Source of the DNA: Sutcliffiella sp. FSL R7-0096
Lineage (GTDB): Bacteria; Bacillota; Bacilli; Bacillales; Bacillaceae_I
Assembly (NCBI RefSeq): GCF_038595065.1
Contig: NZ_CP152003.1
Location: forward strand, 1,406,001-1,470,000
Reading direction: 5' to 3'
Length of the DNA: 64,000 nucleotides
The notes beneath the pieces were generated by a model that worked only from the letters and a program-made list of their open reading frames with translations, made no database searches and was not told the DNA's origin. Made by a program: the position numbers and the translations under genes. Below are positions 1-64,000 of the stretch, piece by piece; positions within the stretch are counted from its first letter, which is position 1; every line of letters starts with the position of its first letter.

Positions 1-299
1 GGGTTGAAGTAGTTGTGATGTTCTTCATAACCATTGAATAGAAAAGCATACATAGTAAACGATTCATCCTGCTTCAATTTGTGGAGCTTCATCTGCTGTT
101 TTTTCATGTCCATTTTTATTTGTTTAAGTTGAAGCTGGATTTTTCGCATGACATGGTCTATCAGCGTCAGGTAGGGTTCTTTTAATTTGATGCTGCTATC
201 TTTGATAATCGCTGTATCCCTTTCCAGAACAATAAGTAGCAAAGGAAGATAAATAGCCTGTTCAAACAGGTTTATTTGTTCTTTTGATAATCTGGTCAT
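1..299 (-). CDS. yhjD: YhjD-like conserved Bacillaceae protein (3' end cut by window edge)
   Basis: The reverse strand reads an open frame from an ATG at 299 to the window edge. It begins MTRLSKEQINLFEQAIYLPL and the visible 99 residues continue with a Lys/Gln-rich amphipathic stretch (QIKMDMKKQQMKLHKLK) and an EEHHNYFN motif. The start is preceded by TTTAGGAGGAAG, a strong ribosome binding site. The sequence pattern and the position next to yhjE and sipV match B. subtilis YhjD, a protein of about 120 residues with no assigned biochemical function. A LexA-type box lies between promoter and start, so DNA-damage control is likely. The C-terminus lies outside the window. Confidence 0.75.
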   Translation of the reverse strand, partial: MTRLSKEQINLFEQAIYLPLLLIVLERDTAIIKDSSIKLKEPYLTLIDHVMRKIQLQLKQIKMDMKKQQMKLHKLKQDESFTMYAFLFNGYEEHHNYFN

Positions 300-321
300 C
301 TAATCTTCCTCCTAAACACTA

Positions 322-335
322 AGAACGTTTGTTCG
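322..335 (-). promoter_or_regulatory. LexA (SOS) box
   Basis: The reverse strand reads CGAACAAACGTTCT, matching 13 of 14 positions of the Bacillus SOS consensus CGAACRNRYGTTYC. It overlaps the probable start of transcription of the yhjD-like gene, a good position for repression by LexA. Confidence 0.75.
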
Positions 336-342
336 TATTTAT

Positions 343-370
343 TTTATACCAAGAATCTAAAATTATGCAA
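343..370 (-). promoter_or_regulatory. Sigma-A promoter of yhjD-like gene
   Basis: On the reverse strand TTGCAT (365-370) and TATAAA (343-348) are separated by 16 bp and lie directly upstream of the yhjD-like gene. The LexA box at 322-335 falls where transcription would start. Confidence 0.6.
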
Positions 371-482
371 GCTACTTTTTAAACTCGTAAAAAAAAACGG
401 GTTTTTTATCTTTTTTAAAGGGGAATTATTTCATTTGTCGAAATAAGTAGAATGGAGAATTTTACATAAGGGAGAGATTAGA

Positions 483-2474
483 ATGGCAAAAAGAAAAATA
501 GAGTCAACCGATCTGTTTCGTTTAACATCTTTAACCGATCCACAGTGGGATAAACATTCCCGTAAGTATGCATTTGTTCAAACAACGATACATGAAGAAG
601 ATAATGAATATCGCTCCACCATTTACGTAGGCGATTTGGAGGGAAATGCAGTACCTTTTACAGCTGGTAAGGGACGAGCGACTAGTCCGAGATGGTCTCC
701 TGATGGCAGCAAGCTCGCTTTTGTTTCCAACCGGAACGAGAAAAGCCAGATTTATGTGATGCCCGTGAACGGCGGGGAAGCAGAGCAGGTTACCTTCTGT
801 AAGAATGGTGCAAGAGGGCCGGTCTGGTCACCATGCGGAACAAAAATTCTATTCAGTACTTCTGTGGAAGGTACGGAAGATCTGCATGCAACAAGCGATA
901 AAAAAGAGGAAAAGAAAAAACCGGAACCGCTTGTAGTGGAAAAAATGCGCTATAAATCGGATGCAAAAGGGTTTCTCGATAAGAAAAACGACCACCTTGC
1001 TTTATTGGATCTGAAAACAAAAGAAGTAAGCCTTCTTACGGAAGGAGATAGGGATTACGGCAGTCCTGCCTGGTCACCGGATGGAACAAAAATTACTTTT
1101 GTGGCAAATCTTGAAGAGAATCCGGATGTTTCCTTGGTCTCTGATGTTTATGTGATGGATCTTGAAACAAAACAGAAAAAAAAGATTACCCATAGCAACG
1201 GTTTCTTTTCCACTATCTCTTTCTCCCCAGATGGACAGTATCTTGGTTTCCTGGGACATGAAAAAGAATTCCAAAGTGCCACGTTGACACGTGTATGGGT
1301 AACACAACTTGCAACAGGTGAAACGCACTGTCTAACAGAGAACCTCGATGTGGAGGTCGGGGACGTGGCGATTGGCGATTTCCATTCGGGAAATGTGAAT
1401 CCTGGTCTTATGTGGGCGGAGGATAGTGAAGGTTTTTATTTTCTGATGAGTGACCAGGGGGGAACAGGTATCTACTTCGGTTCCTTGGATGGATCGATGT
1501 ATCCAATCCACCTTCCTGATGAGCATGTATATGCGGTGAGTATGCTGACTGACACGCATGAGGCGATTGTAGGTGTAAGTAACTCAACTGACCCAGGGGA
1601 ACTTTACCATCTTGATTTCAGATCACAATCAAGGAAGCAGCTGACAAATGTCAATGAAGCTTGGAAAGATGAAGTTGAGTTAAGTGTGGCAGAACCTATC
1701 CGCTACAAAGCACCTGATGGTTGGGATCTGCATGGGTGGATCATGAAACCTGCAGGATTTGAAGCGGGCAAAAAATACCCAACGATTCTTGAAGTGCATG
1801 GCGGTCCTCATGCCATGTATGCCAATACGTATTTCCATGAGTTCCAAACCTTGACGGCACAAGGGTTTGTCGTGTTATTCACTAACCCGCGTGGAAGTCA
1901 TGGCTATGGCCAGGAGTTTGTTGACGCCGTGCGCGGTGATTACGGAGGGAAAGATTATCTTGATGTGATGGCTGCGATGGATTATGCGCTTGACACATTC
2001 GATTTCATCGATAAAAACAATCTGGGAATAACAGGTGGCAGCTATGGCGGATTTATGACGAACTGGGCGGTAAGTCATACGGACCGGTTCAAAGCAGCCG
2101 TAACTCAACGATCTATCTCTAACTGGCTTAGCTTCTATGGTGTCAGTGACATCGGCTATTATTTCTCTGAGTGGGAAGTGAAAGGCGATATGGGAGACAA
2201 TGTGGAGAAGCTTTGGGAGCATTCCCCAATCAAATATGTGGCAGATGTGAATACGCCATTGCTAATCCTCCATGGGGAAAAAGATTATCGTTGTCCGGTC
2301 GAACAAGCGGAGCAGCTTTTCATCGCCCTGAAGAAACAAGGCAAAACGACAAAGCTAGTACGTTTCCCAGGTGCTAATCATGAACTATCAAGAAGTGGTG
2401 ACCCCGCATTACGCATTCACCGTTTAGAGCATATCAAGAACTGGTTTGTAGAGTATTTGGATGGCGTAAAGTAA
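483..2474 (+). CDS. yuxL: S9 family peptidase (YuxL-like acylaminoacyl/oligopeptidase)
   Basis: The 663-residue protein has the two-part layout of prolyl-oligopeptidase-family enzymes. The N-terminal half carries repeated WSPDG/FSPDG blades of a beta-propeller (about residues 60-270). The C-terminal half is an alpha/beta hydrolase. The nucleophile is Ser520 in GGSYGG, with Asp601 in HGEKDYRCP and His633 in GANHELS completing the triad; HGGPH supplies the oxyanion region. No signal peptide is seen, so it is cytoplasmic and probably clears short or N-acylated peptides. Length and motifs match B. subtilis YuxL (about 657 residues). GGGAGAG precedes the ATG. It is not part of the yhjD-yhjE backbone in B. 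subtilis, so it looks relocated or inserted here. Confidence 0.88.
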   Translation: MAKRKIESTDLFRLTSLTDPQWDKHSRKYAFVQTTIHEEDNEYRSTIYVGDLEGNAVPFTAGKGRATSPRWSPDGSKLAFVSNRNEKSQIYVMPVNGGEAEQVTFCKNGARGPVWSPCGTKILFSTSVEGTEDLHATSDKKEEKKKPEPLVVEKMRYKSDAKGFLDKKNDHLALLDLKTKEVSLLTEGDRDYGSPAWSPDGTKITFVANLEENPDVSLVSDVYVMDLETKQKKKITHSNGFFSTISFSPDGQYLGFLGHEKEFQSATLTRVWVTQLATGETHCLTENLDVEVGDVAIGDFHSGNVNPGLMWAEDSEGFYFLMSDQGGTGIYFGSLDGSMYPIHLPDEHVYAVSMLTDTHEAIVGVSNSTDPGELYHLDFRSQSRKQLTNVNEAWKDEVELSVAEPIRYKAPDGWDLHGWIMKPAGFEAGKKYPTILEVHGGPHAMYANTYFHEFQTLTAQGFVVLFTNPRGSHGYGQEFVDAVRGDYGGKDYLDVMAAMDYALDTFDFIDKNNLGITGGSYGGFMTNWAVSHTDRFKAAVTQRSISNWLSFYGVSDIGYYFSEWEVKGDMGDNVEKLWEHSPIKYVADVNTPLLILHGEKDYRCPVEQAEQLFIALKKQGKTTKLVRFPGANHELSRSGDPALRIHRLEHIKNWFVEYLDGVK

Positions 2475-2483
2475 TAGGTGGCA

Positions 2484-2518
2484 GACGGGGCTCTTCCTTT
2501 TGGGAGAGCTTCGTTTTC
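2484..2518 (+). terminator. Probable terminator after the S9 peptidase gene
   Basis: An imperfect hairpin (ACGGGGCTCTTCC / GGGAGAGCTTCGT) is followed by a short T run, ten bases after the stop codon. Confidence 0.5.
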
Positions 2519-2587
2519 TGAATAAGTTTTAATATAGTTCATTTAACATCCATTAATTTTGATATGAACAAGGAGGGAACAACCGAT

Positions 2588-2956
2588 ATGATTAAAGGAC
2601 TCGACCATATCGTATTATTTTGTAAAGACACGGAAAGCTCCAAGGAATGGTACAAAAGCGCAGGGTTCCAGTACTCACACGGATATGAAGGGATGCACTG
2701 GTTTCACATTGGTAGTGGACTGGTAATGCTTCATCCAGCCGATGTAACGAATCCAGGCATCACAGAAGTCCATGCAGCCGTCCAAGATGTGAAGGAATTA
2801 TTTGGCTATGTTCAAGAAAATGGACTCACTCCAATAGATCATCAAAATGGCAATGAGGTTCTTACTGAGCCTGTAACCCGTCCGTGGGGAGACATCCAAT
2901 TTGAACTTGAGGATCTTGATGGCCACCGCTGGGCGTTTACAGGGCGTGGAGAATAG
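2588..2956 (+). CDS. VOC (glyoxalase/bleomycin-resistance fold) protein
   Basis: This 122-residue protein has the vicinal-oxygen-chelate pattern: MIKGLDHIVLFCKDTESS at the N-terminus, a central GMHWFHIG strand, and a C-terminal PWGDIQFELEDLDGHRWAF. That is the paired beta-alpha-beta-beta-beta module of this superfamily. The likely metal ligands are His7 and a C-terminal Glu, but the substrate cannot be told. An upstream in-frame ATG at 2564 exists, but AAGGAGG at 2570-2577 sits at the right distance only for the ATG at 2588. The stop is four bases before the next gene, so the two are probably co-transcribed. Confidence 0.85.
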   Translation: MIKGLDHIVLFCKDTESSKEWYKSAGFQYSHGYEGMHWFHIGSGLVMLHPADVTNPGITEVHAAVQDVKELFGYVQENGLTPIDHQNGNEVLTEPVTRPWGDIQFELEDLDGHRWAFTGRGE

Positions 2957-2960
2957 GACA

Positions 2961-3875
2961 ATGATGAGTTTACCGCCTGATTATGTTCAAACAATAAAAA
3001 ACATACATAAAGAGAAAGGGGAGGCCTGGCTCAAAAAATTTGACGCATTGATTGACTATTGCGAGAGTAAATGGAAATTCAAGGTTCTCCAACCTTTTGA
3101 ACTCTCCTATAACTTTGTCGCTCCTGCCAAAAAGGAGGATGGTGGACAGGTCGTCTTGAAGCTCTCTGTCCCCAATAAGGAGTTCCATTCTGAAGTAGAA
3201 GCCTTAAGATATTTTGCTGGGGACGGAATGGTCCGAATCAACGACACTGAGGTTGAAAAAGGGATATTGATCTTAGAACGACTGACTCCAGGAGATACGC
3301 TTGCCACTCTCGAAGATGACATAGAAGCAACGGAAATCGCTGCTGCTATCATGGGGTCATTATGGATACGGGAAACACCAGGTTCGGATCTGCCTGAAAT
3401 AGAAGAAAGAGAGCGTAGCCTGTTGAACTTCCACAGGAAACACCCGACAGGAAAAGATCCCATTACACAAGAACTCCTTCAGAAAGCGATACAAACCTTC
3501 CATGGTCTGTTGGAGGAGAAAAAGCAGCGATATATCTTACATGGTGACCTACACCACTACAATATACTAAAGTCGGGATCATCATGGCTAGCCATCGATC
3601 CTAAAGGATTAGTAGGGGAACGGGAATACGATACGATTCAATTTCTTTTAAATAAACTCCCTGAGGAAAACATAGAACCGATTCTCTCGAGGAGAATCGA
3701 TATTTTAGTCGAAAAACTGCAACTTGATGAAAAAAGAATCCTGGCCTGGGGATTTGCGCATGGTGTACTTTCCACTTGCTGGTCGCTTGAGGATGGAGAA
3801 GAATACAATATCCCATTTTATAAGAGCATCTTTATATTTGAGAAATTGCATAAGGAAAGGTATGGATCGTTTTAA
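2961..3875 (+). CDS. APH-type small-molecule kinase (aminoglycoside/hydroxyurea kinase family)
   Basis: A 304-residue protein with the C-terminal kinase motifs of the aminoglycoside phosphotransferase superfamily: a Brenner motif HGDLHHYN with Asp196 and Asn201, and Asp213 in IDPKG for metal binding. The IDPKG form and the overall length fit the aminoglycoside/hydroxyurea 6-kinase branch, where IDPKG replaces the usual DxD. Substrate is unknown; members phosphorylate streptomycin-like or other hydroxyl compounds, and chromosomal Bacillus copies are often uncharacterised. The start is the ATG at 2961, just after GGAGAATAGGAC; a longer frame beginning at 2901 would run through the VOC gene. Translational coupling with the VOC gene is likely. 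Confidence 0.8.
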   Translation: MMSLPPDYVQTIKNIHKEKGEAWLKKFDALIDYCESKWKFKVLQPFELSYNFVAPAKKEDGGQVVLKLSVPNKEFHSEVEALRYFAGDGMVRINDTEVEKGILILERLTPGDTLATLEDDIEATEIAAAIMGSLWIRETPGSDLPEIEERERSLLNFHRKHPTGKDPITQELLQKAIQTFHGLLEEKKQRYILHGDLHHYNILKSGSSWLAIDPKGLVGEREYDTIQFLLNKLPEENIEPILSRRIDILVEKLQLDEKRILAWGFAHGVLSTCWSLEDGEEYNIPFYKSIFIFEKLHKERYGSF

Positions 3876-3890
3876 GAAAGGCTCTTTTCT

Positions 3891-4079
3891 TAAGGCTCTT
3901 TTCTCAAAGATTGTTGCTATTCACTAGTAAAAAGTCGGCAATTGGACTTTTTACAGCTTGGATACTCTCGATATGCATGAAATATAAATAGTGTTCCAGC
4001 GAAAAGAGCACGACAGTAAGTAATATTACGGATGGTTTAAAAATACGTAATATCCCCAAAGTTTACGAAAACAGCCTTT
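3891..4079 (+). repeat. MITE-like dispersed repeat, copy 1
   Basis: A non-coding element of about 189 bp. It begins AAGGCTCTTTTCTCAAAG and ends with a degenerate inverted copy of that sequence (TTTACGAAAACAGCCTT). Inside are an AAAAAGTC/GGACTTTTT hairpin and an AAAAGAGCACGAC block. Two more full copies lie at 43580-43765 (reverse) and 44212-44400. It fills most of the gap between the kinase gene and yhjE. Confidence 0.75.
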
Positions 4080-4122
4080 CTTAAAGATTATTGCTACTCA
4101 CTACTAAAAAGTGGCCAATCGT
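4080..4122 (+). repeat. Truncated tandem copy of the MITE-like repeat
   Basis: TTAAAGATTATTGCTACTCA followed by CTACTAAAAAGTGGCCAATCG repeats the first 40 or so bases of the element at 3891. It abuts that element's right end. Confidence 0.6.
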
Positions 4123-4229
4123 ACAGTGAAAAATAGATTCTTTTAAATTTGAAGTTATTTATTGGGTGATTAAAGGAATAACTAGTACAATAGAGAGAGA
4201 ATGATTTGCACAGAAGTGGAGATAGCATA

Positions 4230-4835
4230 ATGGAATTTATCGAATATATAAAGGATTTACTGACAATGGAGAATCTACTTGGGCTTTTGGAGGAATATCA
4301 ATCATTTGGTATGCTTCCTGGCTTTTTGTTGGTGGTACTGGAAGCATTTCTGCCCTTTTTACCACTGATTGTTATCGTCATGGCTAATGCTGCTGCTTTT
4401 GGACTCTGGATGGGTTTTTTGATTTCATGGGCGGGTTCCGTGGTGGGAGCGGTGATTGTTTACTATTTTGTACATAAGCTAAAGAGAAGCCGCCGGATAC
4501 AGGCCTTGCTCAGAAAAGAAAAAATCAGGAAAACGATGTCCTGGATAGAACGCCATGGATTCGGTCCTATTTTCTTTTTGCTATGTTTCCCTTTTACACC
4601 ATCGTTTTTGATCAACGTGGTCGCAGGACTTTCCAAGATAAAATTCTATCAATTTTTCCTTGCACTGGTAGCTGGGAAAATGGTCATGATTTTCACCATC
4701 AGCTATATTGGTTATGACCTTTTATCCTTCATAAGGGCCCCTATCAAGACGGCAATTGCCATTACCATCATGCTTGTGTTGTGGTTCATTGGGAAAAAAG
4801 TAGAGCTTCGTCTACAGCTGTCAGGGGATAAATAA
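4230..4835 (+). CDS. yhjE: YhjE, DedA/SNARE-associated family membrane protein
   Basis: A 201-residue integral membrane protein with several hydrophobic segments. It carries the DedA/TVP38 signature region: a glycine-containing re-entrant motif around FGLWMGFLISWAGSVVGA, a basic loop (KLKRSRR), and FPFTPSFLINVVAGLSKI. Family members are linked to lipid scrambling and envelope homeostasis; the role of YhjE itself is unknown. A TTG at 4206 is in frame, but GTGGAG at 4216-4221 directs initiation to the ATG at 4230. Position between yhjD and sipV is as in B. subtilis. Confidence 0.87.
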   Translation: MEFIEYIKDLLTMENLLGLLEEYQSFGMLPGFLLVVLEAFLPFLPLIVIVMANAAAFGLWMGFLISWAGSVVGAVIVYYFVHKLKRSRRIQALLRKEKIRKTMSWIERHGFGPIFFLLCFPFTPSFLINVVAGLSKIKFYQFFLALVAGKMVMIFTISYIGYDLLSFIRAPIKTAIAITIMLVLWFIGKKVELRLQLSGDK

Positions 4836-4917
4836 AGATTTATTTGTAAGAATTCAGTATATTGTGATAATATTAAAGTACTAAAGTCCTATTAGATAGA
4901 AATTCGGGGGTTATGAC

Positions 4918-5475
4918 TTGGAAGAAAAGATCACAAAACGTAAATCGGCAATGAAGTGGTTGATTGTCTCATTCCTTTTGGTCCTTATGGTTCGTGCACT
5001 TTTCTTTTCTAATTATATTGTGGAAGGTCATTCCATGAACCCAACCTTGGAACAGGGAAATTTCCTTATGGTCAATAAAATGGTCTACTCCTTTACCAAG
5101 CCGGAACGTTTTGATGTAGTAGTATTTCAACAGGAAAATGCCGAGTACAATTATGTGAAAAGAGTGATTGGTCTTCCGGGAGACCAGATAGAATATAAGC
5201 AGGATATGCTATATGTAAATGGTAATCTTGTGATGGAGCCGTTTATCCGCTCCGATCATTTAAAGGTATTCGGCGGGAATTTCACCGGAGACTTTTCTCT
5301 TGAAGAGATCACGGGGCAAAATGAGGTACCAAAAGGGCATGTTTTCGTAATAGGTGACAACAGGCTCAATAGCTTGGATAGCAGGCACTTCGGTTTTGTG
5401 AAAATAGAGAACATTGTTGGAAAGGTCCATGTCCGTTATTGGCCGTTTGATGAATTTAATACAACTTTCAAGTAA
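4918..5475 (+). CDS. sipV: Type I signal peptidase (SipV-like)
   Basis: A 185-residue type I signal peptidase that cleaves signal peptides of exported proteins on the outer face of the membrane. After a basic N-terminus there is one membrane anchor (about 12-31). The catalytic Ser39 lies in GHSMNPTL and the general-base Lys81 in YVKRVIGLPGD. A C-terminal GDNRLNSLDSRHFG box completes the family signature. The start is TTG at 4918 after a GGGGG ribosome binding site; no ATG is as well placed. The position after yhjE matches sipV, though length is closer to SipS/SipT, so the exact paralogue name is by synteny. Confidence 0.88.
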   Translation: MEEKITKRKSAMKWLIVSFLLVLMVRALFFSNYIVEGHSMNPTLEQGNFLMVNKMVYSFTKPERFDVVVFQQENAEYNYVKRVIGLPGDQIEYKQDMLYVNGNLVMEPFIRSDHLKVFGGNFTGDFSLEEITGQNEVPKGHVFVIGDNRLNSLDSRHFGFVKIENIVGKVHVRYWPFDEFNTTFK

Positions 5476-5508
5476 AGAACAGCTTTTGTGTAGAAAGCTG
5501 TTCTTTTT
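5475..5508 (+). terminator. Terminator of sipV
   Basis: The hairpin AAGAACAGCTTT / AAAGCTGTTCTT is followed by TTTTT immediately after the sipV stop codon. Confidence 0.85.
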
Positions 5509-5574
5509 AGTGATATTGGAAGTGTAAATTATTATAATTGAATTAAGAAGATTCTGAAAAAAGGAGGCGGGTTA

Positions 5575-8500
5575 ATGAATTCACAAGATACTATTTTGCA
5601 AACCAAAATTACGGCACCAACTGTCAAGGAGTATGTCCTTAGGAGAGCTAAGATTGCAAGAAAACTGAAAGCGGTTACTAATTTCGGTGTCACAATGGTC
5701 CACTCTGGGCCTGGGTATGGAAAAAGTACCATTGTAGCTTCATTTGTACCTGCGTTTGATGCTGTTACGTGTTGGTATACCGCAACAGAACTTGATGATG
5801 AGTTAATTCCCTTTCTTAGATATGTTATCCACTCCATTAGAAACGCAAAGGGTGAGTTTGGCGAAAATCTATTACATTTCCTTGATAGAATGGACAGGTA
5901 TATCCGAGAGGAAGAAGTTCAAGACTTTTGTTCCTTATTTATTAATGAAATAGCCAAGAGCCAAAATCCTCTCATTCTAATAATTGATGACTTTCATTTT
6001 GTCCAGAACAATACAGAAATTATTATATGGTTCCATTGGTTATTGCATCATATCCCAAACAATCTCCATTTACTATTAATAACCAGGCAAAGGCCTGATT
6101 GGGAAATGGTTACAGCGATGAAAGTGAAAAATGAGCTTATGGAAATAACGGAGGACGATCTTAAATTCTCCAAAGACGAAGTGGAGGTTCTCCTACAAGA
6201 TGTTTACATGCTGGATGTAAGCACAGAGGATATAGAACTGATTTATTCTTTGTCAGAGGGGTGGGTCATGGCATTAGGCTTATTGAGTCAGCGCCTTGTA
6301 GAGCAAACATCAACAGATGTACTGTTCATGACTCAAGGAACATTGGAAGATTTGTTCAAATATTTGGCTACAGAGGTGTTCATGAAACAGACACCTATGG
6401 TACAGCAATTTCTAGAACAGACATCCATATTGGATGTGCTTAGCGGGGAGATATGTGATGAAGTTCTTGGGATCAATGGTTCCAATTACATGCTGCAATC
6501 CTTGACAGAACGTCACCTGTTCATCACCGTCAATGGAAGGGATCGTTATCGCTATCATGCCCTGTTCAAAGAGTTCCTGGAAAGAAGACTTAAAGTACAA
6601 GAGCAACAATACATGCAATTGCATAAGCGATGTGCAAGATGGTATATGAAGCAAAGGGATGTTCTCCCTGCCATTGCGCACTTTGAAAAAATAAATGATT
6701 ATTCAGCTATCGGAGCGCTGATTCATGAACACGGGGTACAACTTCTGGAACAGGGGCAGCTTTCCTATGTATTGGAAAAACTGCTCAAAGTAAATGTTCA
6801 TACTAAAGATAGATATTATATGCTGTGGTATATTCAAGGCGAGATCCTGCGCTATCGCTGTCAATATGAAGAGTCAGAAGCAGCGTATAAAAAAGGTCTG
6901 GAAGCTGACAGGATATCTGGTGATTCACTTGTGATCATAAGGTCCCTAAAAGGAATTGCTAAAATTTATTTGGATACTATCCAACCAATTAAGGCCGAGA
7001 GAGTACTATCAGAGGCGATTAAAATGCTGGAAACCTGTCCTATTGAAAAAACTGAAGAAAATCAACTTTATGCGATTATGGCAGAAAACCTTTTAAATGC
7101 CGGACATGCAGGGAAAGCACTGGAATGGTTTGAAAAGCTGGATACAGTTTATAAACAGGAGAAGGCAGGGAACTTGGAAGCCAGGATCTTGTTGCGTTCT
7201 GGAAACTTACAGATGGCGAAGAAACTTTTACTGAACAAGAAAAAAGGAGAGACTGATGGGGCGCTGCCGCAATCACACCGAGAGACAGATCTTCTATTAT
7301 CGCTTGTGGAAGCATTTATCGGCAATGGAGATCATGCAAAGGTACTGGCTGATGCAGGGATTAAACAAGGAATTAAACTTCAAGCACCCTTTGTGGAAGC
7401 GTGTGGCTGGATACGTCTTGGACATGCCGTACAGTTGATGGAGATATACGATAGTGTTCTTGCAAAGGACTGTTATCAGACTGCACTGGAGATAATGGAA
7501 GAGTTGAATGTTTCTAGAGGGAAGGCAGAAGCAAACATGGGGCTGTGTATTTTATATACATACCAGGGAGCCTATGAGAAAGCCATTCTATGCGGGGAAG
7601 AGGCGTTGAAAGAAACCGAAGAGGTAAATGACAATTGGCTATCAGGCCTCATCTATCTCGCAATGAAAATTGCTTCCATTCAAACTAGTAAGTGGGAAAG
7701 AGTAGAATTTTATGGCCTTCGTGCAAGTAAACTTTTGCGTAAGTGTGGAGACAAGTATGCAGAAATGCTGCTGAATTTATGGGAATCCATTTATCATTAT
7801 GAACGCCAAGAGTGGAATGGTTTCACCAATTCCATCAATTCATTTTTGAATTCCTTACAAACAGGAAACTATGAATTTATCCTATTTAATCGAACCACTT
7901 TTGGGCCAAGTGACCTTCAACGGTTTACTCCACTTCTTATGGAAGCGCAAAATAGGGGGATCCAGCGGGAATATGTCACATCCTTGTTAAATGAGCTAGG
8001 CTTCTCAAATGTTCAGAACCATCCTGGTTACACCTTGAAAATCCAAGCGTTGGGTAGTTTCAGGGTCTGGTTGGGTCAAAAGGAAGTGGATGCGAAAGAC
8101 TGGCAGCGTGTAAAGGCAAAAGAACTGCTGGAGTTTTTCGTTACAAAAAGAAACAAGCATGTAGTACGGGATGAAATTTTTTCGGCATTGTGGCCAAATG
8201 TACCGGAAAAATCCATGATAAGGGATTTTAAGGTGGCCTTGAATGCCTTGAACAATGCTTTAGAACCTGAAAGGAAGGCAAGAACAGAGCCTTTCTTTAT
8301 TCAAAGAGAAGGAAATTCCTACGGTTTAAGCTCTAATAGTGGGTATATAGTAGATGCTATTGAATTTGAATCATTTGCATCTGCAGGGCTGGAAGAACAG
8401 GATCCAGCTAAGGCACAATCATTTTTGGAAAAAGCGTTGGCTTTATATAAAGGAGACTTTCTTCCTGACCAAAAGTATGCGGATTGGTGTCTGAATGAGA

Positions 8501-8793
8501 GGGAACGTCTTTTAGTCTACTATTTGCGATGCAGTGAAAAGCTTGCTCAGCTCTTAGTAGCACGAAAAGAATATGACACCGCCATACAGTGGTGCGAGAG
8601 GGTAATTGAAAAGGATCCCACTTGGGAAGAGGCCTATCGCCTGCTGATGTTTTGTTATTATCAAAAGAACAATCGGTCACAAGCAATGAAATGGTTTGCT
8701 AAGTGCAAGCAGTATTTAGAAAGTGAGCTCGGTGTAGAGCCGATGTTTTCTACGAAGCAGATGTACGATATGGTATTAGGAAAAGCAAATTAA
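5575..8793 (+). CDS. Large transcriptional regulator: MalT-like ATPase, TPR, wHTH and BTAD domains
   Basis: A 1072-residue regulator. The N-terminus is a MalT-type signal-transduction ATPase: P-loop GPGYGKST (45-52) and Walker B LILIIDDFHFV (about 133-143). A long helical TPR-like middle follows (about 350-800). The C-terminus starts near residue 823 with a winged-helix DNA-binding domain (LEFFVTKRNKHVVRDEIFSALWP), then a bacterial transcriptional activator domain (BTAD, about 920-1070). The wHTH-BTAD pair is that of SARP activators. It is monocistronic, preceded by AAAGGAGGCGGG and followed by its own terminator, directly upstream of the ABC operon. I infer that it activates that operon and the acyl-CoA ligase gene through the shared TGTAACC repeats. 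The effector is unknown. Confidence 0.88.
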   Translation: MNSQDTILQTKITAPTVKEYVLRRAKIARKLKAVTNFGVTMVHSGPGYGKSTIVASFVPAFDAVTCWYTATELDDELIPFLRYVIHSIRNAKGEFGENLLHFLDRMDRYIREEEVQDFCSLFINEIAKSQNPLILIIDDFHFVQNNTEIIIWFHWLLHHIPNNLHLLLITRQRPDWEMVTAMKVKNELMEITEDDLKFSKDEVEVLLQDVYMLDVSTEDIELIYSLSEGWVMALGLLSQRLVEQTSTDVLFMTQGTLEDLFKYLATEVFMKQTPMVQQFLEQTSILDVLSGEICDEVLGINGSNYMLQSLTERHLFITVNGRDRYRYHALFKEFLERRLKVQEQQYMQLHKRCARWYMKQRDVLPAIAHFEKINDYSAIGALIHEHGVQLLEQGQLSYVLEKLLKVNVHTKDRYYMLWYIQGEILRYRCQYEESEAAYKKGLEADRISGDSLVIIRSLKGIAKIYLDTIQPIKAERVLSEAIKMLETCPIEKTEENQLYAIMAENLLNAGHAGKALEWFEKLDTVYKQEKAGNLEARILLRSGNLQMAKKLLLNKKKGETDGALPQSHRETDLLLSLVEAFIGNGDHAKVLADAGIKQGIKLQAPFVEACGWIRLGHAVQLMEIYDSVLAKDCYQTALEIMEELNVSRGKAEANMGLCILYTYQGAYEKAILCGEEALKETEEVNDNWLSGLIYLAMKIASIQTSKWERVEFYGLRASKLLRKCGDKYAEMLLNLWESIYHYERQEWNGFTNSINSFLNSLQTGNYEFILFNRTTFGPSDLQRFTPLLMEAQNRGIQREYVTSLLNELGFSNVQNHPGYTLKIQALGSFRVWLGQKEVDAKDWQRVKAKELLEFFVTKRNKHVVRDEIFSALWPNVPEKSMIRDFKVALNALNNALEPERKARTEPFFIQREGNSYGLSSNSGYIVDAIEFESFASAGLEEQDPAKAQSFLEKALALYKGDFLPDQKYADWCLNERERLLVYYLRCSEKLAQLLVARKEYDTAIQWCERVIEKDPTWEEAYRLLMFCYYQKNNRSQAMKWFAKCKQYLESELGVEPMFSTKQMYDMVLGKAN

Positions 8794-8826
8794 ACTCCGC
8801 CAGGATGGTGGGGTTTATTTTTTTCT
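8792..8826 (+). terminator. Terminator of the BTAD regulator gene
   Basis: The stem AAACTCCGCCA / TGGTGGGGTTT is followed by a T-rich tail just after the stop codon. Confidence 0.75.
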
Positions 8827-8830
8827 TACT

Positions 8831-8861
8831 TGTAACCCGTTTGTAACCGCTACCATATAAG
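8831..8861 (+). promoter_or_regulatory. Paired TGTAACC direct repeats and -10 of the ABC importer operon
   Basis: TGTAACC occurs at 8831 and again at 8842, exactly 11 bp apart. A -10-like TATAAG follows at 8856-8861. No -35 hexamer is present at the expected place; the repeats occupy it. Heptamer direct repeats with 11-bp period in front of the -10 are characteristic of SARP/BTAD activators. The same arrangement occurs at 19915. Confidence 0.7.
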
Positions 8862-8906
8862 CTGAAGCTACAACTTTATAAATCAATGGGTTGAGGGGGA
8901 AGGTAG

Positions 8907-10130
8907 ATGAAAAAGTGGAAGTCAGGATTTTTGCTTTTATGCATGGTAATGCTCGTTTTGGCCGGATGCAGTGACAGTAATGCTGGGACAGACCCAGACT
9001 CAAGCGGAGATGCTGATAAAAAGGTGATCAAGGTTGGTGTGCTCGCTTCCCTGACTGGAGCGCTTGAAACGTATGGTAAGCAGACGGTGCAAGGATTTGA
9101 ACTTGGTTTAGAGTATGCGACGGAAGGAACCATGGAAGTGAACGGCCACAAAATTGAGTTTGTGGTGGAAGATACGGAAACTAAACCGGAAGTAGCCATT
9201 CAAAAAGCTACAAAGTTATTGGAAGATGACAAAGTGGATTTCTTGGTGGGATCTTCTAGTTCTGGAGATACTTTAGCAGTGCTTCCGCTTGCGGAGGAAT
9301 ATGAGAAAGTGATGCTGGTCGAGCCAGCGGTAGCAGATAGTATTACTGGAGCGGATTGGAACAAGTATATTTTCCGCACAGCACGAAACTCTTCCCAAGA
9401 TGCTGTGGCCGGTGCGGCTGCAATTGCTGGTGAAGGGGTGAAAATAGCAACATTGGCACCAGACTATTCATTTGGGCACGATGGAGTTGCCGCCTTTAAA
9501 GAAGCTGCATTAGACTTGGGGGCAGAAATTGTTTTGGAAGAATACGCAGATCCGGCAGCAACCGATTTCACCTCTAACATTCAGAAAATCCTGGATGCTA
9601 AGCCTGATTATCTGTTTGTAGTATGGGCAGGTGCAAACTCACCATGGAACCAGATTTCTGATATGAAAGTTCAAGAAAGAGGAATAAAAATTTCTACGGG
9701 AGCTCCAGATATTGCAGCACTATACACGATGGAGCAGTTGATTGGAATGGAAGGATTCTCGGTTTACTATCACACACTACCAGACAATCCGGTCAATGAT
9801 TGGCTGGTGGAAAAGCATAAGGAGAAATTTAATGGAGAAGTCCCGGACTTATTTACTCCTGGCGGAATGAGTGCTGCCATAGCAATTGTGGAGGCGCTGA
9901 AGAAAACAGAAGGTGATACGGATACGGACCTAATCATTGAGACTATGGAAGGGATGAGCTTTGATACTCCGAAGGGTCAAATGACGTTCCGTGCTGAAGA
10001 TCATCAGGCGCTCCAAACTTTATATGCTGTGCGTCTGGAGAAAGTGGATGGTTTTGATTATCCGGTTCCTGTGTTGATGAGGGAACTGACTCCTGAGGAA
10101 ACAGCGCCACCAGTTCGAAATAATCAGTAA
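8907..10130 (+). CDS. ABC transporter substrate-binding lipoprotein (Leu/Ile/Val-binding type)
   Basis: A 407-residue lipoprotein: signal sequence MKKWKSGFLLLCMVMLVLAG with lipobox LAGC, then a Gly/Ser/Asp-rich linker. The mature part is a type I periplasmic-binding fold (KVGVLASLTGALETYGKQTV, followed by SSSGDTLAVLPLAEE). This is the receptor of a HAAT-family importer. Many family members bind branched-chain amino acids, others bind amides, aromatic acids or short fatty acids, so the ligand is uncertain. The catabolic genes downstream argue for an organic acid or acyl compound rather than an amino acid. GAGGGGGAAGGTAG supplies the ribosome binding site. First gene of the operon. Confidence 0.88.
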   Translation: MKKWKSGFLLLCMVMLVLAGCSDSNAGTDPDSSGDADKKVIKVGVLASLTGALETYGKQTVQGFELGLEYATEGTMEVNGHKIEFVVEDTETKPEVAIQKATKLLEDDKVDFLVGSSSSGDTLAVLPLAEEYEKVMLVEPAVADSITGADWNKYIFRTARNSSQDAVAGAAAIAGEGVKIATLAPDYSFGHDGVAAFKEAALDLGAEIVLEEYADPAATDFTSNIQKILDAKPDYLFVVWAGANSPWNQISDMKVQERGIKISTGAPDIAALYTMEQLIGMEGFSVYYHTLPDNPVNDWLVEKHKEKFNGEVPDLFTPGGMSAAIAIVEALKKTEGDTDTDLIIETMEGMSFDTPKGQMTFRAEDHQALQTLYAVRLEKVDGFDYPVPVLMRELTPEETAPPVRNNQ

Positions 10131-10210
10131 GAAGTGGAAGGAACTTTGGGGCGCTGCTCTGAGGTTCCTTTGTAGTATGAGAAACCCTTGAAAAAAAGGA
10201 GGCAGTAACT

Positions 10211-10978
10211 TTGATTCCAATTTTAGAAACAAAGGATTTAACGATAAATTTTGGTGGGCATGTGGCAGTGGACCACGTGAATTTTTCGGTCGAACCTTAT
10301 CATTTTAAGTCCATTATCGGCCCAAATGGAGCTGGAAAAACAACCTTTTTTAATTTGTTGAGTGGGCAGTTAAAGCCGACAAAGGGGCAAGTGTTCTGGA
10401 AAGGGGAGGACATTACAAAGCTCCCTCCGATGAAAAGGACAAGAAAAGGAATTGGCCGCTCCTTTCAAATAACAAATGTGTTTCCCAATCTGACCGTGTT
10501 GGAAAATGTTCGCCTGGCTGTTCAATCACAAAGAGGCGTCCGGTATAACATGTTCTCTCACTTCCTTCACTTTAAGGAATTCGAAAAGCGGGCAATGGAA
10601 CTATTGATGACGGTGCTATTGGAGAACAAAGCCCATTCTATCGCAAAGAATCTTGCCCATGGGGAAAAGAGAAAGCTTGAGATTGCGATGCTCCTGGCGC
10701 TGGAAACGGAAATCCTTCTCTTGGATGAGCCGACTGCAGGTATGTCAATAGAAGAGGTTCCTGCAATCTTGGAAGTTATCAAACTGATAAAAGCAAAGGG
10801 GGACCGGACCATCGTCCTGATTGAACACAAAATGGATATGATTTTGGATTTATCTGATTCTGTAACGGTGTTGTTCAACGGTAGACTGTTGGCAGACGGT
10901 ACTCCTCAAGAGATTATGAATAATGAAATGGTACAGTCTGCGTATTTGGGAGGATTATATGATGACGACGCTTCTTAA
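10211..10978 (+). CDS. ABC transporter ATP-binding protein, LivG type
   Basis: A 255-residue ATPase with Walker A GPNGAGKTT (about 37-45), an altered signature LAHGE in place of LSGGQ, and Walker B ILLLDEPTAGMS. The LivG-typical GIGRSFQITNVFPNLTVLENV segment is present. It powers uptake together with the LivF-type subunit. The start is TTG at 10211 behind AAAAAGGAGGCAG. The gene overlaps the next one by 20 bases, indicating translational coupling. Confidence 0.9.
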   Translation: MIPILETKDLTINFGGHVAVDHVNFSVEPYHFKSIIGPNGAGKTTFFNLLSGQLKPTKGQVFWKGEDITKLPPMKRTRKGIGRSFQITNVFPNLTVLENVRLAVQSQRGVRYNMFSHFLHFKEFEKRAMELLMTVLLENKAHSIAKNLAHGEKRKLEIAMLLALETEILLLDEPTAGMSIEEVPAILEVIKLIKAKGDRTIVLIEHKMDMILDLSDSVTVLFNGRLLADGTPQEIMNNEMVQSAYLGGLYDDDAS

Positions 10979-11669
10979 AGTGGAGAGGATCCAGACATAT
11001 ATCGAACAGTTTCATATATTGCAAGGTGTTGACTTTGAAGTAAAACAAGGAGAGGTCACCGTTCTTTTAGGTAGGAACGGGGCGGGTAAGACAACAACTC
11101 TCAGAAGTGTCATGGGATTGAACCCTCCTCAAAAAGGTTCGGTTATTTTTAATGGAGAGGATATTACCGGACTGGCAACCTATGAAATTGCCAATAAAGG
11201 AATAGGTTATGTTCCTGAAGATCAAGGTGTATTCGGGGAACTGACAGTGGAAGAAAATATGAAGGTCGCCATGAGAAAGAATGATGACGCAACACGGGCA
11301 AAATTGGATTGGATTCTCGATCTATTCCCTGATCTTAAGACATATTGGAAAAAACGAGGCGGAAATTTAAGTGGAGGACAAAAGCAGATGCTGGCAATCT
11401 CCCGGGCCTATATAAATAATAGCGAGCTGTTATTAATTGATGAACCAAGTAAGGGGCTTGCTCCAATCATGGTGGAAAAAGTGATGAACTCCATCCAGGA
11501 GATGAAAAAAGAAACGACCATCATCTTGGTGGAGCAAAATTTTTACATGGCTAGTACAATTGGGGATTCCTTTTATATATTGGATGACGGTAGAACTGTA
11601 CATCATGGTCTCATGCATGAACTGAAGGAGGATGAGGAACTAAAGAGAAACTATCTTGGAATTGCATAA
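10959..11669 (+). CDS. ABC transporter ATP-binding protein, LivF type
   Basis: A 236-residue ATPase with Walker A GRNGAGKTT, signature LSGGQKQ and Walker B LLIDEPSKGLAP. This is the shorter LivF-type partner of the preceding LivG-type subunit. The start is ATG at 10959 (a second ATG follows at once), behind GGGAGGATT. A longer frame from 10923 would lack a ribosome binding site and overlap livG further. Confidence 0.9.
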   Translation: MMTTLLKVERIQTYIEQFHILQGVDFEVKQGEVTVLLGRNGAGKTTTLRSVMGLNPPQKGSVIFNGEDITGLATYEIANKGIGYVPEDQGVFGELTVEENMKVAMRKNDDATRAKLDWILDLFPDLKTYWKKRGGNLSGGQKQMLAISRAYINNSELLLIDEPSKGLAPIMVEKVMNSIQEMKKETTIILVEQNFYMASTIGDSFYILDDGRTVHHGLMHELKEDEELKRNYLGIA

Positions 11670-11684
11670 TAGGAGGGGCGATAC

Positions 11685-12545
11685 GTGGAGATATTTGTGA
11701 ATCTTACAGTAAATGGATTGGCAACTGGAATGCTGATATTCTTGCTTGCTGCTGGTCTTACATTGATATTTGGTCTTATGGATGTTCTGAACTTTGCCCA
11801 TGGAGGGCTATTTGCCTGGGGGGCCTTCTCCGGAATATGGGTGTACACGGCAACAGGAAGTTTTATGATTGGAATAATAGCAGCAATAGGTACTGGACTT
11901 ATATTAGGGTTGGCGTTAGAGCGTTTTATCATTCAACCTGTCTATGGAAATCACGTACAGCAAATCCTGATCACGTTAGGGGTCATGCTTGTTTTAAGTG
12001 AGATGATTAAAGTGGTATTCGGCCCTAATCAGCTCAGTGCGAGAACCCCATCTTATTTGAGCGGGAGCTGGGAATTTGGAGATATCATCATCATAAAATA
12101 CCGTGTGTTCATCATTGTAATAGGGGCGCTTGTTTTTGGAGTCATCTTCTATATTTTAAGAAACACAAAAATAGGTCTTATCGTTCGTGCGGGTGTCATT
12201 AATAAGGAGATGGTGCAGGCTCTGGGCATTAATATAAAAAGGGTGTTCATGCTTGTGTTCATGGCGGGAGCGGCAATGGCCGCGCTCGGGGGGATGCTGC
12301 TCGGACCATATTCTGGAGTCATCTACGCGGAGATGGGACTTGAGTTTGGGATATTGGCATTTATCGTGGTGGTAATCGGTGGGATGGGAAGTATAACAGG
12401 TTCGGTCCTTGCAGCCATCCTGGTAGGAATAAGCGGATCATTTATGGCTTACTACGTACCGGACTTAGCGCTGGCAGTCAACATGCTGCTGATGACCATT
12501 GTCTTGATCTTCCGTCCTCAAGGTCTATTTGGAGTAAAGGGGTGA
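11685..12545 (+). CDS. ABC transporter permease, LivH type
   Basis: A 286-residue integral membrane protein rich in hydrophobic helices. It has the LivH hallmarks GLTLIFGLMDVLNFAHGG near the N-terminus and GGMGSITGSVLAAILVG near the C-terminus. It forms half of the membrane channel. The start is GTG at 11685 after AGGAGGGGCGAT. It follows the LivF-type gene by 15 bases. Confidence 0.9.
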   Translation: MEIFVNLTVNGLATGMLIFLLAAGLTLIFGLMDVLNFAHGGLFAWGAFSGIWVYTATGSFMIGIIAAIGTGLILGLALERFIIQPVYGNHVQQILITLGVMLVLSEMIKVVFGPNQLSARTPSYLSGSWEFGDIIIIKYRVFIIVIGALVFGVIFYILRNTKIGLIVRAGVINKEMVQALGINIKRVFMLVFMAGAAMAALGGMLLGPYSGVIYAEMGLEFGILAFIVVVIGGMGSITGSVLAAILVGISGSFMAYYVPDLALAVNMLLMTIVLIFRPQGLFGVKG

Positions 12546-12549
12546 GCGC

Positions 12550-13548
12550 ATGAACAGATATATGACAAAATCCAATACTGTGTATTTCATTATTTTCCTG
12601 ATGCTTCTTGCCCTCCCTTTTGTCACAGACTCGCGAACTCTCTTAATTATGTTCACCCAGATCTTCCTTTTTGCCATTTTTGCAATGAGCTATGATATCC
12701 TGCTTGGTTATACAGGGATCGTTTCTTTTGGGCATGCAATGTTTTTTGGCATCGGTGCCTATTCAACAGGGATCATGCTGAAGCAATATGATAGTACTAT
12801 TCCCATGCTTCTGCTGGCAGTACTGGTAGGTGCCATCATTGCAGGCATTGTGAGTTATATCGTTGGCATGCTTTCCCTCCGATTGAAAAGTCATTTTTAT
12901 GCGATGTTAACACTAGCTTTCTCAGGGCTTTTCTTGGTGTTGGCGGAAAAATGGAGAACGCTCACCTTTGGCAACGATGGATTTACTTTTAGTATACCGG
13001 ACCCTTTAAGAGACAGATTGAATTTATATTTAATTGCTTTAATTCTTATGGTGATGATCTTTCTTTTATTAAGAAGATTTACACATTCCCCAGTAGGGAA
13101 GGTCCTCCAAGCAATAAGGGAAAATGAGGACCGGACAGAATCGCTCGGATATCATGTATTGCATTATAAAGTTATAGCTAGTGTAGTGGCAGGGGTCCTT
13201 GCAAGCTTTGCCGGCAGTCTTTATGTTTTGACTCTAAGATTTGTCAATACCTCCGTCTTTGCAGTGGATGTCACACTTGATGCCTTGTTGATGACCATCA
13301 TTGGAGGTGTAGGCACATTGGTTGGTGCCATTATTGGCGCAGGATTGATAGAGTTTGCACACCACTGGTTGACAGACCTTGCGAAGGTGCATTGGATATT
13401 TGAACGCTGGATCATTTTCTTTGGAATCCTCTATATTGTGGTGGTGATGTTTTTCCCGCAAGGTATTGTAGGTACCGTAAAAATGTGGTGGGTAAGAAAA
13501 AAAGGAGCGCAGATTACTGGGCAAAACGAAAAGGATATTTCGGGGTGA
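12550..13548 (+). CDS. ABC transporter permease, LivM type
   Basis: A 332-residue membrane protein with LivM features: DILLGYTGIVSFGHAMFFGIGAY in the first third and GGVGTLVGAIIGAGLIEF in the last third. It pairs with the LivH-type permease. The ATG is four bases after the upstream stop, with GGGGTGAG as ribosome binding site. The C-terminus is basic and cytoplasmic. Confidence 0.9.
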   Translation: MNRYMTKSNTVYFIIFLMLLALPFVTDSRTLLIMFTQIFLFAIFAMSYDILLGYTGIVSFGHAMFFGIGAYSTGIMLKQYDSTIPMLLLAVLVGAIIAGIVSYIVGMLSLRLKSHFYAMLTLAFSGLFLVLAEKWRTLTFGNDGFTFSIPDPLRDRLNLYLIALILMVMIFLLLRRFTHSPVGKVLQAIRENEDRTESLGYHVLHYKVIASVVAGVLASFAGSLYVLTLRFVNTSVFAVDVTLDALLMTIIGGVGTLVGAIIGAGLIEFAHHWLTDLAKVHWIFERWIIFFGILYIVVVMFFPQGIVGTVKMWWVRKKGAQITGQNEKDISG

Positions 13549-13562
13549 GAGGAGGAGAAGGA

Positions 13563-13739
13563 ATGTTCAGTCAGCCTCAAGTAGCATCCTTTATTGTACG
13601 TTGCACAAGCTTATTGGATGCAGGACAACCGACACCGGTATGGAGAATAACGGTTAGCCATGTGCAAGGGGAAGAGGAAATAACCGTAACTTCCTTTGAA
13701 AAAGTAAGTGAATTTATGAAAGAAAAACTAAGTGGGTGA
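13563..13739 (+). CDS. Small hypothetical protein (58 aa) inside the ABC/KAS III operon
   Basis: The frame starting at the ATG at 13563 is preceded by GAGAGGAGGAGAAGGA, a strong ribosome binding site, and encodes 58 residues. It reads FIVRCTSLLDAGQPTPVW, then RITVSHVQGEEEITVTSF and a C-terminal helix FEKVSEFMKEKL. That suggests a few beta strands plus one helix. I do not recognise the family. It overlaps no gene, sits 15 bases after the LivM-type gene and ends just before the KAS III-like gene, so it is translated as part of the operon. It might be an accessory partner of the adjoining thiolase-fold enzyme, but that is a guess. Confidence 0.7.
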   Translation: MFSQPQVASFIVRCTSLLDAGQPTPVWRITVSHVQGEEEITVTSFEKVSEFMKEKLSG

Positions 13740-13743
13740 GGTC

Positions 13744-14757
13744 ATGACAAACATTGGAATTGTCAGTGTCGGCACATTTATTCCAGAAAATTTCATGACC
13801 AGCAAGGAAATTGCCGAAAAATCTGGAATACCTATAGAGGTGGTGGAAGGAAAACTTGGCATAAAATCCAAGCCTGTCGCCTCTTCTGGGGATCATACTT
13901 GTGAAATGGGTATAAAAGCTGCACTAATAGCCTTGGAAAAGGGGGATGTTGCTCCGGAAGAAATAGACCTGATCATCTATATCGGAGAAGAGCATAAGGA
14001 ATATCCTTTATGGACGGCAGCCCTTTATATGCAAAAACAGCTTGGGGCGGTAAATGCAGTTGGATTTGATATGGCGTTGCGTTGTGGAACCACGATAATG
14101 GGGATGAAGCTGGCAAAGGACATGATGGTAGCGGATGAATCCCTTAGGACCGTCTTGCTTGCAGGTGGTTATCGCAATGAAGATTTTATTGATTATACAA
14201 ACCCTCGCACCCGTTTCATGTATAACCTTGGATCAGGAGGGGGTGCCATCCTGTTAAAAAAGAACTATGGGAAAAATGCGGTATTGTCATCCCATCTTAT
14301 TACGGACGGTTCCTTTTCAGAAGACGTTGTCGTAGTTGCCGGTGGAACGAAATACCCCATTTCAGCAGAAGCTTTGGAATTAAAGAAAAATACGCTGGAT
14401 GTACTGGACCCGGAAGGGATGAAATCAAGACTAGAAGAAAAATCAATGAATAATTTCCTGAAAGTGATAAGAGAGTCATTATCAAAAAGCGGCTTTACCC
14501 AAGAGAATGTAGATTATCTCGGAATTCTTCATATGAAAAAATCTGCCCATGATTATGTCCTTCAGGAACTTGGCTTGACGGAACATCAATCTATCTATCT
14601 AGAAAACTATGGCCACATCGGGCAAATTGATCAGATTCTTTCCTTAGAGCTTGCTTTGCAGCAGGACAGAATTAAAGATGGTGACATCATTGTACTTGTG
14701 AGTGCAGGTATAGGCTATGCGTGGGGAGCAACCACTATTCAATGGGGGAAACCTTAA
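13744..14757 (+). CDS. KAS III (FabH)-like thiolase-fold enzyme with altered active site
   Basis: A 337-residue member of the beta-ketoacyl-ACP synthase III / HMG-CoA synthase superfamily. The nucleophile is Cys114 in ALRCGTTIMG. The first His is His263 (ILHMKKSAHD). Where FabH has Asn in GNTSAA, this protein has His291 in YGHIGQIDQ, so the Cys-His-Asn triad is not conserved. Glycine-rich LGSGGGAILL and GIGYAWGATTI match the fold. PqsC is a known relative that also lacks the Asn. The gene probably acts on an acyl-CoA, perhaps in condensation or acyl transfer; housekeeping FabH activity is unlikely. Start at 13744 follows GGGTGAG; the 13732 GTG lacks a ribosome binding site. Confidence 0.82.
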   Translation: MTNIGIVSVGTFIPENFMTSKEIAEKSGIPIEVVEGKLGIKSKPVASSGDHTCEMGIKAALIALEKGDVAPEEIDLIIYIGEEHKEYPLWTAALYMQKQLGAVNAVGFDMALRCGTTIMGMKLAKDMMVADESLRTVLLAGGYRNEDFIDYTNPRTRFMYNLGSGGGAILLKKNYGKNAVLSSHLITDGSFSEDVVVVAGGTKYPISAEALELKKNTLDVLDPEGMKSRLEEKSMNNFLKVIRESLSKSGFTQENVDYLGILHMKKSAHDYVLQELGLTEHQSIYLENYGHIGQIDQILSLELALQQDRIKDGDIIVLVSAGIGYAWGATTIQWGKP

Positions 14758-14771
14758 AGGAGGTTTAAATA

Positions 14772-15680
14772 ATGATCGTACAAAAGAAAGTGAAACTGCC
14801 GAATGGGGAGACGTACGGCTATAGGGAACGGGAAGGTGCCGGGGAAACCATAGTCCTCATCCATGGGAATATGACTTCTTCCAAGCATTGGGACCTCCTG
14901 ATGGAAAACATAGATTCTTCTTTTCACCTTGTCGCAGTGGACATGAGGGGGTTCGGTGAATCCACTTATAACGAGAAAATATATTCCATCAAGGACTTGG
15001 CAACTGACATTAAACTGTTCGTGAACGAGTTGGCGCTTTCTGGCTTTACGATTGCAGGTTGGTCGACTGGTGGGGCTGTGGCTATGCAGTTCATTTCCGA
15101 TCATCCAGGATATGCGGAAAAGCTTATTTTGCTTGCTTCCGCATCCACAAGAGGATATCCGATGTTCGAGACCGGTGAAAGCGGACAACCGGATTTTGAT
15201 AAAAGATTATCAAGCTATGACCAGGTATTGGAAGACAAGACAAGGACCATCACCATTTCCAAGGCTTATGAATCACGGAATAAGGATGTACTTAGAATGA
15301 TTTGGGACTATGCCATTTACCATGATAATAAACCGGAAGCTGCCCGTTATGAGGCATATCTGGAGGATATGTTGACACAACGTAACTATCCAGAAATATT
15401 GCATGCACTTAATACATTCAATATCAGTACCCAGCATAACGGCTTGAAAGAAGGTACTGGTGAAGCGAAAAATATCAATATCCCTGTACTCGTTTTGGCA
15501 GGAGAAAAAGACCTTGTCATTTCAGAACAGATGGCAAACGAAATAGTGGAGGATCTTGGTGAAGTGGCGAAGCTTGTTACATTGAAAGGGTGCGGACACT
15601 CTGCACAAGTAGACGATCTGCCACAACTATTGCAAGCGATTACATCATTCGTATCGAAACAGGAGGAACAGTACAAATGA
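14772..15680 (+). CDS. Alpha/beta hydrolase
   Basis: A 302-residue alpha/beta hydrolase. The oxyanion motif is HGN (31-33), the nucleophile Ser98 sits in GWSTGG, and Asp247 (GEKDLV) and His276 (GCGHSAQ) complete the triad. No signal peptide is present, so it acts in the cytoplasm on an ester, thioester or C-C bond of the imported compound. AAAGGAGG precedes the ATG. The stop overlaps the ATG of the SDR gene, so the two are translated together. Confidence 0.87.
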   Translation: MIVQKKVKLPNGETYGYREREGAGETIVLIHGNMTSSKHWDLLMENIDSSFHLVAVDMRGFGESTYNEKIYSIKDLATDIKLFVNELALSGFTIAGWSTGGAVAMQFISDHPGYAEKLILLASASTRGYPMFETGESGQPDFDKRLSSYDQVLEDKTRTITISKAYESRNKDVLRMIWDYAIYHDNKPEAARYEAYLEDMLTQRNYPEILHALNTFNISTQHNGLKEGTGEAKNINIPVLVLAGEKDLVISEQMANEIVEDLGEVAKLVTLKGCGHSAQVDDLPQLLQAITSFVSKQEEQYK

Positions 15681-16414
15681 GATTAGAAGGGAAAATTGCT
15701 ATCATTACCGGTGCGGCTAATGGACTTGGTTTTGAAGCTGCACGACTATTTCTAAAAGAGGGGGCAAAGGTGGCCCTTGTGGATTATGACGCAACCACAG
15801 GGGAACAAAGGGCGGCGGAACTTCAAACGGAAGGGGAGACGGCATTCTATCAAGTGGATGTAGCCAATCAGGAAAAGGTTGTGGAGATGGTCTCCATGGT
15901 AAAAGAAAGATTTGGCAAGATTGATATATTAATTAACAATGCAGGCATTACAAAAGATAATATGCTTTTGAAAATGAGCGGAGAAGACTTCCAAAAGGTA
16001 ATGGATGTCAATGTCAACGGCGTCTTTAATTGTACACAGGCAGTGGTCCCACATATGTTGGAAAATGGAAAAGGGAAAATTATCAACACTTCTTCTGTGA
16101 GCGGTGTTTATGGTAATGTCGGTCAGACGAATTACGCGGCATCCAAAGCAGCAGTGGTGGGAATGACAAAGTCGTGGGCAAAGGAATTTGGCAGGAAAAA
16201 TATTAATGTCAATGCCGTAGCCCCGGGCTTTGTGGATACAAATATGGTAGCCACTGTACCGGAGAAGGTGATACAAGGGTTGCTGCAGGTCATACCCCTG
16301 CAGAGGCTTGGTACGCCGGGTGATATTGCGAATGCGTATCTGTATCTTGCATCAGATGAGTCGGATTATGTGAATGGAACGGTGTTGCATGTGGATGGCG
16401 GCATCATGATGTAA
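15677..16414 (+). CDS. SDR-family dehydrogenase (FabG-like, probably NAD-dependent)
   Basis: A 245-residue classical short-chain dehydrogenase. The cofactor motif is TGAANGLG (11-18), with NNAG further on; the catalytic residues are Ser140, Tyr153 and Lys157 (YAASK). Asp36 at the end of the second strand (VALVDYD) normally selects NAD over NADP, which favours an oxidising, catabolic role over fatty-acid synthesis. The true start is the ATG at 15677, overlapping the hydrolase stop (ATGA); the frame open to 15590 lies inside the hydrolase gene. Last gene of the operon, followed by two hairpins. Confidence 0.88.
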   Translation: MRLEGKIAIITGAANGLGFEAARLFLKEGAKVALVDYDATTGEQRAAELQTEGETAFYQVDVANQEKVVEMVSMVKERFGKIDILINNAGITKDNMLLKMSGEDFQKVMDVNVNGVFNCTQAVVPHMLENGKGKIINTSSVSGVYGNVGQTNYAASKAAVVGMTKSWAKEFGRKNINVNAVAPGFVDTNMVATVPEKVIQGLLQVIPLQRLGTPGDIANAYLYLASDESDYVNGTVLHVDGGIMM

Positions 16415-16427
16415 AACCTTAAAACCC

Positions 16428-16468
16428 TCTACAGACTAGGTACTGATATGGTAACTAGTCAGCTTGTA
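16428..16468 (+). terminator. Hairpin 1 after the SDR gene
   Basis: The sequence CTACAGACTAGGTAC pairs with GTAACTAGTCAGCTTGTAG as an imperfect stem. There is no T tract, so it is at best a weak terminator or an RNA-stabilising structure. Its core GACTAGGTAC is repeated in the hairpin at 16601. Confidence 0.45.
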
Positions 16469-16519
16469 GATAAAGTTAATTAATTTTCAAAGATGTACAA
16501 ATAACCATGTTGATCGTAG

Positions 16520-16556
16520 TGAAAGGCCCGCAGAAAGCGAAGCGCCTGTAACGGAG
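16520..16556 (-). repeat. Fragment of the GC-rich dispersed repeat
   Basis: On the reverse strand this stretch reads CCGTTACAGGCGCTTCGCTT followed by TCTGCGGGCC. It matches the left end of the repeat at 51645. It looks like a remnant of that family; the rest of the 16415-16777 gap apart from two hairpins holds nothing I recognise. Confidence 0.6.
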
Positions 16557-16600
16557 ATTAACCGCCATATGCAATTCTAAATATATCTAGGGAACAGTTG

Positions 16601-16632
16601 AGACTAGGTACCGAAATGGTACCTAGTCTTTT
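16601..16632 (+). terminator. Terminator of the ABC/KAS III operon
   Basis: A perfect 12-bp stem, AGACTAGGTACC / GGTACCTAGTCT, with a five-base loop and a TTTT tail. It lies about 190 bases past the last stop codon. Confidence 0.8.
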
Positions 16633-16777
16633 AGTATATACTTTTAAAAGTTTTGACGAAAAAAGTAACGAACCACTTCAAAGCATATTCATTCTTGCCA
16701 AGACTCACACCCACGCCGTATGATGAACTCAGGATAAATAGTCAAATTTGAATAATTGAGTATAGGAGGACATCCAG

Positions 16778-19700
16778 GTGTTTAATGCACTCATTAAAAA
16801 GCCAAAGGTTACATTAATTTTTCTATTATTATTGGTGGTCATCGGTTCCTTGACCTATTTTCAAATACCAAAACGGGAGATCCCAGAAATCTCACTGAAT
16901 GTCGGGACGATCACAACCGTCTATCCTGGAGCTGCACCGAACGTGGTTGAACGGGACATCACCACTCCGCTTGAAAAGGAATTATTGGATATGGATGGAA
17001 TAGACACCGTTACTTCCGTTTCAGGATTAGGGATTTCCAATATCGTAATGGAACTCACAGATGATGCCGACAGGGATAAAGTCTTCTCCCTAGTACAGCA
17101 AAAAGTATCCGATGTGAGCCGCGAATTCCCGGAAGACGCATTCGAGCCAACAGTAAATTCGGATATTCAAATGGGAGCCATTGCCTCCTATCATGTGCTT
17201 CACGAAAATCGTGAGTTTCTATTAGAACAAAAAGATGTAATTGATAATTGGATACCTCAATTAGAAAAGATTAATGGAGTTCGTAAAGTCACTGTCAAGG
17301 GGCTGGAAGAGTCCAGCTACACACTTAATCTTGATTCAGAAAGCATGCGAGAGGAAAGAGTACTGCTTCCGGATGTCATAACAGCCATCCAGAACGAACT
17401 CGAAATCACTCCACTTGGCAGTCAGCAAGAAGGAAATCGAATTAACCAACTCGCTTTTGGACATATTGAAAATATCGAAGACGTGGAAAACGTCTTTCTG
17501 AAAAAGGATGAAGAAGGAAACTCTCTTTATGTAGGGGATATCGCAAATTTGATGCAAATCCCTACAGAACAGGAAGATTTCATTTTGTATAATGGAACTT
17601 CTGCCATTTCTTTGACGATCATGCAGGAAAAAGGAGTGGACATCCCAACACTTCATTCCAAAGTGGATGCTGAGATGGAGCGGTTGTCCAAAGACCTGCC
17701 AGAAGAAGTGGAGATGGATCTCTACTATACTCAAAACGATATTGTGTCCAAGATTTTCAAGGACTTGGGAATTTCATTCTTGATCTCTATTTTAGCCGTG
17801 GTATTGATTACGTTCTTTGGACTAAATGCCGTTTCTGCGATCCTCGTGGCAATCTCCATTCCAATCTCGATTGCGCTTGGATTGATTCCGCTACCGTATG
17901 TGAATGTGGATTTAAACCAGATCTCCATCATTGGAATCATCATAGCGCTAGGGATTCTGGTGGATGATGCCATTGTTGTAAATGATAATATCCAAAGACA
18001 TTATCAGCTTGGCGATGGTCCGCTTGAAGGTGCCATGACCGGAACGAAAGAAGTTAGAGTATCGATCATTACCTCCACCTTGGCCATTGTCTTTACCTTC
18101 TTGCCATTGACATTCCTTGGTGGTCCAAACGGTGCTTTTATTTCCGCACTCCCTACGGTATTGATTGCGACGATCATCGGCTCCACCATTGTCGCTTTGA
18201 CCATTGTGCCGATTTTCATGGCATGGCGTCAAAAGAAAAAGAAACGCAAAAAAACAAAAGACGGCCTGCTTTGGTCACAATTTGATAAAGTAAGTAACTG
18301 GTATAGTTCGAAAGTTTTAACAAAAGTTGTGAAAAAGCCTTTGCTCACAGGGCTTGCTGTTCTTACATTCTGTACTGCGAGTTACGCTCTGGTTCCATTC
18401 ATTCCGGTCGTATTCTTCCCGAGTGCAGATCGAGAAGAGGTAACCGTGTCCGTCACCTACCCTGCAGGGACACCACTAGAGGAAACAGAATCAAGGCTTC
18501 AAGAGATGGAAGAGAGCATTACAACAGATGAAGCAGTATACGAAACCACGATCTTTGCAGGAAGCGGGGAACCTGGGATATTCGGTAGCACATTATCCAA
18601 TTCAGGTGAAAACACGGGACAGATTGTCATAAGGGTCGACCGTGAACAGCAGTCTGCTGCAGATACGATTGCCGAATGGCAGCCAAAGCTACGTGACGAA
18701 AATCCAGATGCAGTGGTGATGCTTTCCACTATTGAAGCCGGACCTCCTGTTGGAGCTCCTATCGCACTGACGGTAGTTGGGGAAGATATAGAAGAACTGA
18801 TGGACTCCGTCAATGGAATGAAACAAGAGATCGAAAGCTTGGAAGGAAGCGGCGCAGTCATTGATGATGTAGGTTCGCCGCAGCCTACCATCAACTATGT
18901 TCCGAATAGGGATGCTATGGAGGAGCATGGCATCACCTCCCAGGAAATAAGCAATCAAATAAGGCTTGTTACAGAAGGAATCCCAGTCGGTTCATATGAA
19001 GCAGGGCTGGAGAGAGAAACACTGACCATCGTCCAAGACCTTGTAGAGGATGGAGAAACAATAGACCTTGAAGCATTGGAGCTTCCAAGTAAAACAGAAA
19101 CGACCGAATTTGGAGCACCGGTTCTCATCTCACTATCAGAGCTGGTTTCTCTTGAAGAAACAGAAGTGTTGCCATTGATTCCTCATAAGGATGGGGACAG
19201 AACCATAACGGTTCGTGTGTATCCTGGGGAAGATGACAAACAGAAATTAGAAGCAGAGGTGAAAGAGATAGCAGCATCCTATGAAACAGATAATATTTCG
19301 GTTTCGGTGGGAGGAGAATCTTCTGCAAGAAGTGACTTCTTTATTGAAGTAGGAAAACTGTTCTTGATCGTTATTTTCCTGATTTATATCTTAATGGTTG
19401 TTCAGTTCAATTCATTAAGACTGCCATTGTTAATCATGAGTTCCGTGTACTTGGCCATTTCAGGGGCGATGATAGGCTTGTTCATCACACAAACCGGTCT
19501 CGGATTCATGGCGATGATGGGGATCGTATCACTTGCGGGAATAGTGGTAAGGAATGCTACGGTTTTCATTGAATTCATGGAATCCCGCCTGCAAGAGGGT
19601 GCAACTCTTAGCGAAGCGGTCATTGATTCAGGTAAAGCCAGGTTGCGACCGGTCGTACTGACGGCGTTTACATCTATTGCCGCTTTACTTCCGATAGCGT

Positions 19701-19834
19701 TCAGCGGGGATGTCTTATTTACCCCACTTGCGATTTCAATTATTTCAGGGATTTTCTTCTCGACATTCTTTACGTTGTTGTTTGTACCAGCGTTTTATAT
19801 TGTGATTAAGAGGAAAAAAGTGAAAGAAGTCTAA
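16778..19834 (+). CDS. RND-family efflux transporter (AcrB/SwrC-like)
   Basis: A 1018-residue RND permease. It has the twelve-helix plan with two large extracytoplasmic loops: first helix at about 11-28, a loop containing YPGAAPNVVERDITTPLEKEL, and helix 4 with GIIIALGILVDDAIVVNDNI, where the Asp pair is the proton relay. The second half repeats this (GIVSLAGIVVRNATVFIEF, with NA in place of DD as is usual). It exports lipophilic compounds or surfactants by proton antiport. No HlyD-type adaptor gene is adjacent. The start is GTG at 16778 after AGGAGGACAT. It is shorter than B. subtilis SwrC (about 1065) and is likely a paralogue. Confidence 0.88.
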   Translation: MFNALIKKPKVTLIFLLLLVVIGSLTYFQIPKREIPEISLNVGTITTVYPGAAPNVVERDITTPLEKELLDMDGIDTVTSVSGLGISNIVMELTDDADRDKVFSLVQQKVSDVSREFPEDAFEPTVNSDIQMGAIASYHVLHENREFLLEQKDVIDNWIPQLEKINGVRKVTVKGLEESSYTLNLDSESMREERVLLPDVITAIQNELEITPLGSQQEGNRINQLAFGHIENIEDVENVFLKKDEEGNSLYVGDIANLMQIPTEQEDFILYNGTSAISLTIMQEKGVDIPTLHSKVDAEMERLSKDLPEEVEMDLYYTQNDIVSKIFKDLGISFLISILAVVLITFFGLNAVSAILVAISIPISIALGLIPLPYVNVDLNQISIIGIIIALGILVDDAIVVNDNIQRHYQLGDGPLEGAMTGTKEVRVSIITSTLAIVFTFLPLTFLGGPNGAFISALPTVLIATIIGSTIVALTIVPIFMAWRQKKKKRKKTKDGLLWSQFDKVSNWYSSKVLTKVVKKPLLTGLAVLTFCTASYALVPFIPVVFFPSADREEVTVSVTYPAGTPLEETESRLQEMEESITTDEAVYETTIFAGSGEPGIFGSTLSNSGENTGQIVIRVDREQQSAADTIAEWQPKLRDENPDAVVMLSTIEAGPPVGAPIALTVVGEDIEELMDSVNGMKQEIESLEGSGAVIDDVGSPQPTINYVPNRDAMEEHGITSQEISNQIRLVTEGIPVGSYEAGLERETLTIVQDLVEDGETIDLEALELPSKTETTEFGAPVLISLSELVSLEETEVLPLIPHKDGDRTITVRVYPGEDDKQKLEAEVKEIAASYETDNISVSVGGESSARSDFFIEVGKLFLIVIFLIYILMVVQFNSLRLPLLIMSSVYLAISGAMIGLFITQTGLGFMAMMGIVSLAGIVVRNATVFIEFMESRLQEGATLSEAVIDSGKARLRPVVLTAFTSIAALLPIAFSGDVLFTPLAISIISGIFFSTFFTLLFVPAFYIVIKRKKVKEV

Positions 19835-19842
19835 GCCTTGTG

Positions 19843-19880
19843 AACGGGCACCATCAAGTTGATGGTGCCCGTTTCTTTTG
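19843..19880 (+). terminator. Terminator of the RND transporter gene
   Basis: A perfect stem, AACGGGCACCATCAA / TTGATGGTGCCCGTT, followed by TCTTTTG. Confidence 0.88.
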
Positions 19881-19914
19881 ATGGTATCCAACTACCGAGA
19901 TATACATCCTCCTC

Positions 19915-19947
19915 TGTAACCCTTCTGTAACTCCGATCTCCTATAGT
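19915..19947 (+). promoter_or_regulatory. Paired TGTAACC/T direct repeats and -10 of the acyl-CoA ligase gene
   Basis: TGTAACC at 19915 and TGTAACT at 19926 are exactly 11 bp apart. TATAGT at 19942-19947 is the likely -10. No -35 hexamer is visible. The layout duplicates the site at 8831 in front of the ABC operon, so both promoters are probably controlled by the BTAD regulator. Confidence 0.7.
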
Positions 19948-19982
19948 ATTAATATCATGTAAGGTGTAGGGGAGAGATGGAA

Positions 19983-21488
19983 GTGGAAATGAATGGTTCT
20001 TGGTTACAGAAGCGTTCACAACATTCTCCACATAAGATCGCGGTTATAGACGGCGAAACGGGAGAAAGATGGAATTATAAGCAATTATATGACCGATCAA
20101 GAGTCATGGCAGGAAGACTTCTTTCTGCCGGTATTGGAATAGGAGATCGAGTGGCTTTATTGTCTCCAAACCATATAGTGTACTTTGATATGCTTTTTGC
20201 ATGTAGTGAAATTGGAGCAATCTTTGTTCCGCTCAACTGGAGAATGGCGGAAAAGGAATGGAACTATATAGTAAGAGATTGCAAGGCTAAATGTGTGGTA
20301 GTACATGATGAATATTTGGAAGAATCAAAGCAACTGGAATGTCAAGTGTTCTCCCTGGAGGAATTGGCAACGAAAGAAATACAATGGAATAGTCCACCCG
20401 CAACACGTTCCAATGACCCAGCAGCCATCATCTATACGGGGGGCACAACAGGACTACCAAAAGGCGTTATCCTTACTTATGAGAACATCACATTCAATGC
20501 TATCAATACAATCGTAAGCTGGGGATTGCATGGAGGGGATATCACCCTTACTTGCCTGCCTATGTTTCATACGGGTGGCCTGAATGCCTTGTCTACTCCA
20601 ATACTCATGGCAGGTGGAACCGTTGTATTGATGAAGAATTTTGACGCGGAAAAAGCCATGAATCTATTGAATTTGTATCGATGTACCATTACGTTAATGG
20701 TACCTACGATGTATGGCATGTTGATAGAACATCCTCAGTTTCAAAGCACTGACTTCCCGACAATGAGAACATTCCTTTCAGGAGGGGCACCTTGTCCACT
20801 AGAAATATACGAAGCATTCTACAAGAAGGGAAAATTGTTCAAAGAAGGATACGGTTTAACAGAAGCGGGTCCGAACAACTTTTATATTGATCCTAATGAA
20901 GCATATGGTAAAAAAGGTTCAGTAGGTAAAGCGATGTTATTCAATGAAGTGAAATTAATGATAAATGATAGTCTGGAAGCCGCTGAAGGGGAGGTTGGGG
21001 AAATCTATATTAGAGGCTCCCATGTCTTCTCGGAATATTGGGGAAAAGAAGAGGAAACCAAGAAAGCTAAATGCGAAGAGTGGCTGAGGACAGGTGATTT
21101 GGGGCGCAGGGATGAAGACGGTTATTTTTATATAGTAGGCAGGACAAAGGATATGATCATCTCAGGTGGGGAGAATATCTACCCTTTGGAAGTGGAGCAG
21201 ACTCTCTGTCAGCATGAAGCGGTCAAAGAGGCATGTGTAATAGGTGTACCACATCCTGTGTGGGGAGAAGCGGTCATTGCCATCGTTTCTAACAAGAAGC
21301 AGACATCTGAAAAGGAACTTCTGACCTTCTGCAAGAGGAGAATCGGAATTTATAAAATACCTAAGAAAATAATCTTTGTACCGGAATTACCAAAGACGGC
21401 AGTAGGAAAATTGGATAAAAAGGAACTACAGGATTCTTTCAGAGGGCTTTTCACCCAGAAGGAAAATAAAGAAGAACATATCAAATAG
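19983..21488 (+). CDS. AMP-dependent acyl-CoA synthetase/ligase
   Basis: A roughly 500-residue adenylate-forming enzyme of the acyl-CoA ligase type. The core motifs are present: IIYTGGTTGLPKGV (P-loop), GYGLTEAGP, WLRTGDLGRRDEDGYFYIVGR and the C-terminal catalytic lysine in GKLDKKEL. It activates a carboxylic acid to its CoA thioester; the substrate is not evident. In-frame starts are ATG 19977, GTG 19983 and ATG 19989. The GGGGAG at 19969-19974 is too close to 19977 and best spaced for 19983. Its promoter repeats match those of the ABC importer operon, so it probably activates the acid that operon imports. Confidence 0.85.
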   Translation: MEMNGSWLQKRSQHSPHKIAVIDGETGERWNYKQLYDRSRVMAGRLLSAGIGIGDRVALLSPNHIVYFDMLFACSEIGAIFVPLNWRMAEKEWNYIVRDCKAKCVVVHDEYLEESKQLECQVFSLEELATKEIQWNSPPATRSNDPAAIIYTGGTTGLPKGVILTYENITFNAINTIVSWGLHGGDITLTCLPMFHTGGLNALSTPILMAGGTVVLMKNFDAEKAMNLLNLYRCTITLMVPTMYGMLIEHPQFQSTDFPTMRTFLSGGAPCPLEIYEAFYKKGKLFKEGYGLTEAGPNNFYIDPNEAYGKKGSVGKAMLFNEVKLMINDSLEAAEGEVGEIYIRGSHVFSEYWGKEEETKKAKCEEWLRTGDLGRRDEDGYFYIVGRTKDMIISGGENIYPLEVEQTLCQHEAVKEACVIGVPHPVWGEAVIAIVSNKKQTSEKELLTFCKRRIGIYKIPKKIIFVPELPKTAVGKLDKKELQDSFRGLFTQKENKEEHIK

Positions 21489-21498
21489 AGAAATTTAC

Positions 21499-21543
21499 AA
21501 AAAGATACACCTAGCATTTTTTGCTGACTAGGTGTATCTTTTT
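21499..21543 (+). terminator. Terminator of the acyl-CoA ligase gene
   Basis: The stem AAAAAGATACACCTAG / CTAGGTGTATCTTTTT is long and symmetrical and would work in both directions. Confidence 0.88.
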
Positions 21544-21635
21544 CTTGTGGGGATATACTTTTAATGAAACGTATTTAAATTTGATTCGTACAAGTAATAT
21601 CTACTATACTCACACAAAAAGGTGAATGCACATTT

Positions 21636-21908
21636 ATGGAATTTTATCTTGATATATTACTCTATGCACCATATGTAACAGCTGCCATTCTTTGTTTGCT
21701 GACGTTCTGCTTTTTCGTGGATTCCAAGTATGTGGTCTGCCAACACAATGGCTATACGACCTCTTTGGATCTTGAGACCAACAAACTGCAGTCAGTCATC
21801 GGTAAAAGAAAAAGGCTTATAACATTTATTTATAGAAAAAGGCCAACAAAGGAAACAACCTTGGATGAAGAAGATTCCTCCCTCTATATTTCTTACATGA
21901 ATCGCTAA
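21636..21908 (+). CDS. Small hypothetical membrane protein (90 aa)
   Basis: A 90-residue protein with one or two hydrophobic segments at the N-terminus (LDILLYAPYVTAAILCLLTFCFFV) and a polar, basic C-terminal half (GKRKRLITFIYRKRPTKE). I do not recognise a family. AAGGTGA lies upstream of the ATG at a workable distance. It is 27 bases before the YidC-type gene on the same strand, so it may be its operon partner or a substrate of the insertase. Confidence 0.6.
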   Translation: MEFYLDILLYAPYVTAAILCLLTFCFFVDSKYVVCQHNGYTTSLDLETNKLQSVIGKRKRLITFIYRKRPTKETTLDEEDSSLYISYMNR

Positions 21909-21935
21909 TCTTGTAAAAAGTAGGAGGAATTCACA

Positions 21936-22706
21936 TTGAGAAAGTTTTGGACAGTAAGTTTGGTAATATTATTGGTATCATTTTTAACAGGATGTAACAT
22001 GAGTGAGCCGATCACGGCTGATAGTTCGGGAGTATGGAATCATTACTTCGTTTATCCCCTATCCCTTGCATTGACGACAGTAGCAGATTGGACAGGCGGG
22101 AGTTACGGCATCTCCATCATCCTTGTCACCATCGCAATCCGTTTTCTAATATTGCCATTGGCTTTGAAGCAGCAGAAAAATATGTTGGCAATGCAAAAGC
22201 TAAAGCCTGAAATGGAAGCCATACAAAAGAAATATAAAGATAAAAAGAATACGGATGATCAAAAAAAGATGCAAACCGAACTGATGGGGTTGTATCAAAC
22301 CCACAAAGTGAACCCAGCCGCTGGTTGTTTGCCGATGATGGTTCAAATGCCTGTGATCATGGCTTTCTATTATGCGATTGGGAGAACGACGGAGATTGCT
22401 GAGCACTCTTTCTTCTGGGTAAGTCTTGGACAGCCTGATCCCTTGCATATCCTGCCGATAGTGGCAGCCATCACCACATTTATTCAAACAAGAGTCACGC
22501 TGACAGATGACATCCAGCCGCAGATGAAAATGGTCATGAACATCATTCCGGTGTTCATCTTGATTGCCGGTTTGACACTTCCTTCCGCACTCGCGCTATA
22601 TTGGGTAGTCGGGAATATGTTTGGTATCGCGCAAGGTCTATATTTGAAAAAACGAATGAAAACGTTGAAAGAGATGGAACAAACGACAGTAGTTCCAAGC
22701 ACATAA
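21936..22706 (+). CDS. yidC: YidC/Oxa1-family membrane protein insertase
   Basis: A 256-residue insertase of the Gram-positive YidC2/SpoIIIJ-YqjG type. It starts with a lipoprotein signal (lipobox LTGC, Cys20). The first core helix contains the conserved Arg69 (TIAIRFLILPLALKQQ) that contacts substrates in the bilayer, followed by the coiled-coil cytoplasmic hairpin with KLKPEMEAIQKKYK and the NPAAGCLPMMVQMPV motif. It inserts small membrane proteins. The start is TTG at 21936 behind TAGGAGGAATT. Bacilli usually have two copies elsewhere next to rnpA or by itself, so this one is probably an additional paralogue. Confidence 0.9.
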   Translation: MRKFWTVSLVILLVSFLTGCNMSEPITADSSGVWNHYFVYPLSLALTTVADWTGGSYGISIILVTIAIRFLILPLALKQQKNMLAMQKLKPEMEAIQKKYKDKKNTDDQKKMQTELMGLYQTHKVNPAAGCLPMMVQMPVIMAFYYAIGRTTEIAEHSFFWVSLGQPDPLHILPIVAAITTFIQTRVTLTDDIQPQMKMVMNIIPVFILIAGLTLPSALALYWVVGNMFGIAQGLYLKKRMKTLKEMEQTTVVPST

Positions 22707-22713
22707 TTGGATG

Positions 22714-22752
22714 AAACCTCCGACCACCAGCAATGGAAGTTGGAGGTTTTTT
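22714..22752 (+). terminator. Terminator of the yidC-type gene
   Basis: The stem AAACCTCC / GGAGGTTT with some further pairing (GAC/GTT) is followed by a T run. Confidence 0.8.
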
Positions 22753-22940
22753 AATTCCACCCACGTATAAACTACTAATGAAATGGAGAGGAGAGGGTTC
22801 TTCATGGAGTGTATGAGGACCTCTGTGGGGCAGAAAAGGAGAAGGAGTTAAAGCGATGAATACCTTTACAATGGGGAAATCTTCTTAGGAAGAGTGTGGT
22901 CTTGTTGCTAATGATGACATTTTTTGGGGTCGTTTCCTCC

Positions 22941-23200
22941 AGATTGCCTTTATAACCTCGGTCATGACAATCTCAACGGAAAATTTATCTTTAGATTGTC
23001 TTTATAGCCCTGATAAAGACAATCTCAACAGAAAATTTACCTCCAGATTGTCTTTATAGCCCTGATAAAGACAATCTCAACGGAAAATTTACCTCCAGAT
23101 TGTCTTTATAGCCCTGATAAAGACAATCTCAACGGAAAATTTATCTCCAGATTGTTTTTATAGCTCTGATAAAGACAATCTCAACGGAAAATTTACCTCC
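22941..23200. repeat. Five tandem 52-bp units, each a hairpin
   Basis: Units begin at 22941, 22993, 23045, 23097 and 23149, each exactly 52 bp. Each holds an inverted repeat AGATTGTCTTTAT / ATAAAGACAATCT around AGCCCTG, then TCAACGGAAAATTTACCTCC. Units 3 and 4 are nearly identical; unit 1 is the most divergent. There is no open frame through the array. The surrounding 22753-22940 shows no supported gene. Confidence 0.9.
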
Positions 23201-23216
23201 AGAAGGAGAAGTCTTC

Positions 23217-23333
23217 ATGGAGCGAGTCAGAACCTTAGTGATGAGAGAAAGGAGCGGAAGAGGCTTCAAAAAGGATCAGCCATTACTCTTAAGCAAGCTT
23301 CTAGCGTCTTTAGAACATAATGAAAAAGCTTGA
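23217..23333 (+). CDS. Possible 38-residue peptide gene after the hairpin array
   Basis: ATG at 23217 is preceded by AGAAGGAGAAGTCTTC, an excellent ribosome binding site, and opens a frame of 38 codons beginning MERVRTLVMRERSGRGF. A degenerate version of the same start region occurs before the array (GGTTCTTCATGGAG near 22797-22810) and stops after 15 codons. The peptide is basic and not recognised. It could be a real small gene or a relic; evidence is only the ribosome binding site and the duplication. Confidence 0.3.
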   Translation: MERVRTLVMRERSGRGFKKDQPLLLSKLLASLEHNEKA

Positions 23334-23386
23334 ACACCCCCATACACATGGAATTTGATTATTTTTATGGAATAGAAAAAAGCTTA

Positions 23387-24535
23387 TTACGCATCTTTCC
23401 TAATTCTAATAATCATCCAGCTATTAACTAGGAACCAAGTACCCAAAAAGACTAATGCATATTGAAAACTGAAGGTATGACTTATTAAGGGACTAAGGGC
23501 CGTTCCGATCAATAATGTAAAAGAGTAAAGGGAAATCGCGCTTCCCCTGTATTTTTCTCCCAAGATCCCGATATAGATGATCACAGAAGGCAGAAAAAAG
23601 GAAATGGCTGCAACATAAATGACGGATAAGGAACCAATCAAGATCAGATTTTCTCGGAAGTACATCATTAAAAAAAATGTAAGCGAAATGGTCAAAGAGC
23701 AAAAGAGAATAAGCCGCTTTGCGCCAATATGCTTTAGAAGAATATCTGAAAACAGGCAGGAAACAGTACCTATCAGGCCGATGGAACGGGCCAACAAGTA
23801 TGACTTGTCAGGAAACTCCTGATATAAGTATTGAAAAAGACTATCATAAAAAGTCACGAAGGAAAGCAATAATGAAAAAACAATCAGATAAAGAAATAGT
23901 AAATCACGATCAGCCAATAGGGTGAAAAAATGTCTCCAGGGCTGTTTCCCTATACTCCCTGAAACTTTCGAAGCTCTTAAAATAACAAGGGAAAACAAAA
24001 ACAATAAGAAATACAAAAGTGCAAAGAATACATAGACTCCGTCCCAATGATAATAATAAGAAACTTTTTCGCTTATCATCGGTCCGAATATGCCAGAAAG
24101 TAAAAATCCAGCATTGATGAGGGAAATGGTAAATGTTCGAAGGGTTTGAGTAAAATGATCAAAGCAGTAAGCAAAAGCGACAGGAGCAAAACATCCGAGT
24201 GTAAATCCCTGTATGGAGCGAAAGAGATACAAATGAGCAATTTCCGTAGAATAAGAGATAAGAAGCGTGGCGATGGCAGAAAACAGAAATCCAAAGCTAA
24301 TGATAGGTTTCCTGCCGAACCTGTCGGACATTGGTCCGAATGTAAGTAGCCCAATGGCATAGAAAATGCTAAAGAAGCTGCTTGCCAGTATGACCTTACC
24401 AGTTGGTACACGCCATTCCATGCTGATCTGGTCATACAATGGTATTAACGAGTACAGATTACACACCACCAAAAAACCCATGATGATTAATAAAGCTGCT
24501 GAAAAATAATGGTTATTTGCTGTTCCCATCCCCAT
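23387..24535 (-). CDS. MFS transporter
   Basis: A 382-residue, twelve-helix major facilitator. The signature GPMSDRFGRKP lies between helices 2 and 3, and an RSIQGFTLGCFAPVAFAY motif in helix 4-5 is typical of drug:proton antiporters. Substrate is unknown; sugar- and drug-efflux relatives look alike. Possible starts are GTG 24538, ATG 24535 and ATG 24529; AGGTG at about 24537-24541 favours 24529, so the N-terminus is uncertain by two residues. It is transcribed towards the hairpin array and away from addB. Confidence 0.85.
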   Translation of the reverse strand: MGMGTANNHYFSAALLIIMGFLVVCNLYSLIPLYDQISMEWRVPTGKVILASSFFSIFYAIGLLTFGPMSDRFGRKPIISFGFLFSAIATLLISYSTEIAHLYLFRSIQGFTLGCFAPVAFAYCFDHFTQTLRTFTISLINAGFLLSGIFGPMISEKVSYYYHWDGVYVFFALLYFLLFLFSLVILRASKVSGSIGKQPWRHFFTLLADRDLLFLYLIVFSLLLSFVTFYDSLFQYLYQEFPDKSYLLARSIGLIGTVSCLFSDILLKHIGAKRLILFCSLTISLTFFLMMYFRENLILIGSLSVIYVAAISFFLPSVIIYIGILGEKYRGSAISLYSFTLLIGTALSPLISHTFSFQYALVFLGTWFLVNSWMIIRIRKDA

Positions 24536-24712
24536 CACCTGCCCATTTCACCTTATGCCGCAAGGGTTTGACCCGTTCCATTCACGAAAGAAACAACCTT
24601 CTGAATATGGCCAAGACATTGGCATTAATGCTAGTTTTTCAGTACAATAGAACCAGAAGAAGAACATAAGTACGTATATTAAGTGAGGAAATTATAAAAT
24701 GGGGGAAATCTT

Positions 24713-27700
24713 GTGTCTATACGTTTTTTATTAGGAAGAACAGGCAGTGGTAAAACAACATGGTTCAATGAGAAGATCCTACATAAACTGAAGGAAAATC
24801 CTCAAGGTCCCCCTGTCCTGTACCTTGTACCAGAGCAGATGACATTTCAATCCGAATACAGAATAGTTCAGTCACCTGATGTGAAGGGAATGATTCGGGC
24901 CCAAGTATTCAGTTTTACCCGTCTTGCCTGGAGGATTTTGCAAGAGGTCGGCGGAATCAGCCGTTTTCATATCGATCAGACGGGTATCCATATGATTCTG
25001 CGGAAAGTGATTGAAGAACATAAAAGTGATTTTCAGGTGTTCGGCAAATCTGCAGAACAATTTGGTTTCATTGAACAAATGGAAAGCATGATATCGGAAT
25101 TCAAACGCTATTGCATCACACCAGACCTTTTACAGGACGAAATCGTTCGTATCGGAGAAGATATATCCATTTCGGAGCATGAGAAGATGCTGGCAAAAAA
25201 GCTGACAGATATTCTGGTAGTCTATCGTCAACTGGAAAAAAGCTTGGAAGGAAAGTACTTGGATGGCGAGGATTATTTACAGCTGTTAGCGGAAAAATTG
25301 CCTCAATCACGATACATTCAAAAAGCGGATATATTCATTGATGGCTTTCATAGTTTCACCCCACAGGAACTTGAAGTTCTGAAGGAATTGATGAAGCATG
25401 CAAACTCCGTCACGATAGCCCTGACGGTGGATAAGCCATATGACGAGGAAGCACCATACGATCTTCATCTTTTCCGGGAAACAGGGACAACCTATCAAAA
25501 GCTGAAGAAGCTTGCTATGGAAGAAGGGTGTTCCGTGGAAGAACCAATTCTTTTGGAGGGTTCTCCCCGTTTTCATGCCGATTCCCTATCCCATATGGAA
25601 AGATATTTTGATATCCGCCCTACCGTAAGCTATCAAGGAAAGACTGAAGTCTCCATTCTGCAAGCGGTCAATCGACGTGCTGAAATTGAAGGGATTGCAA
25701 GGGAAATAACTTCTTTAGTGCGAGACCGAAACAACCGTTACAAAGATATTGCCGTCATCGTAAGAAACGCGGAATCCTATATAGATTTGGTTAATACTAT
25801 TTTCAAAGATTATGATATCCCCTTTTTCGTAGATCAAAAGCGGACAATGCTTCACCATCCATTGGTCGAGTTACTGCGTTCTAGTGTTGAGGTCATTTCA
25901 AGAAACTGGCGCTATGAATCGGTTTTCCGGTGTGTGAAAACGGATTTCTTCTACTCGCTAGATCAAGATCTCAATGAGATGCGGGAAAAGACGGACAAGC
26001 TGGAGAATTATTGTCTTTCCTACGGAATTCAAGGGCATAGATGGACGTCTAAAGAGCCTTGGAGATATCGCCGCTTTTTCAGTGTGGATACAGAAGGTCC
26101 CTATGTACAGACAGATGAAGAGCTTGCCTATGAAGAGGAAATCAATGAATTAAGAGGAATGATTGTAGCACCGCTACACATGCTTGAAAAGCGCTGGAAA
26201 AAAGCGAAGACGATGGAAGGTTACTGCAAAGCCCTCTATGAATATATGGAAGAACTTAAAATTCCTCAGAAGCTGGAAACAAGAATGAAGAAAGCGGAAG
26301 AGGAAGGAAGCCTAGCTGCTGCAAAAGAAAACGAACAGGTGTGGAAAGCCATCATTCAGATGCTCGATCAGATGGTTGAGTTGATTGGAGACCACCCCAT
26401 CACATTGAACATGTTTACGAAAATGGTTGAAAGCGGATTGGAAAGTCTTCGCTTCAGCCTTGTTCCTCCAGCAATCGATCAGGTAATTGTCGCGAACTTC
26501 GATCTTTCCCGCTTGTCGGAAATTAAATATAGCTTTGTGATCGGTGTGAACGATGGTGTGATTCCTGCCAAAATCAAGGACGAGGGATTCGTATCCGAAG
26601 AAGAAAGAGAGCTTTTGGCAAACTACGGAATGGAGCTTGCACCTACGAGTATGGAAAGGCTGCTTGGTGAACACTTCCTTGTTTATTCATCCTTTTTAAG
26701 TCCATCTCATCATTTATATATAAGCTATGCACTGGCAGATGAAGAGGGAAAAACCCTTCTGCCATCTTCCTACATTAAGAGGATCAAGGAAATGTTCCCC
26801 GAAATGAAGGAAAAGCTCCTGTTTAATGAACCTGCAGAGCTATCTCAAGAGGAGCAACTGATGTTCGTGCATTCACCATCCACCACGCTTTCTAACTTAG
26901 CGGTCCAACTACAAGCATGGATGAAAAAATATCCCATGGAACCTATATGGTGGGATGTTTACAATGCACTACTTGATAGTGAGGAATGGCAGGACAAGAC
27001 AGAGCAGGTATTACGAAGTTTATTTTATAAAAACGAAGCAAAGAAGCTGGAGCGAAAAGTTAGCCGTGAATTATATGGGAACCATATGGAAACAAGTGTC
27101 TCCCGAATGGAGAAATTTAGTGCGTGCGCCTTCTCCCATTTTGCTTCACATGGCTTGAAGCTCAAGGACAGAAAAATATATCGTTTGGAAGCTCCTGATA
27201 TCGGACAGCTTTTCCATGCTGCACTAAAGCATATATCTGATAAGCTGAGACAAAGCGGAAACGATTGGAAGCATTTGAGCAAGCAGGAATGCGAGGTACT
27301 GGCAAAAGAAGCGGTTAATCTCCTCGCTCCTAAGTTGCAAGGGGAAATACTACTAAGCTCTAATCGGTTCCACTATATCAAACGGAAGCTAGAAACAATC
27401 ATTACGAGAGCATCACAAATCCTTAGTGATCATTCTAAGGCGAGCAAGTTCACGCCGGTTGGCCTTGAGTTAGGATTCGGGAAAAAAGAAGAGCTGCCTC
27501 CGATTCAGCTCCATCTACCAAATGGCGTTACAATGGAGCTTATCGGACGTATTGACCGTGTGGATAAAGCGGAAGGAAGCAACGGTTTATTACTTCGGAT
27601 CATAGATTATAAATCAAGTGGCAAAGCACTTGACCTGACAGAAGTCTACTATGGGTTGGCACTGCAGATGCTGACCTACCTGGATATTGTTATTACCCAT

Positions 27701-28225
27701 TCCCAAGGCTGGCTCGGGAGCGAAGCCACTCCTGCAGGTGTCTTGTACTTCCATGTACACAACCCGATGATCAAGACGAATGGAATGGCACCGGAGAATA
27801 TCATTGAGGAAGAAATCTTCAAGAGTTTCAAGATGAAAGGCCTTTTACTAGGGGAAGAGGAATCCGTAAAGCTGATGGATCAGACATTAGAATCCGGACA
27901 CTCTAGAATAGTTTCAGCTGCCCTTAAAAAGAATGGTGGTTTCCAGGCAAATTCTTCGGTTGCAAGCGAGGAAGAGTTTACACAATTAAGAACCTATGTC
28001 AGAAAGACATTCGAAGAAATCGGCATGAAAATCTCCGAAGGGGAGACAAGCATTGCTCCTTACAAATTAAAAAATCAAACACCGTGTACGTTCTGTTCTT
28101 TTAAATCTTTCTGCCAGTTTGATACTTCACTGGATGAGAATGAATATAGAGTGCTATCTAACATACCAAAAAATGAGGTCATTGCCTCGATGAAAAGAAA
28201 GTTGGAAGGAGGAGAGGAAGCATGA
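24713..28225 (+). CDS. addB: AddB, helicase-nuclease subunit of AddAB
   Basis: An 1170-residue subunit of the AddAB enzyme that resects double-strand ends for RecA loading (RecBCD counterpart). Walker A is LLGRTGSGKTT at the N-terminus. The C-terminal nuclease has IIDYKSSGK. Four cysteines for the 4Fe-4S cluster are in place: Cys805 (SACAFS) and Cys1125, Cys1128, Cys1134 (CTFCSFKSFC). Length fits B. subtilis AddB (1166). The start is GTG at 24713 after GGGGGAAATC. It overlaps addA by four bases (ATGA), so synthesis of the subunits is coupled. Confidence 0.97.
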   Translation: MSIRFLLGRTGSGKTTWFNEKILHKLKENPQGPPVLYLVPEQMTFQSEYRIVQSPDVKGMIRAQVFSFTRLAWRILQEVGGISRFHIDQTGIHMILRKVIEEHKSDFQVFGKSAEQFGFIEQMESMISEFKRYCITPDLLQDEIVRIGEDISISEHEKMLAKKLTDILVVYRQLEKSLEGKYLDGEDYLQLLAEKLPQSRYIQKADIFIDGFHSFTPQELEVLKELMKHANSVTIALTVDKPYDEEAPYDLHLFRETGTTYQKLKKLAMEEGCSVEEPILLEGSPRFHADSLSHMERYFDIRPTVSYQGKTEVSILQAVNRRAEIEGIAREITSLVRDRNNRYKDIAVIVRNAESYIDLVNTIFKDYDIPFFVDQKRTMLHHPLVELLRSSVEVISRNWRYESVFRCVKTDFFYSLDQDLNEMREKTDKLENYCLSYGIQGHRWTSKEPWRYRRFFSVDTEGPYVQTDEELAYEEEINELRGMIVAPLHMLEKRWKKAKTMEGYCKALYEYMEELKIPQKLETRMKKAEEEGSLAAAKENEQVWKAIIQMLDQMVELIGDHPITLNMFTKMVESGLESLRFSLVPPAIDQVIVANFDLSRLSEIKYSFVIGVNDGVIPAKIKDEGFVSEEERELLANYGMELAPTSMERLLGEHFLVYSSFLSPSHHLYISYALADEEGKTLLPSSYIKRIKEMFPEMKEKLLFNEPAELSQEEQLMFVHSPSTTLSNLAVQLQAWMKKYPMEPIWWDVYNALLDSEEWQDKTEQVLRSLFYKNEAKKLERKVSRELYGNHMETSVSRMEKFSACAFSHFASHGLKLKDRKIYRLEAPDIGQLFHAALKHISDKLRQSGNDWKHLSKQECEVLAKEAVNLLAPKLQGEILLSSNRFHYIKRKLETIITRASQILSDHSKASKFTPVGLELGFGKKEELPPIQLHLPNGVTMELIGRIDRVDKAEGSNGLLLRIIDYKSSGKALDLTEVYYGLALQMLTYLDIVITHSQGWLGSEATPAGVLYFHVHNPMIKTNGMAPENIIEEEIFKSFKMKGLLLGEEESVKLMDQTLESGHSRIVSAALKKNGGFQANSSVASEEEFTQLRTYVRKTFEEIGMKISEGETSIAPYKLKNQTPCTFCSFKSFCQFDTSLDENEYRVLSNIPKNEVIASMKRKLEGGEEA

Positions 28226-31200
28226 GCATGGAACTTCTTCCTAAACCGGCAGAGGCCCAGTGGACAGATGATCAATGGAAAGCGATTGTGGCATCGGGGA
28301 GGGATATCCTGGTTGCGGCAGCTGCGGGATCCGGTAAAACAGCAGTCCTTGTAGAAAGAATGATTCATAAAATTGTCGAAGAGCATGTGGATGTGGATAG
28401 GCTGCTTGTCGTGACGTTCACCAATGCATCAGCTGCAGAGATGCGCCACAGAATAGGGGAAGCATTAGAGAAGCAGCTGGAGAAAAAGCCCGCCTCTCTC
28501 CATTTGCGCAGGCAACTGAGTCTGCTGAACCGTGCCTCCATCTCCACCATCCACTCCTTTTGCCTGGATGTTGTAAGGAAGTACTACTACCTAATTGATA
28601 TTGATCCGAGTTTTCGGATTGCCGATACAACCGAGATTCAATTGATGCAGGAAGAAGTGCTGGAGAACGTGTTTGAAGAGCAGTATGGAAAAGAGGGGAA
28701 TGATGCATTTTTTGAACTGGTCGATCGTTATACGAATGACCGTTCAGATAGTGCCCTGCAAAACCTGGTACTGGACCTTCATGAATTTTCACGGGCAAAT
28801 CCCAACCCAGAGACATGGTTGGATGAAATTGTGGCTTTCTATCAATCTACTAGCAATTTATCCATGGACGAACTTCCTTTTATACAAACGCTAAAAAAAG
28901 AGATGCACCTGCAATTTCTTGGGGCTGAGAGCCTATTGAACAAGGCGATGGAAATGACCCTTGAGCCTGGGGGACCTGCTCCTAGAGCTGAAAATATTGA
29001 ACAGGATCTAGCTCAACTTCGCAGACTTCAAACAGCCCTCGATTCATCCTGGGAAGAACTGTATGCAGTCATGCAGGAACTTGATTTTTCAAGGGCAAAA
29101 ACATGCCGTGGTGATGAATATGATAAAGGACTAATAGAAAGATGGACAAAGGTAAGGAATAATGCCAAGGCGATGATCCAAGGGATAAAAGAAGAACTCT
29201 TTTCAAGGCGTCCGGAATCCTTCCTGAAGGATTTGGAGGAACTCACGCCCGTGATGGGAACCCTAGTAAACCTTGTTAAAAAGTATGGCGATGAGTTTAG
29301 CTTGTTGAAGCAGGATAAGGGCTTGGTCGATTTTTCCGACCTAGAGCACCTTTGTTTGGCTGTGCTCACACATAGCAAGGATGGGACCCTCGAACGATCA
29401 GAGGCGGCACTCCGTTATCAGTCCACGTTCAAGGAAGTGATGGTGGATGAATACCAGGATACGAATATGGTACAGGAGGCCATCTTAAAGTTTGTGACAA
29501 AAGAACGGGAAGAAGAAGGAAATATGTTCATGGTAGGGGACGTGAAGCAGTCCATCTATCGATTCCGGCTTGCTGAACCATTTCTTTTCTTGAGTAAATA
29601 CAAGCGATTTCATTCAACAGGTGAAGACTCTGGACTCCGAATCGATTTGAATAAGAACTTTCGCTCACGACCTGAAGTGCTGGATGCTACCAACTTTATT
29701 TTCAAACAGATAATGGGGGAAACCGTCGGAGAGATTGACTATGACGACGATGCGGAACTGAAATTCGGCGCGGCCTACTATCCGGAGGCGACAGACCGGG
29801 AAGCGGAGCTGATGGTGATCGACCGCAGTGATTCCGCGGCAGATGGGCCTGATTTTTCCGACGAGATGGAGGATTCCGTTGATTCCACTGGCTTTGATAA
29901 AGTAGAATTGGAAACCGCTCAGGTAGAAGCAAAAATGATTGCACAGAAGATTAGGCATCTCGTTCAATCTGGTTATGAGATCTATGACAAGGATAAAAAA
30001 GTGATGCGCCCTGTCATGTATCGGGATTGTGTTATCCTAATGCGTTCGATGCCATGGGCACCGCAGTTTATGGAAGAATTCAAACAGGAGGGGTTGCCTT
30101 TATATGCAAATTTAAGCACGGGATATTTTGAGGCAACGGAAGTAGCCATTCTCTTATCCTTGTTGAAAATAATTGATAACCCATACCAGGATGTTCCGCT
30201 GGCTTCAGTATTGAGATCTCCTATTGTCGGAATGGACTCCAATGACTTGGCAACCATCCGAATCCAGCAAAAAAGAGGATCCTACTATGAAGCCTTAATC
30301 GCATTCATGAAAAAAACACCGGATACAATAGAAGAGGGAAATCTCGTAAAAAGAGTGCAGCTATTCTACGAAATGCTTCAGACCTGGAGAACCTCTGCGC
30401 GTGAAGGAGCATTGTCGGAATTGATCTGGCAAATCTATCAGGACACCCATTTCTTCGACTTTGTTGGGGGGATGCCGGGTGGAAAGCAGCGTCAGGCTAA
30501 TTTAAGAGCCCTTTATGACCGTGCAAGACAATATGAATCCACTTCCTTCCGTGGACTTTTCCGCTTTTTGCGTTTTATCGAAAGGATGCAGGACCGCGGA
30601 GAGGATTTGGGAGCAGCAAGAGCGCTCGGGGAGCAGGAGGATGTAATCAGGTTGATGACCATCCACTCCAGTAAGGGACTTGAATTTCCAGTCGTATTTG
30701 TTGCCGGCTTGTCGAGGCAGTTCAACATGATGGATCTCAATAGTAGTTATTTGCTGGATAAGGAGCTTGGCTTTGGCTCCAAATATGTAAATTCGAAACT
30801 GCGAATCACCTATCCTACCATTTTACAGCTAGCGTTGAAAAGAAAAGCCAAAGCTCAGTTGATTGCAGAGGAAATGCGTGTCCTATATGTAGCATTGACA
30901 AGGGCAAAAGAGAAGTTGTATCTGGTCGGAACGGTAAAAGACTTCGAGAAATCGCAGGCCCTATGGAATGAACACTGCAGTCATGAAAGCTGGTTGTTGC
31001 CGGATTACGCCAGAGCAGGGGCAAAATCCTACATGGATTGGGTTGGTCCTGCGCTTGTACGCCATAGGGATGCAGAAAGCTTGAGGGAAAATGGGTTGTC
31101 AGCTTCTGTATCTGACGACATAACCAATCACCCAACCTCCTGGAAGGTGTCCATAACCAAGGTGCACCAGCTTCTAGAAGAGATGGAAGCGGAAAAGGAA

Positions 31201-31998
31201 GAAGAAAACCTTCTGTTGGATAAGGTGAGGCATGGTGTACCAGTGGAGATAGAAAGTTCTTATAAAATGAGAGTTAAAGAGCAATTGAATTGGTCGTATC
31301 CGTATAAAGAGGCAAGTGCCCATCGATCCAAGCAATCGGTATCAGAAATAAAAAGAATGAGAGAACAACAGGATCCATACGCGGATAACGCGCTCGTTAA
31401 GACAGAAAGAAGATATTTCCTTGATCGTCCGGCATTTCTACAGAAAAAACAGCTGTCACCATCCGAAATTGGAACAGCGATGCATGCGGTGATGCAAAAT
31501 GTAGATTTATCGGTGGAAAATATCGATAGAGAGTACATCCAAGCTCAGGTGCTTATGATGGTACAAAAAGAGCTGATAACCCAGGAACAGGCGGAAGTGA
31601 TAGACTTTGAGGCAATAGCATCCTTCTTTGCAAACCCTGTTGGCAAACGCATGTTGAACGCGGAGCATATCCACAGGGAGGTTCCTTTTAGCTTTGCTCT
31701 AAAAGGAGATGTGCTTGGAGAAACGACGGAATTAAAAGAAGAGACCATTTTAGTACAGGGAGTCATTGATTGCCTTGTGGAAGATGAAGATGGACTTGTT
31801 TTAATTGATTATAAAACAGACACCATCAACGGCCGTTTCCCAGGAGGATTTGTAGAGGCCGAACCGATCCTAAGAAACCGATACAAGGAACAGGTGTCCT
31901 TGTACGGGATGGCTGTCGAGCAGATCTGGAAGAAGGAACTTAGGGCGAAATATTTATATTTCTTTGATGGAAACCATCTAGTGGAGATGGTTGATTAA
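28222..31998 (+). CDS. addA: AddA, helicase-nuclease subunit of AddAB
   Basis: A 1258-residue UvrD-family helicase with a C-terminal nuclease. Walker A is AAAGSGKT (33-40), motif II VMVDEYQDTN, a GDVKQSIYRFR motif, and helicase motifs V-VI MTIHSSKGLEFPVVFVAG and RVLYVALTRAKEKLYLVG. The nuclease active site is LIDYKTDTI near the C-terminus. It is the translocating motor of the complex. GGAGGAGAGGAAGC precedes the start. In B. subtilis the partner is 1232 residues. Confidence 0.97.
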   Translation: MSMELLPKPAEAQWTDDQWKAIVASGRDILVAAAAGSGKTAVLVERMIHKIVEEHVDVDRLLVVTFTNASAAEMRHRIGEALEKQLEKKPASLHLRRQLSLLNRASISTIHSFCLDVVRKYYYLIDIDPSFRIADTTEIQLMQEEVLENVFEEQYGKEGNDAFFELVDRYTNDRSDSALQNLVLDLHEFSRANPNPETWLDEIVAFYQSTSNLSMDELPFIQTLKKEMHLQFLGAESLLNKAMEMTLEPGGPAPRAENIEQDLAQLRRLQTALDSSWEELYAVMQELDFSRAKTCRGDEYDKGLIERWTKVRNNAKAMIQGIKEELFSRRPESFLKDLEELTPVMGTLVNLVKKYGDEFSLLKQDKGLVDFSDLEHLCLAVLTHSKDGTLERSEAALRYQSTFKEVMVDEYQDTNMVQEAILKFVTKEREEEGNMFMVGDVKQSIYRFRLAEPFLFLSKYKRFHSTGEDSGLRIDLNKNFRSRPEVLDATNFIFKQIMGETVGEIDYDDDAELKFGAAYYPEATDREAELMVIDRSDSAADGPDFSDEMEDSVDSTGFDKVELETAQVEAKMIAQKIRHLVQSGYEIYDKDKKVMRPVMYRDCVILMRSMPWAPQFMEEFKQEGLPLYANLSTGYFEATEVAILLSLLKIIDNPYQDVPLASVLRSPIVGMDSNDLATIRIQQKRGSYYEALIAFMKKTPDTIEEGNLVKRVQLFYEMLQTWRTSAREGALSELIWQIYQDTHFFDFVGGMPGGKQRQANLRALYDRARQYESTSFRGLFRFLRFIERMQDRGEDLGAARALGEQEDVIRLMTIHSSKGLEFPVVFVAGLSRQFNMMDLNSSYLLDKELGFGSKYVNSKLRITYPTILQLALKRKAKAQLIAEEMRVLYVALTRAKEKLYLVGTVKDFEKSQALWNEHCSHESWLLPDYARAGAKSYMDWVGPALVRHRDAESLRENGLSASVSDDITNHPTSWKVSITKVHQLLEEMEAEKEEENLLLDKVRHGVPVEIESSYKMRVKEQLNWSYPYKEASAHRSKQSVSEIKRMREQQDPYADNALVKTERRYFLDRPAFLQKKQLSPSEIGTAMHAVMQNVDLSVENIDREYIQAQVLMMVQKELITQEQAEVIDFEAIASFFANPVGKRMLNAEHIHREVPFSFALKGDVLGETTELKEETILVQGVIDCLVEDEDGLVLIDYKTDTINGRFPGGFVEAEPILRNRYKEQVSLYGMAVEQIWKKELRAKYLYFFDGNHLVEMVD

Positions 31999-32002
31999 AA
32001 AG

Positions 32003-32055
32003 AAAAGGGCTCAGGCAAAAGTCAGAAAATAGGATTTGTTGCTTGAGCCTCTTTT
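32003..32055 (+). terminator. Hairpin between addA and sbcD
   Basis: GGGCTCAGGCAA pairs with TTGCTTGAGCCT across a 20-base loop and is followed by CTTTTA. It could terminate addBA transcripts partially and let some reach sbcDC. Confidence 0.6.
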
Positions 32056-32073
32056 ATGGAAGGGAAGAGGAAA

Positions 32074-33252
32074 ATGCGAATACTTCACACTGCAGATTGG
32101 CACCTCGGTAAGACATTGGAGGGAAGAAGCCGGTTGCCAGAGCAGGCACAATTTTTGGAAGAACTTTTGCAAATAGTAGAGGACGAAAAGGTAGATGTTA
32201 TTCTGATGGCTGGAGACGTGTATGATACGGTCAATCCACCTGCTCAAGCGGAAGTACTATTCTATGAATCACTTAAACAGCTTTCAAACAATGGGAAAAG
32301 GCCGATGGCGGTCATTGCTGGCAACCATGACAATCCAGACCGTCTTTCGGCATCCAGACCTCTTGCAAGCTCACAGAATATATCCTTGCTTGGTTACCCC
32401 ACCATGGACGTTCAGAAAATCTACATTCCTACTACAGATGAAACCCTCAAGCTTGCTTCTTTGCCCTATCCATCTGAATCGAGATTAAATGAGGTGCTTT
32501 CCGAAGAGTTTGATGAAAAGGTCATCCGCAATCAATATGATGAGCGAATACGTCAATTTTTCGGGAAGATGTGTGAAGAGTTCACGGAAAAGACGGTTAA
32601 TGTTGCAATGAGCCATCTTTTTGTGGCAGGTGGGAATTCCTCCGATTCGGAACGGCCGATCGAGGTAGGCGGGGCATTCACGGTTGCAGCGGAAAGTCTA
32701 CCGGCACAGGCGCAGTATGTAGCACTTGGCCATCTCCATCGTCCTCAGACTATTAAACGTGCTAAAACGGCTGCAAGGTATTCCGGCTCTCCCCTCGCCT
32801 ATAGTTTTTCTGAGGCTGGATATACAAAAAGTGTCACCATCATCGATGCAAAGCCTGGTGCAGAGGTGGAAACAAAAGAAATCTATCTATCAAGTGGTAA
32901 GCCCCTTGTAAGATGGAAAGCGGCAGAAGGTGTTCAGCAGGTGTTTGGGTGGCTGGAGGAAAAGAAAGACCATCATGCCTGGGTTGACCTTGAAATTCAT
33001 GTGACGCATGCGTTATCCATGGAAGAGATTCACCGCATCCGCAAACATCACGATGGAATCCTGCATATTCGTCCTATTTTTCCGGAAATGGTGGAGGAAC
33101 GAAAAGCTGTGAAAATGGATAGTGTTCCAATTGAAGAGCTATTTGTAAAATTCTATGAAAAACAATCAGGTGGAGCACAGCCTGAGGAGGAATTGGTCCG
33201 GTTATTCCTCTCCTTATTACAAGATGAATCGGTGAAGGAGGAACAAGCATGA
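32074..33252 (+). CDS. sbcD: SbcD, nuclease subunit of SbcCD (Mre11 homologue)
   Basis: A 392-residue metallophosphoesterase. Motifs: HTADWHLGKTLEGRS (metal ligands Asp and His), AGDVYD, GNHDNPDRL, and LGHLHRPQ. It cuts hairpins and protein-blocked DNA ends together with the SbcC ATPase. The ATG at 32074 directly follows GGGAAGAGGAAA; the in-frame ATG at 32056 is too far upstream and inside the hairpin tail. Overlaps sbcC by four bases. Confidence 0.96.
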   Translation: MRILHTADWHLGKTLEGRSRLPEQAQFLEELLQIVEDEKVDVILMAGDVYDTVNPPAQAEVLFYESLKQLSNNGKRPMAVIAGNHDNPDRLSASRPLASSQNISLLGYPTMDVQKIYIPTTDETLKLASLPYPSESRLNEVLSEEFDEKVIRNQYDERIRQFFGKMCEEFTEKTVNVAMSHLFVAGGNSSDSERPIEVGGAFTVAAESLPAQAQYVALGHLHRPQTIKRAKTAARYSGSPLAYSFSEAGYTKSVTIIDAKPGAEVETKEIYLSSGKPLVRWKAAEGVQQVFGWLEEKKDHHAWVDLEIHVTHALSMEEIHRIRKHHDGILHIRPIFPEMVEERKAVKMDSVPIEELFVKFYEKQSGGAQPEEELVRLFLSLLQDESVKEEQA

Positions 33253-36200
33253 AACCAATTTCATTAGCGGTCACAGGCTTGCACAGTTTTCGTGAGAAAC
33301 AGGTGATTGACTTTGAATCGCTCTGTGAAGGGGGCGTTTTCGGTATCTTCGGACCTACTGGAAGCGGAAAATCATCCATTTTAGATGGCATGACACTCGC
33401 ACTGTACGGGAAAGTGGAGCGTGCCTCGAATAATACACAGGGTATCATGAATCATGCCGAGAATCTGTTGGAGGTATCCTTCCTATTTGAATTGGAAAAT
33501 GCCAATGGGAAGCAACGATTCAAGGTGGAGCGGACTTTTAAGCGTACGGATGATATCCGCGTCAAATCGGGAATATCCCGATTGACGGAAGTTAAGGACG
33601 ATAAACATATCGTCATCGCTGATAAGGCAAGTGAAGTCAATCATGCCATCCAAGAAATTTTGGGGCTTACAATTGATGACTTTACCCGGGCGGTTGTCCT
33701 GCCACAGGGAAAATTCGCGGAGTTTCTATCACTGAAAGGTGCAGACAGAAGACAGATGCTGCAACGCCTATTTCAGCTAGAGAAATATGGAGATCAGCTC
33801 TCTCGAAAAATAAAGGAAGAATTGCAGGAGAAAACAAGGCTCCTTGGTGAGATCCATGCCGAGCAGCTGGGTTTGGGCGAGGCAACAGATGAAGCGGTGA
33901 AAGAAGCGGAAAAAGCGTTTAAAGAAGTAGGAGCACTCGTCGATGCGGCAGAAGAAGCACTTCAGGAAATGGAAAATGTTTTTGAAAGTAAAAAGAAACA
34001 ATGGGAATGGCAGACAGAAAGGGAACAAGTGGAACAGAAGCTTCAGACTTTCTTAGTACAGGAAGCTTCCATCAAGGAACTGGAAGTTTCCTATACCTTG
34101 GCAGAGCAAGCGGAGAACTTGAAGCCGTTATTGGAAGATTTGAAAGAAGTCGAGAAAGTTATAGCTCAATGGAGGCAAAAGAGCATTCAAGACCAGGCTG
34201 CCAATGCATCTGCGAAAGAAACATTGGAAAAATCGGTGAAAAGCTATGAAGCGGCACGGCAAAAGAAAGAAACGGATTTGCCTGTCTTGCTGTCCAAGAA
34301 AGAGAAATTGGTGCGTGCCCTGAAGCTTGAAGAAGGCTTATCTGTATATCAGCCAAAGGTAGTGGAGCTACAACATTCTATAGCATCTAAAAAAGAAAAG
34401 CTTTCTAGAATAGAAGCACAGGAAGAGAAAGAAAAAGATATATATGTCAAGGCGATTAAAAAGCAAAAAGTATTAAAGGATGAGCTTGCGTCTACTGCTG
34501 AGTCACCTGCCCGTCTGCAATTGTTACAGAAGGCATTTGAGGGCAAACAGGAAATTTTGCATATGGAGAAAAAAGTACTGGAAAATGGTGCTGAGGTTCG
34601 AAGCCTGCAAAATAAAATCTCGGCATTTCAAGCGGAGAACCAAAAAGCAGAGGCAAACCTGCAAAAGGGAAAAGAAACGTTACTGGAAATCTTTCAACGT
34701 ACAGAGAAGCATTATGACCAAGCTTCCATAATGGCACAATGGTTAGATTGGTTGGAGCGACAGACCGAACAATTCTTGCAGGCGGAACAAAAGCTTGCAG
34801 AAGACGCCAAAATTCATCAGCTAGCCATGGAACTGGCCAGATCGCTTGAAGAAGGCGAAGCGTGTCCCGTTTGTGGATCCACTAATCATCCTGGAGTAGC
34901 TTCTCAGGAAGGACATCGAGAGGTAGCCAGCAGTATAGAGGAAAGTGAAATGGGTAAACTTCCATCTGCAATATCTCTGCAAAAGCAGGAGAATCTGAAA
35001 ATCAAGCTCAGACTAGAGCAATTGGCTTCCGAGCTTCATCGAGATCTTGAAGGGGAAACGGAACTTCCTCGCCCGAAGGAATCCTTCGAAAAAGTGGACA
35101 AGTGGAAAAAGGAAATGGACGAGTCGACAGATGCTGCTGGGCTGCTTGCTGAAACATACCGCAGAATTTTAACGGAGCAAAAATCATTGATCCAGGACCT
35201 TATCCAACTGCATGAAAAGAAAGAGCAAGCGGACCATTTCCTTAAATCCTGGTCCGGAACATTTCAAGAAACTGCCAAGCTTTCTTCTAGCTATATAGAG
35301 CAACGGGAAGAGTGGAAAAAGCGCGAAGAAAGTTCAAGGCAGGAACTTGAAAATAAAAAGAAGCAGTGGCACAAAGCTTTCGAGAAGGAGAGTTTTGAAG
35401 AGATTGATGGGAATTATCAGGCTGCACAAGAGACGGAAAAGCGCAGAGTGGAGTTGCAGGAAAGAATCAATAAAAGCGTTGATTTTATCGAAACAAAAGA
35501 GAAACAATTAAAAGAAGTGCAAGAAATGAAAATGGAAATGGAAAAATCCATGTATCAAGAAAGTTTAAACCTGGACCAACTAAACTCACGTATAAAGGAA
35601 ACCCAAGAAGAGGTAAAATCCATTGTGGGGGAAAATAATATTCAAGATGAGCTGAAACGCGTTGAGCTTAAAGTGAACAGTTTAAATGAGAGGGAAAGGG
35701 AAGACTACCAAACATGGACTTCCGCACAGCAGCATGCACAAGAAAGGGAGAAAGCTGCTTCGCAAAGTGAACAGATGGTACGTGAGACCAAGTCCCGGCT
35801 CGAGAATATCCAAGAAAAATGGAAACTTGATTTAGAAAAATCCATTTTCACCTCTATGGATGCAGTGGAGGAAGCAGTTGCGTATATAGATTATAAGGAT
35901 CAATGGAAGAAACAAATTGAACAATATTGGGAAGAAAGAAAAGCTGTTGAAAAGGACCTGTCCAGATTGAATGCACTAATAGGGACAGAGAGACTGGAAG
36001 AAACACAATGGCAAGAATTGCAGGAGCAGCTGCAGTTTGCACGGAAAAAATTGCGGGAAGAAATAGAAAGAAAAAGTGCGGTTCAACAGAACCTTACTTC
36101 CATAAAAGAACGTAATGAACGTTACCGTTCTCTCGAGGAAAAGAAGGCAAAGTTGACAGAAGAGACGCAGGCTTACCAAAAACTCCAAGCTGTCTTTAAA

Positions 36201-36674
36201 GGGAACAGTTTTGTAGAATATTTGGCTGAAGAACAACTGCTACAAATAAGCAGGGATGCATCGGAAAGATTGGGTCACCTTACACGACAGAGATATGCAT
36301 TGGAGATGGACTCCCAAGGAGGATTTATTATCCGTGATGATGCTAATGGCGGGGTACGAAGACCGGTTTCTTCTCTATCGGGTGGAGAAACATTCTTGAC
36401 CTCTTTAGCCCTCGCGTTGTCATTGTCCGCACAAATCCAATTGCGTGGTGAGTATCCTTTACAATTCTTCTTCCTTGATGAAGGCTTTGGCACATTGGAC
36501 TCCGAATTGTTGGATGCAGTGGTAACCGCACTAGAAAAGCTTCAATCCAACCACCTTGCCGTAGGAGTGATTTCTCATGTCCAAGAGCTAAGAGCACGCC
36601 TGCCAAGACGATTGGTGGTTACACCTGCACAGTCTTCTGGCGTAGGTTCTGTGGTAACATTGGAGAACTTATGA
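33249..36674 (+). CDS. sbcC: SbcC, SMC-like ATPase subunit of SbcCD (Rad50 homologue)
   Basis: An 1141-residue Rad50-type ATPase. Walker A is FGPTGSGKSSILDGM at the N-terminus. Two long Glu/Lys-rich coiled coils flank the zinc hook CPVC (Cys539, Cys542). The C-terminal ATPase half has the signature SSLSGGETFLTSLALALSLS and Walker B FFLDEGFGTLD. With SbcD it processes blocked DNA ends. ATG overlaps the sbcD stop. Length matches B. subtilis SbcC (about 1130). Confidence 0.96.
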   Translation: MKPISLAVTGLHSFREKQVIDFESLCEGGVFGIFGPTGSGKSSILDGMTLALYGKVERASNNTQGIMNHAENLLEVSFLFELENANGKQRFKVERTFKRTDDIRVKSGISRLTEVKDDKHIVIADKASEVNHAIQEILGLTIDDFTRAVVLPQGKFAEFLSLKGADRRQMLQRLFQLEKYGDQLSRKIKEELQEKTRLLGEIHAEQLGLGEATDEAVKEAEKAFKEVGALVDAAEEALQEMENVFESKKKQWEWQTEREQVEQKLQTFLVQEASIKELEVSYTLAEQAENLKPLLEDLKEVEKVIAQWRQKSIQDQAANASAKETLEKSVKSYEAARQKKETDLPVLLSKKEKLVRALKLEEGLSVYQPKVVELQHSIASKKEKLSRIEAQEEKEKDIYVKAIKKQKVLKDELASTAESPARLQLLQKAFEGKQEILHMEKKVLENGAEVRSLQNKISAFQAENQKAEANLQKGKETLLEIFQRTEKHYDQASIMAQWLDWLERQTEQFLQAEQKLAEDAKIHQLAMELARSLEEGEACPVCGSTNHPGVASQEGHREVASSIEESEMGKLPSAISLQKQENLKIKLRLEQLASELHRDLEGETELPRPKESFEKVDKWKKEMDESTDAAGLLAETYRRILTEQKSLIQDLIQLHEKKEQADHFLKSWSGTFQETAKLSSSYIEQREEWKKREESSRQELENKKKQWHKAFEKESFEEIDGNYQAAQETEKRRVELQERINKSVDFIETKEKQLKEVQEMKMEMEKSMYQESLNLDQLNSRIKETQEEVKSIVGENNIQDELKRVELKVNSLNEREREDYQTWTSAQQHAQEREKAASQSEQMVRETKSRLENIQEKWKLDLEKSIFTSMDAVEEAVAYIDYKDQWKKQIEQYWEERKAVEKDLSRLNALIGTERLEETQWQELQEQLQFARKKLREEIERKSAVQQNLTSIKERNERYRSLEEKKAKLTEETQAYQKLQAVFKGNSFVEYLAEEQLLQISRDASERLGHLTRQRYALEMDSQGGFIIRDDANGGVRRPVSSLSGGETFLTSLALALSLSAQIQLRGEYPLQFFFLDEGFGTLDSELLDAVVTALEKLQSNHLAVGVISHVQELRARLPRRLVVTPAQSSGVGSVVTLENL

Positions 36675-36745
36675 TGCTTTGTCTGTATCTGAAGGTATAA
36701 GAGGGTGAGGCTTATGATTCTGACTGTTGGAGGTGTAGGGTGTAA

Positions 36746-37057
36746 ATGGCAAAAAAGAAAAAGCGGGACATTGGAACCTGTGAGCTTTGTGAAAGGGAAG
36801 AAGTGGAAATAACGGTCCATCATCTGATCCCGAAGGAAATGGGGGGAACCTTTCTTCCAACGGCAAATCTTTGTATTCCATGTCATAAGCAGATACATGC
36901 TCTTTACACGAATGAAGAACTTGCCACACGTCTGAATACAGTTCTCCTTTTGAAGGATGACCCGAAGATCACTTCCTTCATTAAATGGATCCAAAAACAG
37001 CCGTCCACCAAAATACCACTAACTCGCAAATCAAACGAACGAAAGAAAAGACGCTAA
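36746..37057 (+). CDS. yisB: YisB, HNH-type zinc-finger endonuclease-like protein
   Basis: A 103-residue protein with an HNH fold and two CxxC pairs: CELCERE, then HHLIPKEMGG, an Asn (TANLC) and CIPCHKQIH. These give zinc binding and the His-Asn-His active site. The N- and C-termini are strongly basic (AKKKKR and RKSNERKKRR), consistent with nucleic-acid binding. No function is established for YisB. It follows sbcC by about 70 bases in the order seen in B. subtilis and converges on the gerP operon. Confidence 0.87.
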   Translation: MAKKKKRDIGTCELCEREEVEITVHHLIPKEMGGTFLPTANLCIPCHKQIHALYTNEELATRLNTVLLLKDDPKITSFIKWIQKQPSTKIPLTRKSNERKKRR

Positions 37058-37061
37058 ATTC

Positions 37062-37097
37062 AAAAGCCGTGCCACTTGCGTGGGCACGGCTTTTATT
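37062..37097. terminator. Bidirectional terminator between yisB and gerPF
   Basis: AAAAGCCGTGCC pairs with GGCACGGCTTTT around ACTTGCGTG-type loop sequence, with A and T tracts on both sides. It serves yisB (forward) and the gerP operon (reverse). Confidence 0.9.
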
Positions 37098-37311
37098 TAT
37101 TCGCCACAATATCCTGGTCATTGATGTCAGGGTCGATAGTGTTGGTGGCGCTGAGACCGTTGTTGGTGATGACGAAGTTTCCGGTGTTAAGTGCACCGGA
37201 TCCTGCTGAGGTTTTGGAGGCGGATTTGGGAGAAATATAGAAAGAATCCCCGAAGTTGATGACTCCTCCGCCTACGCTGTTGATGGCGACCGGACCTACG
37301 ATAGCTGGCAT
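37093..37311 (-). CDS. gerPF: GerPF spore-coat germination protein, copy 2
   Basis: A 72-residue protein of the GerPA/GerPF family: MPAIVGPVAINSVGGGVINF, then SFYISPKSASKTSAGSGALN, TGN and a NTIDPDINDQD tail. GerP proteins are coat-associated and let nutrients reach germinant receptors in the spore. The frame is open further upstream, but the conserved MPAIVGP start at 37311 has AAAGGATG before it. It is 121 bases after another GerPF-like gene and has its own sigma-K-like promoter candidate. Two GerPF copies in one locus is unusual. Confidence 0.9.
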   Translation of the reverse strand: MPAIVGPVAINSVGGGVINFGDSFYISPKSASKTSAGSGALNTGNFVITNNGLSATNTIDPDINDQDIVANK

Positions 37312-37394
37312 GCAGAACATCCTTTTGTTGTCGGCCGTTTCTGTTATCGCAGTTTTGGACCGCGACACAACGAACCGCCTTGTTTTGATACTTA

Positions 37395-37421
37395 CACTAT
37401 ATGAAATCTAGCCTAAAAGGT
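37395..37421 (-). promoter_or_regulatory. Possible sigma-K promoter before second gerPF
   Basis: The reverse strand has AC at 37421-37420 and, 16 bases on, CATATAGTG (37403-37395), close to the sigma-K -10 CATAnnnTA (last base differs). It lies between the two gerPF copies. Confidence 0.4.
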
Positions 37422-37432
37422 GAAGGAGATGT

Positions 37433-37651
37433 TTATTTATTCCCGCTGACGTTCTGATCCGTCAAGTCAGGATCAATCGTATTGGTAGCATTAAGTCCGC
37501 TATTTGTATTAATAATATTTCCGGTGTTGGACCCACCGGAACCTTCGCTGGTCTTTCCGGTACCTTTTGGGCTAATATAAAAGGTGTCCCCGAAATTAAT
37601 GGTACCCCCACCGATACTAGTCACTTTTACAGGGCCAATAATAGAAGGCAT
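37433..37651 (-). CDS. gerPF: GerPF-like spore-coat germination protein, copy 1
   Basis: A 72-residue GerPF-family protein: MPSIIGPVKVTSIGGGTINF, SFYISPK-type core (TFYISPKGTGKTSEGSG), and NTIDPDLTDQNVSGN tail. It is about 60% like the copy at 37093 by eye. The start follows GAGGAGGAATAG and lies three bases after the gerPE stop, so it is the operon's original last gene position. Role as for other GerP proteins: coat permeability to germinants. Confidence 0.9.
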   Translation of the reverse strand: MPSIIGPVKVTSIGGGTINFGDTFYISPKGTGKTSEGSGGSNTGNIINTNSGLNATNTIDPDLTDQNVSGNK

Positions 37652-37654
37652 CCG

Positions 37655-38074
37655 CTATTCCTCCTCATCCCTAATTGCACTTTTTATAGGAATACCCATC
37701 GCTTGATGCACTTCAGGACCTAAAAGTTGCCTGATATGTTTGATTCTTACTTCTGCACAAATTGTCTGGGAGGATCCGACCTGCAGGACAGAGGAAGAGG
37801 ATACACCCTTTACTGTGATATGATTGACGCAAATGTTCGGATTTGGATTTGAAACAGACATATTCACGTTCTCCGTTACCCTTGGCAATGGGTATTCCAA
37901 GGTGAAAATGGGGAAATCAGAAAAATCACCTTCATTTCCATAAAATTTTGGGAACTCCCGTTTGACCGCAAGTGCTTGAGATTTGGCGTTAATATAACAA
38001 GAATCACCAATGTGAAAATAAGAACTGAATGACAAAGAATGCAGATTGATTTCATTTACTCTGGAAATCCTCAT
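37655..38074 (-). CDS. gerPE: GerPE spore germination protein
   Basis: A 139-residue protein between gerPD and gerPF, in the fixed order of the gerP operon. It begins MRISRVNEINLHSLSFSSYF and contains the coat-motif-like HIGDSCYINAKSQALAVKRE and VKGVSSSSVLQVGSSQTIC segments shared with GerPD/GerPB (GVSSSS.xxVG). The ATG is three bases after the gerPD stop. It is needed with the other GerP proteins for a germinant-permeable coat. Confidence 0.88.
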   Translation of the reverse strand: MRISRVNEINLHSLSFSSYFHIGDSCYINAKSQALAVKREFPKFYGNEGDFSDFPIFTLEYPLPRVTENVNMSVSNPNPNICVNHITVKGVSSSSVLQVGSSQTICAEVRIKHIRQLLGPEVHQAMGIPIKSAIRDEEE

Positions 38075-38077
38075 GGC

Positions 38078-38254
38078 CTATTCCGTAGTAAGTGGAACAA
38101 AAGGGCCAATGATTAATGATTCCGGAGGAGTATCAAAATAGGAAGATAGGCAGATATTCTGAGTATCTCCAACTAGAAAGATGGAGGAGGAAGAGACCCC
38201 TAGAATATTGATATTATCCACTTGCAGATTGTGATTTGTTACTTGAAAATTCAT
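38078..38254 (-). CDS. gerPD: GerPD spore germination protein
   Basis: A 58-residue protein read on the reverse strand from ATG at 38254. It starts MNFQVTNHNLQVDNINILGV, continues SSSSIFLVGDTQNICLSS, and ends LIIGPFVPLTTE. The IGPFVPLT ending is shared with GerPB (LGPFVPLTGTE). Length equals that of B. subtilis GerPD. It lies between gerPC and gerPE with short spacers. Confidence 0.9.
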   Translation of the reverse strand: MNFQVTNHNLQVDNINILGVSSSSIFLVGDTQNICLSSYFDTPPESLIIGPFVPLTTE

Positions 38255-38273
38255 TGATTAACACCACGCATAT

Positions 38274-38891
38274 TTATTTTTGGTGAGGCAGGCTTTGAAT
38301 AAAGGCTGCAAAGGCTTTATCCATATCGCCTTGTAGTTGTTGGATGGTGATCTCTTTAATTTTTTCATCGTTATAACCTTTTTGAACAGCTTCTGCCGTG
38401 ATGGTATTCAACTTGTGATTGACACGGGAAGGGAGCTGTTTATTTACATCTTGGATCATAAAATCATAATAATGATCCTCTAAGGTCCTGCCTTGCTGTT
38501 TTGCAATGTGTTTGATTTTCGTTTCCCCGTTTTTCTCCAAATACTCCCGTAAATCTGCTTCTATTCCTTTTGCAAGATTTTGGTTTCTTTGTGAAACCGG
38601 GACTTCCAGGTTGTTTTGGGTAACGATGAAGTCTTCGATCTCACCCGATGACCCGGGGGTCAGGCCGATATTTAATGTACCCTCGAGTGTTTCCACTTTA
38701 AGCTGATCAAATTTATACTCAATTCTTTCTATGTTCATACTTGGTTTTTCTTTTAATTGGATGATCTCCTTTTGCATAAGCTTTACTAGCTCCTCAAGGG
38801 TGGAGATCTGCTTGGTCTGGTTTTCAACTACTTGTTGAAGCTGCTGTATCTGTTGTTGTGATTGATAAAAGTACTGATAGTTATTGTACAT
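38274..38891 (-). CDS. gerPC: GerPC spore germination protein
   Basis: A 205-residue protein, the only large member of the operon. After MYNNYQYFYQ comes a coiled coil (QSQQQIQQLQQVVENQTKQI to about residue 55), then IERIEYKFDQLKVETLEGTL NIG, the characteristic GerPC core, and an amphipathic C-terminus. The ATG at 38891 has AGAGGTGGG before it; an in-frame GTG at 38900 is less well placed. Confidence 0.9.
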   Translation of the reverse strand: MYNNYQYFYQSQQQIQQLQQVVENQTKQISTLEELVKLMQKEIIQLKEKPSMNIERIEYKFDQLKVETLEGTLNIGLTPGSSGEIEDFIVTQNNLEVPVSQRNQNLAKGIEADLREYLEKNGETKIKHIAKQQGRTLEDHYYDFMIQDVNKQLPSRVNHKLNTITAEAVQKGYNDEKIKEITIQQLQGDMDKAFAAFIQSLPHQK

Positions 38892-38987
38892 GCGACCCAC
38901 CTCTTTCCTTGGTTTGCTAAGGTCTTGAGAATCATCTCTAATACTTTATGCAACTCTCGAAAATGGGTGAATGCCCAGAAGAAAAAA

Positions 38988-39233
38988 TCACTCTGTACCT
39001 GTTAAGGGGACAAAAGGTCCTAAAGTGTCTGTGCTTGAGCCAACTTGCTGTCCTTGGGCTATCTCGGCACTACTTACCGGGGCGGGTTCCACAAATCCTC
39101 CTGTGTTATAAAGATTAGATAAGGATTTAATGACCCCGGCACTACCTATCTGGAAAACAGAAGAGTTTGTGATTCCACCAATTTTTAAATGGTGGATGAC
39201 GATGTTTTGGTTGATAAAAAAATTGGATGACAT
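38988..39233 (-). CDS. gerPB: GerPB spore germination protein
   Basis: An 81-residue protein: MSSNFFINQNIVIHHLKIGG, then ITNSSVFQIGSAGVIKSLSN and an Ala/Gln-rich tail ending LGPFVPLTGTE. This is the GerPB pattern. TTAAGGAGGGGCC precedes the start. The 164-base gap to gerPA holds a dispersed repeat and is far longer than the other gaps in the operon. Confidence 0.9.
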   Translation of the reverse strand: MSSNFFINQNIVIHHLKIGGITNSSVFQIGSAGVIKSLSNLYNTGGFVEPAPVSSAEIAQGQQVGSSTDTLGPFVPLTGTE

Positions 39234-39255
39234 ATAGGCCCCTCCTTAATATATA

Positions 39256-39345
39256 TTGTCTAGCTCTAGGAGCCAGCGTCTATCAAACTTCCCTTCCCTC
39301 CTTACGATAAGCTCAACATCGAATCGCTTTCGCTCTTTGTGTCCA
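39256..39345. repeat. Dispersed GTCTAGCTC-type repeat between gerPA and gerPB
   Basis: The sequence begins ATTGTCTAGCTCTAGGAGCC and runs through ACGATAAGCTCAACATCGAA to TCGCTTTCGCTC. I recognise this as resembling an intergenic repeat family found in many Bacillaceae genomes (TGTCTAGCTCCAGCGCCTA type). No coding capacity. Confidence 0.6.
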
Positions 39346-39397
39346 TACGGATCAGTCCAGTTTGTACGCCGCTGAACAGGCACCCTTTGCATTTGAT

Positions 39398-39619
39398 CTA
39401 CATATTTAACGCCACTGGTTGATCATTGACGTCCTGGTCATACGTATTTGTCTGGCTGTTGGTGTTGCTTACTGAAATATTGTCTCCTGTATTAAAGCTT
39501 CCGGCTCCTGCAAATGTTTTAGCTGAACTGACCGGAGACATCTGGAAAACGTCCCCGATATGAAATATCCCGGAGTTACCGATGCTGTTAACACTTACAG
39601 CTCCGACGATTGCTGGCAT
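39398..39619 (-). CDS. gerPA: GerPA spore germination protein
   Basis: A 73-residue protein, first in the operon: MPAIVGAVSVNSIGNSGIFH, IGDVFQMSPVSSAKTFAGAG, SFNTGDNISVSN, ending NTYDQDVNDQPVALNM. It is a paralogue of GerPF with the same MPAIVG start. AAAAGGAGTAAACG precedes the ATG. Transcription probably starts at the sigma-K promoter at 39654-39680, in the mother cell late in sporulation. Confidence 0.92.
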   Translation of the reverse strand: MPAIVGAVSVNSIGNSGIFHIGDVFQMSPVSSAKTFAGAGSFNTGDNISVSNTNSQTNTYDQDVNDQPVALNM

Positions 39620-39653
39620 AAACGTTTACTCCTTTTCTGTGCGCTTATTGTTA

Positions 39654-39680
39654 TATCCTATGACATTAGCCCGGTATTGT
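39654..39680 (-). promoter_or_regulatory. Sigma-K promoter of the gerP operon
   Basis: The reverse strand carries AC (39680-39679), a 16-base spacer and CATAGGATA (39662-39654), a perfect match to the sigma-K -10 CATAnnnTA. It is 35 bases upstream of gerPA. Confidence 0.7.
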
Positions 39681-39789
39681 GAGTGTATAATTGTAATCGG
39701 CAATCAAGTGCATTTGATGATAGGAATATTAAGGAAAAAAAGCTATAATGTTCTGTATGAGATTAAAGAGGCAAGAGGGAGGAATCTGG

Positions 39790-40965
39790 ATGCAAGCGGC
39801 ACCGATACAAGAAAAAGAGAGAATTGTAGCATTGGATATTATTAGGGGGATCGCGATATTAGGTATTTTCCTAGTGAATATGCCTTCGTTCTTTTCACCA
39901 ATGCTGTATGTGAACATGAAAACATATTGGTCAGAAACCAGGGACATCGTTGTAATGAATGGCGTGGATATTCTTGCTCAGGCAAGCTTTTACACACTAT
40001 TTTCGTTTTTGTTTGGGTATGGATTTATTATTTTTGTAAAAAGGGTGGCTGAGAAAAATCTATCTGTACCCAAATATTTTTCTAGGAGACTAATCGTATT
40101 GCTGGTGATAGGAGTGATCCATGCATTCTTCATATGGCATGGGGATATTCTTATTACATATGCATTATGCGGATTTCTATTATTAGTGATGAGGAATATG
40201 TCATCAAAAGCAATGGTGTGGACGGGGCTTTTGCTCATTGTGATACCAACAATCCTGTTATCGTTATTAATGCTTCTTGTGTCCATGACAATGGGGGACG
40301 CAGATCTCTATTCCACATTAAAAGGGAATGTTGGACAATCTTTGGAGGTATATGCGAATGGAACGTTTATGGAGATAACCAAACAGCGTATTTCCGATTG
40401 GTCCTTTGTTAATATAGCAAACTTCTTTTTTATCGTGCTTTCCGTATTGCCAATGTTTCTTATTGGGGCAGCAGCAGCTAAATCGAACTGGCTAGAAAAA
40501 GTGGAAGAGCATCTATCAGGAATGAAAAAGCTGTGGCTATTAACTCTTGTCCTGGCACTGATCTTTAAGCTGCTTCCGTATTATACGCAACAAAACTATG
40601 CTACGGAATATTTACAAGATGGCATAGGTGGTCCGGCAAGTGCAGTGTTCTATTTCCTTACGGTTGTATTGGTTACCAGAACGAGCTTAGGGTTAAAGCT
40701 GTTATCTCCGTTCCAATATGTAGGGAAAATGAGCTTGACCAATTATTTGTTCCAATCTGTTGTATGTTCCTTGATTTTTTACAGTTATGGATTAGGGTTA
40801 TATGGTTCATTCACTCCGTTTCAAGGACTCTGGCTTGTACTAGGAATATATGTCTTCCAAATTATTATCAGTAGAATATGGGTGTATAATTTCTATTATG
40901 GACCGATGGAATGGCTATGGAGAGTTGGAACTTACGGCAACAGACCAAAATTTAAAAAGATGTGA
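39790..40965 (+). CDS. DUF418-family membrane protein
   Basis: A 391-residue polytopic membrane protein. It starts with ERIVALDIIRGIAILGIFLV NM, the DUF418 N-terminal signature (D-RG-AilGI). The C-terminal DUF418 domain has GKMSLTNYLFQS and GLYGSFTPFQGLWLV, ending WRVGTYGNRPKF. Related to YeiB/YxaH; function unknown. ATG 39790 follows GGGAGGAATCTGG; a frame open from 39748 lacks a ribosome binding site. Its stop lies inside the hairpin that terminates yisI. Confidence 0.87.
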   Translation: MQAAPIQEKERIVALDIIRGIAILGIFLVNMPSFFSPMLYVNMKTYWSETRDIVVMNGVDILAQASFYTLFSFLFGYGFIIFVKRVAEKNLSVPKYFSRRLIVLLVIGVIHAFFIWHGDILITYALCGFLLLVMRNMSSKAMVWTGLLLIVIPTILLSLLMLLVSMTMGDADLYSTLKGNVGQSLEVYANGTFMEITKQRISDWSFVNIANFFFIVLSVLPMFLIGAAAAKSNWLEKVEEHLSGMKKLWLLTLVLALIFKLLPYYTQQNYATEYLQDGIGGPASAVFYFLTVVLVTRTSLGLKLLSPFQYVGKMSLTNYLFQSVVCSLIFYSYGLGLYGSFTPFQGLWLVLGIYVFQIIISRIWVYNFYYGPMEWLWRVGTYGNRPKFKKM

Positions 40966-40984
40966 GCATATGCCTCACATCTTA
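40953..40984 (-). terminator. Terminator of yisI (overlaps end of the DUF418 gene)
   Basis: AAGATGTGAG / CTCACATCTT forms a perfect stem. On the reverse strand it is followed by TTTTTAAATTTT. The stop codon of the forward gene (40963-40965) lies inside it. Confidence 0.75.
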
Positions 40985-40985
40985 A

Positions 40986-41165
40986 TCATTGTGCAAAGGA
41001 ATATTTATTTTGATTTTCCATTAGACGAAGTTGCTGTTGCGATTGTTTATTCAGCAGTACATCTAATTCCTGACTGCATCTGACAGTTTGTGACGCAGTA
41101 AATCCGTATTCTTTTGCGCAATGAATCATTTGCTGTCTTTTTAATTCGATTTTTAATGCCAACAT
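40986..41165 (-). CDS. yisI: YisI, Spo0E-like aspartyl-phosphate phosphatase
   Basis: A 59-residue protein read on the reverse strand from ATG at 41165 (AATGGAGTAGAAGAAA upstream). It has the Spo0E-family signature SQELDVLLN at about 31-39 within a two-helix hairpin (residues 2-20 and 22-50 or so). Proteins of this family dephosphorylate Spo0A-P and delay sporulation; YisI does so in B. subtilis and lies at this place beyond gerPA. It is too short for most ORF cut-offs. Its own terminator follows. Confidence 0.85.
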   Translation of the reverse strand: MLALKIELKRQQMIHCAKEYGFTASQTVRCSQELDVLLNKQSQQQLRLMENQNKYSFAQ

Positions 41166-41322
41166 TTTCTTCTACTCCATTACGATAAGATTAAGTAACG
41201 CAAGCGGTTGTCCCTATTATGGCACGGTCTATCCAAGAAAAAAAGCACTTCGATAAAACAAGTCATAATATAACAAATTACTACATAAATCATGTGTGAC
41301 GAGAGAGGAGCATCAATGAAAA

Positions 41323-42228
41323 ATGCATTTTGTAACGATGGAAATACAAGGTGAGATAAGAATTGGATTAACTGATGAGGCTCAACATTATGTACTTGAT
41401 CTACACAAAGCACAGAAAGAATTAGGTAATGGGACAGTATGGCCATCCACCCTATTGGGAGGAATAGAACAGGGAGGGTCCTTTGTCGAAAGTGTTTCCA
41501 TGTTAAGAGATCGAGTCTTTATGCAAAGGGACTCTGAATCTTATTTTTATCCGATGAAGGAAGTTCATCTTCATGCTCCTATCCCAAAGCCGCTTAAGAA
41601 CATCTTCTGTGTTGGAAAAAACTATCGTGACCATGTTCTTGAAATGGGAAGTGAAGGGGATATCCCTGAGCATATCATGATTTTCACAAAGGCTCCTACT
41701 TCTGTAATAGGCCCAGGTGCTTCCATTGAAAGCCATGAAAATCTTACAGACCAATTGGATTATGAAGGGGAGCTGGCTATTGTCATCGGTAAATCAGGCA
41801 AGGGCATTTCTATGGAGAATGCCATGGATCACGTATTCGGTTACACCATCGTCAATGATATTACTGCAAGGGATATGCAGAAAAAGCATAAACAGTTCTT
41901 TTTAGGGAAAAGTCTGGATGGATCTTGTCCGATGGGGCCGGCAATTGTCCATAAATCATTTATTGAAAATCCACATAGCTTGATGTTGGAAACGAAAGTG
42001 AATGGGGAGGTCCGCCAACGTGAATCTACTGAACTGATGATTTTCTCGATACCTGAAATCATCGCCACCCTTTCAAAGGGGATGACCTTGGAGCCTGGGG
42101 ATGTCATAGCAACCGGAACCCCTGCTGGAGTTGGAAAAGGCTTTGAACCTCCTCGCTTTTTGAAAAAGGGAGATATGGTAGAGGTAAGTGTGGAAAAAAT
42201 GGGAACATTGAAGAATGTTGTGGTTTGA
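41323..42228 (+). CDS. yisK: YisK, fumarylacetoacetate-hydrolase-family enzyme
   Basis: A 301-residue FAH-superfamily protein. The metal-binding region includes EGELAVVIGKSG-like YEGELAIVIGKSG and VFGYTIVNDITARDMQKK HKQF; the C-terminal LEPGDVIATGTPAGVGKG loop is diagnostic. B. subtilis YisK has oxaloacetate decarboxylase activity and is tied to cell-shape control through Mbl. Start at 41323 gives the same length as B. subtilis. An ATG at 41316 is nearer the GAGAGGAG site but is out of frame and closes after 13 codons, so the start is slightly uncertain. Confidence 0.93.
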   Translation: MHFVTMEIQGEIRIGLTDEAQHYVLDLHKAQKELGNGTVWPSTLLGGIEQGGSFVESVSMLRDRVFMQRDSESYFYPMKEVHLHAPIPKPLKNIFCVGKNYRDHVLEMGSEGDIPEHIMIFTKAPTSVIGPGASIESHENLTDQLDYEGELAIVIGKSGKGISMENAMDHVFGYTIVNDITARDMQKKHKQFFLGKSLDGSCPMGPAIVHKSFIENPHSLMLETKVNGEVRQRESTELMIFSIPEIIATLSKGMTLEPGDVIATGTPAGVGKGFEPPRFLKKGDMVEVSVEKMGTLKNVVV

Positions 42229-42274
42229 CTAGCGTCTGAAATGGAATCAACTATTCAGGATGATCATTTTAAAT

Positions 42275-42318
42275 AAAAGCTGTCCAAAGGTCTCTCAAAA
42301 CCCTTCGGACAGCTTTTG
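42275..42318. terminator. Bidirectional terminator between yisK and rocD
   Basis: AAAAGCTGTCC pairs with GGACAGCTTTT across a 21-base loop; it serves both converging genes. Confidence 0.88.
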
Positions 42319-42322
42319 TATT

Positions 42323-43519
42323 TTAAACAGATAATACTTGCTTCACTTTACCAATTGCCCAATCCAGATCTTTCTTGGAAATCACTAAAGGCGGCGCAAA
42401 ACGGATTACCGTTTCATGCGTTTCTTTGCACAATAAACCTTCTTCTTTTAACTTTTCACAATAAGGGCGAGCTGCCTCTGTCAGTTCCACACCGATAAAG
42501 AGTCCGCGACCGCGCACTTCTTTAATTATAGGATTATTGATGGTACGTAACTCTTCCATCATATAGTTACCAAGTTCAAAGGAACGCTCAACCAACTCTT
42601 CTTCTTCAAGAACTTCCAGTGCCGCCATTGAAACAGCACAAGCCAATGGGTTTCCTCCGAAAGTGGAGCCGTGGGAGCCTGGGTTGAAAACACCAAGGAT
42701 GTCTTTGTTCGCTGCTACGCAGGAGATCGGGAATACCCCTCCGCCAAGCGCTTTTCCTAATATGTACATATCAGGCTCGACATTTTCCCAGTCACAAGCG
42801 AAAAGTTTACCTGAACGTCCAAGGCCAGCCTGGATTTCATCGGCCACGTACAATACGTTGTTGGCTTTACAAACTTCATAAGCTTCAGAAAGGAATCCTT
42901 CAGCAGGGATATTAATGCCGGCCTCCCCTTGGATTGGTTCAAAAATGAAAGCGGCAGTGTTAGGTGTGATTGCACCTTTAAGCGCTTCGATGCTACCGTA
43001 AGGAATAACCTTGATTCCAGGAAGCATAGGACCGAAACCTTGTTGATACTCTTCACTGGAAGACATGGATACAGCGGTCATCGTACGGCCGTGAAAATTG
43101 TCTTCACAAACGATGATTTCTGCTTGGTTGACAGGTACATCTTTTACGTCATAAGCCCAGCGACGAACAGCCTTTACTGCTGTTTCCACAGCTTCTGCAC
43201 CGGTGTTCATAGGTAGTACCATGTTTTTCTTTGTGAGGTTAGCCATCTTTTCATACCAAGGCCCAAGCTGGTCATTATGAAAAGCCCGGGATGTCAGCGT
43301 AATTTTATCTGCCTGGTCTTTTAAGGCTTGTATGATTTTCGGGTGACGATGCCCCTGATTAACGGCGGAATAGGCACTTAACATATCCATGTACTTGTTG
43401 CCTTCCGGATCTTCCACCCAAACCCCTTCTGCTTTTGAGATGACGATTGGTAGCGGGTGATAGTTATTGGCACCGAATTTTTCTGTGATACTGATGATGT
43501 CATGCGTTTTGGTTGTCAT
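42323..43519 (-). CDS. rocD: Ornithine aminotransferase
   Basis: A 398-residue class III aminotransferase that converts ornithine and 2-oxoglutarate to glutamate semialdehyde (pyrroline-5-carboxylate) and glutamate in arginine breakdown. The PLP lysine is Lys256 ([10 protein letters not shown]), with [16 protein letters not shown] just before and [14 protein letters not shown] [17 protein letters not shown] binding the phosphate. Length and start [20 protein letters not shown] match RocD. It is not at this place in B. subtilis and is flanked by a MITE-like repeat, so it was probably moved in. A TATAAT at 43564-43569 lies just downstream of that repeat. Confidence 0.95.
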
Positions 43520-43579
43520 ATATGGAATACCTCCATCTAATCAATGTAATGGCTTTCAAAGGTATTATATCATTGTTAG

Positions 43580-43765
43580 TGACTGTTTTCGAAAAAATTG
43601 TTGTTTTTACTAAAAATCATACTATCTGTTATACTTCGTACTGACGTGCTCTTTTCCTGTATTTACAGAAGTATAGCATTGGTTCGTTTAGAGTAGATGA
43701 ACAGTAAAAAGTCCAAGTGCTGACTTTTTATTAAAGTGTAACAACTATTTAGAAAAAAGAGCTTG
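43580..43765 (-). repeat. MITE-like dispersed repeat, copy 2 (inverted)
   Basis: Read on the reverse strand it begins AAGCTCTTTTTTCTAAATAG, contains AAAAAGTCAGCACTTGGACT and AAAAGAGCACGTCAGTA, and ends AAAATTTTTTCGAAAACAGTC in degenerate inverted form. It is an inverted homologue of the copies at 3891 and 44212. It fills the 43520-43867 gap except for short flanks and ends within the rocD promoter region. Confidence 0.7.
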
Positions 43766-43867
43766 GTTAACATACAAATTCTTATATTAGGGGAATTTAT
43801 TTAGTTTTTTTTCGTCTATATGGTATGATACAAGTAGTTTTGAGTTGAAAGAAGGAGGTTAGAAAAT

Positions 43868-44206
43868 ATGACACATGCGCATATTTCCACATGGGCAATC
43901 GCACTCATTTTGTTTGTTGTTGTGCTTGTACTGACAAAGGTAGGAAAAGAAAAAGGTGCTAAAATCACATCGATGGTATTGAGATTGTTCTACATATTGA
44001 TTGTTGTAACGGGATTGCAGCTTGGCTGGGGCTGGATTACAAATGGACAATATGTATTGAAAATGGTATTGGGTATCGTGGTAATCGGTTTGATGGAGAT
44101 GATCTCTGTCCGTACAAGAAAAGGAAAGTCTACTGTTGTAGTATGGATACTATTCGTGTTGGCTTTAGCTTATATCATCCATTTGGGCTTTAGTTTACCG
44201 ATGTAA
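43868..44206 (+). CDS. yisL: YisL, UPF0344 (DUF1516) membrane protein
   Basis: A 112-residue membrane protein with about four hydrophobic helices: WAIALILFVVVLVLTKV, KITSMVLRLFYILIVVTGLQL, LKMVLGIVVIGLMEMIS and VVVWILFVLALAYIIHL. This is the UPF0344/YisL pattern. Function unknown. GAAGGAGGTTAG precedes the ATG. The gene is flanked by oppositely oriented copies of the MITE-like repeat. Confidence 0.88.
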   Translation: MTHAHISTWAIALILFVVVLVLTKVGKEKGAKITSMVLRLFYILIVVTGLQLGWGWITNGQYVLKMVLGIVVIGLMEMISVRTRKGKSTVVVWILFVLALAYIIHLGFSLPM

Positions 44207-44211
44207 TATCA

Positions 44212-44400
44212 TTAAGCTCTTTTCTCAAAGATTGTTGCTACCCTGTAGTAAAAAGTCGGCAATTGAACTTCTTACTGCTTACTTACCCTAGAATGTGGAT
44301 GTAGTACATTGTCTCTGCAGGGAAAAGAGCACGACAATAAGGAATATAACGGTTGGTTTATAAATACGAAAAAGCAACAAGTTTACGAAAATAGCTTATT
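44212..44400 (+). repeat. MITE-like dispersed repeat, copy 3
   Basis: It begins TTAAGCTCTTTTCTCAAAGA, six bases after the yisL stop, and ends GTTTACGAAAATAGCTTATT. The AAAAAGTCGGCAATTG hairpin arm and GGAAAAGAGCACGACA block are close to copy 1. Confidence 0.75.
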
Positions 44401-44408
44401 ACTAACAC

Positions 44409-44445
44409 AAAAAACGTGATTCGCAGTTAACCGGATCACGTTTTT
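44409..44445. terminator. Bidirectional terminator between yisL and yisN
   Basis: AAAAACGTGAT pairs with ATCACGTTTTT, with A and T tracts outside. Confidence 0.85.
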
Positions 44446-44453
44446 CTATGGAG

Positions 44454-45038
44454 TTATTCCGCTTTTCTGCGTTCCATATTTGTAAACATATACCGTTTCC
44501 CTGTCTGGAGAGTGTATTCAAAGCGGTCTGTCATCGATTTACCCCGAGTAAAATGGTGTTGAACGGAGCAAATAAATGTTTCATTATCGTAGACCAAGAA
44601 GTTCACTCCCGATGGTTCTTTCACATGGTCCATAAACTGCATTGTATTGTGACAGTAAATACAGTCATAAAGTGAAATGTTGGACTTATTTAATAATGTG
44701 GTGAATTTCGTGAAAGCATCCTCTGAAAGTTCCTCTAACAGTTCCATGTAAGGTTGTGGAAGCTTTTTGCGGACTCGAACTGCATCCCCGTTATTCAATT
44801 CATATAGATGTTTCGTATGTAAGATTACTTGCCCGGTTTCCAGAAGCACACCAGGTACCCACTCATTGGAAAGAAGGATCTCAATGCCCTCTTCAGAAAT
44901 CTCCTCTAGCAAAAATGCTTCATCATCCTCTGCCTCAAAAAAAATCCACTGGTCATTTATATTCTCAATTGTCCCACAAGAAAAAGAGCGTTTTTGCTCG
45001 TAGATGATGCTTTTTCGTTTTTGAAGATTCACAATCAT
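44454..45038 (-). CDS. yisN: YisN, DUF2777-family protein
   Basis: A 194-residue soluble protein: MIVNLQKRKSIIYEQKRSFS, an acidic stretch (EAEDDEAFLLEEISEEGIEI), a CIYCHN pair of cysteines near residue 128, and a basic C-terminus. This matches the YisN/DUF2777 family and the gene's place before asnO. Function is unknown; the second half resembles Vsr-like or zinc-binding folds only weakly. The GGAGG site is only two bases from the ATG at 45038 and is better spaced for a GTG at 45032. Confidence 0.8.
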   Translation of the reverse strand: MIVNLQKRKSIIYEQKRSFSCGTIENINDQWIFFEAEDDEAFLLEEISEEGIEILLSNEWVPGVLLETGQVILHTKHLYELNNGDAVRVRKKLPQPYMELLEELSEDAFTKFTTLLNKSNISLYDCIYCHNTMQFMDHVKEPSGVNFLVYDNETFICSVQHHFTRGKSMTDRFEYTLQTGKRYMFTNMERRKAE

Positions 45039-45267
45039 TTCCTCCAGTAGTTATGAAGTTGGGTTTTCTGCCATTCTTCCCTACTTTGCCTGCCTTTAAA
45101 CGGAAAGATGAAAGTTCCGAATCGGAATTAAATCTTCTCAACCCACTGGAAGGAAGACTTACATGGAATCGTTACGTAAACTCTTTCTTAAGTTCATGGT
45201 ATAAGCACTCCCGGCATAGTATAGAACAGCCGTAGTTTGCTTAAAGCAAAGGAGTGGATGGGACAAT

Positions 45268-47118
45268 ATGTGTGGTATTACAGGATGGATTGATTTCAAA
45301 AAGGATATTAAAGATCAGAAGGATATAGTGGAAAAAATGGCGGAAACATTATCGTTTCGTGGGCCTGATGATACTAATGTCTGGATGGGCCGTCATGTGG
45401 CATTTGGACATAAACGACTGGCTGTTGTCGACTTGGAGGGCGGCAAACAGCCGATGACAAGAACGAAAGCAGAAAAGAAGTTTACCATTTGTTACAATGG
45501 CGAACTTTATAATACAGAGGACATCAGAAGGGAGCTTCTCAAGAGGGGATACTCTTTCCGTGGTCATTCTGATACAGAGGTGCTGCTGACTGCCTATATG
45601 GAATGGAAGGAAGAATGTGTCCACCATTTGAATGGAATTTTTGCGTTTGCGATCTGGGATGAAGAAAAAGAGCAATTGTTCATCGCGAGGGACCGGCTTG
45701 GGGTGAAGCCGTTTTTCTACCATGAATCACAGGGGGTATTCATTTTTGGATCGGAATTAAAAGCGCTGCTCGCCCATCCGGATGTATCAAGCAAAGTCGG
45801 ATATGATGGATTGGCAGAAATCTTTGGTCTTGGTCCATCCCGTTCTCCTGGCCATGGATTATTCCATGATATAAAGGAACTCCGTCCGGCTCACCTTCTT
45901 GTATTATCGAGAAGGGGCGGATTAAAGATAAAGCGCTATTGGAATGTGGAAAGCAAGCCACATACGGACACGCTCGACGAAACCGTGGAAAAGGTCCGCT
46001 ACTTATTTACCGATGCGGTGACAAGGCAATTGGTATCGGATGTACCGGTATGTACGTTCCTTTCGGGGGGACTTGATTCAAGTGCGATAACCGCGATTGC
46101 TGCCAATGCTTTCAAGAGGGAAGGAAAGCCGCCATTAAATACGTATTCCATTGATTACGAGGAAAACGATAAATATTTCAAAGCGAATGAGTTCCAGCCA
46201 AACTCCGATGAGAAATGGATTAGAAGGATGACAGAAACCTTTGGGACGGTACATCACCGTTCCGTCATATCACAAACAAATCTCGCGGCCTATTTAAAAG
46301 AAGCCGTCCTAGTGCGGGACCAACCGGGAATGGCGGACATTGATTCCTCGCTGTTATGGTTCTGCCGGGAAATAAAACAAAACTATGTAGTTAGCCTTTC
46401 AGGGGAATGTGCCGATGAGATTTTTGGTGGATATCCGTGGTTTCATAGACCAGAGGACTTGGCTTCTAGTAATTTCCCCTGGATGCGTTCGACACAGGCA
46501 AGGATGGAGCTACTCCGACCGGAATGGAGTAGAAAGTTGAAGCTGGATGAATATATTACATCCAAATTTGAAGAAACCGTGAGGGAAACGCCAAGATTAG
46601 AAGGGGAAAGCCTATTGGAATCTCGTAGGCGGGAACTTTTCTATTTGAATATGATATGGTTTATGACAACTCTCCTAGATCGGAAGGATAGGATGAGTAT
46701 GGGAGCAAGCCTTGAGGTCCGAGTCCCATTTGCAGACCATCGTTTAGTAGAATACGTTTGGAATATCCCTTGGGAAATGAAAATGCATGGCAATAGGGAG
46801 AAAGGGATATTGCGGAAGGCTTTGGAAGGAATATTGCCAGAGGAAGTTCTCTATCGCAAGAAGAGTCCCTATCCAAAGACCCACCATCCTGTTTATACAA
46901 AACTGGTCAGAAATTGGCTGGAGGAGATTCTACAAGATAATACTAGTCCACTTCTTGAATTTTTCGATAAAAAGAAGCTGCAAGACATTGTATCCTCGGA
47001 AGGAAAAGCCTTTCAGGTTCCTTGGTTTGGTCAACTGATGACAGGTCCACAGCTTCTGGCTCACCTTGCACAAATTCATGTATGGTTTACTCATTACGGA
47101 GTAACAATAAAGGAATAA
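45268..47118 (+). CDS. asnO: AsnO, glutamine-hydrolysing asparagine synthetase
   Basis: A 616-residue asparagine synthetase B. The class II glutaminase domain begins with Cys2 (MCGITGWIDF) and holds RGPDD and YNGELYN. The synthetase domain has the PP-loop FLSGGLDSSAI and the later LSGECADEIFGGYPW segment. It makes asparagine from aspartate, ATP and glutamine in the cytoplasm; in B. subtilis asnO acts chiefly in sporulation. Length equals B. subtilis AsnO (614). AAAGGAGTGGAT lies before the ATG. Confidence 0.96.
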   Translation: MCGITGWIDFKKDIKDQKDIVEKMAETLSFRGPDDTNVWMGRHVAFGHKRLAVVDLEGGKQPMTRTKAEKKFTICYNGELYNTEDIRRELLKRGYSFRGHSDTEVLLTAYMEWKEECVHHLNGIFAFAIWDEEKEQLFIARDRLGVKPFFYHESQGVFIFGSELKALLAHPDVSSKVGYDGLAEIFGLGPSRSPGHGLFHDIKELRPAHLLVLSRRGGLKIKRYWNVESKPHTDTLDETVEKVRYLFTDAVTRQLVSDVPVCTFLSGGLDSSAITAIAANAFKREGKPPLNTYSIDYEENDKYFKANEFQPNSDEKWIRRMTETFGTVHHRSVISQTNLAAYLKEAVLVRDQPGMADIDSSLLWFCREIKQNYVVSLSGECADEIFGGYPWFHRPEDLASSNFPWMRSTQARMELLRPEWSRKLKLDEYITSKFEETVRETPRLEGESLLESRRRELFYLNMIWFMTTLLDRKDRMSMGASLEVRVPFADHRLVEYVWNIPWEMKMHGNREKGILRKALEGILPEEVLYRKKSPYPKTHHPVYTKLVRNWLEEILQDNTSPLLEFFDKKKLQDIVSSEGKAFQVPWFGQLMTGPQLLAHLAQIHVWFTHYGVTIKE

Positions 47119-47251
47119 ATTGCCAATAATAATTAAGTATGTTTACAACAATAAGACACTTTATTAATTAGAGCGATGAACACCTCCTAAACTCCTTTTA
47201 AAGGAGTTTCAGACTGTTGACAAACTATAAACTAGTTAGGTTATCTGTTGG

Positions 47252-47335
47252 AAGAGTTGATCTTCGTTGCAAGAGCTTCGCTTTCCGCGGGCAGTCCGGA
47301 AGCCTCCTCGGGCTAAGCCGTGGCCACTGAAAAAA
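47252..47335. repeat. GC-rich dispersed repeat (partial)
   Basis: TTCGCTTTCCGCGGGCAGTC followed by CGGAAGCCTCCTCGGGCTAA is a partial copy of the family seen at 47366, 51645 and 55912. Confidence 0.65.
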
Positions 47336-47365
47336 GTAATGAACTTTAATAATCTGGTTAACACC

Positions 47366-47497
47366 GCTGTTGTTTTCCGCAAACGGCTTCGCTTATCCAG
47401 AGGGCGACCTTGAGCCTCCTCAGGCTACGCCCTGCGGGGTCTCAAGATTGTCGCTATCCCCCCGCAGGAGTCTTCGCCTATTGCTCCAATCAACAGC
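47366..47497. repeat. GC-rich dispersed repeat upstream of the crt cluster
   Basis: GCTGTTGTTTTCCGCAAACG at the left and CGCCTATTGCTCCAATCAAC-AGC at the right form the imperfect inverted ends. GAGCCTCCTCAGGCTACGCC and CCCCGCAGGAGTC lie inside, as is typical of this Bacillaceae repeat. Confidence 0.7.
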
Positions 47498-47776
47498 TAG
47501 AAACCATAAAAAAAGATAAGTCCTGCGGGAGGAAAGGACATGGAAGACCCTGCAGGGCTTAGCCAATTTGTCTACACACTGAAACTCCTTTTAAAGGAGT
47601 TTTTGTTTCCACGATTAATGAGACAAGCTGTTTTTCGTTTTAAAACATCTGTTAAAGGTATCTATATTAATAGCAGAGAGTTACCGATTGTAAGATTAAA
47701 AGATATTATGTATAATGTTTGTGTAATATTTGTTTAATCAAGGATCGGTGTTTTTGGAATGAGGAGGCGTACTAAA

Positions 47777-49258
47777 ATGAGCAAGAAAATAATCATGGTT
47801 GGCGCAGGTCCAGGCGGTTTGGCAGCTGCAATGTTGCTTTCTGCCAATGGGTATCAGGTAACGGTAATGGAAAAGCAACATTATGTCGGTGGGAGAAACT
47901 CTGCCATAAAAATCGGTGAGTTTACGTTCGACATGGGCCCAACCTTCCTTAGTATGCCTCAAATCGCTGAAGAGATTTTTAAAGAGTCAAAGAGGAACAT
48001 GCATGACTACATGGAAATGAAAGAATTGAAGGATATGTATGAACTTGTTTTTCCGGATAAATCATTTATGGTGACTCGTGATCAAGAGAAAATGAAACAG
48101 ACCATTGAAAAATACTTTCCGGGAGAGGGAGAAGGCTACGAGCGCTTCATGTCCGAAACGGAAAAACGAATGGACGCTTTGACACCCATTCTCCAAGGAA
48201 AGATGGACCGTTTCTATCATTATTTCCAATGGAAGGTTATTAAAGCCCTTCCGCAATTAAGCTTAGGAAGCAGCCTATATGACCAACTGAGCAATTATTT
48301 TCGGGAAGAGCAGCTGAAACTTGCGTTCACATTCCAATCTAAATATCTTGGAATGTCTCCTTGGGAATGCCCAGGTGCTTTCTCGATCCTTTCTTGGATG
48401 GAGCATGCTTATGGAATCTATCATCCTATCGGCGGAGTCAATCAGCTTTCTAAGAGCATGGCTAAGGTTGTGACAGAACATGGTGGGACGATCAGCCTTG
48501 GCACAGGGGTGAAAAAGCTGTGGCTGCAAGGGCGTAAAGTAGTTGGTGTCATACTAGAAGATGGCAGTAAAGTCGAGGCGGATGAGGTAGTGGTCAATGG
48601 TGACTTTGCCCACGTCATGACAAACTTGGTGGATGATAAAGTACTAAAAAAATATAACAAGAGAAAATTGGAAAAGAAGAAGTTTTCCTGCTCTACATTC
48701 ATGATATACCTCGGGTTGGATAAGATGTATGACCTACCTCACCACAACATTATTTTTGCAGAGGATTACAAAAGGAATGTGGAAGAAATCACAAAAAGGA
48801 AAAAGCTTTCTAGCGACCCTTCCATCTATGTACAGAATGCTTCGGTTACAGATTCTACATTGGCTCCGAAGGGGAAGTCGGCCCTTTATATTCTAGCTCC
48901 GGTTCCTAACAATTTCAGTGAAATAGATTGGCAGGAAAATAAAGGGGAATTCAGAAGTCTGGTGTTTGACACACTGGAAAAGAAAAGTGGATTTAAAGAT
49001 CTTAGAAACCATATTGAAGTGGAGAAGATCCTTACTCCAGAAGATTGGGAGAAAGAAGTGTTTGTATATAAAGGAGCCACTTTTAACCTTGGACATCAGC
49101 TCAGTCAAATGATGGTGCTTCGTCCACATAACAAATTTGAAGAATTGGATAACTGCTGGCTTGTCGGTGGTGGGACCCACCCTGGAAGCGGATTGCCCAC
49201 TATATTAGAATCAGCACGAATCACTACCGGACTATTACGTAAAAAATATGAAACATAA
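47777..49258 (+). CDS. crtN: Phytoene/dehydrosqualene desaturase-like enzyme (CrtN family, 1)
   Basis: A 493-residue FAD-dependent carotenoid desaturase. The dinucleotide motif is IIMVGAGPGGLAAAMLLSAN G with EKQHYVGGRNS after it; the C-terminal FAD motif is NCWLVGGGTHPGSGLPTILES. CrtN enzymes dehydrogenate 4,4'-diapophytoene towards diaponeurosporene/diapolycopene. Which of the three CrtN-like proteins here makes which step is not decidable. GAGGAGG at 47761-47767 directs the start to ATG 47777. First gene of a three-gene operon ending in crtM. Confidence 0.9.
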   Translation: MSKKIIMVGAGPGGLAAAMLLSANGYQVTVMEKQHYVGGRNSAIKIGEFTFDMGPTFLSMPQIAEEIFKESKRNMHDYMEMKELKDMYELVFPDKSFMVTRDQEKMKQTIEKYFPGEGEGYERFMSETEKRMDALTPILQGKMDRFYHYFQWKVIKALPQLSLGSSLYDQLSNYFREEQLKLAFTFQSKYLGMSPWECPGAFSILSWMEHAYGIYHPIGGVNQLSKSMAKVVTEHGGTISLGTGVKKLWLQGRKVVGVILEDGSKVEADEVVVNGDFAHVMTNLVDDKVLKKYNKRKLEKKKFSCSTFMIYLGLDKMYDLPHHNIIFAEDYKRNVEEITKRKKLSSDPSIYVQNASVTDSTLAPKGKSALYILAPVPNNFSEIDWQENKGEFRSLVFDTLEKKSGFKDLRNHIEVEKILTPEDWEKEVFVYKGATFNLGHQLSQMMVLRPHNKFEELDNCWLVGGGTHPGSGLPTILESARITTGLLRKKYET

Positions 49259-49299
49259 CTTCAACAAAGCTTCCAAGCGAAAAGATTGGAGAAAGCTCA

Positions 49300-50799
49300 A
49301 TGAGTAGACATATAGCCGTAGCAGGAGCAGGGATAGGTGGGATGATCACAGCGCTTCTTTTAAAGAAACAGGGATTTACCGTGAGCATCTATGAAAAAGA
49401 AAACAAAGCAGGAGGTCGCCTTTCTTTTGTCGATAGAGAAGGTTACCGAATCGACAAGGGCCCAACCATCGTCCTTCTCCCGGAGATGTTAAAGAGCATT
49501 TTGAAAGAAGCAGGGGTTCCTGATGATGCTTGGGAGCTCATGGGGCTTGATACCCTTTACTCCATAAACTTCAAAGATGGTAAAAAATACAGGAAATTTA
49601 AAGACAGGGAAATACAGTTAATGGAGTTGTCTCAAGAATTTCCTGGTGAAGAAGAGGGCTTTAAACAGTACATGGAAGCAATGAAAGCAAACTTTGAAAT
49701 AGGGCAGACCTCCTTCCTCGAGAAATCTTTTACAAGAAAACGAGATTTCTGGACTGGAAAGAACCTCGCATCTTTAGTCAGATTAAAAGCTTATCAATCC
49801 ACCAAAAAATTCTCCGGGTCCTTTTTCAAGGATGAACGACTTCGGGAAGCTTACTCTTTACAAACGTTATATATCGGTGGTCATCCCAAGACATCACCTG
49901 CTATGTACAGTCTGATACCTTACAGTGAGCATGAACATGGTATCCATTACATGAAAGGTGGATATGCCTCCCTGGTGAAAGTATTGACAGACACTATAGA
50001 GAAAATGGGGATCCCGCTTTATGTGGAAAGCAAGGTAGAAGATATCAAGAAGGTAAACGGCCGCGTGGAGTCAATCCGGGTTAACGGTCGTGCCATTGAG
50101 GTAGACGCTCTTGTGTGGAACGGTGACTTTCCTACTGCTGCACATATTCTCCATGACAAGAGAAAGTATGAACCTTCATCTGGATGTCTACTTTTCTATT
50201 TCGGATTGGACGGAGTGTATGATGAGTCAGATGTTCACCAATTTTTTATGAGTGGAGATTTTGATCAGCATATGAGGGAAGTGTTTGAGGAGAAGAAAGT
50301 ACCAACAGATCCATCCTTTTATACTTTTAATCCTTCATTGATAGATTCTTCATTGGCCCCAGACGGAAAAAGTACGCTATATGTATTAGTTCCGGTTCCT
50401 TCTGGCAGTCATATAGATTGGAACCAAGAAACAGGGTTTATGGCTAAGATATTAAAGAATATTGAAGAAAGGGCCTTCCCTGGATTAAGCGAGAAGATGG
50501 AATGGATGGAAGTAAGGACACCGAATGACGCCGAACAGGATGGTTTATTTCAGGGAGGAAGTTTCGGCATTGCGCCAAGTTTATTCCAGTCCGGTGTATT
50601 TAGGCCACAAGCGAAACCGACCAACCTTGAAAATTTGTATGCAACAGGTGCTTCCGTTCACCCAGGGGGTGGCATCCCCATTGTCATGCAAAGTGCAAAA
50701 CTTGCTGCAAATCAGATAATCCAAGATTTTGCCCATCATTCATCTACAAAGGATGTGAAACTCAATGACCGACTTAACGAAAGCATATCTTCATTGTGA
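49300..50799 (+). CDS. crtN: Phytoene/dehydrosqualene desaturase-like enzyme (CrtN family, 2)
   Basis: A 499-residue paralogue of the preceding enzyme: VAGAGIGGMITALLLKKQG binds FAD, followed by EKENKAGGRLSF and the C-terminal NLYATGASVHPGGGIPIVMQS. It probably works in the same desaturation chain or in a terminal oxidation. GGAGAAAGCTC precedes the ATG. Its last 35 bases overlap crtM, implying coupled translation. Confidence 0.9.
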   Translation: MSRHIAVAGAGIGGMITALLLKKQGFTVSIYEKENKAGGRLSFVDREGYRIDKGPTIVLLPEMLKSILKEAGVPDDAWELMGLDTLYSINFKDGKKYRKFKDREIQLMELSQEFPGEEEGFKQYMEAMKANFEIGQTSFLEKSFTRKRDFWTGKNLASLVRLKAYQSTKKFSGSFFKDERLREAYSLQTLYIGGHPKTSPAMYSLIPYSEHEHGIHYMKGGYASLVKVLTDTIEKMGIPLYVESKVEDIKKVNGRVESIRVNGRAIEVDALVWNGDFPTAAHILHDKRKYEPSSGCLLFYFGLDGVYDESDVHQFFMSGDFDQHMREVFEEKKVPTDPSFYTFNPSLIDSSLAPDGKSTLYVLVPVPSGSHIDWNQETGFMAKILKNIEERAFPGLSEKMEWMEVRTPNDAEQDGLFQGGSFGIAPSLFQSGVFRPQAKPTNLENLYATGASVHPGGGIPIVMQSAKLAANQIIQDFAHHSSTKDVKLNDRLNESISSL

Positions 50800-51598
50800 A
50801 TCCATAATCAAAGAACATTCGAATACCTTTTACAAGGCATTCATGTTTTTGCCTAAAGAAAAGAAACAGGCAGTCTGGGCTGTGTATGCTTTTTGTCGCC
50901 ATGTGGATGATATTGTGGATGAGGGAAGGGACCCCAAGGAGGAACTTTTTGGATTCAAACAATCTTTTGCCGTTTTTTTGAAAGGTCATTTACCTTCACA
51001 AGATCCGATGTGGCTTGCCCTTCAGGATGTATTCCGAAAATATGAGATGGATGTGCAAGCCTTTCACGATATGTTCACAGGGCAGGAAATGGATTTATAT
51101 AAAAAGATATATTATACAGAAGAAGAGGTGCTTCATTATTCCTACCATGTAGCAAGCACGGTTGGTTTGATGTTACTTCCCATCCTTGCGCCAAAAAATA
51201 AGGATGCATTGCGACAAGATGCCATTGCGCTTGGCCAAGCGATGCAAATTACCAACATCCTCCGGGATATCGGTGAAGACCTGGAGCGGGATAGAATATA
51301 TATTCCCGTTGAAAAGCTTGAGCAGGAAGGCTACTCAGTTGAAGACTTAAAAATGCACACCGTGAACAATAAGTTCATCTCTGTATGGGAAGATATGGCC
51401 AATAAGGCGGAAAAGCTTTATGAACAGGCGATGAGCTCCATTGATCTCTATCCGTTCCATTCCAGGACACCGGTAAAGGGAGCGGCGTTTTTGTACCGTG
51501 CCATTCTCGGTTCTATCCGTAAAAAAGGTTATTCTGTTTTTAAAATGAAGCACTATGTTAGTAAGGAAGAGAAGCGGGAAATCATTTCGCAAATTTAA
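50765..51598 (+). CDS. crtM: Dehydrosqualene (diapophytoene) synthase CrtM, at the yisP position
   Basis: A 277-residue head-to-head prenyl synthase (squalene/phytoene synthase family). The two Asp-rich motifs are DDIVDEGRD (Asp48, Asp49, Asp52) and DIGEDLERD (Asp168, Asp172, Asp176). It condenses two farnesyl diphosphates to 4,4'-diapophytoene, the entry to C30 carotenoids. The flanking desaturases support that role. B. subtilis has only YisP here, a relative that acts on farnesyl diphosphate. AAAGGATGTG precedes the ATG inside the crtN end. Confidence 0.9.
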   Translation: MTDLTKAYLHCESIIKEHSNTFYKAFMFLPKEKKQAVWAVYAFCRHVDDIVDEGRDPKEELFGFKQSFAVFLKGHLPSQDPMWLALQDVFRKYEMDVQAFHDMFTGQEMDLYKKIYYTEEEVLHYSYHVASTVGLMLLPILAPKNKDALRQDAIALGQAMQITNILRDIGEDLERDRIYIPVEKLEQEGYSVEDLKMHTVNNKFISVWEDMANKAEKLYEQAMSSIDLYPFHSRTPVKGAAFLYRAILGSIRKKGYSVFKMKHYVSKEEKREIISQI

Positions 51599-51637
51599 AA
51601 AATCACCACGGTGGCTGGACACTGTGGTGATTTTTTG
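51597..51637 (+). terminator. Terminator of the forward crt operon
   Basis: AAAAAATCACCAC pairs with GTGGTGATTTTTT right after the crtM stop. Confidence 0.88.
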
Positions 51638-51644
51638 TTAAACG

Positions 51645-51760
51645 CGGTTGATTTCCGTTCCAGGCGCTTTGCTTTCCTGCGGGCGGTCCGTGAGCCTCCG
51701 GCGGGGTCTCACCTGTCCCTTCCTCCCACGAGAGCTGCGCGCCTTCCACTCCAAGCAAAA
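51645..51760. repeat. GC-rich dispersed repeat between the two crt operons
   Basis: GGTTGATTTCCGTTCCAGGC at the left end and CGCCTTCCACTCCAAGCAAA at the right end are imperfect inverted copies. The middle has CTGCGGGCGGTCCGTGAGCC. Confidence 0.72.
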
Positions 51761-51767
51761 AGGAGTT

Positions 51768-53234
51768 TTAACCTCGTTCTGAAATGGCTTTTCCTACATT
51801 CAAGCCTGATATGGTGACCATGGGGGAGCCTCCGCCGGGGTGAGTGGAGCCGCCTACAAAATAGAGGTTTCCGATATCGGCAGATTTGTTTCGTGGTCGG
51901 AAGAAGGCATCCATTTTTCGGTTGGAAGCTATTCCGTACAAAGCGCCTTTAAAGGCACCGAACATCGATTGAATCTCGCCGGGTGAGATAACCTTATCTG
52001 TCAAGACATGTTCCTTCAGAGAGAGGCCGTTATCTGCCAAAGAATCGTAAATCAGTTCTTTGTATGTTTCGGGGGCCTTGGAAGATTCCCCTATGGTTGC
52101 TGGCGCGTTTGCTAAAATAAATAAATTATCTCCATTAGGACTTTTTTCTTTTTCAGTAAAAGAAGAATTGCTGAGATAGATGGTAGGTTCTTTTGCATAT
52201 TGCTTTTCATCAAACAAACTCTTAAATTCCTGTTGATAGTCTTTTGAAAAATAAACAGTATGATGTAGCAATTCGGGATGACGCTTGTTCATTTCCGCAA
52301 GAATTACATATGCAGAGATTGATGGTTCATAACCAGCGGCTTTTTTATCGGTAAAGTGAGGCCTGTCCACTTCCTTAACAAGCTCAGGGTAAGCAACCAA
52401 CAAGTCTGCATTCATGACAATAGTATCTGTCATATATCGATCGCCGTCTTCGGTTGAGACGGACACAGCTTTCTTGTTTTTTACTTCTATACTTGTAACC
52501 TTACAGTTTGTTTTTATGGATACCCCAATCTTTTTGGCAACCTCTTCAAAGCCTGTAGCGATTTTTGTATTCCCGCCTTTTGTGTAGTAAACGCCCTCCA
52601 CAAGTTCCAAAAAAGCGATTAAGCCAAAAGTCGCCGGGGAGACGTAGGGGGATGATCCAATATAGGTTGCATAGCGGTCCAATGCCTGAATAACGAAGGG
52701 GTTGGTGAAATATTTACGGTGTAAGCCATGTAATGATTGCATAGGACGTACTTTGCTGAAGGAAAAGCCTAACGTTGGTGATAGATAATCAGCGGTGGAC
52801 GTGAAGGTTCGGCGGAAAAATTGGGCCTCTCCCAGCATGTATAATCTAGTAACCTCTTTTAAAAAAGCGTCGTAATTCTTTGCACCGGCTGGGTCCAAAA
52901 CTGCAAGTTGTTCCTTCATCTTTTCTCTAACGGAACTAAAGTCCAGAAATGTCCCATCAGGAAAATAATTTCTTGTGTGGCTATGAAGTTTCACGAAACT
53001 AAAATAGTCATCTGGATTTTCCCCTGTTTGTGAAATGACCTCCTTAAAAACTTCGGGCATGGTGATGGTATTTGGTCCAAAATCGAAAGATGCCTGTCCT
53101 AACTGAACAGGCATCAGTTTCCCGCCTATATGATTATTTTTTTCAAGTAAGGTTACGTCAAAACCGTTAGAAGCAAGCGTAATGGCAGCTGAAAGACCAC
53201 CAAGGCCACCTCCGATGACAATCACTCTTTTCAT
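51768..53234 (-). CDS. Carotenoid desaturase/oxidase (CrtN/CrtP family, 3)
   Basis: A 488-residue FAD enzyme: VIVIGGGLGGLSAAITLASN G, EKNNHIGGKLMP, and C-terminal NLYFVGGSTHPGGGSPMVTIS. In staphyloxanthin-type pathways the enzyme next to the glycosyltransferase (CrtP) oxidises the terminal methyl of diaponeurosporene. Its place after a GT and an acyltransferase suggests that role, but a desaturase function cannot be ruled out. The ATG overlaps the glycosyltransferase stop by four bases. Last gene of the reverse operon. Confidence 0.87.
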   Translation of the reverse strand: MKRVIVIGGGLGGLSAAITLASNGFDVTLLEKNNHIGGKLMPVQLGQASFDFGPNTITMPEVFKEVISQTGENPDDYFSFVKLHSHTRNYFPDGTFLDFSSVREKMKEQLAVLDPAGAKNYDAFLKEVTRLYMLGEAQFFRRTFTSTADYLSPTLGFSFSKVRPMQSLHGLHRKYFTNPFVIQALDRYATYIGSSPYVSPATFGLIAFLELVEGVYYTKGGNTKIATGFEEVAKKIGVSIKTNCKVTSIEVKNKKAVSVSTEDGDRYMTDTIVMNADLLVAYPELVKEVDRPHFTDKKAAGYEPSISAYVILAEMNKRHPELLHHTVYFSKDYQQEFKSLFDEKQYAKEPTIYLSNSSFTEKEKSPNGDNLFILANAPATIGESSKAPETYKELIYDSLADNGLSLKEHVLTDKVISPGEIQSMFGAFKGALYGIASNRKMDAFFRPRNKSADIGNLYFVGGSTHPGGGSPMVTISGLNVGKAISERG

Positions 53235-54340
53235 TTATAGAAACGCCCCTTCCAGATATAATGTTGATTCTTTAAAGACTTCCACATGGAAGCGTGCATG
53301 ATGACAAGGAAAGCAAGAGCGCTTAGGGGCATAAACAAAAATAGATAAGAAACTTGACCCGTTTGCAAGTCAATATAAAGCTTGTGCGCCCAAACGAGTA
53401 AAAGGGGCACGATAAACCATATCCCGTAGAACGGCGTCATGAAGGCCAAAAAGAGAGGCGAAACATACAACAAACTGTAATAGATGGTTAAAAATGCTAC
53501 CATGATAGGGGATTTTCCTATTCCGATGTAAATGTTTTTCAAGAAGCCATTCCAAACCTCAGAATTGGTTACGTACATGTGACAGGTAACATAGGGGGTC
53601 GCGTTAATCAATTTCACTTTAAAACCGTGCTCCTTCATGACTCTTGCCAAATGAACATCCTCCACGATACTGGATTTTACGGAAAAGTGTCCCTCTACAA
53701 AATCATAGGCGCTCCGTTCAAAAAACATGAACGCTCCATGGGCGGCACTTGCGGGCTTGAAGGAACTGTAATTAGCCAAGGCTAATGGAAGGTGAAGCCA
53801 GATGACAAAATGCTGCATCGGGACTAACAGTCTGCTTAACCACGTTGTTACCGGAAATCGGGGAAACCCAGTAACAAGACCCACCTTTTCATCTTTAAAA
53901 AAAGGTAGCATACTTTCAATGGTGTTCTGCTTTAAACGTGCATCCGCATCAAGGAAAAGTAAGTAGTCTCCGTTTGCAGCATGGGATAGTTGATAGCATG
54001 CGTGTACTTTTCCCGCCCACCCTTTTTTCAGAGGGGCACCCTGAATAAGGGAGAAACGGCTATCCTTTTTTGTTAATGCCAGCGCCTTGGAGTAAGTTTC
54101 GTCAGAGGAATGGTCATCCAGCAAAACGATCTCTAGATTAGGAAATGTAAGCTGTATTAGATTTTCAATTAGAGGCTGGACGTTGCGCTCTTCGTCACGC
54201 ATGGGAATGAGAATGGAAACAAGGGGAGGGGGCGAAAGTCTTGATGGCTTTTGGTAGTTTGGGTAGAATAGGCCGTTAATGACAATCCAAAGGAAGGAAA
54301 TGGATAGGGCAGCAGAAAGCAGATAGATAAATGTTTCCAT
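53231..54340 (-). CDS. crtQ: Family 2 glycosyltransferase of carotenoid synthesis (CrtQ-like)
   Basis: A 369-residue membrane-bound GT2 enzyme. There is an N-terminal membrane segment (about 4-26), LVSILIPMRDEERNVQPLIE, EIVLLDDHSSDETY and the metal-binding FLDADARL. A C-terminal set of hydrophobic helices follows. CrtQ-type enzymes attach glucose to the oxidised C30 carotenoid. AAAAGGAGGAAACC precedes the ATG. Confidence 0.88.
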   Translation of the reverse strand: METFIYLLSAALSISFLWIVINGLFYPNYQKPSRLSPPPLVSILIPMRDEERNVQPLIENLIQLTFPNLEIVLLDDHSSDETYSKALALTKKDSRFSLIQGAPLKKGWAGKVHACYQLSHAANGDYLLFLDADARLKQNTIESMLPFFKDEKVGLVTGFPRFPVTTWLSRLLVPMQHFVIWLHLPLALANYSSFKPASAAHGAFMFFERSAYDFVEGHFSVKSSIVEDVHLARVMKEHGFKVKLINATPYVTCHMYVTNSEVWNGFLKNIYIGIGKSPIMVAFLTIYYSLLYVSPLFLAFMTPFYGIWFIVPLLLVWAHKLYIDLQTGQVSYLFLFMPLSALAFLVIMHASMWKSLKNQHYIWKGRFYK

Positions 54341-54364
54341 AACGGTTTCCTCCTTTTTAGATGA

Positions 54365-55030
54365 TTATAAGAAAGTTCTGTAACTAGTGGTATTCTGGTC
54401 TATTACGTCCTGCTTTACCCTATCAAGAAGACTGGTGTAATGGTCTTCTAGATAAAAATTCTTCTCTTTGGTTGAAGACCCTTCAAGCTGTGAATAAAAA
54501 ATAGGATCATCAAGCTTAATAAAAACTTCAGGTTTTCTCTCCCCTGTGAACGTATAATACAGGCAAACGGGAACAATCGGAATATCGGTGTTCTTCACGA
54601 TGTGTACAGCGCCAGGCAGGAATGCAAGCGGGCGGATTTCAAGGTGGCGTTCATCGCCCTGAGGAAATAGCCATAAAGTGTTTCCGTCTTTCAATCTATC
54701 CTTTGCATAGTTCATGGAGCGGACAATATCCTTAGGATTATCCCTATTCACCGAGAATCCCCCTATTTTACGGAAAAAAGGGAATTTCTTGATGCCTCTC
54801 TCATGCATCATGACATAGCTTTCTTGTTTGATCACAAGTTGGTTCAAATGAAAAACGACCAACGCATCCCACCATGTACTATGGTTTACTATGTACAGGG
54901 CCGGGGAGGGTGGAATGGAAACGCTTGGTTCCGCTGCAATCTTTATCCCCCTGAAATGAAATCGGAGGAAGTGCTTGTTGAATTGATGAAAAAAGAAGTC
55001 AAACCGTTTGCTTTTTTTTGCTGGAATCAT
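54365..55030 (-). CDS. PlsC-type acyltransferase of carotenoid synthesis
   Basis: A 221-residue acyltransferase. The catalytic His-Asp motif is VNHSTWWDAL (HxxxxD), with later RDNPKDIVRSMNY and LWLFPQGDE. It probably acylates the sugar of the glycosyl carotenoid, as CrtO does in Staphylococcus, though CrtO belongs to a different family, so the name is not carried over. The ATG at 55030 lies in the end of the upstream gene (32-base overlap), with GGAGCTC as ribosome binding site. Confidence 0.82.
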   Translation of the reverse strand: MIPAKKSKRFDFFFHQFNKHFLRFHFRGIKIAAEPSVSIPPSPALYIVNHSTWWDALVVFHLNQLVIKQESYVMMHERGIKKFPFFRKIGGFSVNRDNPKDIVRSMNYAKDRLKDGNTLWLFPQGDERHLEIRPLAFLPGAVHIVKNTDIPIVPVCLYYTFTGERKPEVFIKLDDPIFYSQLEGSSTKEKNFYLEDHYTSLLDRVKQDVIDQNTTSYRTFL

Positions 55031-55790
55031 GCGTGAGCTCCTTTGGATTGAGAGTAGCCCCGTATAATAAAAGGGTAGGGATAATCGTCACGACCAAAGC
55101 CAAATAAAGCTTGGCTGTTACAGCTATCATACAAAACATCACAATCATCAGGCCGTATAATAGAAACATATTCTTTTCCCAATAGACATTTTCCTTTGAA
55201 GTAACTTCTTTTGAAAAATATAATATGAACAGGTGAAATATTAACGACAATCCAAACCAACTGTAGAAGTTGAACAAGGGAATATCATAGTAGATGCTGG
55301 AACCTTCCCATATCCAATACTCTTTTGCAAGAAAAGCTACGGGATCGATAATTAAGTCCAACACAACTGTCGCAAACGCTGCAAGTATTGCTTTAGCAAG
55401 AAGGGGAGCATGAGGAATGGCTCTTAGCGCCATCACATGAGACGTCGAAATGACCAATACCCAGGCAAAACCAATCGTGATGGGTACACCAAAAAGCTTT
55501 GGTCCAAAATAGGAATTATAGTAATATTCACCAAAAAGGAACCCATACTTCACTCCGAAATGTTCCGCAGCCATGGAAACGGTGAATACAGTCAGTGTAA
55601 AAACTGCACCGATGCTACGATAGTTCTTTATAAAATAGATCGCCCCAAGTGTTCCTGCAGTAACAAGGAATACGACATTTGCCCATTCCAGCCATGGGGG
55701 TAGAAGGTCAAAGGTTAGCAGGACGACACCGCATATGTACCAAATGATGAAAAATTTAAAAAATGTTTTTTCCCATGTGCTAGTAGTCAA
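54999..55790 (-). CDS. CruF-like carotenoid biosynthesis membrane protein (DUF422)
   Basis: A roughly 263-residue protein with seven or eight hydrophobic helices (FFKFFIIWYICGVVLLTFDL onward). FGEYYYNSYFGPKLFGVPITIG and DPVAFLAKEYWIWEGSSIYYDIPLFNFYSW are the CruF/DUF422 hallmarks, seen in carotenoid 1',2'-hydratases. First gene of the reverse crt operon. The frame begins with GTG at 55799, but AGAGGTGATTAAC spaces best to the TTG at 55790. It may hydrate or otherwise modify an end group; the C30 substrate is an inference. Confidence 0.8.
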   Translation of the reverse strand: MTTSTWEKTFFKFFIIWYICGVVLLTFDLLPPWLEWANVVFLVTAGTLGAIYFIKNYRSIGAVFTLTVFTVSMAAEHFGVKYGFLFGEYYYNSYFGPKLFGVPITIGFAWVLVISTSHVMALRAIPHAPLLAKAILAAFATVVLDLIIDPVAFLAKEYWIWEGSSIYYDIPLFNFYSWFGLSLIFHLFILYFSKEVTSKENVYWEKNMFLLYGLMIVMFCMIAVTAKLYLALVVTIIPTLLLYGATLNPKELTHDSSKKKQTV

Positions 55791-55817
55791 GTTAATCACC
55801 TCTAGGAGGAATTATAC

Positions 55818-55846
55818 CATTATAGTTAAATGATTGTATAGGTTTT
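55818..55846 (-). promoter_or_regulatory. Sigma-A promoter of the reverse crt operon
   Basis: On the reverse strand TATACA and TATAAT are 18 bp apart, with a second TATAAT-like ACTATAATGG overlapping. The start of the CruF-like gene is about 25 bases on. Confidence 0.5.
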
Positions 55847-55855
55847 GTATATGTG

Positions 55856-55894
55856 AAAAAGCGATCCGATGGGCTCTGCCATGGATCGCTTTTA
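55856..55894 (-). terminator. Terminator of the glnK-amtB operon
   Basis: AAAAAGCGATCC and GGATCGCTTTTA form the stem. It lies about 210 bases past the amtB stop, beyond the dispersed repeat, and shields the crt promoter. Confidence 0.75.
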
Positions 55895-55911
55895 CTAGTT
55901 GTTTGTTCAAC

Positions 55912-56041
55912 TCCTTTAGATTTACGTTCCAGGTGTTCGCTTTCCGTGGGGCGGTGTTGGAGCCTCCTCACAACGCTCGGGGGTTTCGATCTACCGCTAC
56001 CTCCCGCAGGAGTCTCTCACCTTGCACTCCAATCTAAAGGG
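55912..56041. repeat. GC-rich dispersed repeat between amtB and the crt operon
   Basis: TTTAGATTTACGTTCCAGGT at the left pairs imperfectly with ACCTTGCACTCCAATCTAAA at the right. CTCCCGCAGGAGTCTC lies inside. Confidence 0.72.
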
Positions 56042-56100
56042 AAACCATCAATCCAATTTCTACTTATAACTATGATGGTCGAGGGTTGACATTCTTAAAC

Positions 56101-57474
56101 TTAATTGGTTTTGACTTTTTTTGCTGGGGTTCCTAGGTTGTTGAGTCGGTGTACTAGTCCTGTACCGAATTCAGGTGCTGAGCTGTTATCAGAGAATACG
56201 GACTCTCTTAATTCATAAGCTGCAGAACCATGCTCTGCGAAATCGAGACCTGAAATTTCTTCTTCCTTTGTTACACGGATGGTGGTGAATCTTGTAACAA
56301 TATAAAGGAAGAGGCTAACAGATCCAACCGTCCAGGCAGTAACTGCAAGCACGCCGATTGCCTGCACGCCTAATTGAGTGACTCCGCCCCCGTAAAACAA
56401 TCCAGTGGAGGTGGAAAATAGACCGACAGCAAGTGTTCCCCAAATCCCGCAAACTCCGTGCACAGCTATTGCGCCGACAGGGTCGTCAAGCTTCACTTTT
56501 CGATCAATGAATGTAACGGCCTCTACTAGTAGAACCCCTGCAACCAGACCGATAATAATCGCGCCGATCGGAGATACATCACCAGTGCCAGCAGTGATTC
56601 CCACCAACCCTGCCAAAGCACCATTAAGCGTTAGTGATGCATCAATTCGTTTGTAACGTAGATTTGTGTAAAAAGCGGATGCCAACACTCCTGCGGAAGC
56701 AGATAACAAAGTAGTGGTGATGACATGTGGAATAAGGGATGGATCTGCCGCCAATGTGCTACCACCGTTAAATCCGAACCAACCGAACCATAAAATGAAT
56801 ACCCCTAGGGCGCCAAGTGGAATGTTATGCCCAGAAATAACGTTTACTTTTCCGTTCGTGTATTTTCCGAGACGGGCACCAAGGAATTTGACGGCAACAA
56901 TGGCGCCGAGTGCTCCAGTAAGGTGGACGACGGTAGATCCTGCGAAATCAGTGAATCCAAGTTCTGCTAACCAGCCGCCTCCCCAGATCCAATGACCAAC
57001 AATTGGATAGATGACAGCGGTCATGGCAACTGTCAATAAGATATAGCTAGAGAGCTTCATGCGTTCAGCAACTGCGCCGGATATAATAGTGGCACAAGTT
57101 GCTGCAAACATTGCCTGGAATACGAAGAAACCAATTTGATCTTCGTGACCTCTTAAGAAAAATCCGTCCAATCCGGTAAAACCTGCAATGGAGCTACCGA
57201 ACATGAGCGCGTAGCCTAAGGCCAAGTATAGAATGGCCGCAATGGAAATCGTCAAGAAATTTTTCATTAAGATATTCAGAGCGTTTTTAGATCTTGTGAA
57301 TCCTGATTCCACCATGGCGAAGCCTGCATGCATGAAAAATACTAATAGTGCAGCAACCATAATCCAAACCATATCAAGGGAAACGCTTAAACCTTCGACT
57401 GTTGGTGCTTGGGCATGTGCGGTGGAACTTACTAGTAATCCGCCAGTAACAAGTAATCCGATTTTTTTCTTCAA
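56101..57474 (-). CDS. amtB: Ammonium transporter AmtB
   Basis: A 457-residue Amt/Rh channel. A cleavable-looking signal sequence (MKKKIGLLVTGGLLVSSTAHA) precedes the eleven-helix body. Motifs include GFAMVESGFTRSKNA, FQAMFAATCATIISGAVAERM, GGGWLAELGFTDFAGSTVVH (Asp and pore His) and HGVCGIWGTLAVGLF. It takes up ammonium when nitrogen is scarce and is blocked by GlnK. B. subtilis AmtB is about 404 residues and has no such leader. The start is TTG at 57474 after GGAAGGATG. It follows glnK by 28 bases. Confidence 0.93.
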   Translation of the reverse strand: MKKKIGLLVTGGLLVSSTAHAQAPTVEGLSVSLDMVWIMVAALLVFFMHAGFAMVESGFTRSKNALNILMKNFLTISIAAILYLALGYALMFGSSIAGFTGLDGFFLRGHEDQIGFFVFQAMFAATCATIISGAVAERMKLSSYILLTVAMTAVIYPIVGHWIWGGGWLAELGFTDFAGSTVVHLTGALGAIVAVKFLGARLGKYTNGKVNVISGHNIPLGALGVFILWFGWFGFNGGSTLAADPSLIPHVITTTLLSASAGVLASAFYTNLRYKRIDASLTLNGALAGLVGITAGTGDVSPIGAIIIGLVAGVLLVEAVTFIDRKVKLDDPVGAIAVHGVCGIWGTLAVGLFSTSTGLFYGGGVTQLGVQAIGVLAVTAWTVGSVSLFLYIVTRFTTIRVTKEEEISGLDFAEHGSAAYELRESVFSDNSSAPEFGTGLVHRLNNLGTPAKKVKTN

Positions 57475-57502
57475 TTTTATTCATCCTTCCGTTTTTAATT
57501 GG

Positions 57503-57844
57503 TTAAACAATAGCGAGCTTTCCGTTTTCTCCAGTTCGAATCCTGATGGCATCTTCGATTGGATAGATGAAAATCTTTCCGTCGCCAACTGTGTTGCTTG
57601 AACATGTTTCTTGAATGATTTGTACAATCTCATCCACAAACTCAGCTTCCACTACCATTTCCACCTTTACTTTCGGAAGCAATTTAATTTCAAAGGTGTT
57701 ACCTCTGAAAAGTCCTTGTTGTCCTTTTTGTTGTCCACATCCAGCAACTTCAGATACCGTCAATCCATTGATTCCGACTTCCTCTAGCTTTTCACGAAGA
57801 GCACGGAAAGTTTCCGGTCTGATGATGGCTTCCACTTTTTTCAT
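57503..57844 (-). CDS. glnK: GlnK, PII-type nitrogen regulatory protein
   Basis: A 113-residue PII protein that binds ATP/ADP and 2-oxoglutarate and controls AmtB. The start MKKVEAIIRP, the C-terminal GDGKIFIYPIEDAIRIRTGE (B and C loops) and PKVKVEMV are typical. Position 51 in the T-loop, the tyrosine uridylylated in enteric bacteria, is phenylalanine (RGNTFEI), so that modification cannot occur. AAAGGGGAGATATCG precedes the ATG. First gene of the operon, the reverse of the amtB-glnK order in B. subtilis. Confidence 0.93.
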   Translation of the reverse strand: MKKVEAIIRPETFRALREKLEEVGINGLTVSEVAGCGQQKGQQGLFRGNTFEIKLLPKVKVEMVVEAEFVDEIVQIIQETCSSNTVGDGKIFIYPIEDAIRIRTGENGKLAIV

Positions 57845-57866
57845 CGATATCTCCCCTTTAATTTGG

Positions 57867-57883
57867 TGTTATATTTCCTAACA
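57867..57883. promoter_or_regulatory. GlnR/TnrA box upstream of glnK
   Basis: TGTTATATTTCCTAACA fits TGTNANAWWWTMTNACA at all but one position. It lies 23 bases before the glnK start and downstream of the likely transcription start, a position for repression. Confidence 0.72.
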
Positions 57884-57901
57884 TCAATAGTTATGTTTTA
57901 T

Positions 57902-57930
57902 ATCATATTCTATAAATATGTAGCATGCAA
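57902..57930 (-). promoter_or_regulatory. Sigma-A promoter of glnK-amtB
   Basis: On the reverse strand TTGCAT (57925-57930) and TATGAT (57902-57907) are 17 bp apart. Confidence 0.6.
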
Positions 57931-58014
57931 TAGGAATTATCAAAAAATTCAGTCGAAAGCGCTTACTAGTTTGTAAGGAAATCTCACATTGTTGTAAAAT
58001 CTAAATGTAAAACG

Positions 58015-58043
58015 AAAAAAGAACCCTCCAATTGGAGAGTTCT
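58015..58043 (-). terminator. Terminator of yisQ
   Basis: On the reverse strand AGAACTCTCCAATTGGAGGG-TTCT is a hairpin followed by TTTTTT. Confidence 0.8.
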
Positions 58044-58050
58044 AAGTTCA

Positions 58051-59406
58051 TTAGGATGCTTCTTGTTTTTGTATAAATGATTTGCTGACCCAAGTACGGG
58101 ATCTCCAGCGGTAAAGCATGATGATTCCGCGCAACCATTCATCCATTATCATGGCAATCCATACGCCGACTAGCCCGAATCCGAAATGGATGCCAAGAAT
58201 ATAGGAGACAGTCACACTCACACCCCACATCGAGCATATGCCGATGTAAACGGGAAATTTAACATCTCCTGCAGCACGCAAGGCATTGATAACTACCAGG
58301 TTGAATGAGCGCCCTGGTTCCAGTATGACTGTAAACAAAATCAAGGTGCCACCAAGTGCGATAATGTCAGGGTTCGTAGTGAAGAATCCCAATAATGTAT
58401 CAGAGAAAATCGCGATAGGTATTGCAGTGGCGATAGAGATCAATATCGCAAGTCGCAGACTTTTAAGGCAACGTTTATAAGCATCCTCTACTTGGCGGGC
58501 TCCAATTTGATGACCAATCATTATCTGTGTCCCTTGACTGATGGCAAGGCTGAAAAGGAAAATGAACATCATCAGACTTTGCGTGTACACTTTCGTAGTG
58601 AGGGCTTCTGTACCCATCATAACGATGAAGTAAGTAATGACAATCTGGGAGGTGTTATAGGATAAATGTTCACCAGCAGATGGAATGCCAATTTTCAATA
58701 GATTTTTCAGATGTTCAATTGGTAGTTTAAACATTCTCCTGAAAGGAAGTGGCTCTTCTATTCTTTTGAATAGAAGGATTGTAATGACGATCAATCCTAA
58801 TGTACGGCTTACGACCGTGGAAATGGCCACGCCGTCCACACCAAGAACCGGAATGCCGAAGGGACCGAAAATGAACAAATAGTTGCCGATTACATTGATG
58901 ATATTCATTCCAATCGTGACGTACATGGCATCCCTGGTGAATCCGTAACTTCTGATTGTAGCGCCTATGGTAATGACCAGCGCCTGGATGAATGAGAATA
59001 CTCCCACCAGTTTCAAATAGGAATCTGCCTCAGACAGGAGCTCAGGAGGAAGGTCCATCATTAATAGAAGTTTGGAGCTGAACAGAAATACGATGATACT
59101 TATGGCGAGACTAAATAGAAGGTTGGCTCCAATGGAGACGACGGTCACTTCTGCAGCAAGCCCCCGATTTTTAGCTCCAAGGTATTGAGCCACAAGAATG
59201 GTGGTGCCCGTTGCGATGAAGCCGAACATAACAATCAGCATGAATAGAATTTGATTTGCGACACCAACTGCTGCCACCGAGTCATCTGAGTACTGACTCA
59301 GCATCAGAATATCTGCATTCCCCATCAGCATGTGCAAGAGTACTTCTATAAAAATTGGCCAAGTTAAGGCGAAAAGTGTCAATTTTTTGGTATTTGTTTC
59401 TTTCAT
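58051..59406 (-). CDS. yisQ: YisQ, MATE-family multidrug efflux protein
   Basis: A 451-residue, twelve-helix MATE transporter that exports cationic compounds in exchange for sodium or protons. Both halves start alike: FALTWPIFIEVLLHMLMGNA-DILML and KIGIPSAGEHLSYNTSQIVI. GTTILVAQYLGAKN and GTQIMIGHQIGAR are the paired gate motifs. AAAAGGAGTAGC at the proper distance sets the start at ATG 59406; the frame is open to 59436. Position before yisR as in B. subtilis. Confidence 0.92.
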   Translation of the reverse strand: MKETNTKKLTLFALTWPIFIEVLLHMLMGNADILMLSQYSDDSVAAVGVANQILFMLIVMFGFIATGTTILVAQYLGAKNRGLAAEVTVVSIGANLLFSLAISIIVFLFSSKLLLMMDLPPELLSEADSYLKLVGVFSFIQALVITIGATIRSYGFTRDAMYVTIGMNIINVIGNYLFIFGPFGIPVLGVDGVAISTVVSRTLGLIVITILLFKRIEEPLPFRRMFKLPIEHLKNLLKIGIPSAGEHLSYNTSQIVITYFIVMMGTEALTTKVYTQSLMMFIFLFSLAISQGTQIMIGHQIGARQVEDAYKRCLKSLRLAILISIATAIPIAIFSDTLLGFFTTNPDIIALGGTLILFTVILEPGRSFNLVVINALRAAGDVKFPVYIGICSMWGVSVTVSYILGIHFGFGLVGVWIAMIMDEWLRGIIMLYRWRSRTWVSKSFIQKQEAS

Positions 59407-59526
59407 TTTTGCTACTCCTTTTGATGATTCCGACATAAAACCATTTCCCAGTTTAAACGCATTTTATTATAATGGAAAGAGAGGATTTCGATACTTATTG
59501 GATTATTCCGACTTGAGGTGTAAAGA

Positions 59527-60399
59527 ATGTCAATGATAGCTATGTCCATACCGCCATTTCCAACCTTCATCAGGGGAGGGGAATATACTTTTTATAAAGG
59601 AGAACGTCATTTTTCCAGGGTGTTTACCGTTTTTGATTTGCTTTATGTGAAAAAAGGAACTTTATTCATGCAAGAGGGCAAGAAAAGATTTGAAGTTACC
59701 GAAGGCCAATATATTATTTTGGTACCGGGAGAAAGGCATGAGGGATATGCGGATTGTGTGGAACAAACGGATTACTTCTGGCTTCACTTTGTCATTCCGG
59801 GTAATGAGTATCAAATGGTGGAAGATAAGGAACTTGATTGGTCTTTTGTTTACATAAAGGAGCCGACGTTTACAGAGGTTGGGCACTATCAGTTTCACTT
59901 GCCGCAGTTTGGGGAAGTGAACCGCAGGGAGATTGTGGAGCAACAGTTAGAAACACTGTTAAATATACGTGATGGGGATGCCCATGTCCCTGATGACTAT
60001 TTACGGCAGCAAATACAGTTTTCTGAGTTCGTCGTTCAGTTGCAAAAAGAAGCCTTTTCCATTCCGAGCGCAACGGAGAAGGTGTGTGAAAGTGCAATGA
60101 AATACATACAAGAGAATTATAAAAGGCCGGTTAATATGAGTATATTAAAAGAGGAGCTGAACTATCATCCGGATTATCTGACCCGCTGCATGCAAAAGAC
60201 AATAGGAATCAGCCCCATTCAATATTTGACCCACTACCGACTGAACCACGCGAAACGCTTGCTGGCAGAAACGGAATATAAGGTCTCCGCCATTTCACGT
60301 GAGGTGGGTATTGAAGATGTTACCTACTTTTCAAAGCTGTTTAAAAAGGTGGAGGGGACGACGCCCATGGAATATAGAAGATTGGTGCATAGGAAGTGA
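59527..60399 (+). CDS. yisR: YisR, AraC-family regulator
   Basis: A 290-residue regulator with an N-terminal cupin-like ligand domain (FDLLYVKKGTLFMQEGKKRF E and ILVPGERHEG) and a C-terminal double HTH (about 190-287), ending TYFSKLFKKVEGTTPMEYRR. GAGGTGTAAAGA precedes the ATG. The ligand is unknown. It is divergent from the MATE gene yisQ and is a natural candidate to control it. Confidence 0.9.
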   Translation: MSMIAMSIPPFPTFIRGGEYTFYKGERHFSRVFTVFDLLYVKKGTLFMQEGKKRFEVTEGQYIILVPGERHEGYADCVEQTDYFWLHFVIPGNEYQMVEDKELDWSFVYIKEPTFTEVGHYQFHLPQFGEVNRREIVEQQLETLLNIRDGDAHVPDDYLRQQIQFSEFVVQLQKEAFSIPSATEKVCESAMKYIQENYKRPVNMSILKEELNYHPDYLTRCMQKTIGISPIQYLTHYRLNHAKRLLAETEYKVSAISREVGIEDVTYFSKLFKKVEGTTPMEYRRLVHRK

Positions 60400-60422
60400 C
60401 TTTTTGAGCTGGCGCCTAAACA

Positions 60423-60460
60423 AAGAAATGCCCGCTAATTTACTTAGCGGGCATTCTTCT
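60423..60460. terminator. Bidirectional terminator between yisR and the amylase gene
   Basis: AAGAAATGCCCGCTAA pairs with TTAGCGGGCATTCTT. Confidence 0.88.
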
Positions 60461-60491
60461 TAATTCAAAGGACTAAAGGTATTCCGGTAGA

Positions 60492-62456
<1,965 letters not shown>

Positions 62457-62542
62457 TCATATATAGCAAGGCTTTTAGCGAAGTTTGTTAATAGACTGTC
62501 CATAATATCTATCACTATATTAAATTTTTTGAAAAAAACAGG

Positions 62543-62570
62543 TTGTCAATTGGGCGAATACATGTATAAT
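62543..62570 (+). promoter_or_regulatory. Sigma-A promoter of the maltodextrin-binding protein gene
   Basis: TTGTCA (62543) and TATAAT (62565) are 16 bp apart; a strong promoter. Operators lie from 62586 onwards. Confidence 0.75.
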
Positions 62571-62585
62571 AAAAAGTGAAAGTTG

Positions 62586-62655
62586 TGCAATCGTTTTCAC
62601 GAAAAATGTAAGCGTTATATGGTTTCGCTTACATTTTATGCAATCGTTTGTGCAT
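62586..62655. promoter_or_regulatory. Operator array (cre / maltose-repressor type) before mdxE
   Basis: Three sites in 70 bases. TGCAATCGTTTTCA (62586-62599) and, on the reverse strand, TGTAAGCGAAACCA (62620-62633) both fit the cre consensus TGNAANCGNWWNCA. ATGCAATCGTTTGTGCAT (62638-62655) is a related imperfect palindrome. AAAATGTAAGCG / CGCTTACATTTT (62605-62639) is also a 12-bp inverted repeat. Confidence 0.7.
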
Positions 62656-62693
62656 CTTAGTAGAAAGATTATTCAAATGACGGAGGGGTCAAA

Positions 62694-63983
62694 ATGAAAA
62701 AATTCCTAGCAATGTTAATGGTTGCCGTTTTAACTTTAGGCGTCCTGGCTGCATGTGGTCCACAACGTGAGACAGGCAATGAAGGTGGCAACACTGGTGC
62801 TGAAGGCGAAGGTACTACAACTGAGGGTGTAGATAAGCCAGAAAGCCTTACAGTATGGGTAAATGATGATGAGAAACAAAGAGCGGCACTAGATGAAATC
62901 TTTGCAGCTTATACAGAAGAAACTGGTATTGAAGTTAAAGCGACTGGTATCTCCATGTTGGATCAAGTAGAAGCTCTTGCTCTTGATGGCCCTGCTGGAA
63001 AAGGTCCAGATGTATTCTTCGGTCCACATGACCGACTTGGTGATATCGTACTTCGTGGTCTTGCAGATCCAATCGACTTAGGGGAAGATGCTTCTCTTTA
63101 CAGCGAAACAGCAATCAATGCAGTAACAATTGATGGTGAAGCATATGGAGTACCACAAGTTATCGAAACTTACGGTATGTTCTACAATAAAGATCTTGTA
63201 TCTGCTGAAGAAATTGCAACTATGGAAGGTCTTATGACAGTTGCTGAAGAGCAAACAGATGCTAGTCAAGATAAATATGGATTCTTGATGGAAGCTACTA
63301 ACTTCTATTTCATCTATCCTTTCTTTGCTGGTAATGGCGGATATGTTTTCAATAACGATGGTTCTGGTTTTGATGCTTCTGACATCGGTCTTGCTAACGA
63401 AGGCGCTGTTGAAGGTGGAGAACTTGTACAATCTTGGTTCGACAATGGATACATCCCTAAAGAAATCAATGGCGATATCATGAGTGGATTATTCACTGAT
63501 GGCAAAGTTGCAACTGTTCTTACAGGTCCTTGGAACATCGCTACTTACAGAGATGCTTTGGGTGACAAATTGGGTACAGCTACACTTCCGAAACTGGATA
63601 ATGGAGACGTTCCTAAGTCTTTCGTTGGGGTAAAAGCTTGGATGTTAAGCTCATACTCTGAGAATCAGGAGTGGGCAATCGACTTAATGAAATTCATTAC
63701 AAACTATGACAATGCTATGAAATACTATCAAGCTGCTGGTGAAATGCCTGCACTTCAAGAAGCATTAGATAGCGAAGAAATTGCTAACGATGAAATCATC
63801 GGTGCATTCGCTGAGCAAACTCAATATGGTGAGCCAATGCCAAACATTCCACAAATGCAACAAGTTTGGGATCCTATGGGTAGCGCTCTTCAATTCATCG
63901 CTAACGGAGACGATGTTGGTGAAGTATTAGAAGAAGCGGTTCAAACAATCGAAGATAATATTGCAGCAAGTGGAGCTCAATAA
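62694..63983 (+). CDS. mdxE: Maltodextrin-binding lipoprotein (MdxE/MalE-like)
   Basis: A 429-residue substrate-binding lipoprotein of the maltose type. The signal sequence ends in LAACG (lipobox). The mature protein starts with a Gly/Glu/Thr-rich linker, then LTVWVNDDEKQRAALDEIFA and GKGPDVFFGPHDRLGDIVLRG, and later FTDGKVATVLTGPWNIATYR. These are MalE-family motifs. It delivers maltodextrins to an ABC importer whose permease genes should lie just right of the window. GGAGGGGTC precedes the ATG. Confidence 0.92.
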   Translation: MKKFLAMLMVAVLTLGVLAACGPQRETGNEGGNTGAEGEGTTTEGVDKPESLTVWVNDDEKQRAALDEIFAAYTEETGIEVKATGISMLDQVEALALDGPAGKGPDVFFGPHDRLGDIVLRGLADPIDLGEDASLYSETAINAVTIDGEAYGVPQVIETYGMFYNKDLVSAEEIATMEGLMTVAEEQTDASQDKYGFLMEATNFYFIYPFFAGNGGYVFNNDGSGFDASDIGLANEGAVEGGELVQSWFDNGYIPKEINGDIMSGLFTDGKVATVLTGPWNIATYRDALGDKLGTATLPKLDNGDVPKSFVGVKAWMLSSYSENQEWAIDLMKFITNYDNAMKYYQAAGEMPALQEALDSEEIANDEIIGAFAEQTQYGEPMPNIPQMQQVWDPMGSALQFIANGDDVGEVLEEAVQTIEDNIAASGAQ

Positions 63984-64000
63984 TTACTAACGATTAAACC

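Follow-up and report, generated by a model that had tools for sequence, protein, structure and literature searches.

Putative SARP-type operators adjoining a STAND-ATPase regulator suggest a PHA-utilization regulon in Bacilli

Two promoters of one gene cluster in Sutcliffiella sp. FSL R7-0096 carry direct heptamer repeats with an 11-bp period, and the gene directly upstream of the first encodes a regulator with a wHTH-BTAD C-terminus. Are these repeats operators, which protein would they serve, and for which genes? We addressed these questions computationally in the window, a stretch of 64,000 nucleotides (contig NZ_CP152003.1 of GCF_038595065.1, positions 1,406,001-1,470,000, forward strand), and in related genomes.

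Direct repeats in two promoters

The promoter features of the window are:

8791..8817, + strand: terminator-like hairpin after the regulator gene, 12-pair stem and T run
8831..8848, + strand: predicted operator 1, heptamers 8831-8837 and 8842-8848
8858..8863, + strand: predicted -10 element TAAGCT, 9 bp 3' of operator 1
19842..19874, + strand: terminator-like hairpin before operator 2, 15-pair stem
19915..19932, + strand: predicted operator 2, heptamers 19915-19921 and 19926-19932
19942..19947, + strand: predicted -10 element TATAGT, 9 bp 3' of operator 2

The sites read TGTAACC-CGTT-TGTAACC-GCTACCATA-TAAGCT from position 8831 and TGTAACC-CTTC-TGTAACT-CCGATCTCC-TATAGT from position 19915, so that the heptamer positions and the 11-bp period given in an earlier note on this DNA are exact. 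The note had placed the -10 elements at 7-9 bp; TAnnnT begins 9 bp past the second heptamer at both sites, in a common register, and the distance at site 1 becomes 7 bp if TATAAG is taken as the -10 element. Each operator stands 3' of a terminator-like hairpin, and a simple scan of either promoter region found no sigma-70 -35/-10 pair, in agreement with the proposal that the repeats replace the -35 region. As also noted earlier, the sites lie ~11 kb apart, upstream of an ABC/KAS III operon and of a CoA ligase gene:

8907..10130, + strand: solute-binding protein (SBP) of an ABC importer (PF13458, 223 bits)
10211..13548, + strand: two ATPases and two permeases of the importer (profile matches)
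10211-10978 and 10923-11669, + strand: the importer ATPases
11685-12545 and 12550-13548, + strand: the importer permeases
13732..14757, + strand: KAS III-like enzyme, PRK06840 family (NF005308, 512.8 bits, cut-off 315)
14772..15680, + strand: alpha/beta hydrolase, matched as intracellular short-chain-length PHA depolymerase (NF050089, 432.3 bits, cut-off 300)
15590..16414, + strand: FabG-like SDR (NF004198, 300.1 bits, cut-off 296)
16778..19834, + strand: RND (AcrB-type) exporter between SDR and ligase (PF00873, 556.7 bits)
19977..21488, + strand: acyl-CoA ligase (PF00501, 280.9 bits)

The SDR is possibly a 3-hydroxybutyrate dehydrogenase; its NF004198 match starts at residue 30, and the true start is probably near 15677. 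Importer gene order is the same in most orthologous loci, and the RND exporter was not found in many orthologous clusters. The nearest family names point to urea or branched-chain amino acid transport for the importer and to fatty acid synthesis for the KAS III-like gene; PHA use is the probable function of both.

The exact pattern TGTAAC-N5-TGTAAC occurs twice in the 4.9-Mb genome, both times at these promoters. By itself this count is unremarkable: base composition predicts 0.94 occurrences genome-wide, the reversed control pattern likewise yields two matches, and matches with at most one mismatch are not enriched (19 versus 32 for the control). Viewed in this genome alone, the repeats could be chance occurrences or simple promoter sequence kept by recent common descent. 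Nevertheless, the two exact sites share one gene cluster and are separated by 11 kb, where 0.001 would be expected per 11.1 kb on one strand, and the pairing, the matching promoter positions and the conservation described below are together far beyond chance. The repeats thus look like real operators.

Conservation at orthologous loci

The earlier note had staked its reading on the presence of the repeats in orthologous promoters. The motif TG(T/C)AACY-N4-TG(T/C)AACY, in most cases followed at exactly 9 bp by a -10 element TAnnnT, was found upstream of the SBP gene in 72 of 72 loci (66 exact, 5 with one mismatch and 1 with two). This set comprises SBP matches of >42% identity, each searched over 450 bases upstream plus 30, and includes one locus (G149) whose regulator gene lies on another contig. 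SBP-site conservation extends across many families of Bacilli and down to 31% regulator identity, and the surrounding bases vary, with at most 0.61 bit per column in the spacers and the 9 bp before the -10 element versus 1.04-2.0 bits in the heptamers; recent common descent would hardly leave such a contrast. No exact match arose in 3550 dinucleotide shuffles of the sequences upstream of the SBP gene, and the regions upstream of LivF, LivH, LivM, ABH, REG and SigPep had a mode of 4 mismatches. Of 123 SBP and ligase sites, 113 have TAnnnT at the 9-bp distance.

Ligase upstream regions are less uniform: 16 of 67 show at least three mismatches, and in most of these the ligase comes straight after the SDR or hydrolase gene. 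Sites with at most two mismatches were also seen upstream of KAS III (5/68) and SDR genes (6/63 rows, one locus counted twice); upon rechecking, all five KAS III sites and all SDR sites except that of G017 had TAnnnT at 9 bp, and these regions may hold further sites. The set of 136 sites used below leaves out the 16 ligase regions as well as these KAS III and SDR regions. Two KAS III relatives from genomes without the regulator (G021 and G048, 50-53% identical) had no exact site in the regions examined. Autoregulation was considered and rejected, as the best matches in 44 regulator-gene upstream regions still had 3-5 mismatches.

Architecture of the regulator

5575..8793, + strand: regulator gene, 1072 aa, MalT-type STAND NTPase, TPR region and C-terminal SARP-type (wHTH-BTAD) domain
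5596..6894, + strand: MalT-like nucleotide-binding part, residues 8-440 (MalT model, 8bob)
8020..8790, + strand: C-terminal SARP-type domain, residues 816-1072 (AlphaFold2 model, Foldseek)

The N-terminal part matches the MalT model over residues 8-440 (E 7e-65, under the model's full-length cut-off) and the MalT structure 8bob over residues 8-405 (E 3e-28). A P-loop-like GPGYGKST was recognised by eye, the strict Walker A pattern having no match in the protein, and a Walker-B-like ILIIDD occurs at residue 134. The assignment as a MalT-type STAND NTPase holds for the NTPase part only. Where the MalT family has a C-terminal LuxR-type HTH, this protein carries a wHTH-BTAD. In the profile search, the BTAD domain scored 87.7 bits (PF03704, residues 926-1068) and TPR matches were also obtained, whereas the wHTH was weakly recognised by sequence (PF00486, 16.8 bits versus a cut-off of 26.2). 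The AlphaFold2 model of the C-terminus (pLDDT 93.6) found AfsR as its top Foldseek matches (8k60/8hvr, best E 3.6e-11, TM 0.77-0.80), with EmbR (2ff4/2fez) also among the best. Computation thus models the C-terminus as an OmpR-type wHTH followed by a BTA domain, the SARP fold. Because this domain is C-terminal rather than N-terminal, we speak of a SARP-type domain and not of a canonical SARP. The domain profile search revealed no receiver domain, and an anti-phage library returned nothing for the regulator.

Co-occurrence of site and regulator

Across 150 related genomes, 51 of which (the window's own included) encode a regulator orthologue, the composite pattern is present in 48/51 regulator-positive and 0/99 regulator-negative genomes (Fisher p 4e-36, with genomes treated as independent despite their relatedness), and the reversed control gave 4 matches over all 150. 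All 98 composite matches could be placed: 47 precede the SBP gene, 40 the CoA ligase gene, 1 the SDR gene and 10 unlinked PHA depolymerase genes. The scatter over many unrelated genes that the earlier note had counted against itself was therefore not found. Sites, conservation, co-occurrence and target genes are direct results of the computation.

Since almost every genome has either both regulator and operon or neither (the regulator is encoded in 45 of the 47 genomes that carry the KAS III gene), co-occurrence with the operon sites alone cannot name the binder. A regulator encoded elsewhere could recognise the repeats, the adjacent gene being a co-inherited neighbour that controls, for instance, other parts of the pathway; linkage alone is no proof of binding. 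Such a reading would also fit the more distant homologues. In 20 more distant genomes, a chosen, non-random set scanned with C, G or T allowed at base 7, there were 3 composite matches, and 17 genomes combine a regulator homologue with absence of the site. One match, in G418, precedes an SBP gene that shares 46% identity with that of the window, and the regulator homologue of this genome is only 28% identical; the other two (G204, G341) lie directly 3' of an SDR gene and 5' of another gene. The recognition helices of the paralogues read appear much alike, and the siteless homologues have either a different target or a drifting motif. Outside the order, 59 genomes encode a regulator homologue, and regions were taken from 36; the 18 homologue rows classed as lacking the operon include three (G045, G149b, G226) that are linked to the operon or truncated by a contig end. 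We also examined 15 loci where a regulator homologue has no PHA operon beside it and found no convincing alternative exact 11-bp repeat with TAnnnT at 9 bp, the single match lying inside a coding region.

Against a binder encoded elsewhere, the regulator gene remains next to the operon even when divergent (G080, G141), and its product has the domain type known for 11-bp direct repeats at such a distance from the -10 element. Together with the unlinked depolymerase sites described next, this makes a remote regulator an unlikely explanation.

PHA depolymerases

The 10 unlinked composite sites, which took no part in building the motif, precede PHA depolymerases of the extracellular type. Pfam scans covered seven of the ten proteins and NCBIfam scans four, and the remaining three (G013, G011, G112) each share 64-88% identity with a protein that was scanned; the extracellular type corresponds to NF050058 and the intracellular type to NF050089. 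A site with at most one mismatch precedes 13 of 14 copies of the extracellular-type gene in regulator-positive genomes versus 0 of 10 in regulator-negative ones (3 of 27 rows, second pieces of one gene, being omitted), a comparison that breaks the link between regulator and operon only in part because the regulator-negative depolymerases are more diverged. Chance or recent descent does not account for such independent recurrence either; with 72 of 72 SBP loci carrying the motif, none of the shuffles matching exactly and no composite site in genomes lacking the regulator, we reject this origin as having a negligible probability.

With an importer, depolymerases and a ligase as target genes, the regulon appears to be one for PHA utilization. 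A PHA-synthase-like match of >200 bits is lacking in 25 of the 51 regulator-positive genomes (counted by hand), which favours external PHA over the cell's own PHA storage, though not conclusively. The window's own genome has no extracellular-type depolymerase at E 1e-40. A candidate PHA depolymerase has been reported from a marine Bacillus and from three related species, B. aquimaris, B. marisflavi and B. vietnamensis (PMC7830162). The scl-PHA depolymerase systems of Bacillus relatives share the NF050058 and NF050089 enzymes with the regulon described here, and we found no dedicated activator or operator for them in the literature searched.

Comparison with WalR and other known systems

A specific candidate for another binder, one that the earlier note had not considered, is WalR (YycF), an OmpR-family response regulator that is essential in Bacillota; in this case the MalT/BTAD protein would act otherwise. 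The published WalR consensus TGTWAH-N5-TGTWAH (PMC4168254) has the geometry of the window's repeats and accommodates TGTAAC-N5-TGTAAC; both halves match TGTWAH in 110 of the 136 sites. Like WalR/VicR and PhoB-type regulators (PMC4168254), the window's regulator combines an OmpR-type wHTH with 11-bp direct repeats of TGT-A-rich half-sites, but it has no receiver domain and its half-site is TG(T/C)AACY. The consensus is broken in 26 of the 136 sites; of all 272 half-sites, 25 read TGCAAC, 2 TGAAAC and 2 AGTAAC. Positions 4 and 6, variable for WalR, are invariant across the 272 half-sites, an invariance partly selected because site collection began from TGTAAC; few variants were probably missed, as all 72 SBP regions have a site. 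High-affinity VicR sites carry A at base 7 (PMC4168254), whereas 267 of the 272 half-sites have T or C there and none has A. The second half does have A at base 7 upstream of the SDR gene in three genomes of other orders (G289, G269, G249), where the sites show one or two mismatches and lie outside the 136-site set. WalRK is stated to be present in all Firmicutes (PMC9210968), and WalR would thus be expected in all 150 genomes, yet the composite site tracks the BTAD regulator; metabolic genes as targets also speak against WalR. We consider binding by WalR very unlikely.

The adjacent SARP-type regulator fits the sites better. The published SARP rule specifies 11-bp repeats and a distance of 8 bp between the 3' repeat and the -10 element; the period agrees and the distance of 9 bp is 1 bp off. 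AfsR of Streptomyces coelicolor, a large SARP (SARP-NOD-TPR), shares the SARP fold (~20% identity), a STAND NTPase and TPR in one chain with it, and 11-bp direct repeats replacing the -35 element: the afs box in afsS spans -40 to -19 (PMC10936776), compared with ~-39 to -18 in the window. AfsR contacts DNA through Q48, W74, P79, T88, R94 and K95. In AfsR, however, the SARP domain is N-terminal, and the host is an actinomycete with afsS and antibiotics as targets, in contrast to catabolic PHA genes in Bacillota. PimR and the SARP-LAL regulators likewise use at least two heptamers with 4-bp spacers, two being required for binding (PMC5930380), but their heptamers are of the CGGCAAG type and their domain order is reversed relative to the window's regulator; the main operator of PimR comprises three heptamers and lies clear of the -35 region. 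PMC4908106, PMC10663231 and PMC13372988 were also consulted.

MalT of E. coli resembles the regulator in its N-terminal STAND NTPase and catabolic regulon, and control by an inducer is plausible. MalT ends in a LuxR-type HTH where the window's regulator has its wHTH-BTAD, and MalT operators differ from the window's repeats.

Discussion

Conservation, the co-occurrence of site and regulator, the predicted SARP fold and the spacing support the earlier proposal that the repeats are SARP-type operators at which the adjacent BTAD regulator acts. We consider it highly probable that the sites define a PHA-utilization regulon activated in SARP style by this STAND-ATPase protein; that the protein binds the sites, activates from them and responds to a ligand we infer. 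In our model, the MalT-like NTPase/TPR part would sense a PHA breakdown product, candidates being 3-hydroxybutyrate, its oligomers or a CoA derivative, and would thereupon release the C-terminal SARP domain. Two SARP domains would occupy the paired TG(T/C)AACY heptamers next to each other at ~-39 to -18, a placement that assumes TAnnnT at -12 to -7, stand in for the -35 element and, similar to AfsR, recruit RNA polymerase via sigma region 4. The protein would control the importer/KAS III/PHA depolymerase/SDR operon together with the CoA ligase and, in genomes that have one, the extracellular PHA depolymerase.

The broader reading, a class-wide PHA regulon of Bacilli in which a STAND-ATPase senses a PHA product and acts by SARP-type sigma adaptation, is likely. 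Members of such a class-wide regulon would be an extracellular depolymerase, an oligomer/monomer ABC importer, an intracellular depolymerase and catabolic enzymes. Among the top matches in the literature searched, outside which most subscription journals lie, there was neither a SARP operator from a Firmicute nor such a PHA regulator.

These results suggest that an activation mechanism until now described mainly in antibiotic-making actinomycetes is at work in Bacilli. If true, a SARP-type operator and its activator would be in use beyond the actinomycetes, and bioplastic degradation would have a control circuit of its own. SARP activation geometry would extend from antibiotic control to a catabolic regulon across Bacilli, with a STAND-ATPase sensor tied to SARP-type activation in reversed domain order. 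The motif serves as a sequence tag, with which a genome scan found PHA depolymerase genes, and the sensing of external polyester becomes testable with one protein, two or three promoters and a few candidate inducers.

Paired repeats in the regulator's gene cluster

The paired repeats that the earlier note reported at 8831/8842 and 19915/19926 are confirmed at exactly these positions, among the following features:

2901-3872: APH(6)/hydroxyurea-resistance family kinase (PF04655, 142.7 bits)
5575-8793 (+): regulator gene (REG), 1072 aa; MalT-type STAND NTPase part, TPR repeats, C-terminal BTAD domain
8831-8848: repeat pair before the gene for the importer's solute-binding protein (SBP)
16778-19834: RND (AcrB-type) exporter, between SDR and ligase, here and in some relatives
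19915-19932: repeat pair before the acyl-CoA ligase gene (LIG)

Both sites share the register TGTAACY-N4-TGTAACY-N9-TAnnnT with a terminator-like hairpin ahead of each. A sigma-70 -35/-10 pair was absent from both regions in a simple scan, in agreement with the proposal that the repeats replace the -35 element. The exact 12-base core occurs twice in the 4.9-Mb genome, both times at these sites; as 0.94 occurrences are expected and a reversed control pattern also occurs twice, this count is near chance, and the case for the sites rests on their position and conservation.

The regulator is 96% identical to a protein of a record named S. horikoshii, and the host genome is Sutcliffiella-like. The regulator gene is followed 3' by an ABC importer, a KAS III-like enzyme (PRK06840 family), an alpha/beta hydrolase (ABH), an SDR, the RND exporter and the CoA ligase. 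Many orthologous clusters showed no such exporter within the fetched regions; in the Sutcliffiella-like genome G015, which is without it, the ligase keeps its own operator. The APH(6)-family kinase is present in one fetched relative (G014), most fetched regions being too short to reach its place. A second ligase and KAS III pair, more distant at 36-43% identity, lies between regulator and importer operon in genomes G064, G056, G095, G171, G493, G213 and G162. The window's genome encodes a second BTAD-containing protein (G000:C1:3510382-3510738, locus L021; 374-aa frame, 51.9 bits).

Conservation of the operators

The regulator occurs in 51 of 150 genomes (the window's own and relatives); besides the neighbourhoods in these 51, we compared 40 regions around other regulator homologues, of which 38 belong to other orders of the class. 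At 72 loci an SBP gene (>42% identity) lies near the regulator, whose identity falls as low as 31%. Within 480 bases around the gene start, the repeat, whose absence from orthologous promoters would have spoken against the earlier proposal, is kept in all 72 (exactly in 66, with a single mismatch in 5 and with two in 1), and every variant is a T to C change at position 3. In control regions upstream of the importer genes LivF, LivH and LivM and of ABH, REG and SigPep the mismatches peak at 4, and shuffled sequences gave 0 exact matches in 3550. Exceptions among the controls are LivG (3/73 exact; G308, G288 and G226), KAS III (5/68 with ≤2 mismatches) and SDR (6/63, likewise); most carry TAnnnT at 9 bp and, judged by sequence, look like further candidate sites. 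LivH and LivM each contributed one two-mismatch row lacking TAnnnT at this distance.

Of 67 regions upstream of the ligase gene, 51 contain a separate site (≤2 mismatches). Over 136 sites (127 distinct) from SBP, LIG and depolymerase genes, the strongly conserved columns are both heptamers and TAnnnT, the latter standing 9 bp 3' of the second heptamer in 113 of the 123 SBP and LIG sites. Where the operon diverges from the regulator gene (G080, G141), the site still lies ahead of the operon.

Tandem operators about 50-123 bp apart precede SBP in G044 (L138), G086 (L144), G117 (L141), G145 (L140) and G016 (L139), as if two promoters served the operon. The regulator orthologues of G086 (L144) and G141 (L143) are in two pieces, through a stop codon or gap; despite the split, an exact operator precedes SBP in both. 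In five clusters from other orders (G289, G269, G213, G162 and G249; L200, L201, L202, L203 and L205), KAS III has its own near-match site, and in three of them SDR does too, all with TAnnnT at 9 bp; the KAS III sites have the first base altered (GGTAAC, AGTAAC, CGTAAC).

Among 20 more distant, out-of-order genomes chosen for scanning, the composite of heptamer pair and TAnnnT was matched in three, and none was found in the other 17 despite a regulator homologue. In G418 the match is upstream of an SBP gene (46% identical, E 3e-121); the regulator homologue there is only 28% identical. Those in G204 and G341 are TGCAAC pairs just 3' of the SDR gene of a PHA (polyhydroxyalkanoate)-type cluster, ahead of another gene; a further TGCAAC pair precedes the ligase. 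The paralogues compared have recognition-helix sequences much like those of operon-linked regulators. Genomes labelled f68/g106 (for example G446, G272 and G397) encode a paralogue with a nearly identical helix; in these three no PHA operon adjoins it, and the genome lacks the composite.

The composite follows the regulator across genomes

Scanned across the 150 genomes, the composite TGYAACY-N4-TGYAACY-N9-TANNNT was found in 48 of the 51 regulator-positive genomes and in 0 of the 99 regulator-negative ones; its reversed control gave four matches in all 150. The three misses (G069, G077, G089) retain the heptamers, with CATAAT or TATAAA in the -10 place. The regulator's cluster contains 88 of the 98 matches (47 before SBP, 40 before LIG, 1 before SDR); one match in G104 is 974 bp upstream of SBP, with an intervening gene. 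The remaining ten, in nine genomes, are unlinked to the cluster, and all ten are at genes for PHB-depolymerase-type esterases, with their first base 31-227 bases ahead of the earliest possible start codon; the exception is G011, whose composite is just within the longest frame. Pfam Esterase_PHB was found in 7/7 proteins scanned and the NCBIfam extracellular scl-PHA depolymerase model was passed by 4/4; the other three of the ten share 64-88% identity with a scanned protein. As these ten sites were outside the motif-building set, they are independent predictions. All 98 matches of the composite stand at SBP, LIG, SDR or PHA-depolymerase-type genes; occurrence at many unrelated genes would have spoken against the earlier proposal.

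Relatives of the extracellular-type depolymerase occur in 20 of the 150 genomes. A site (≤1 mismatch) with a -10 at 9 bp precedes 13 of 14 copies in 13 regulator-positive genomes, the exception being in G069, versus 0 of 10 copies (3-5 mismatches) in seven regulator-negative genomes, an imperfect comparison because the latter copies are more diverged.

WalR, a rival that the earlier note did not raise and whose published consensus TGTWAH-N5-TGTWAH (PMC4168254) covers the repeat core, might bind these sites instead, which we regard as very improbable. The consensus fits 110 of the 136 sites, and three other-order SDR sites outside this set have A as base 7 of their second half. However, 26 sites misfit through TGCAAC (25/272 half-sites), TGAAAC (2) or AGTAAC (2); positions 4 and 6 never vary over the 272 half-sites, an invariance somewhat favoured by a collection begun from TGTAAC; and at base 7, 267 of them have T or C and none has A. 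Moreover, WalR is said to occur in all Firmicutes (PMC9210968), yet the composite follows the BTAD regulator.

Likeness to SARP operators

The regulator resembles MalT but carries a SARP domain in the place of MalT's LuxR-type HTH. A model of its C-terminal 257 residues reached pLDDT 93.6, and the best structural matches are EmbR and, with TM 0.77-0.80 and a best E of 3.6e-11, AfsR of Streptomyces coelicolor as seen in its transcription complex; in sequence profiles alone, BTAD is clear and wHTH weak. According to PMC10936776, SARPs recognize direct repeats with a period of 11 or 22 bp whose 3' member lies 8 bp from the -10 element, compared with 9 bp here. The same text places two AfsR protomers side by side on an afs box at -40 to -19, whereas the box here would span about -39 to -18 if TAnnnT occupies -12 to -7; sigma region 4 rests on the SARP and not on a -35 element, and ATP binding relieves NOD/TPR inhibition (PMC10936776). 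On the basis of the AfsR-like fold and this geometry, we propose that the window's repeats work like SARP operators; strict SARP membership is qualified, because the SARP domain is C-terminal in the regulator. Conservation, co-occurrence with the regulator and the SARP fold support the original reading of SARP-type operators served by the adjacent BTAD regulator, with binding and activation putative.

A predicted role in PHA use

The simplest reading of the cluster and the unlinked depolymerase is PHA use. The window's alpha/beta hydrolase scores 432 bits against the NCBIfam cut-off of 300 for the intracellular short-chain-length PHA depolymerase model. An extracellular depolymerase, in some genomes only, would act on PHA outside the cell and the importer would take up the products; the intracellular depolymerase may act on oligomers, the SDR may serve as 3-hydroxybutyrate dehydrogenase, the CoA ligase may take part, and the KAS III-like enzyme may form or cleave acetoacetyl-CoA. 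The regulator would sense a PHA breakdown product. In a literature search of incomplete coverage, we found no such regulator or operator described in Firmicutes. The assignment of the cluster to PHA use is newly made here, with a putative ligand. A PHA-synthase-like protein (>200 bits) is absent from 25 of the 51 regulator-positive genomes, which favours external PHA as the polymer used.
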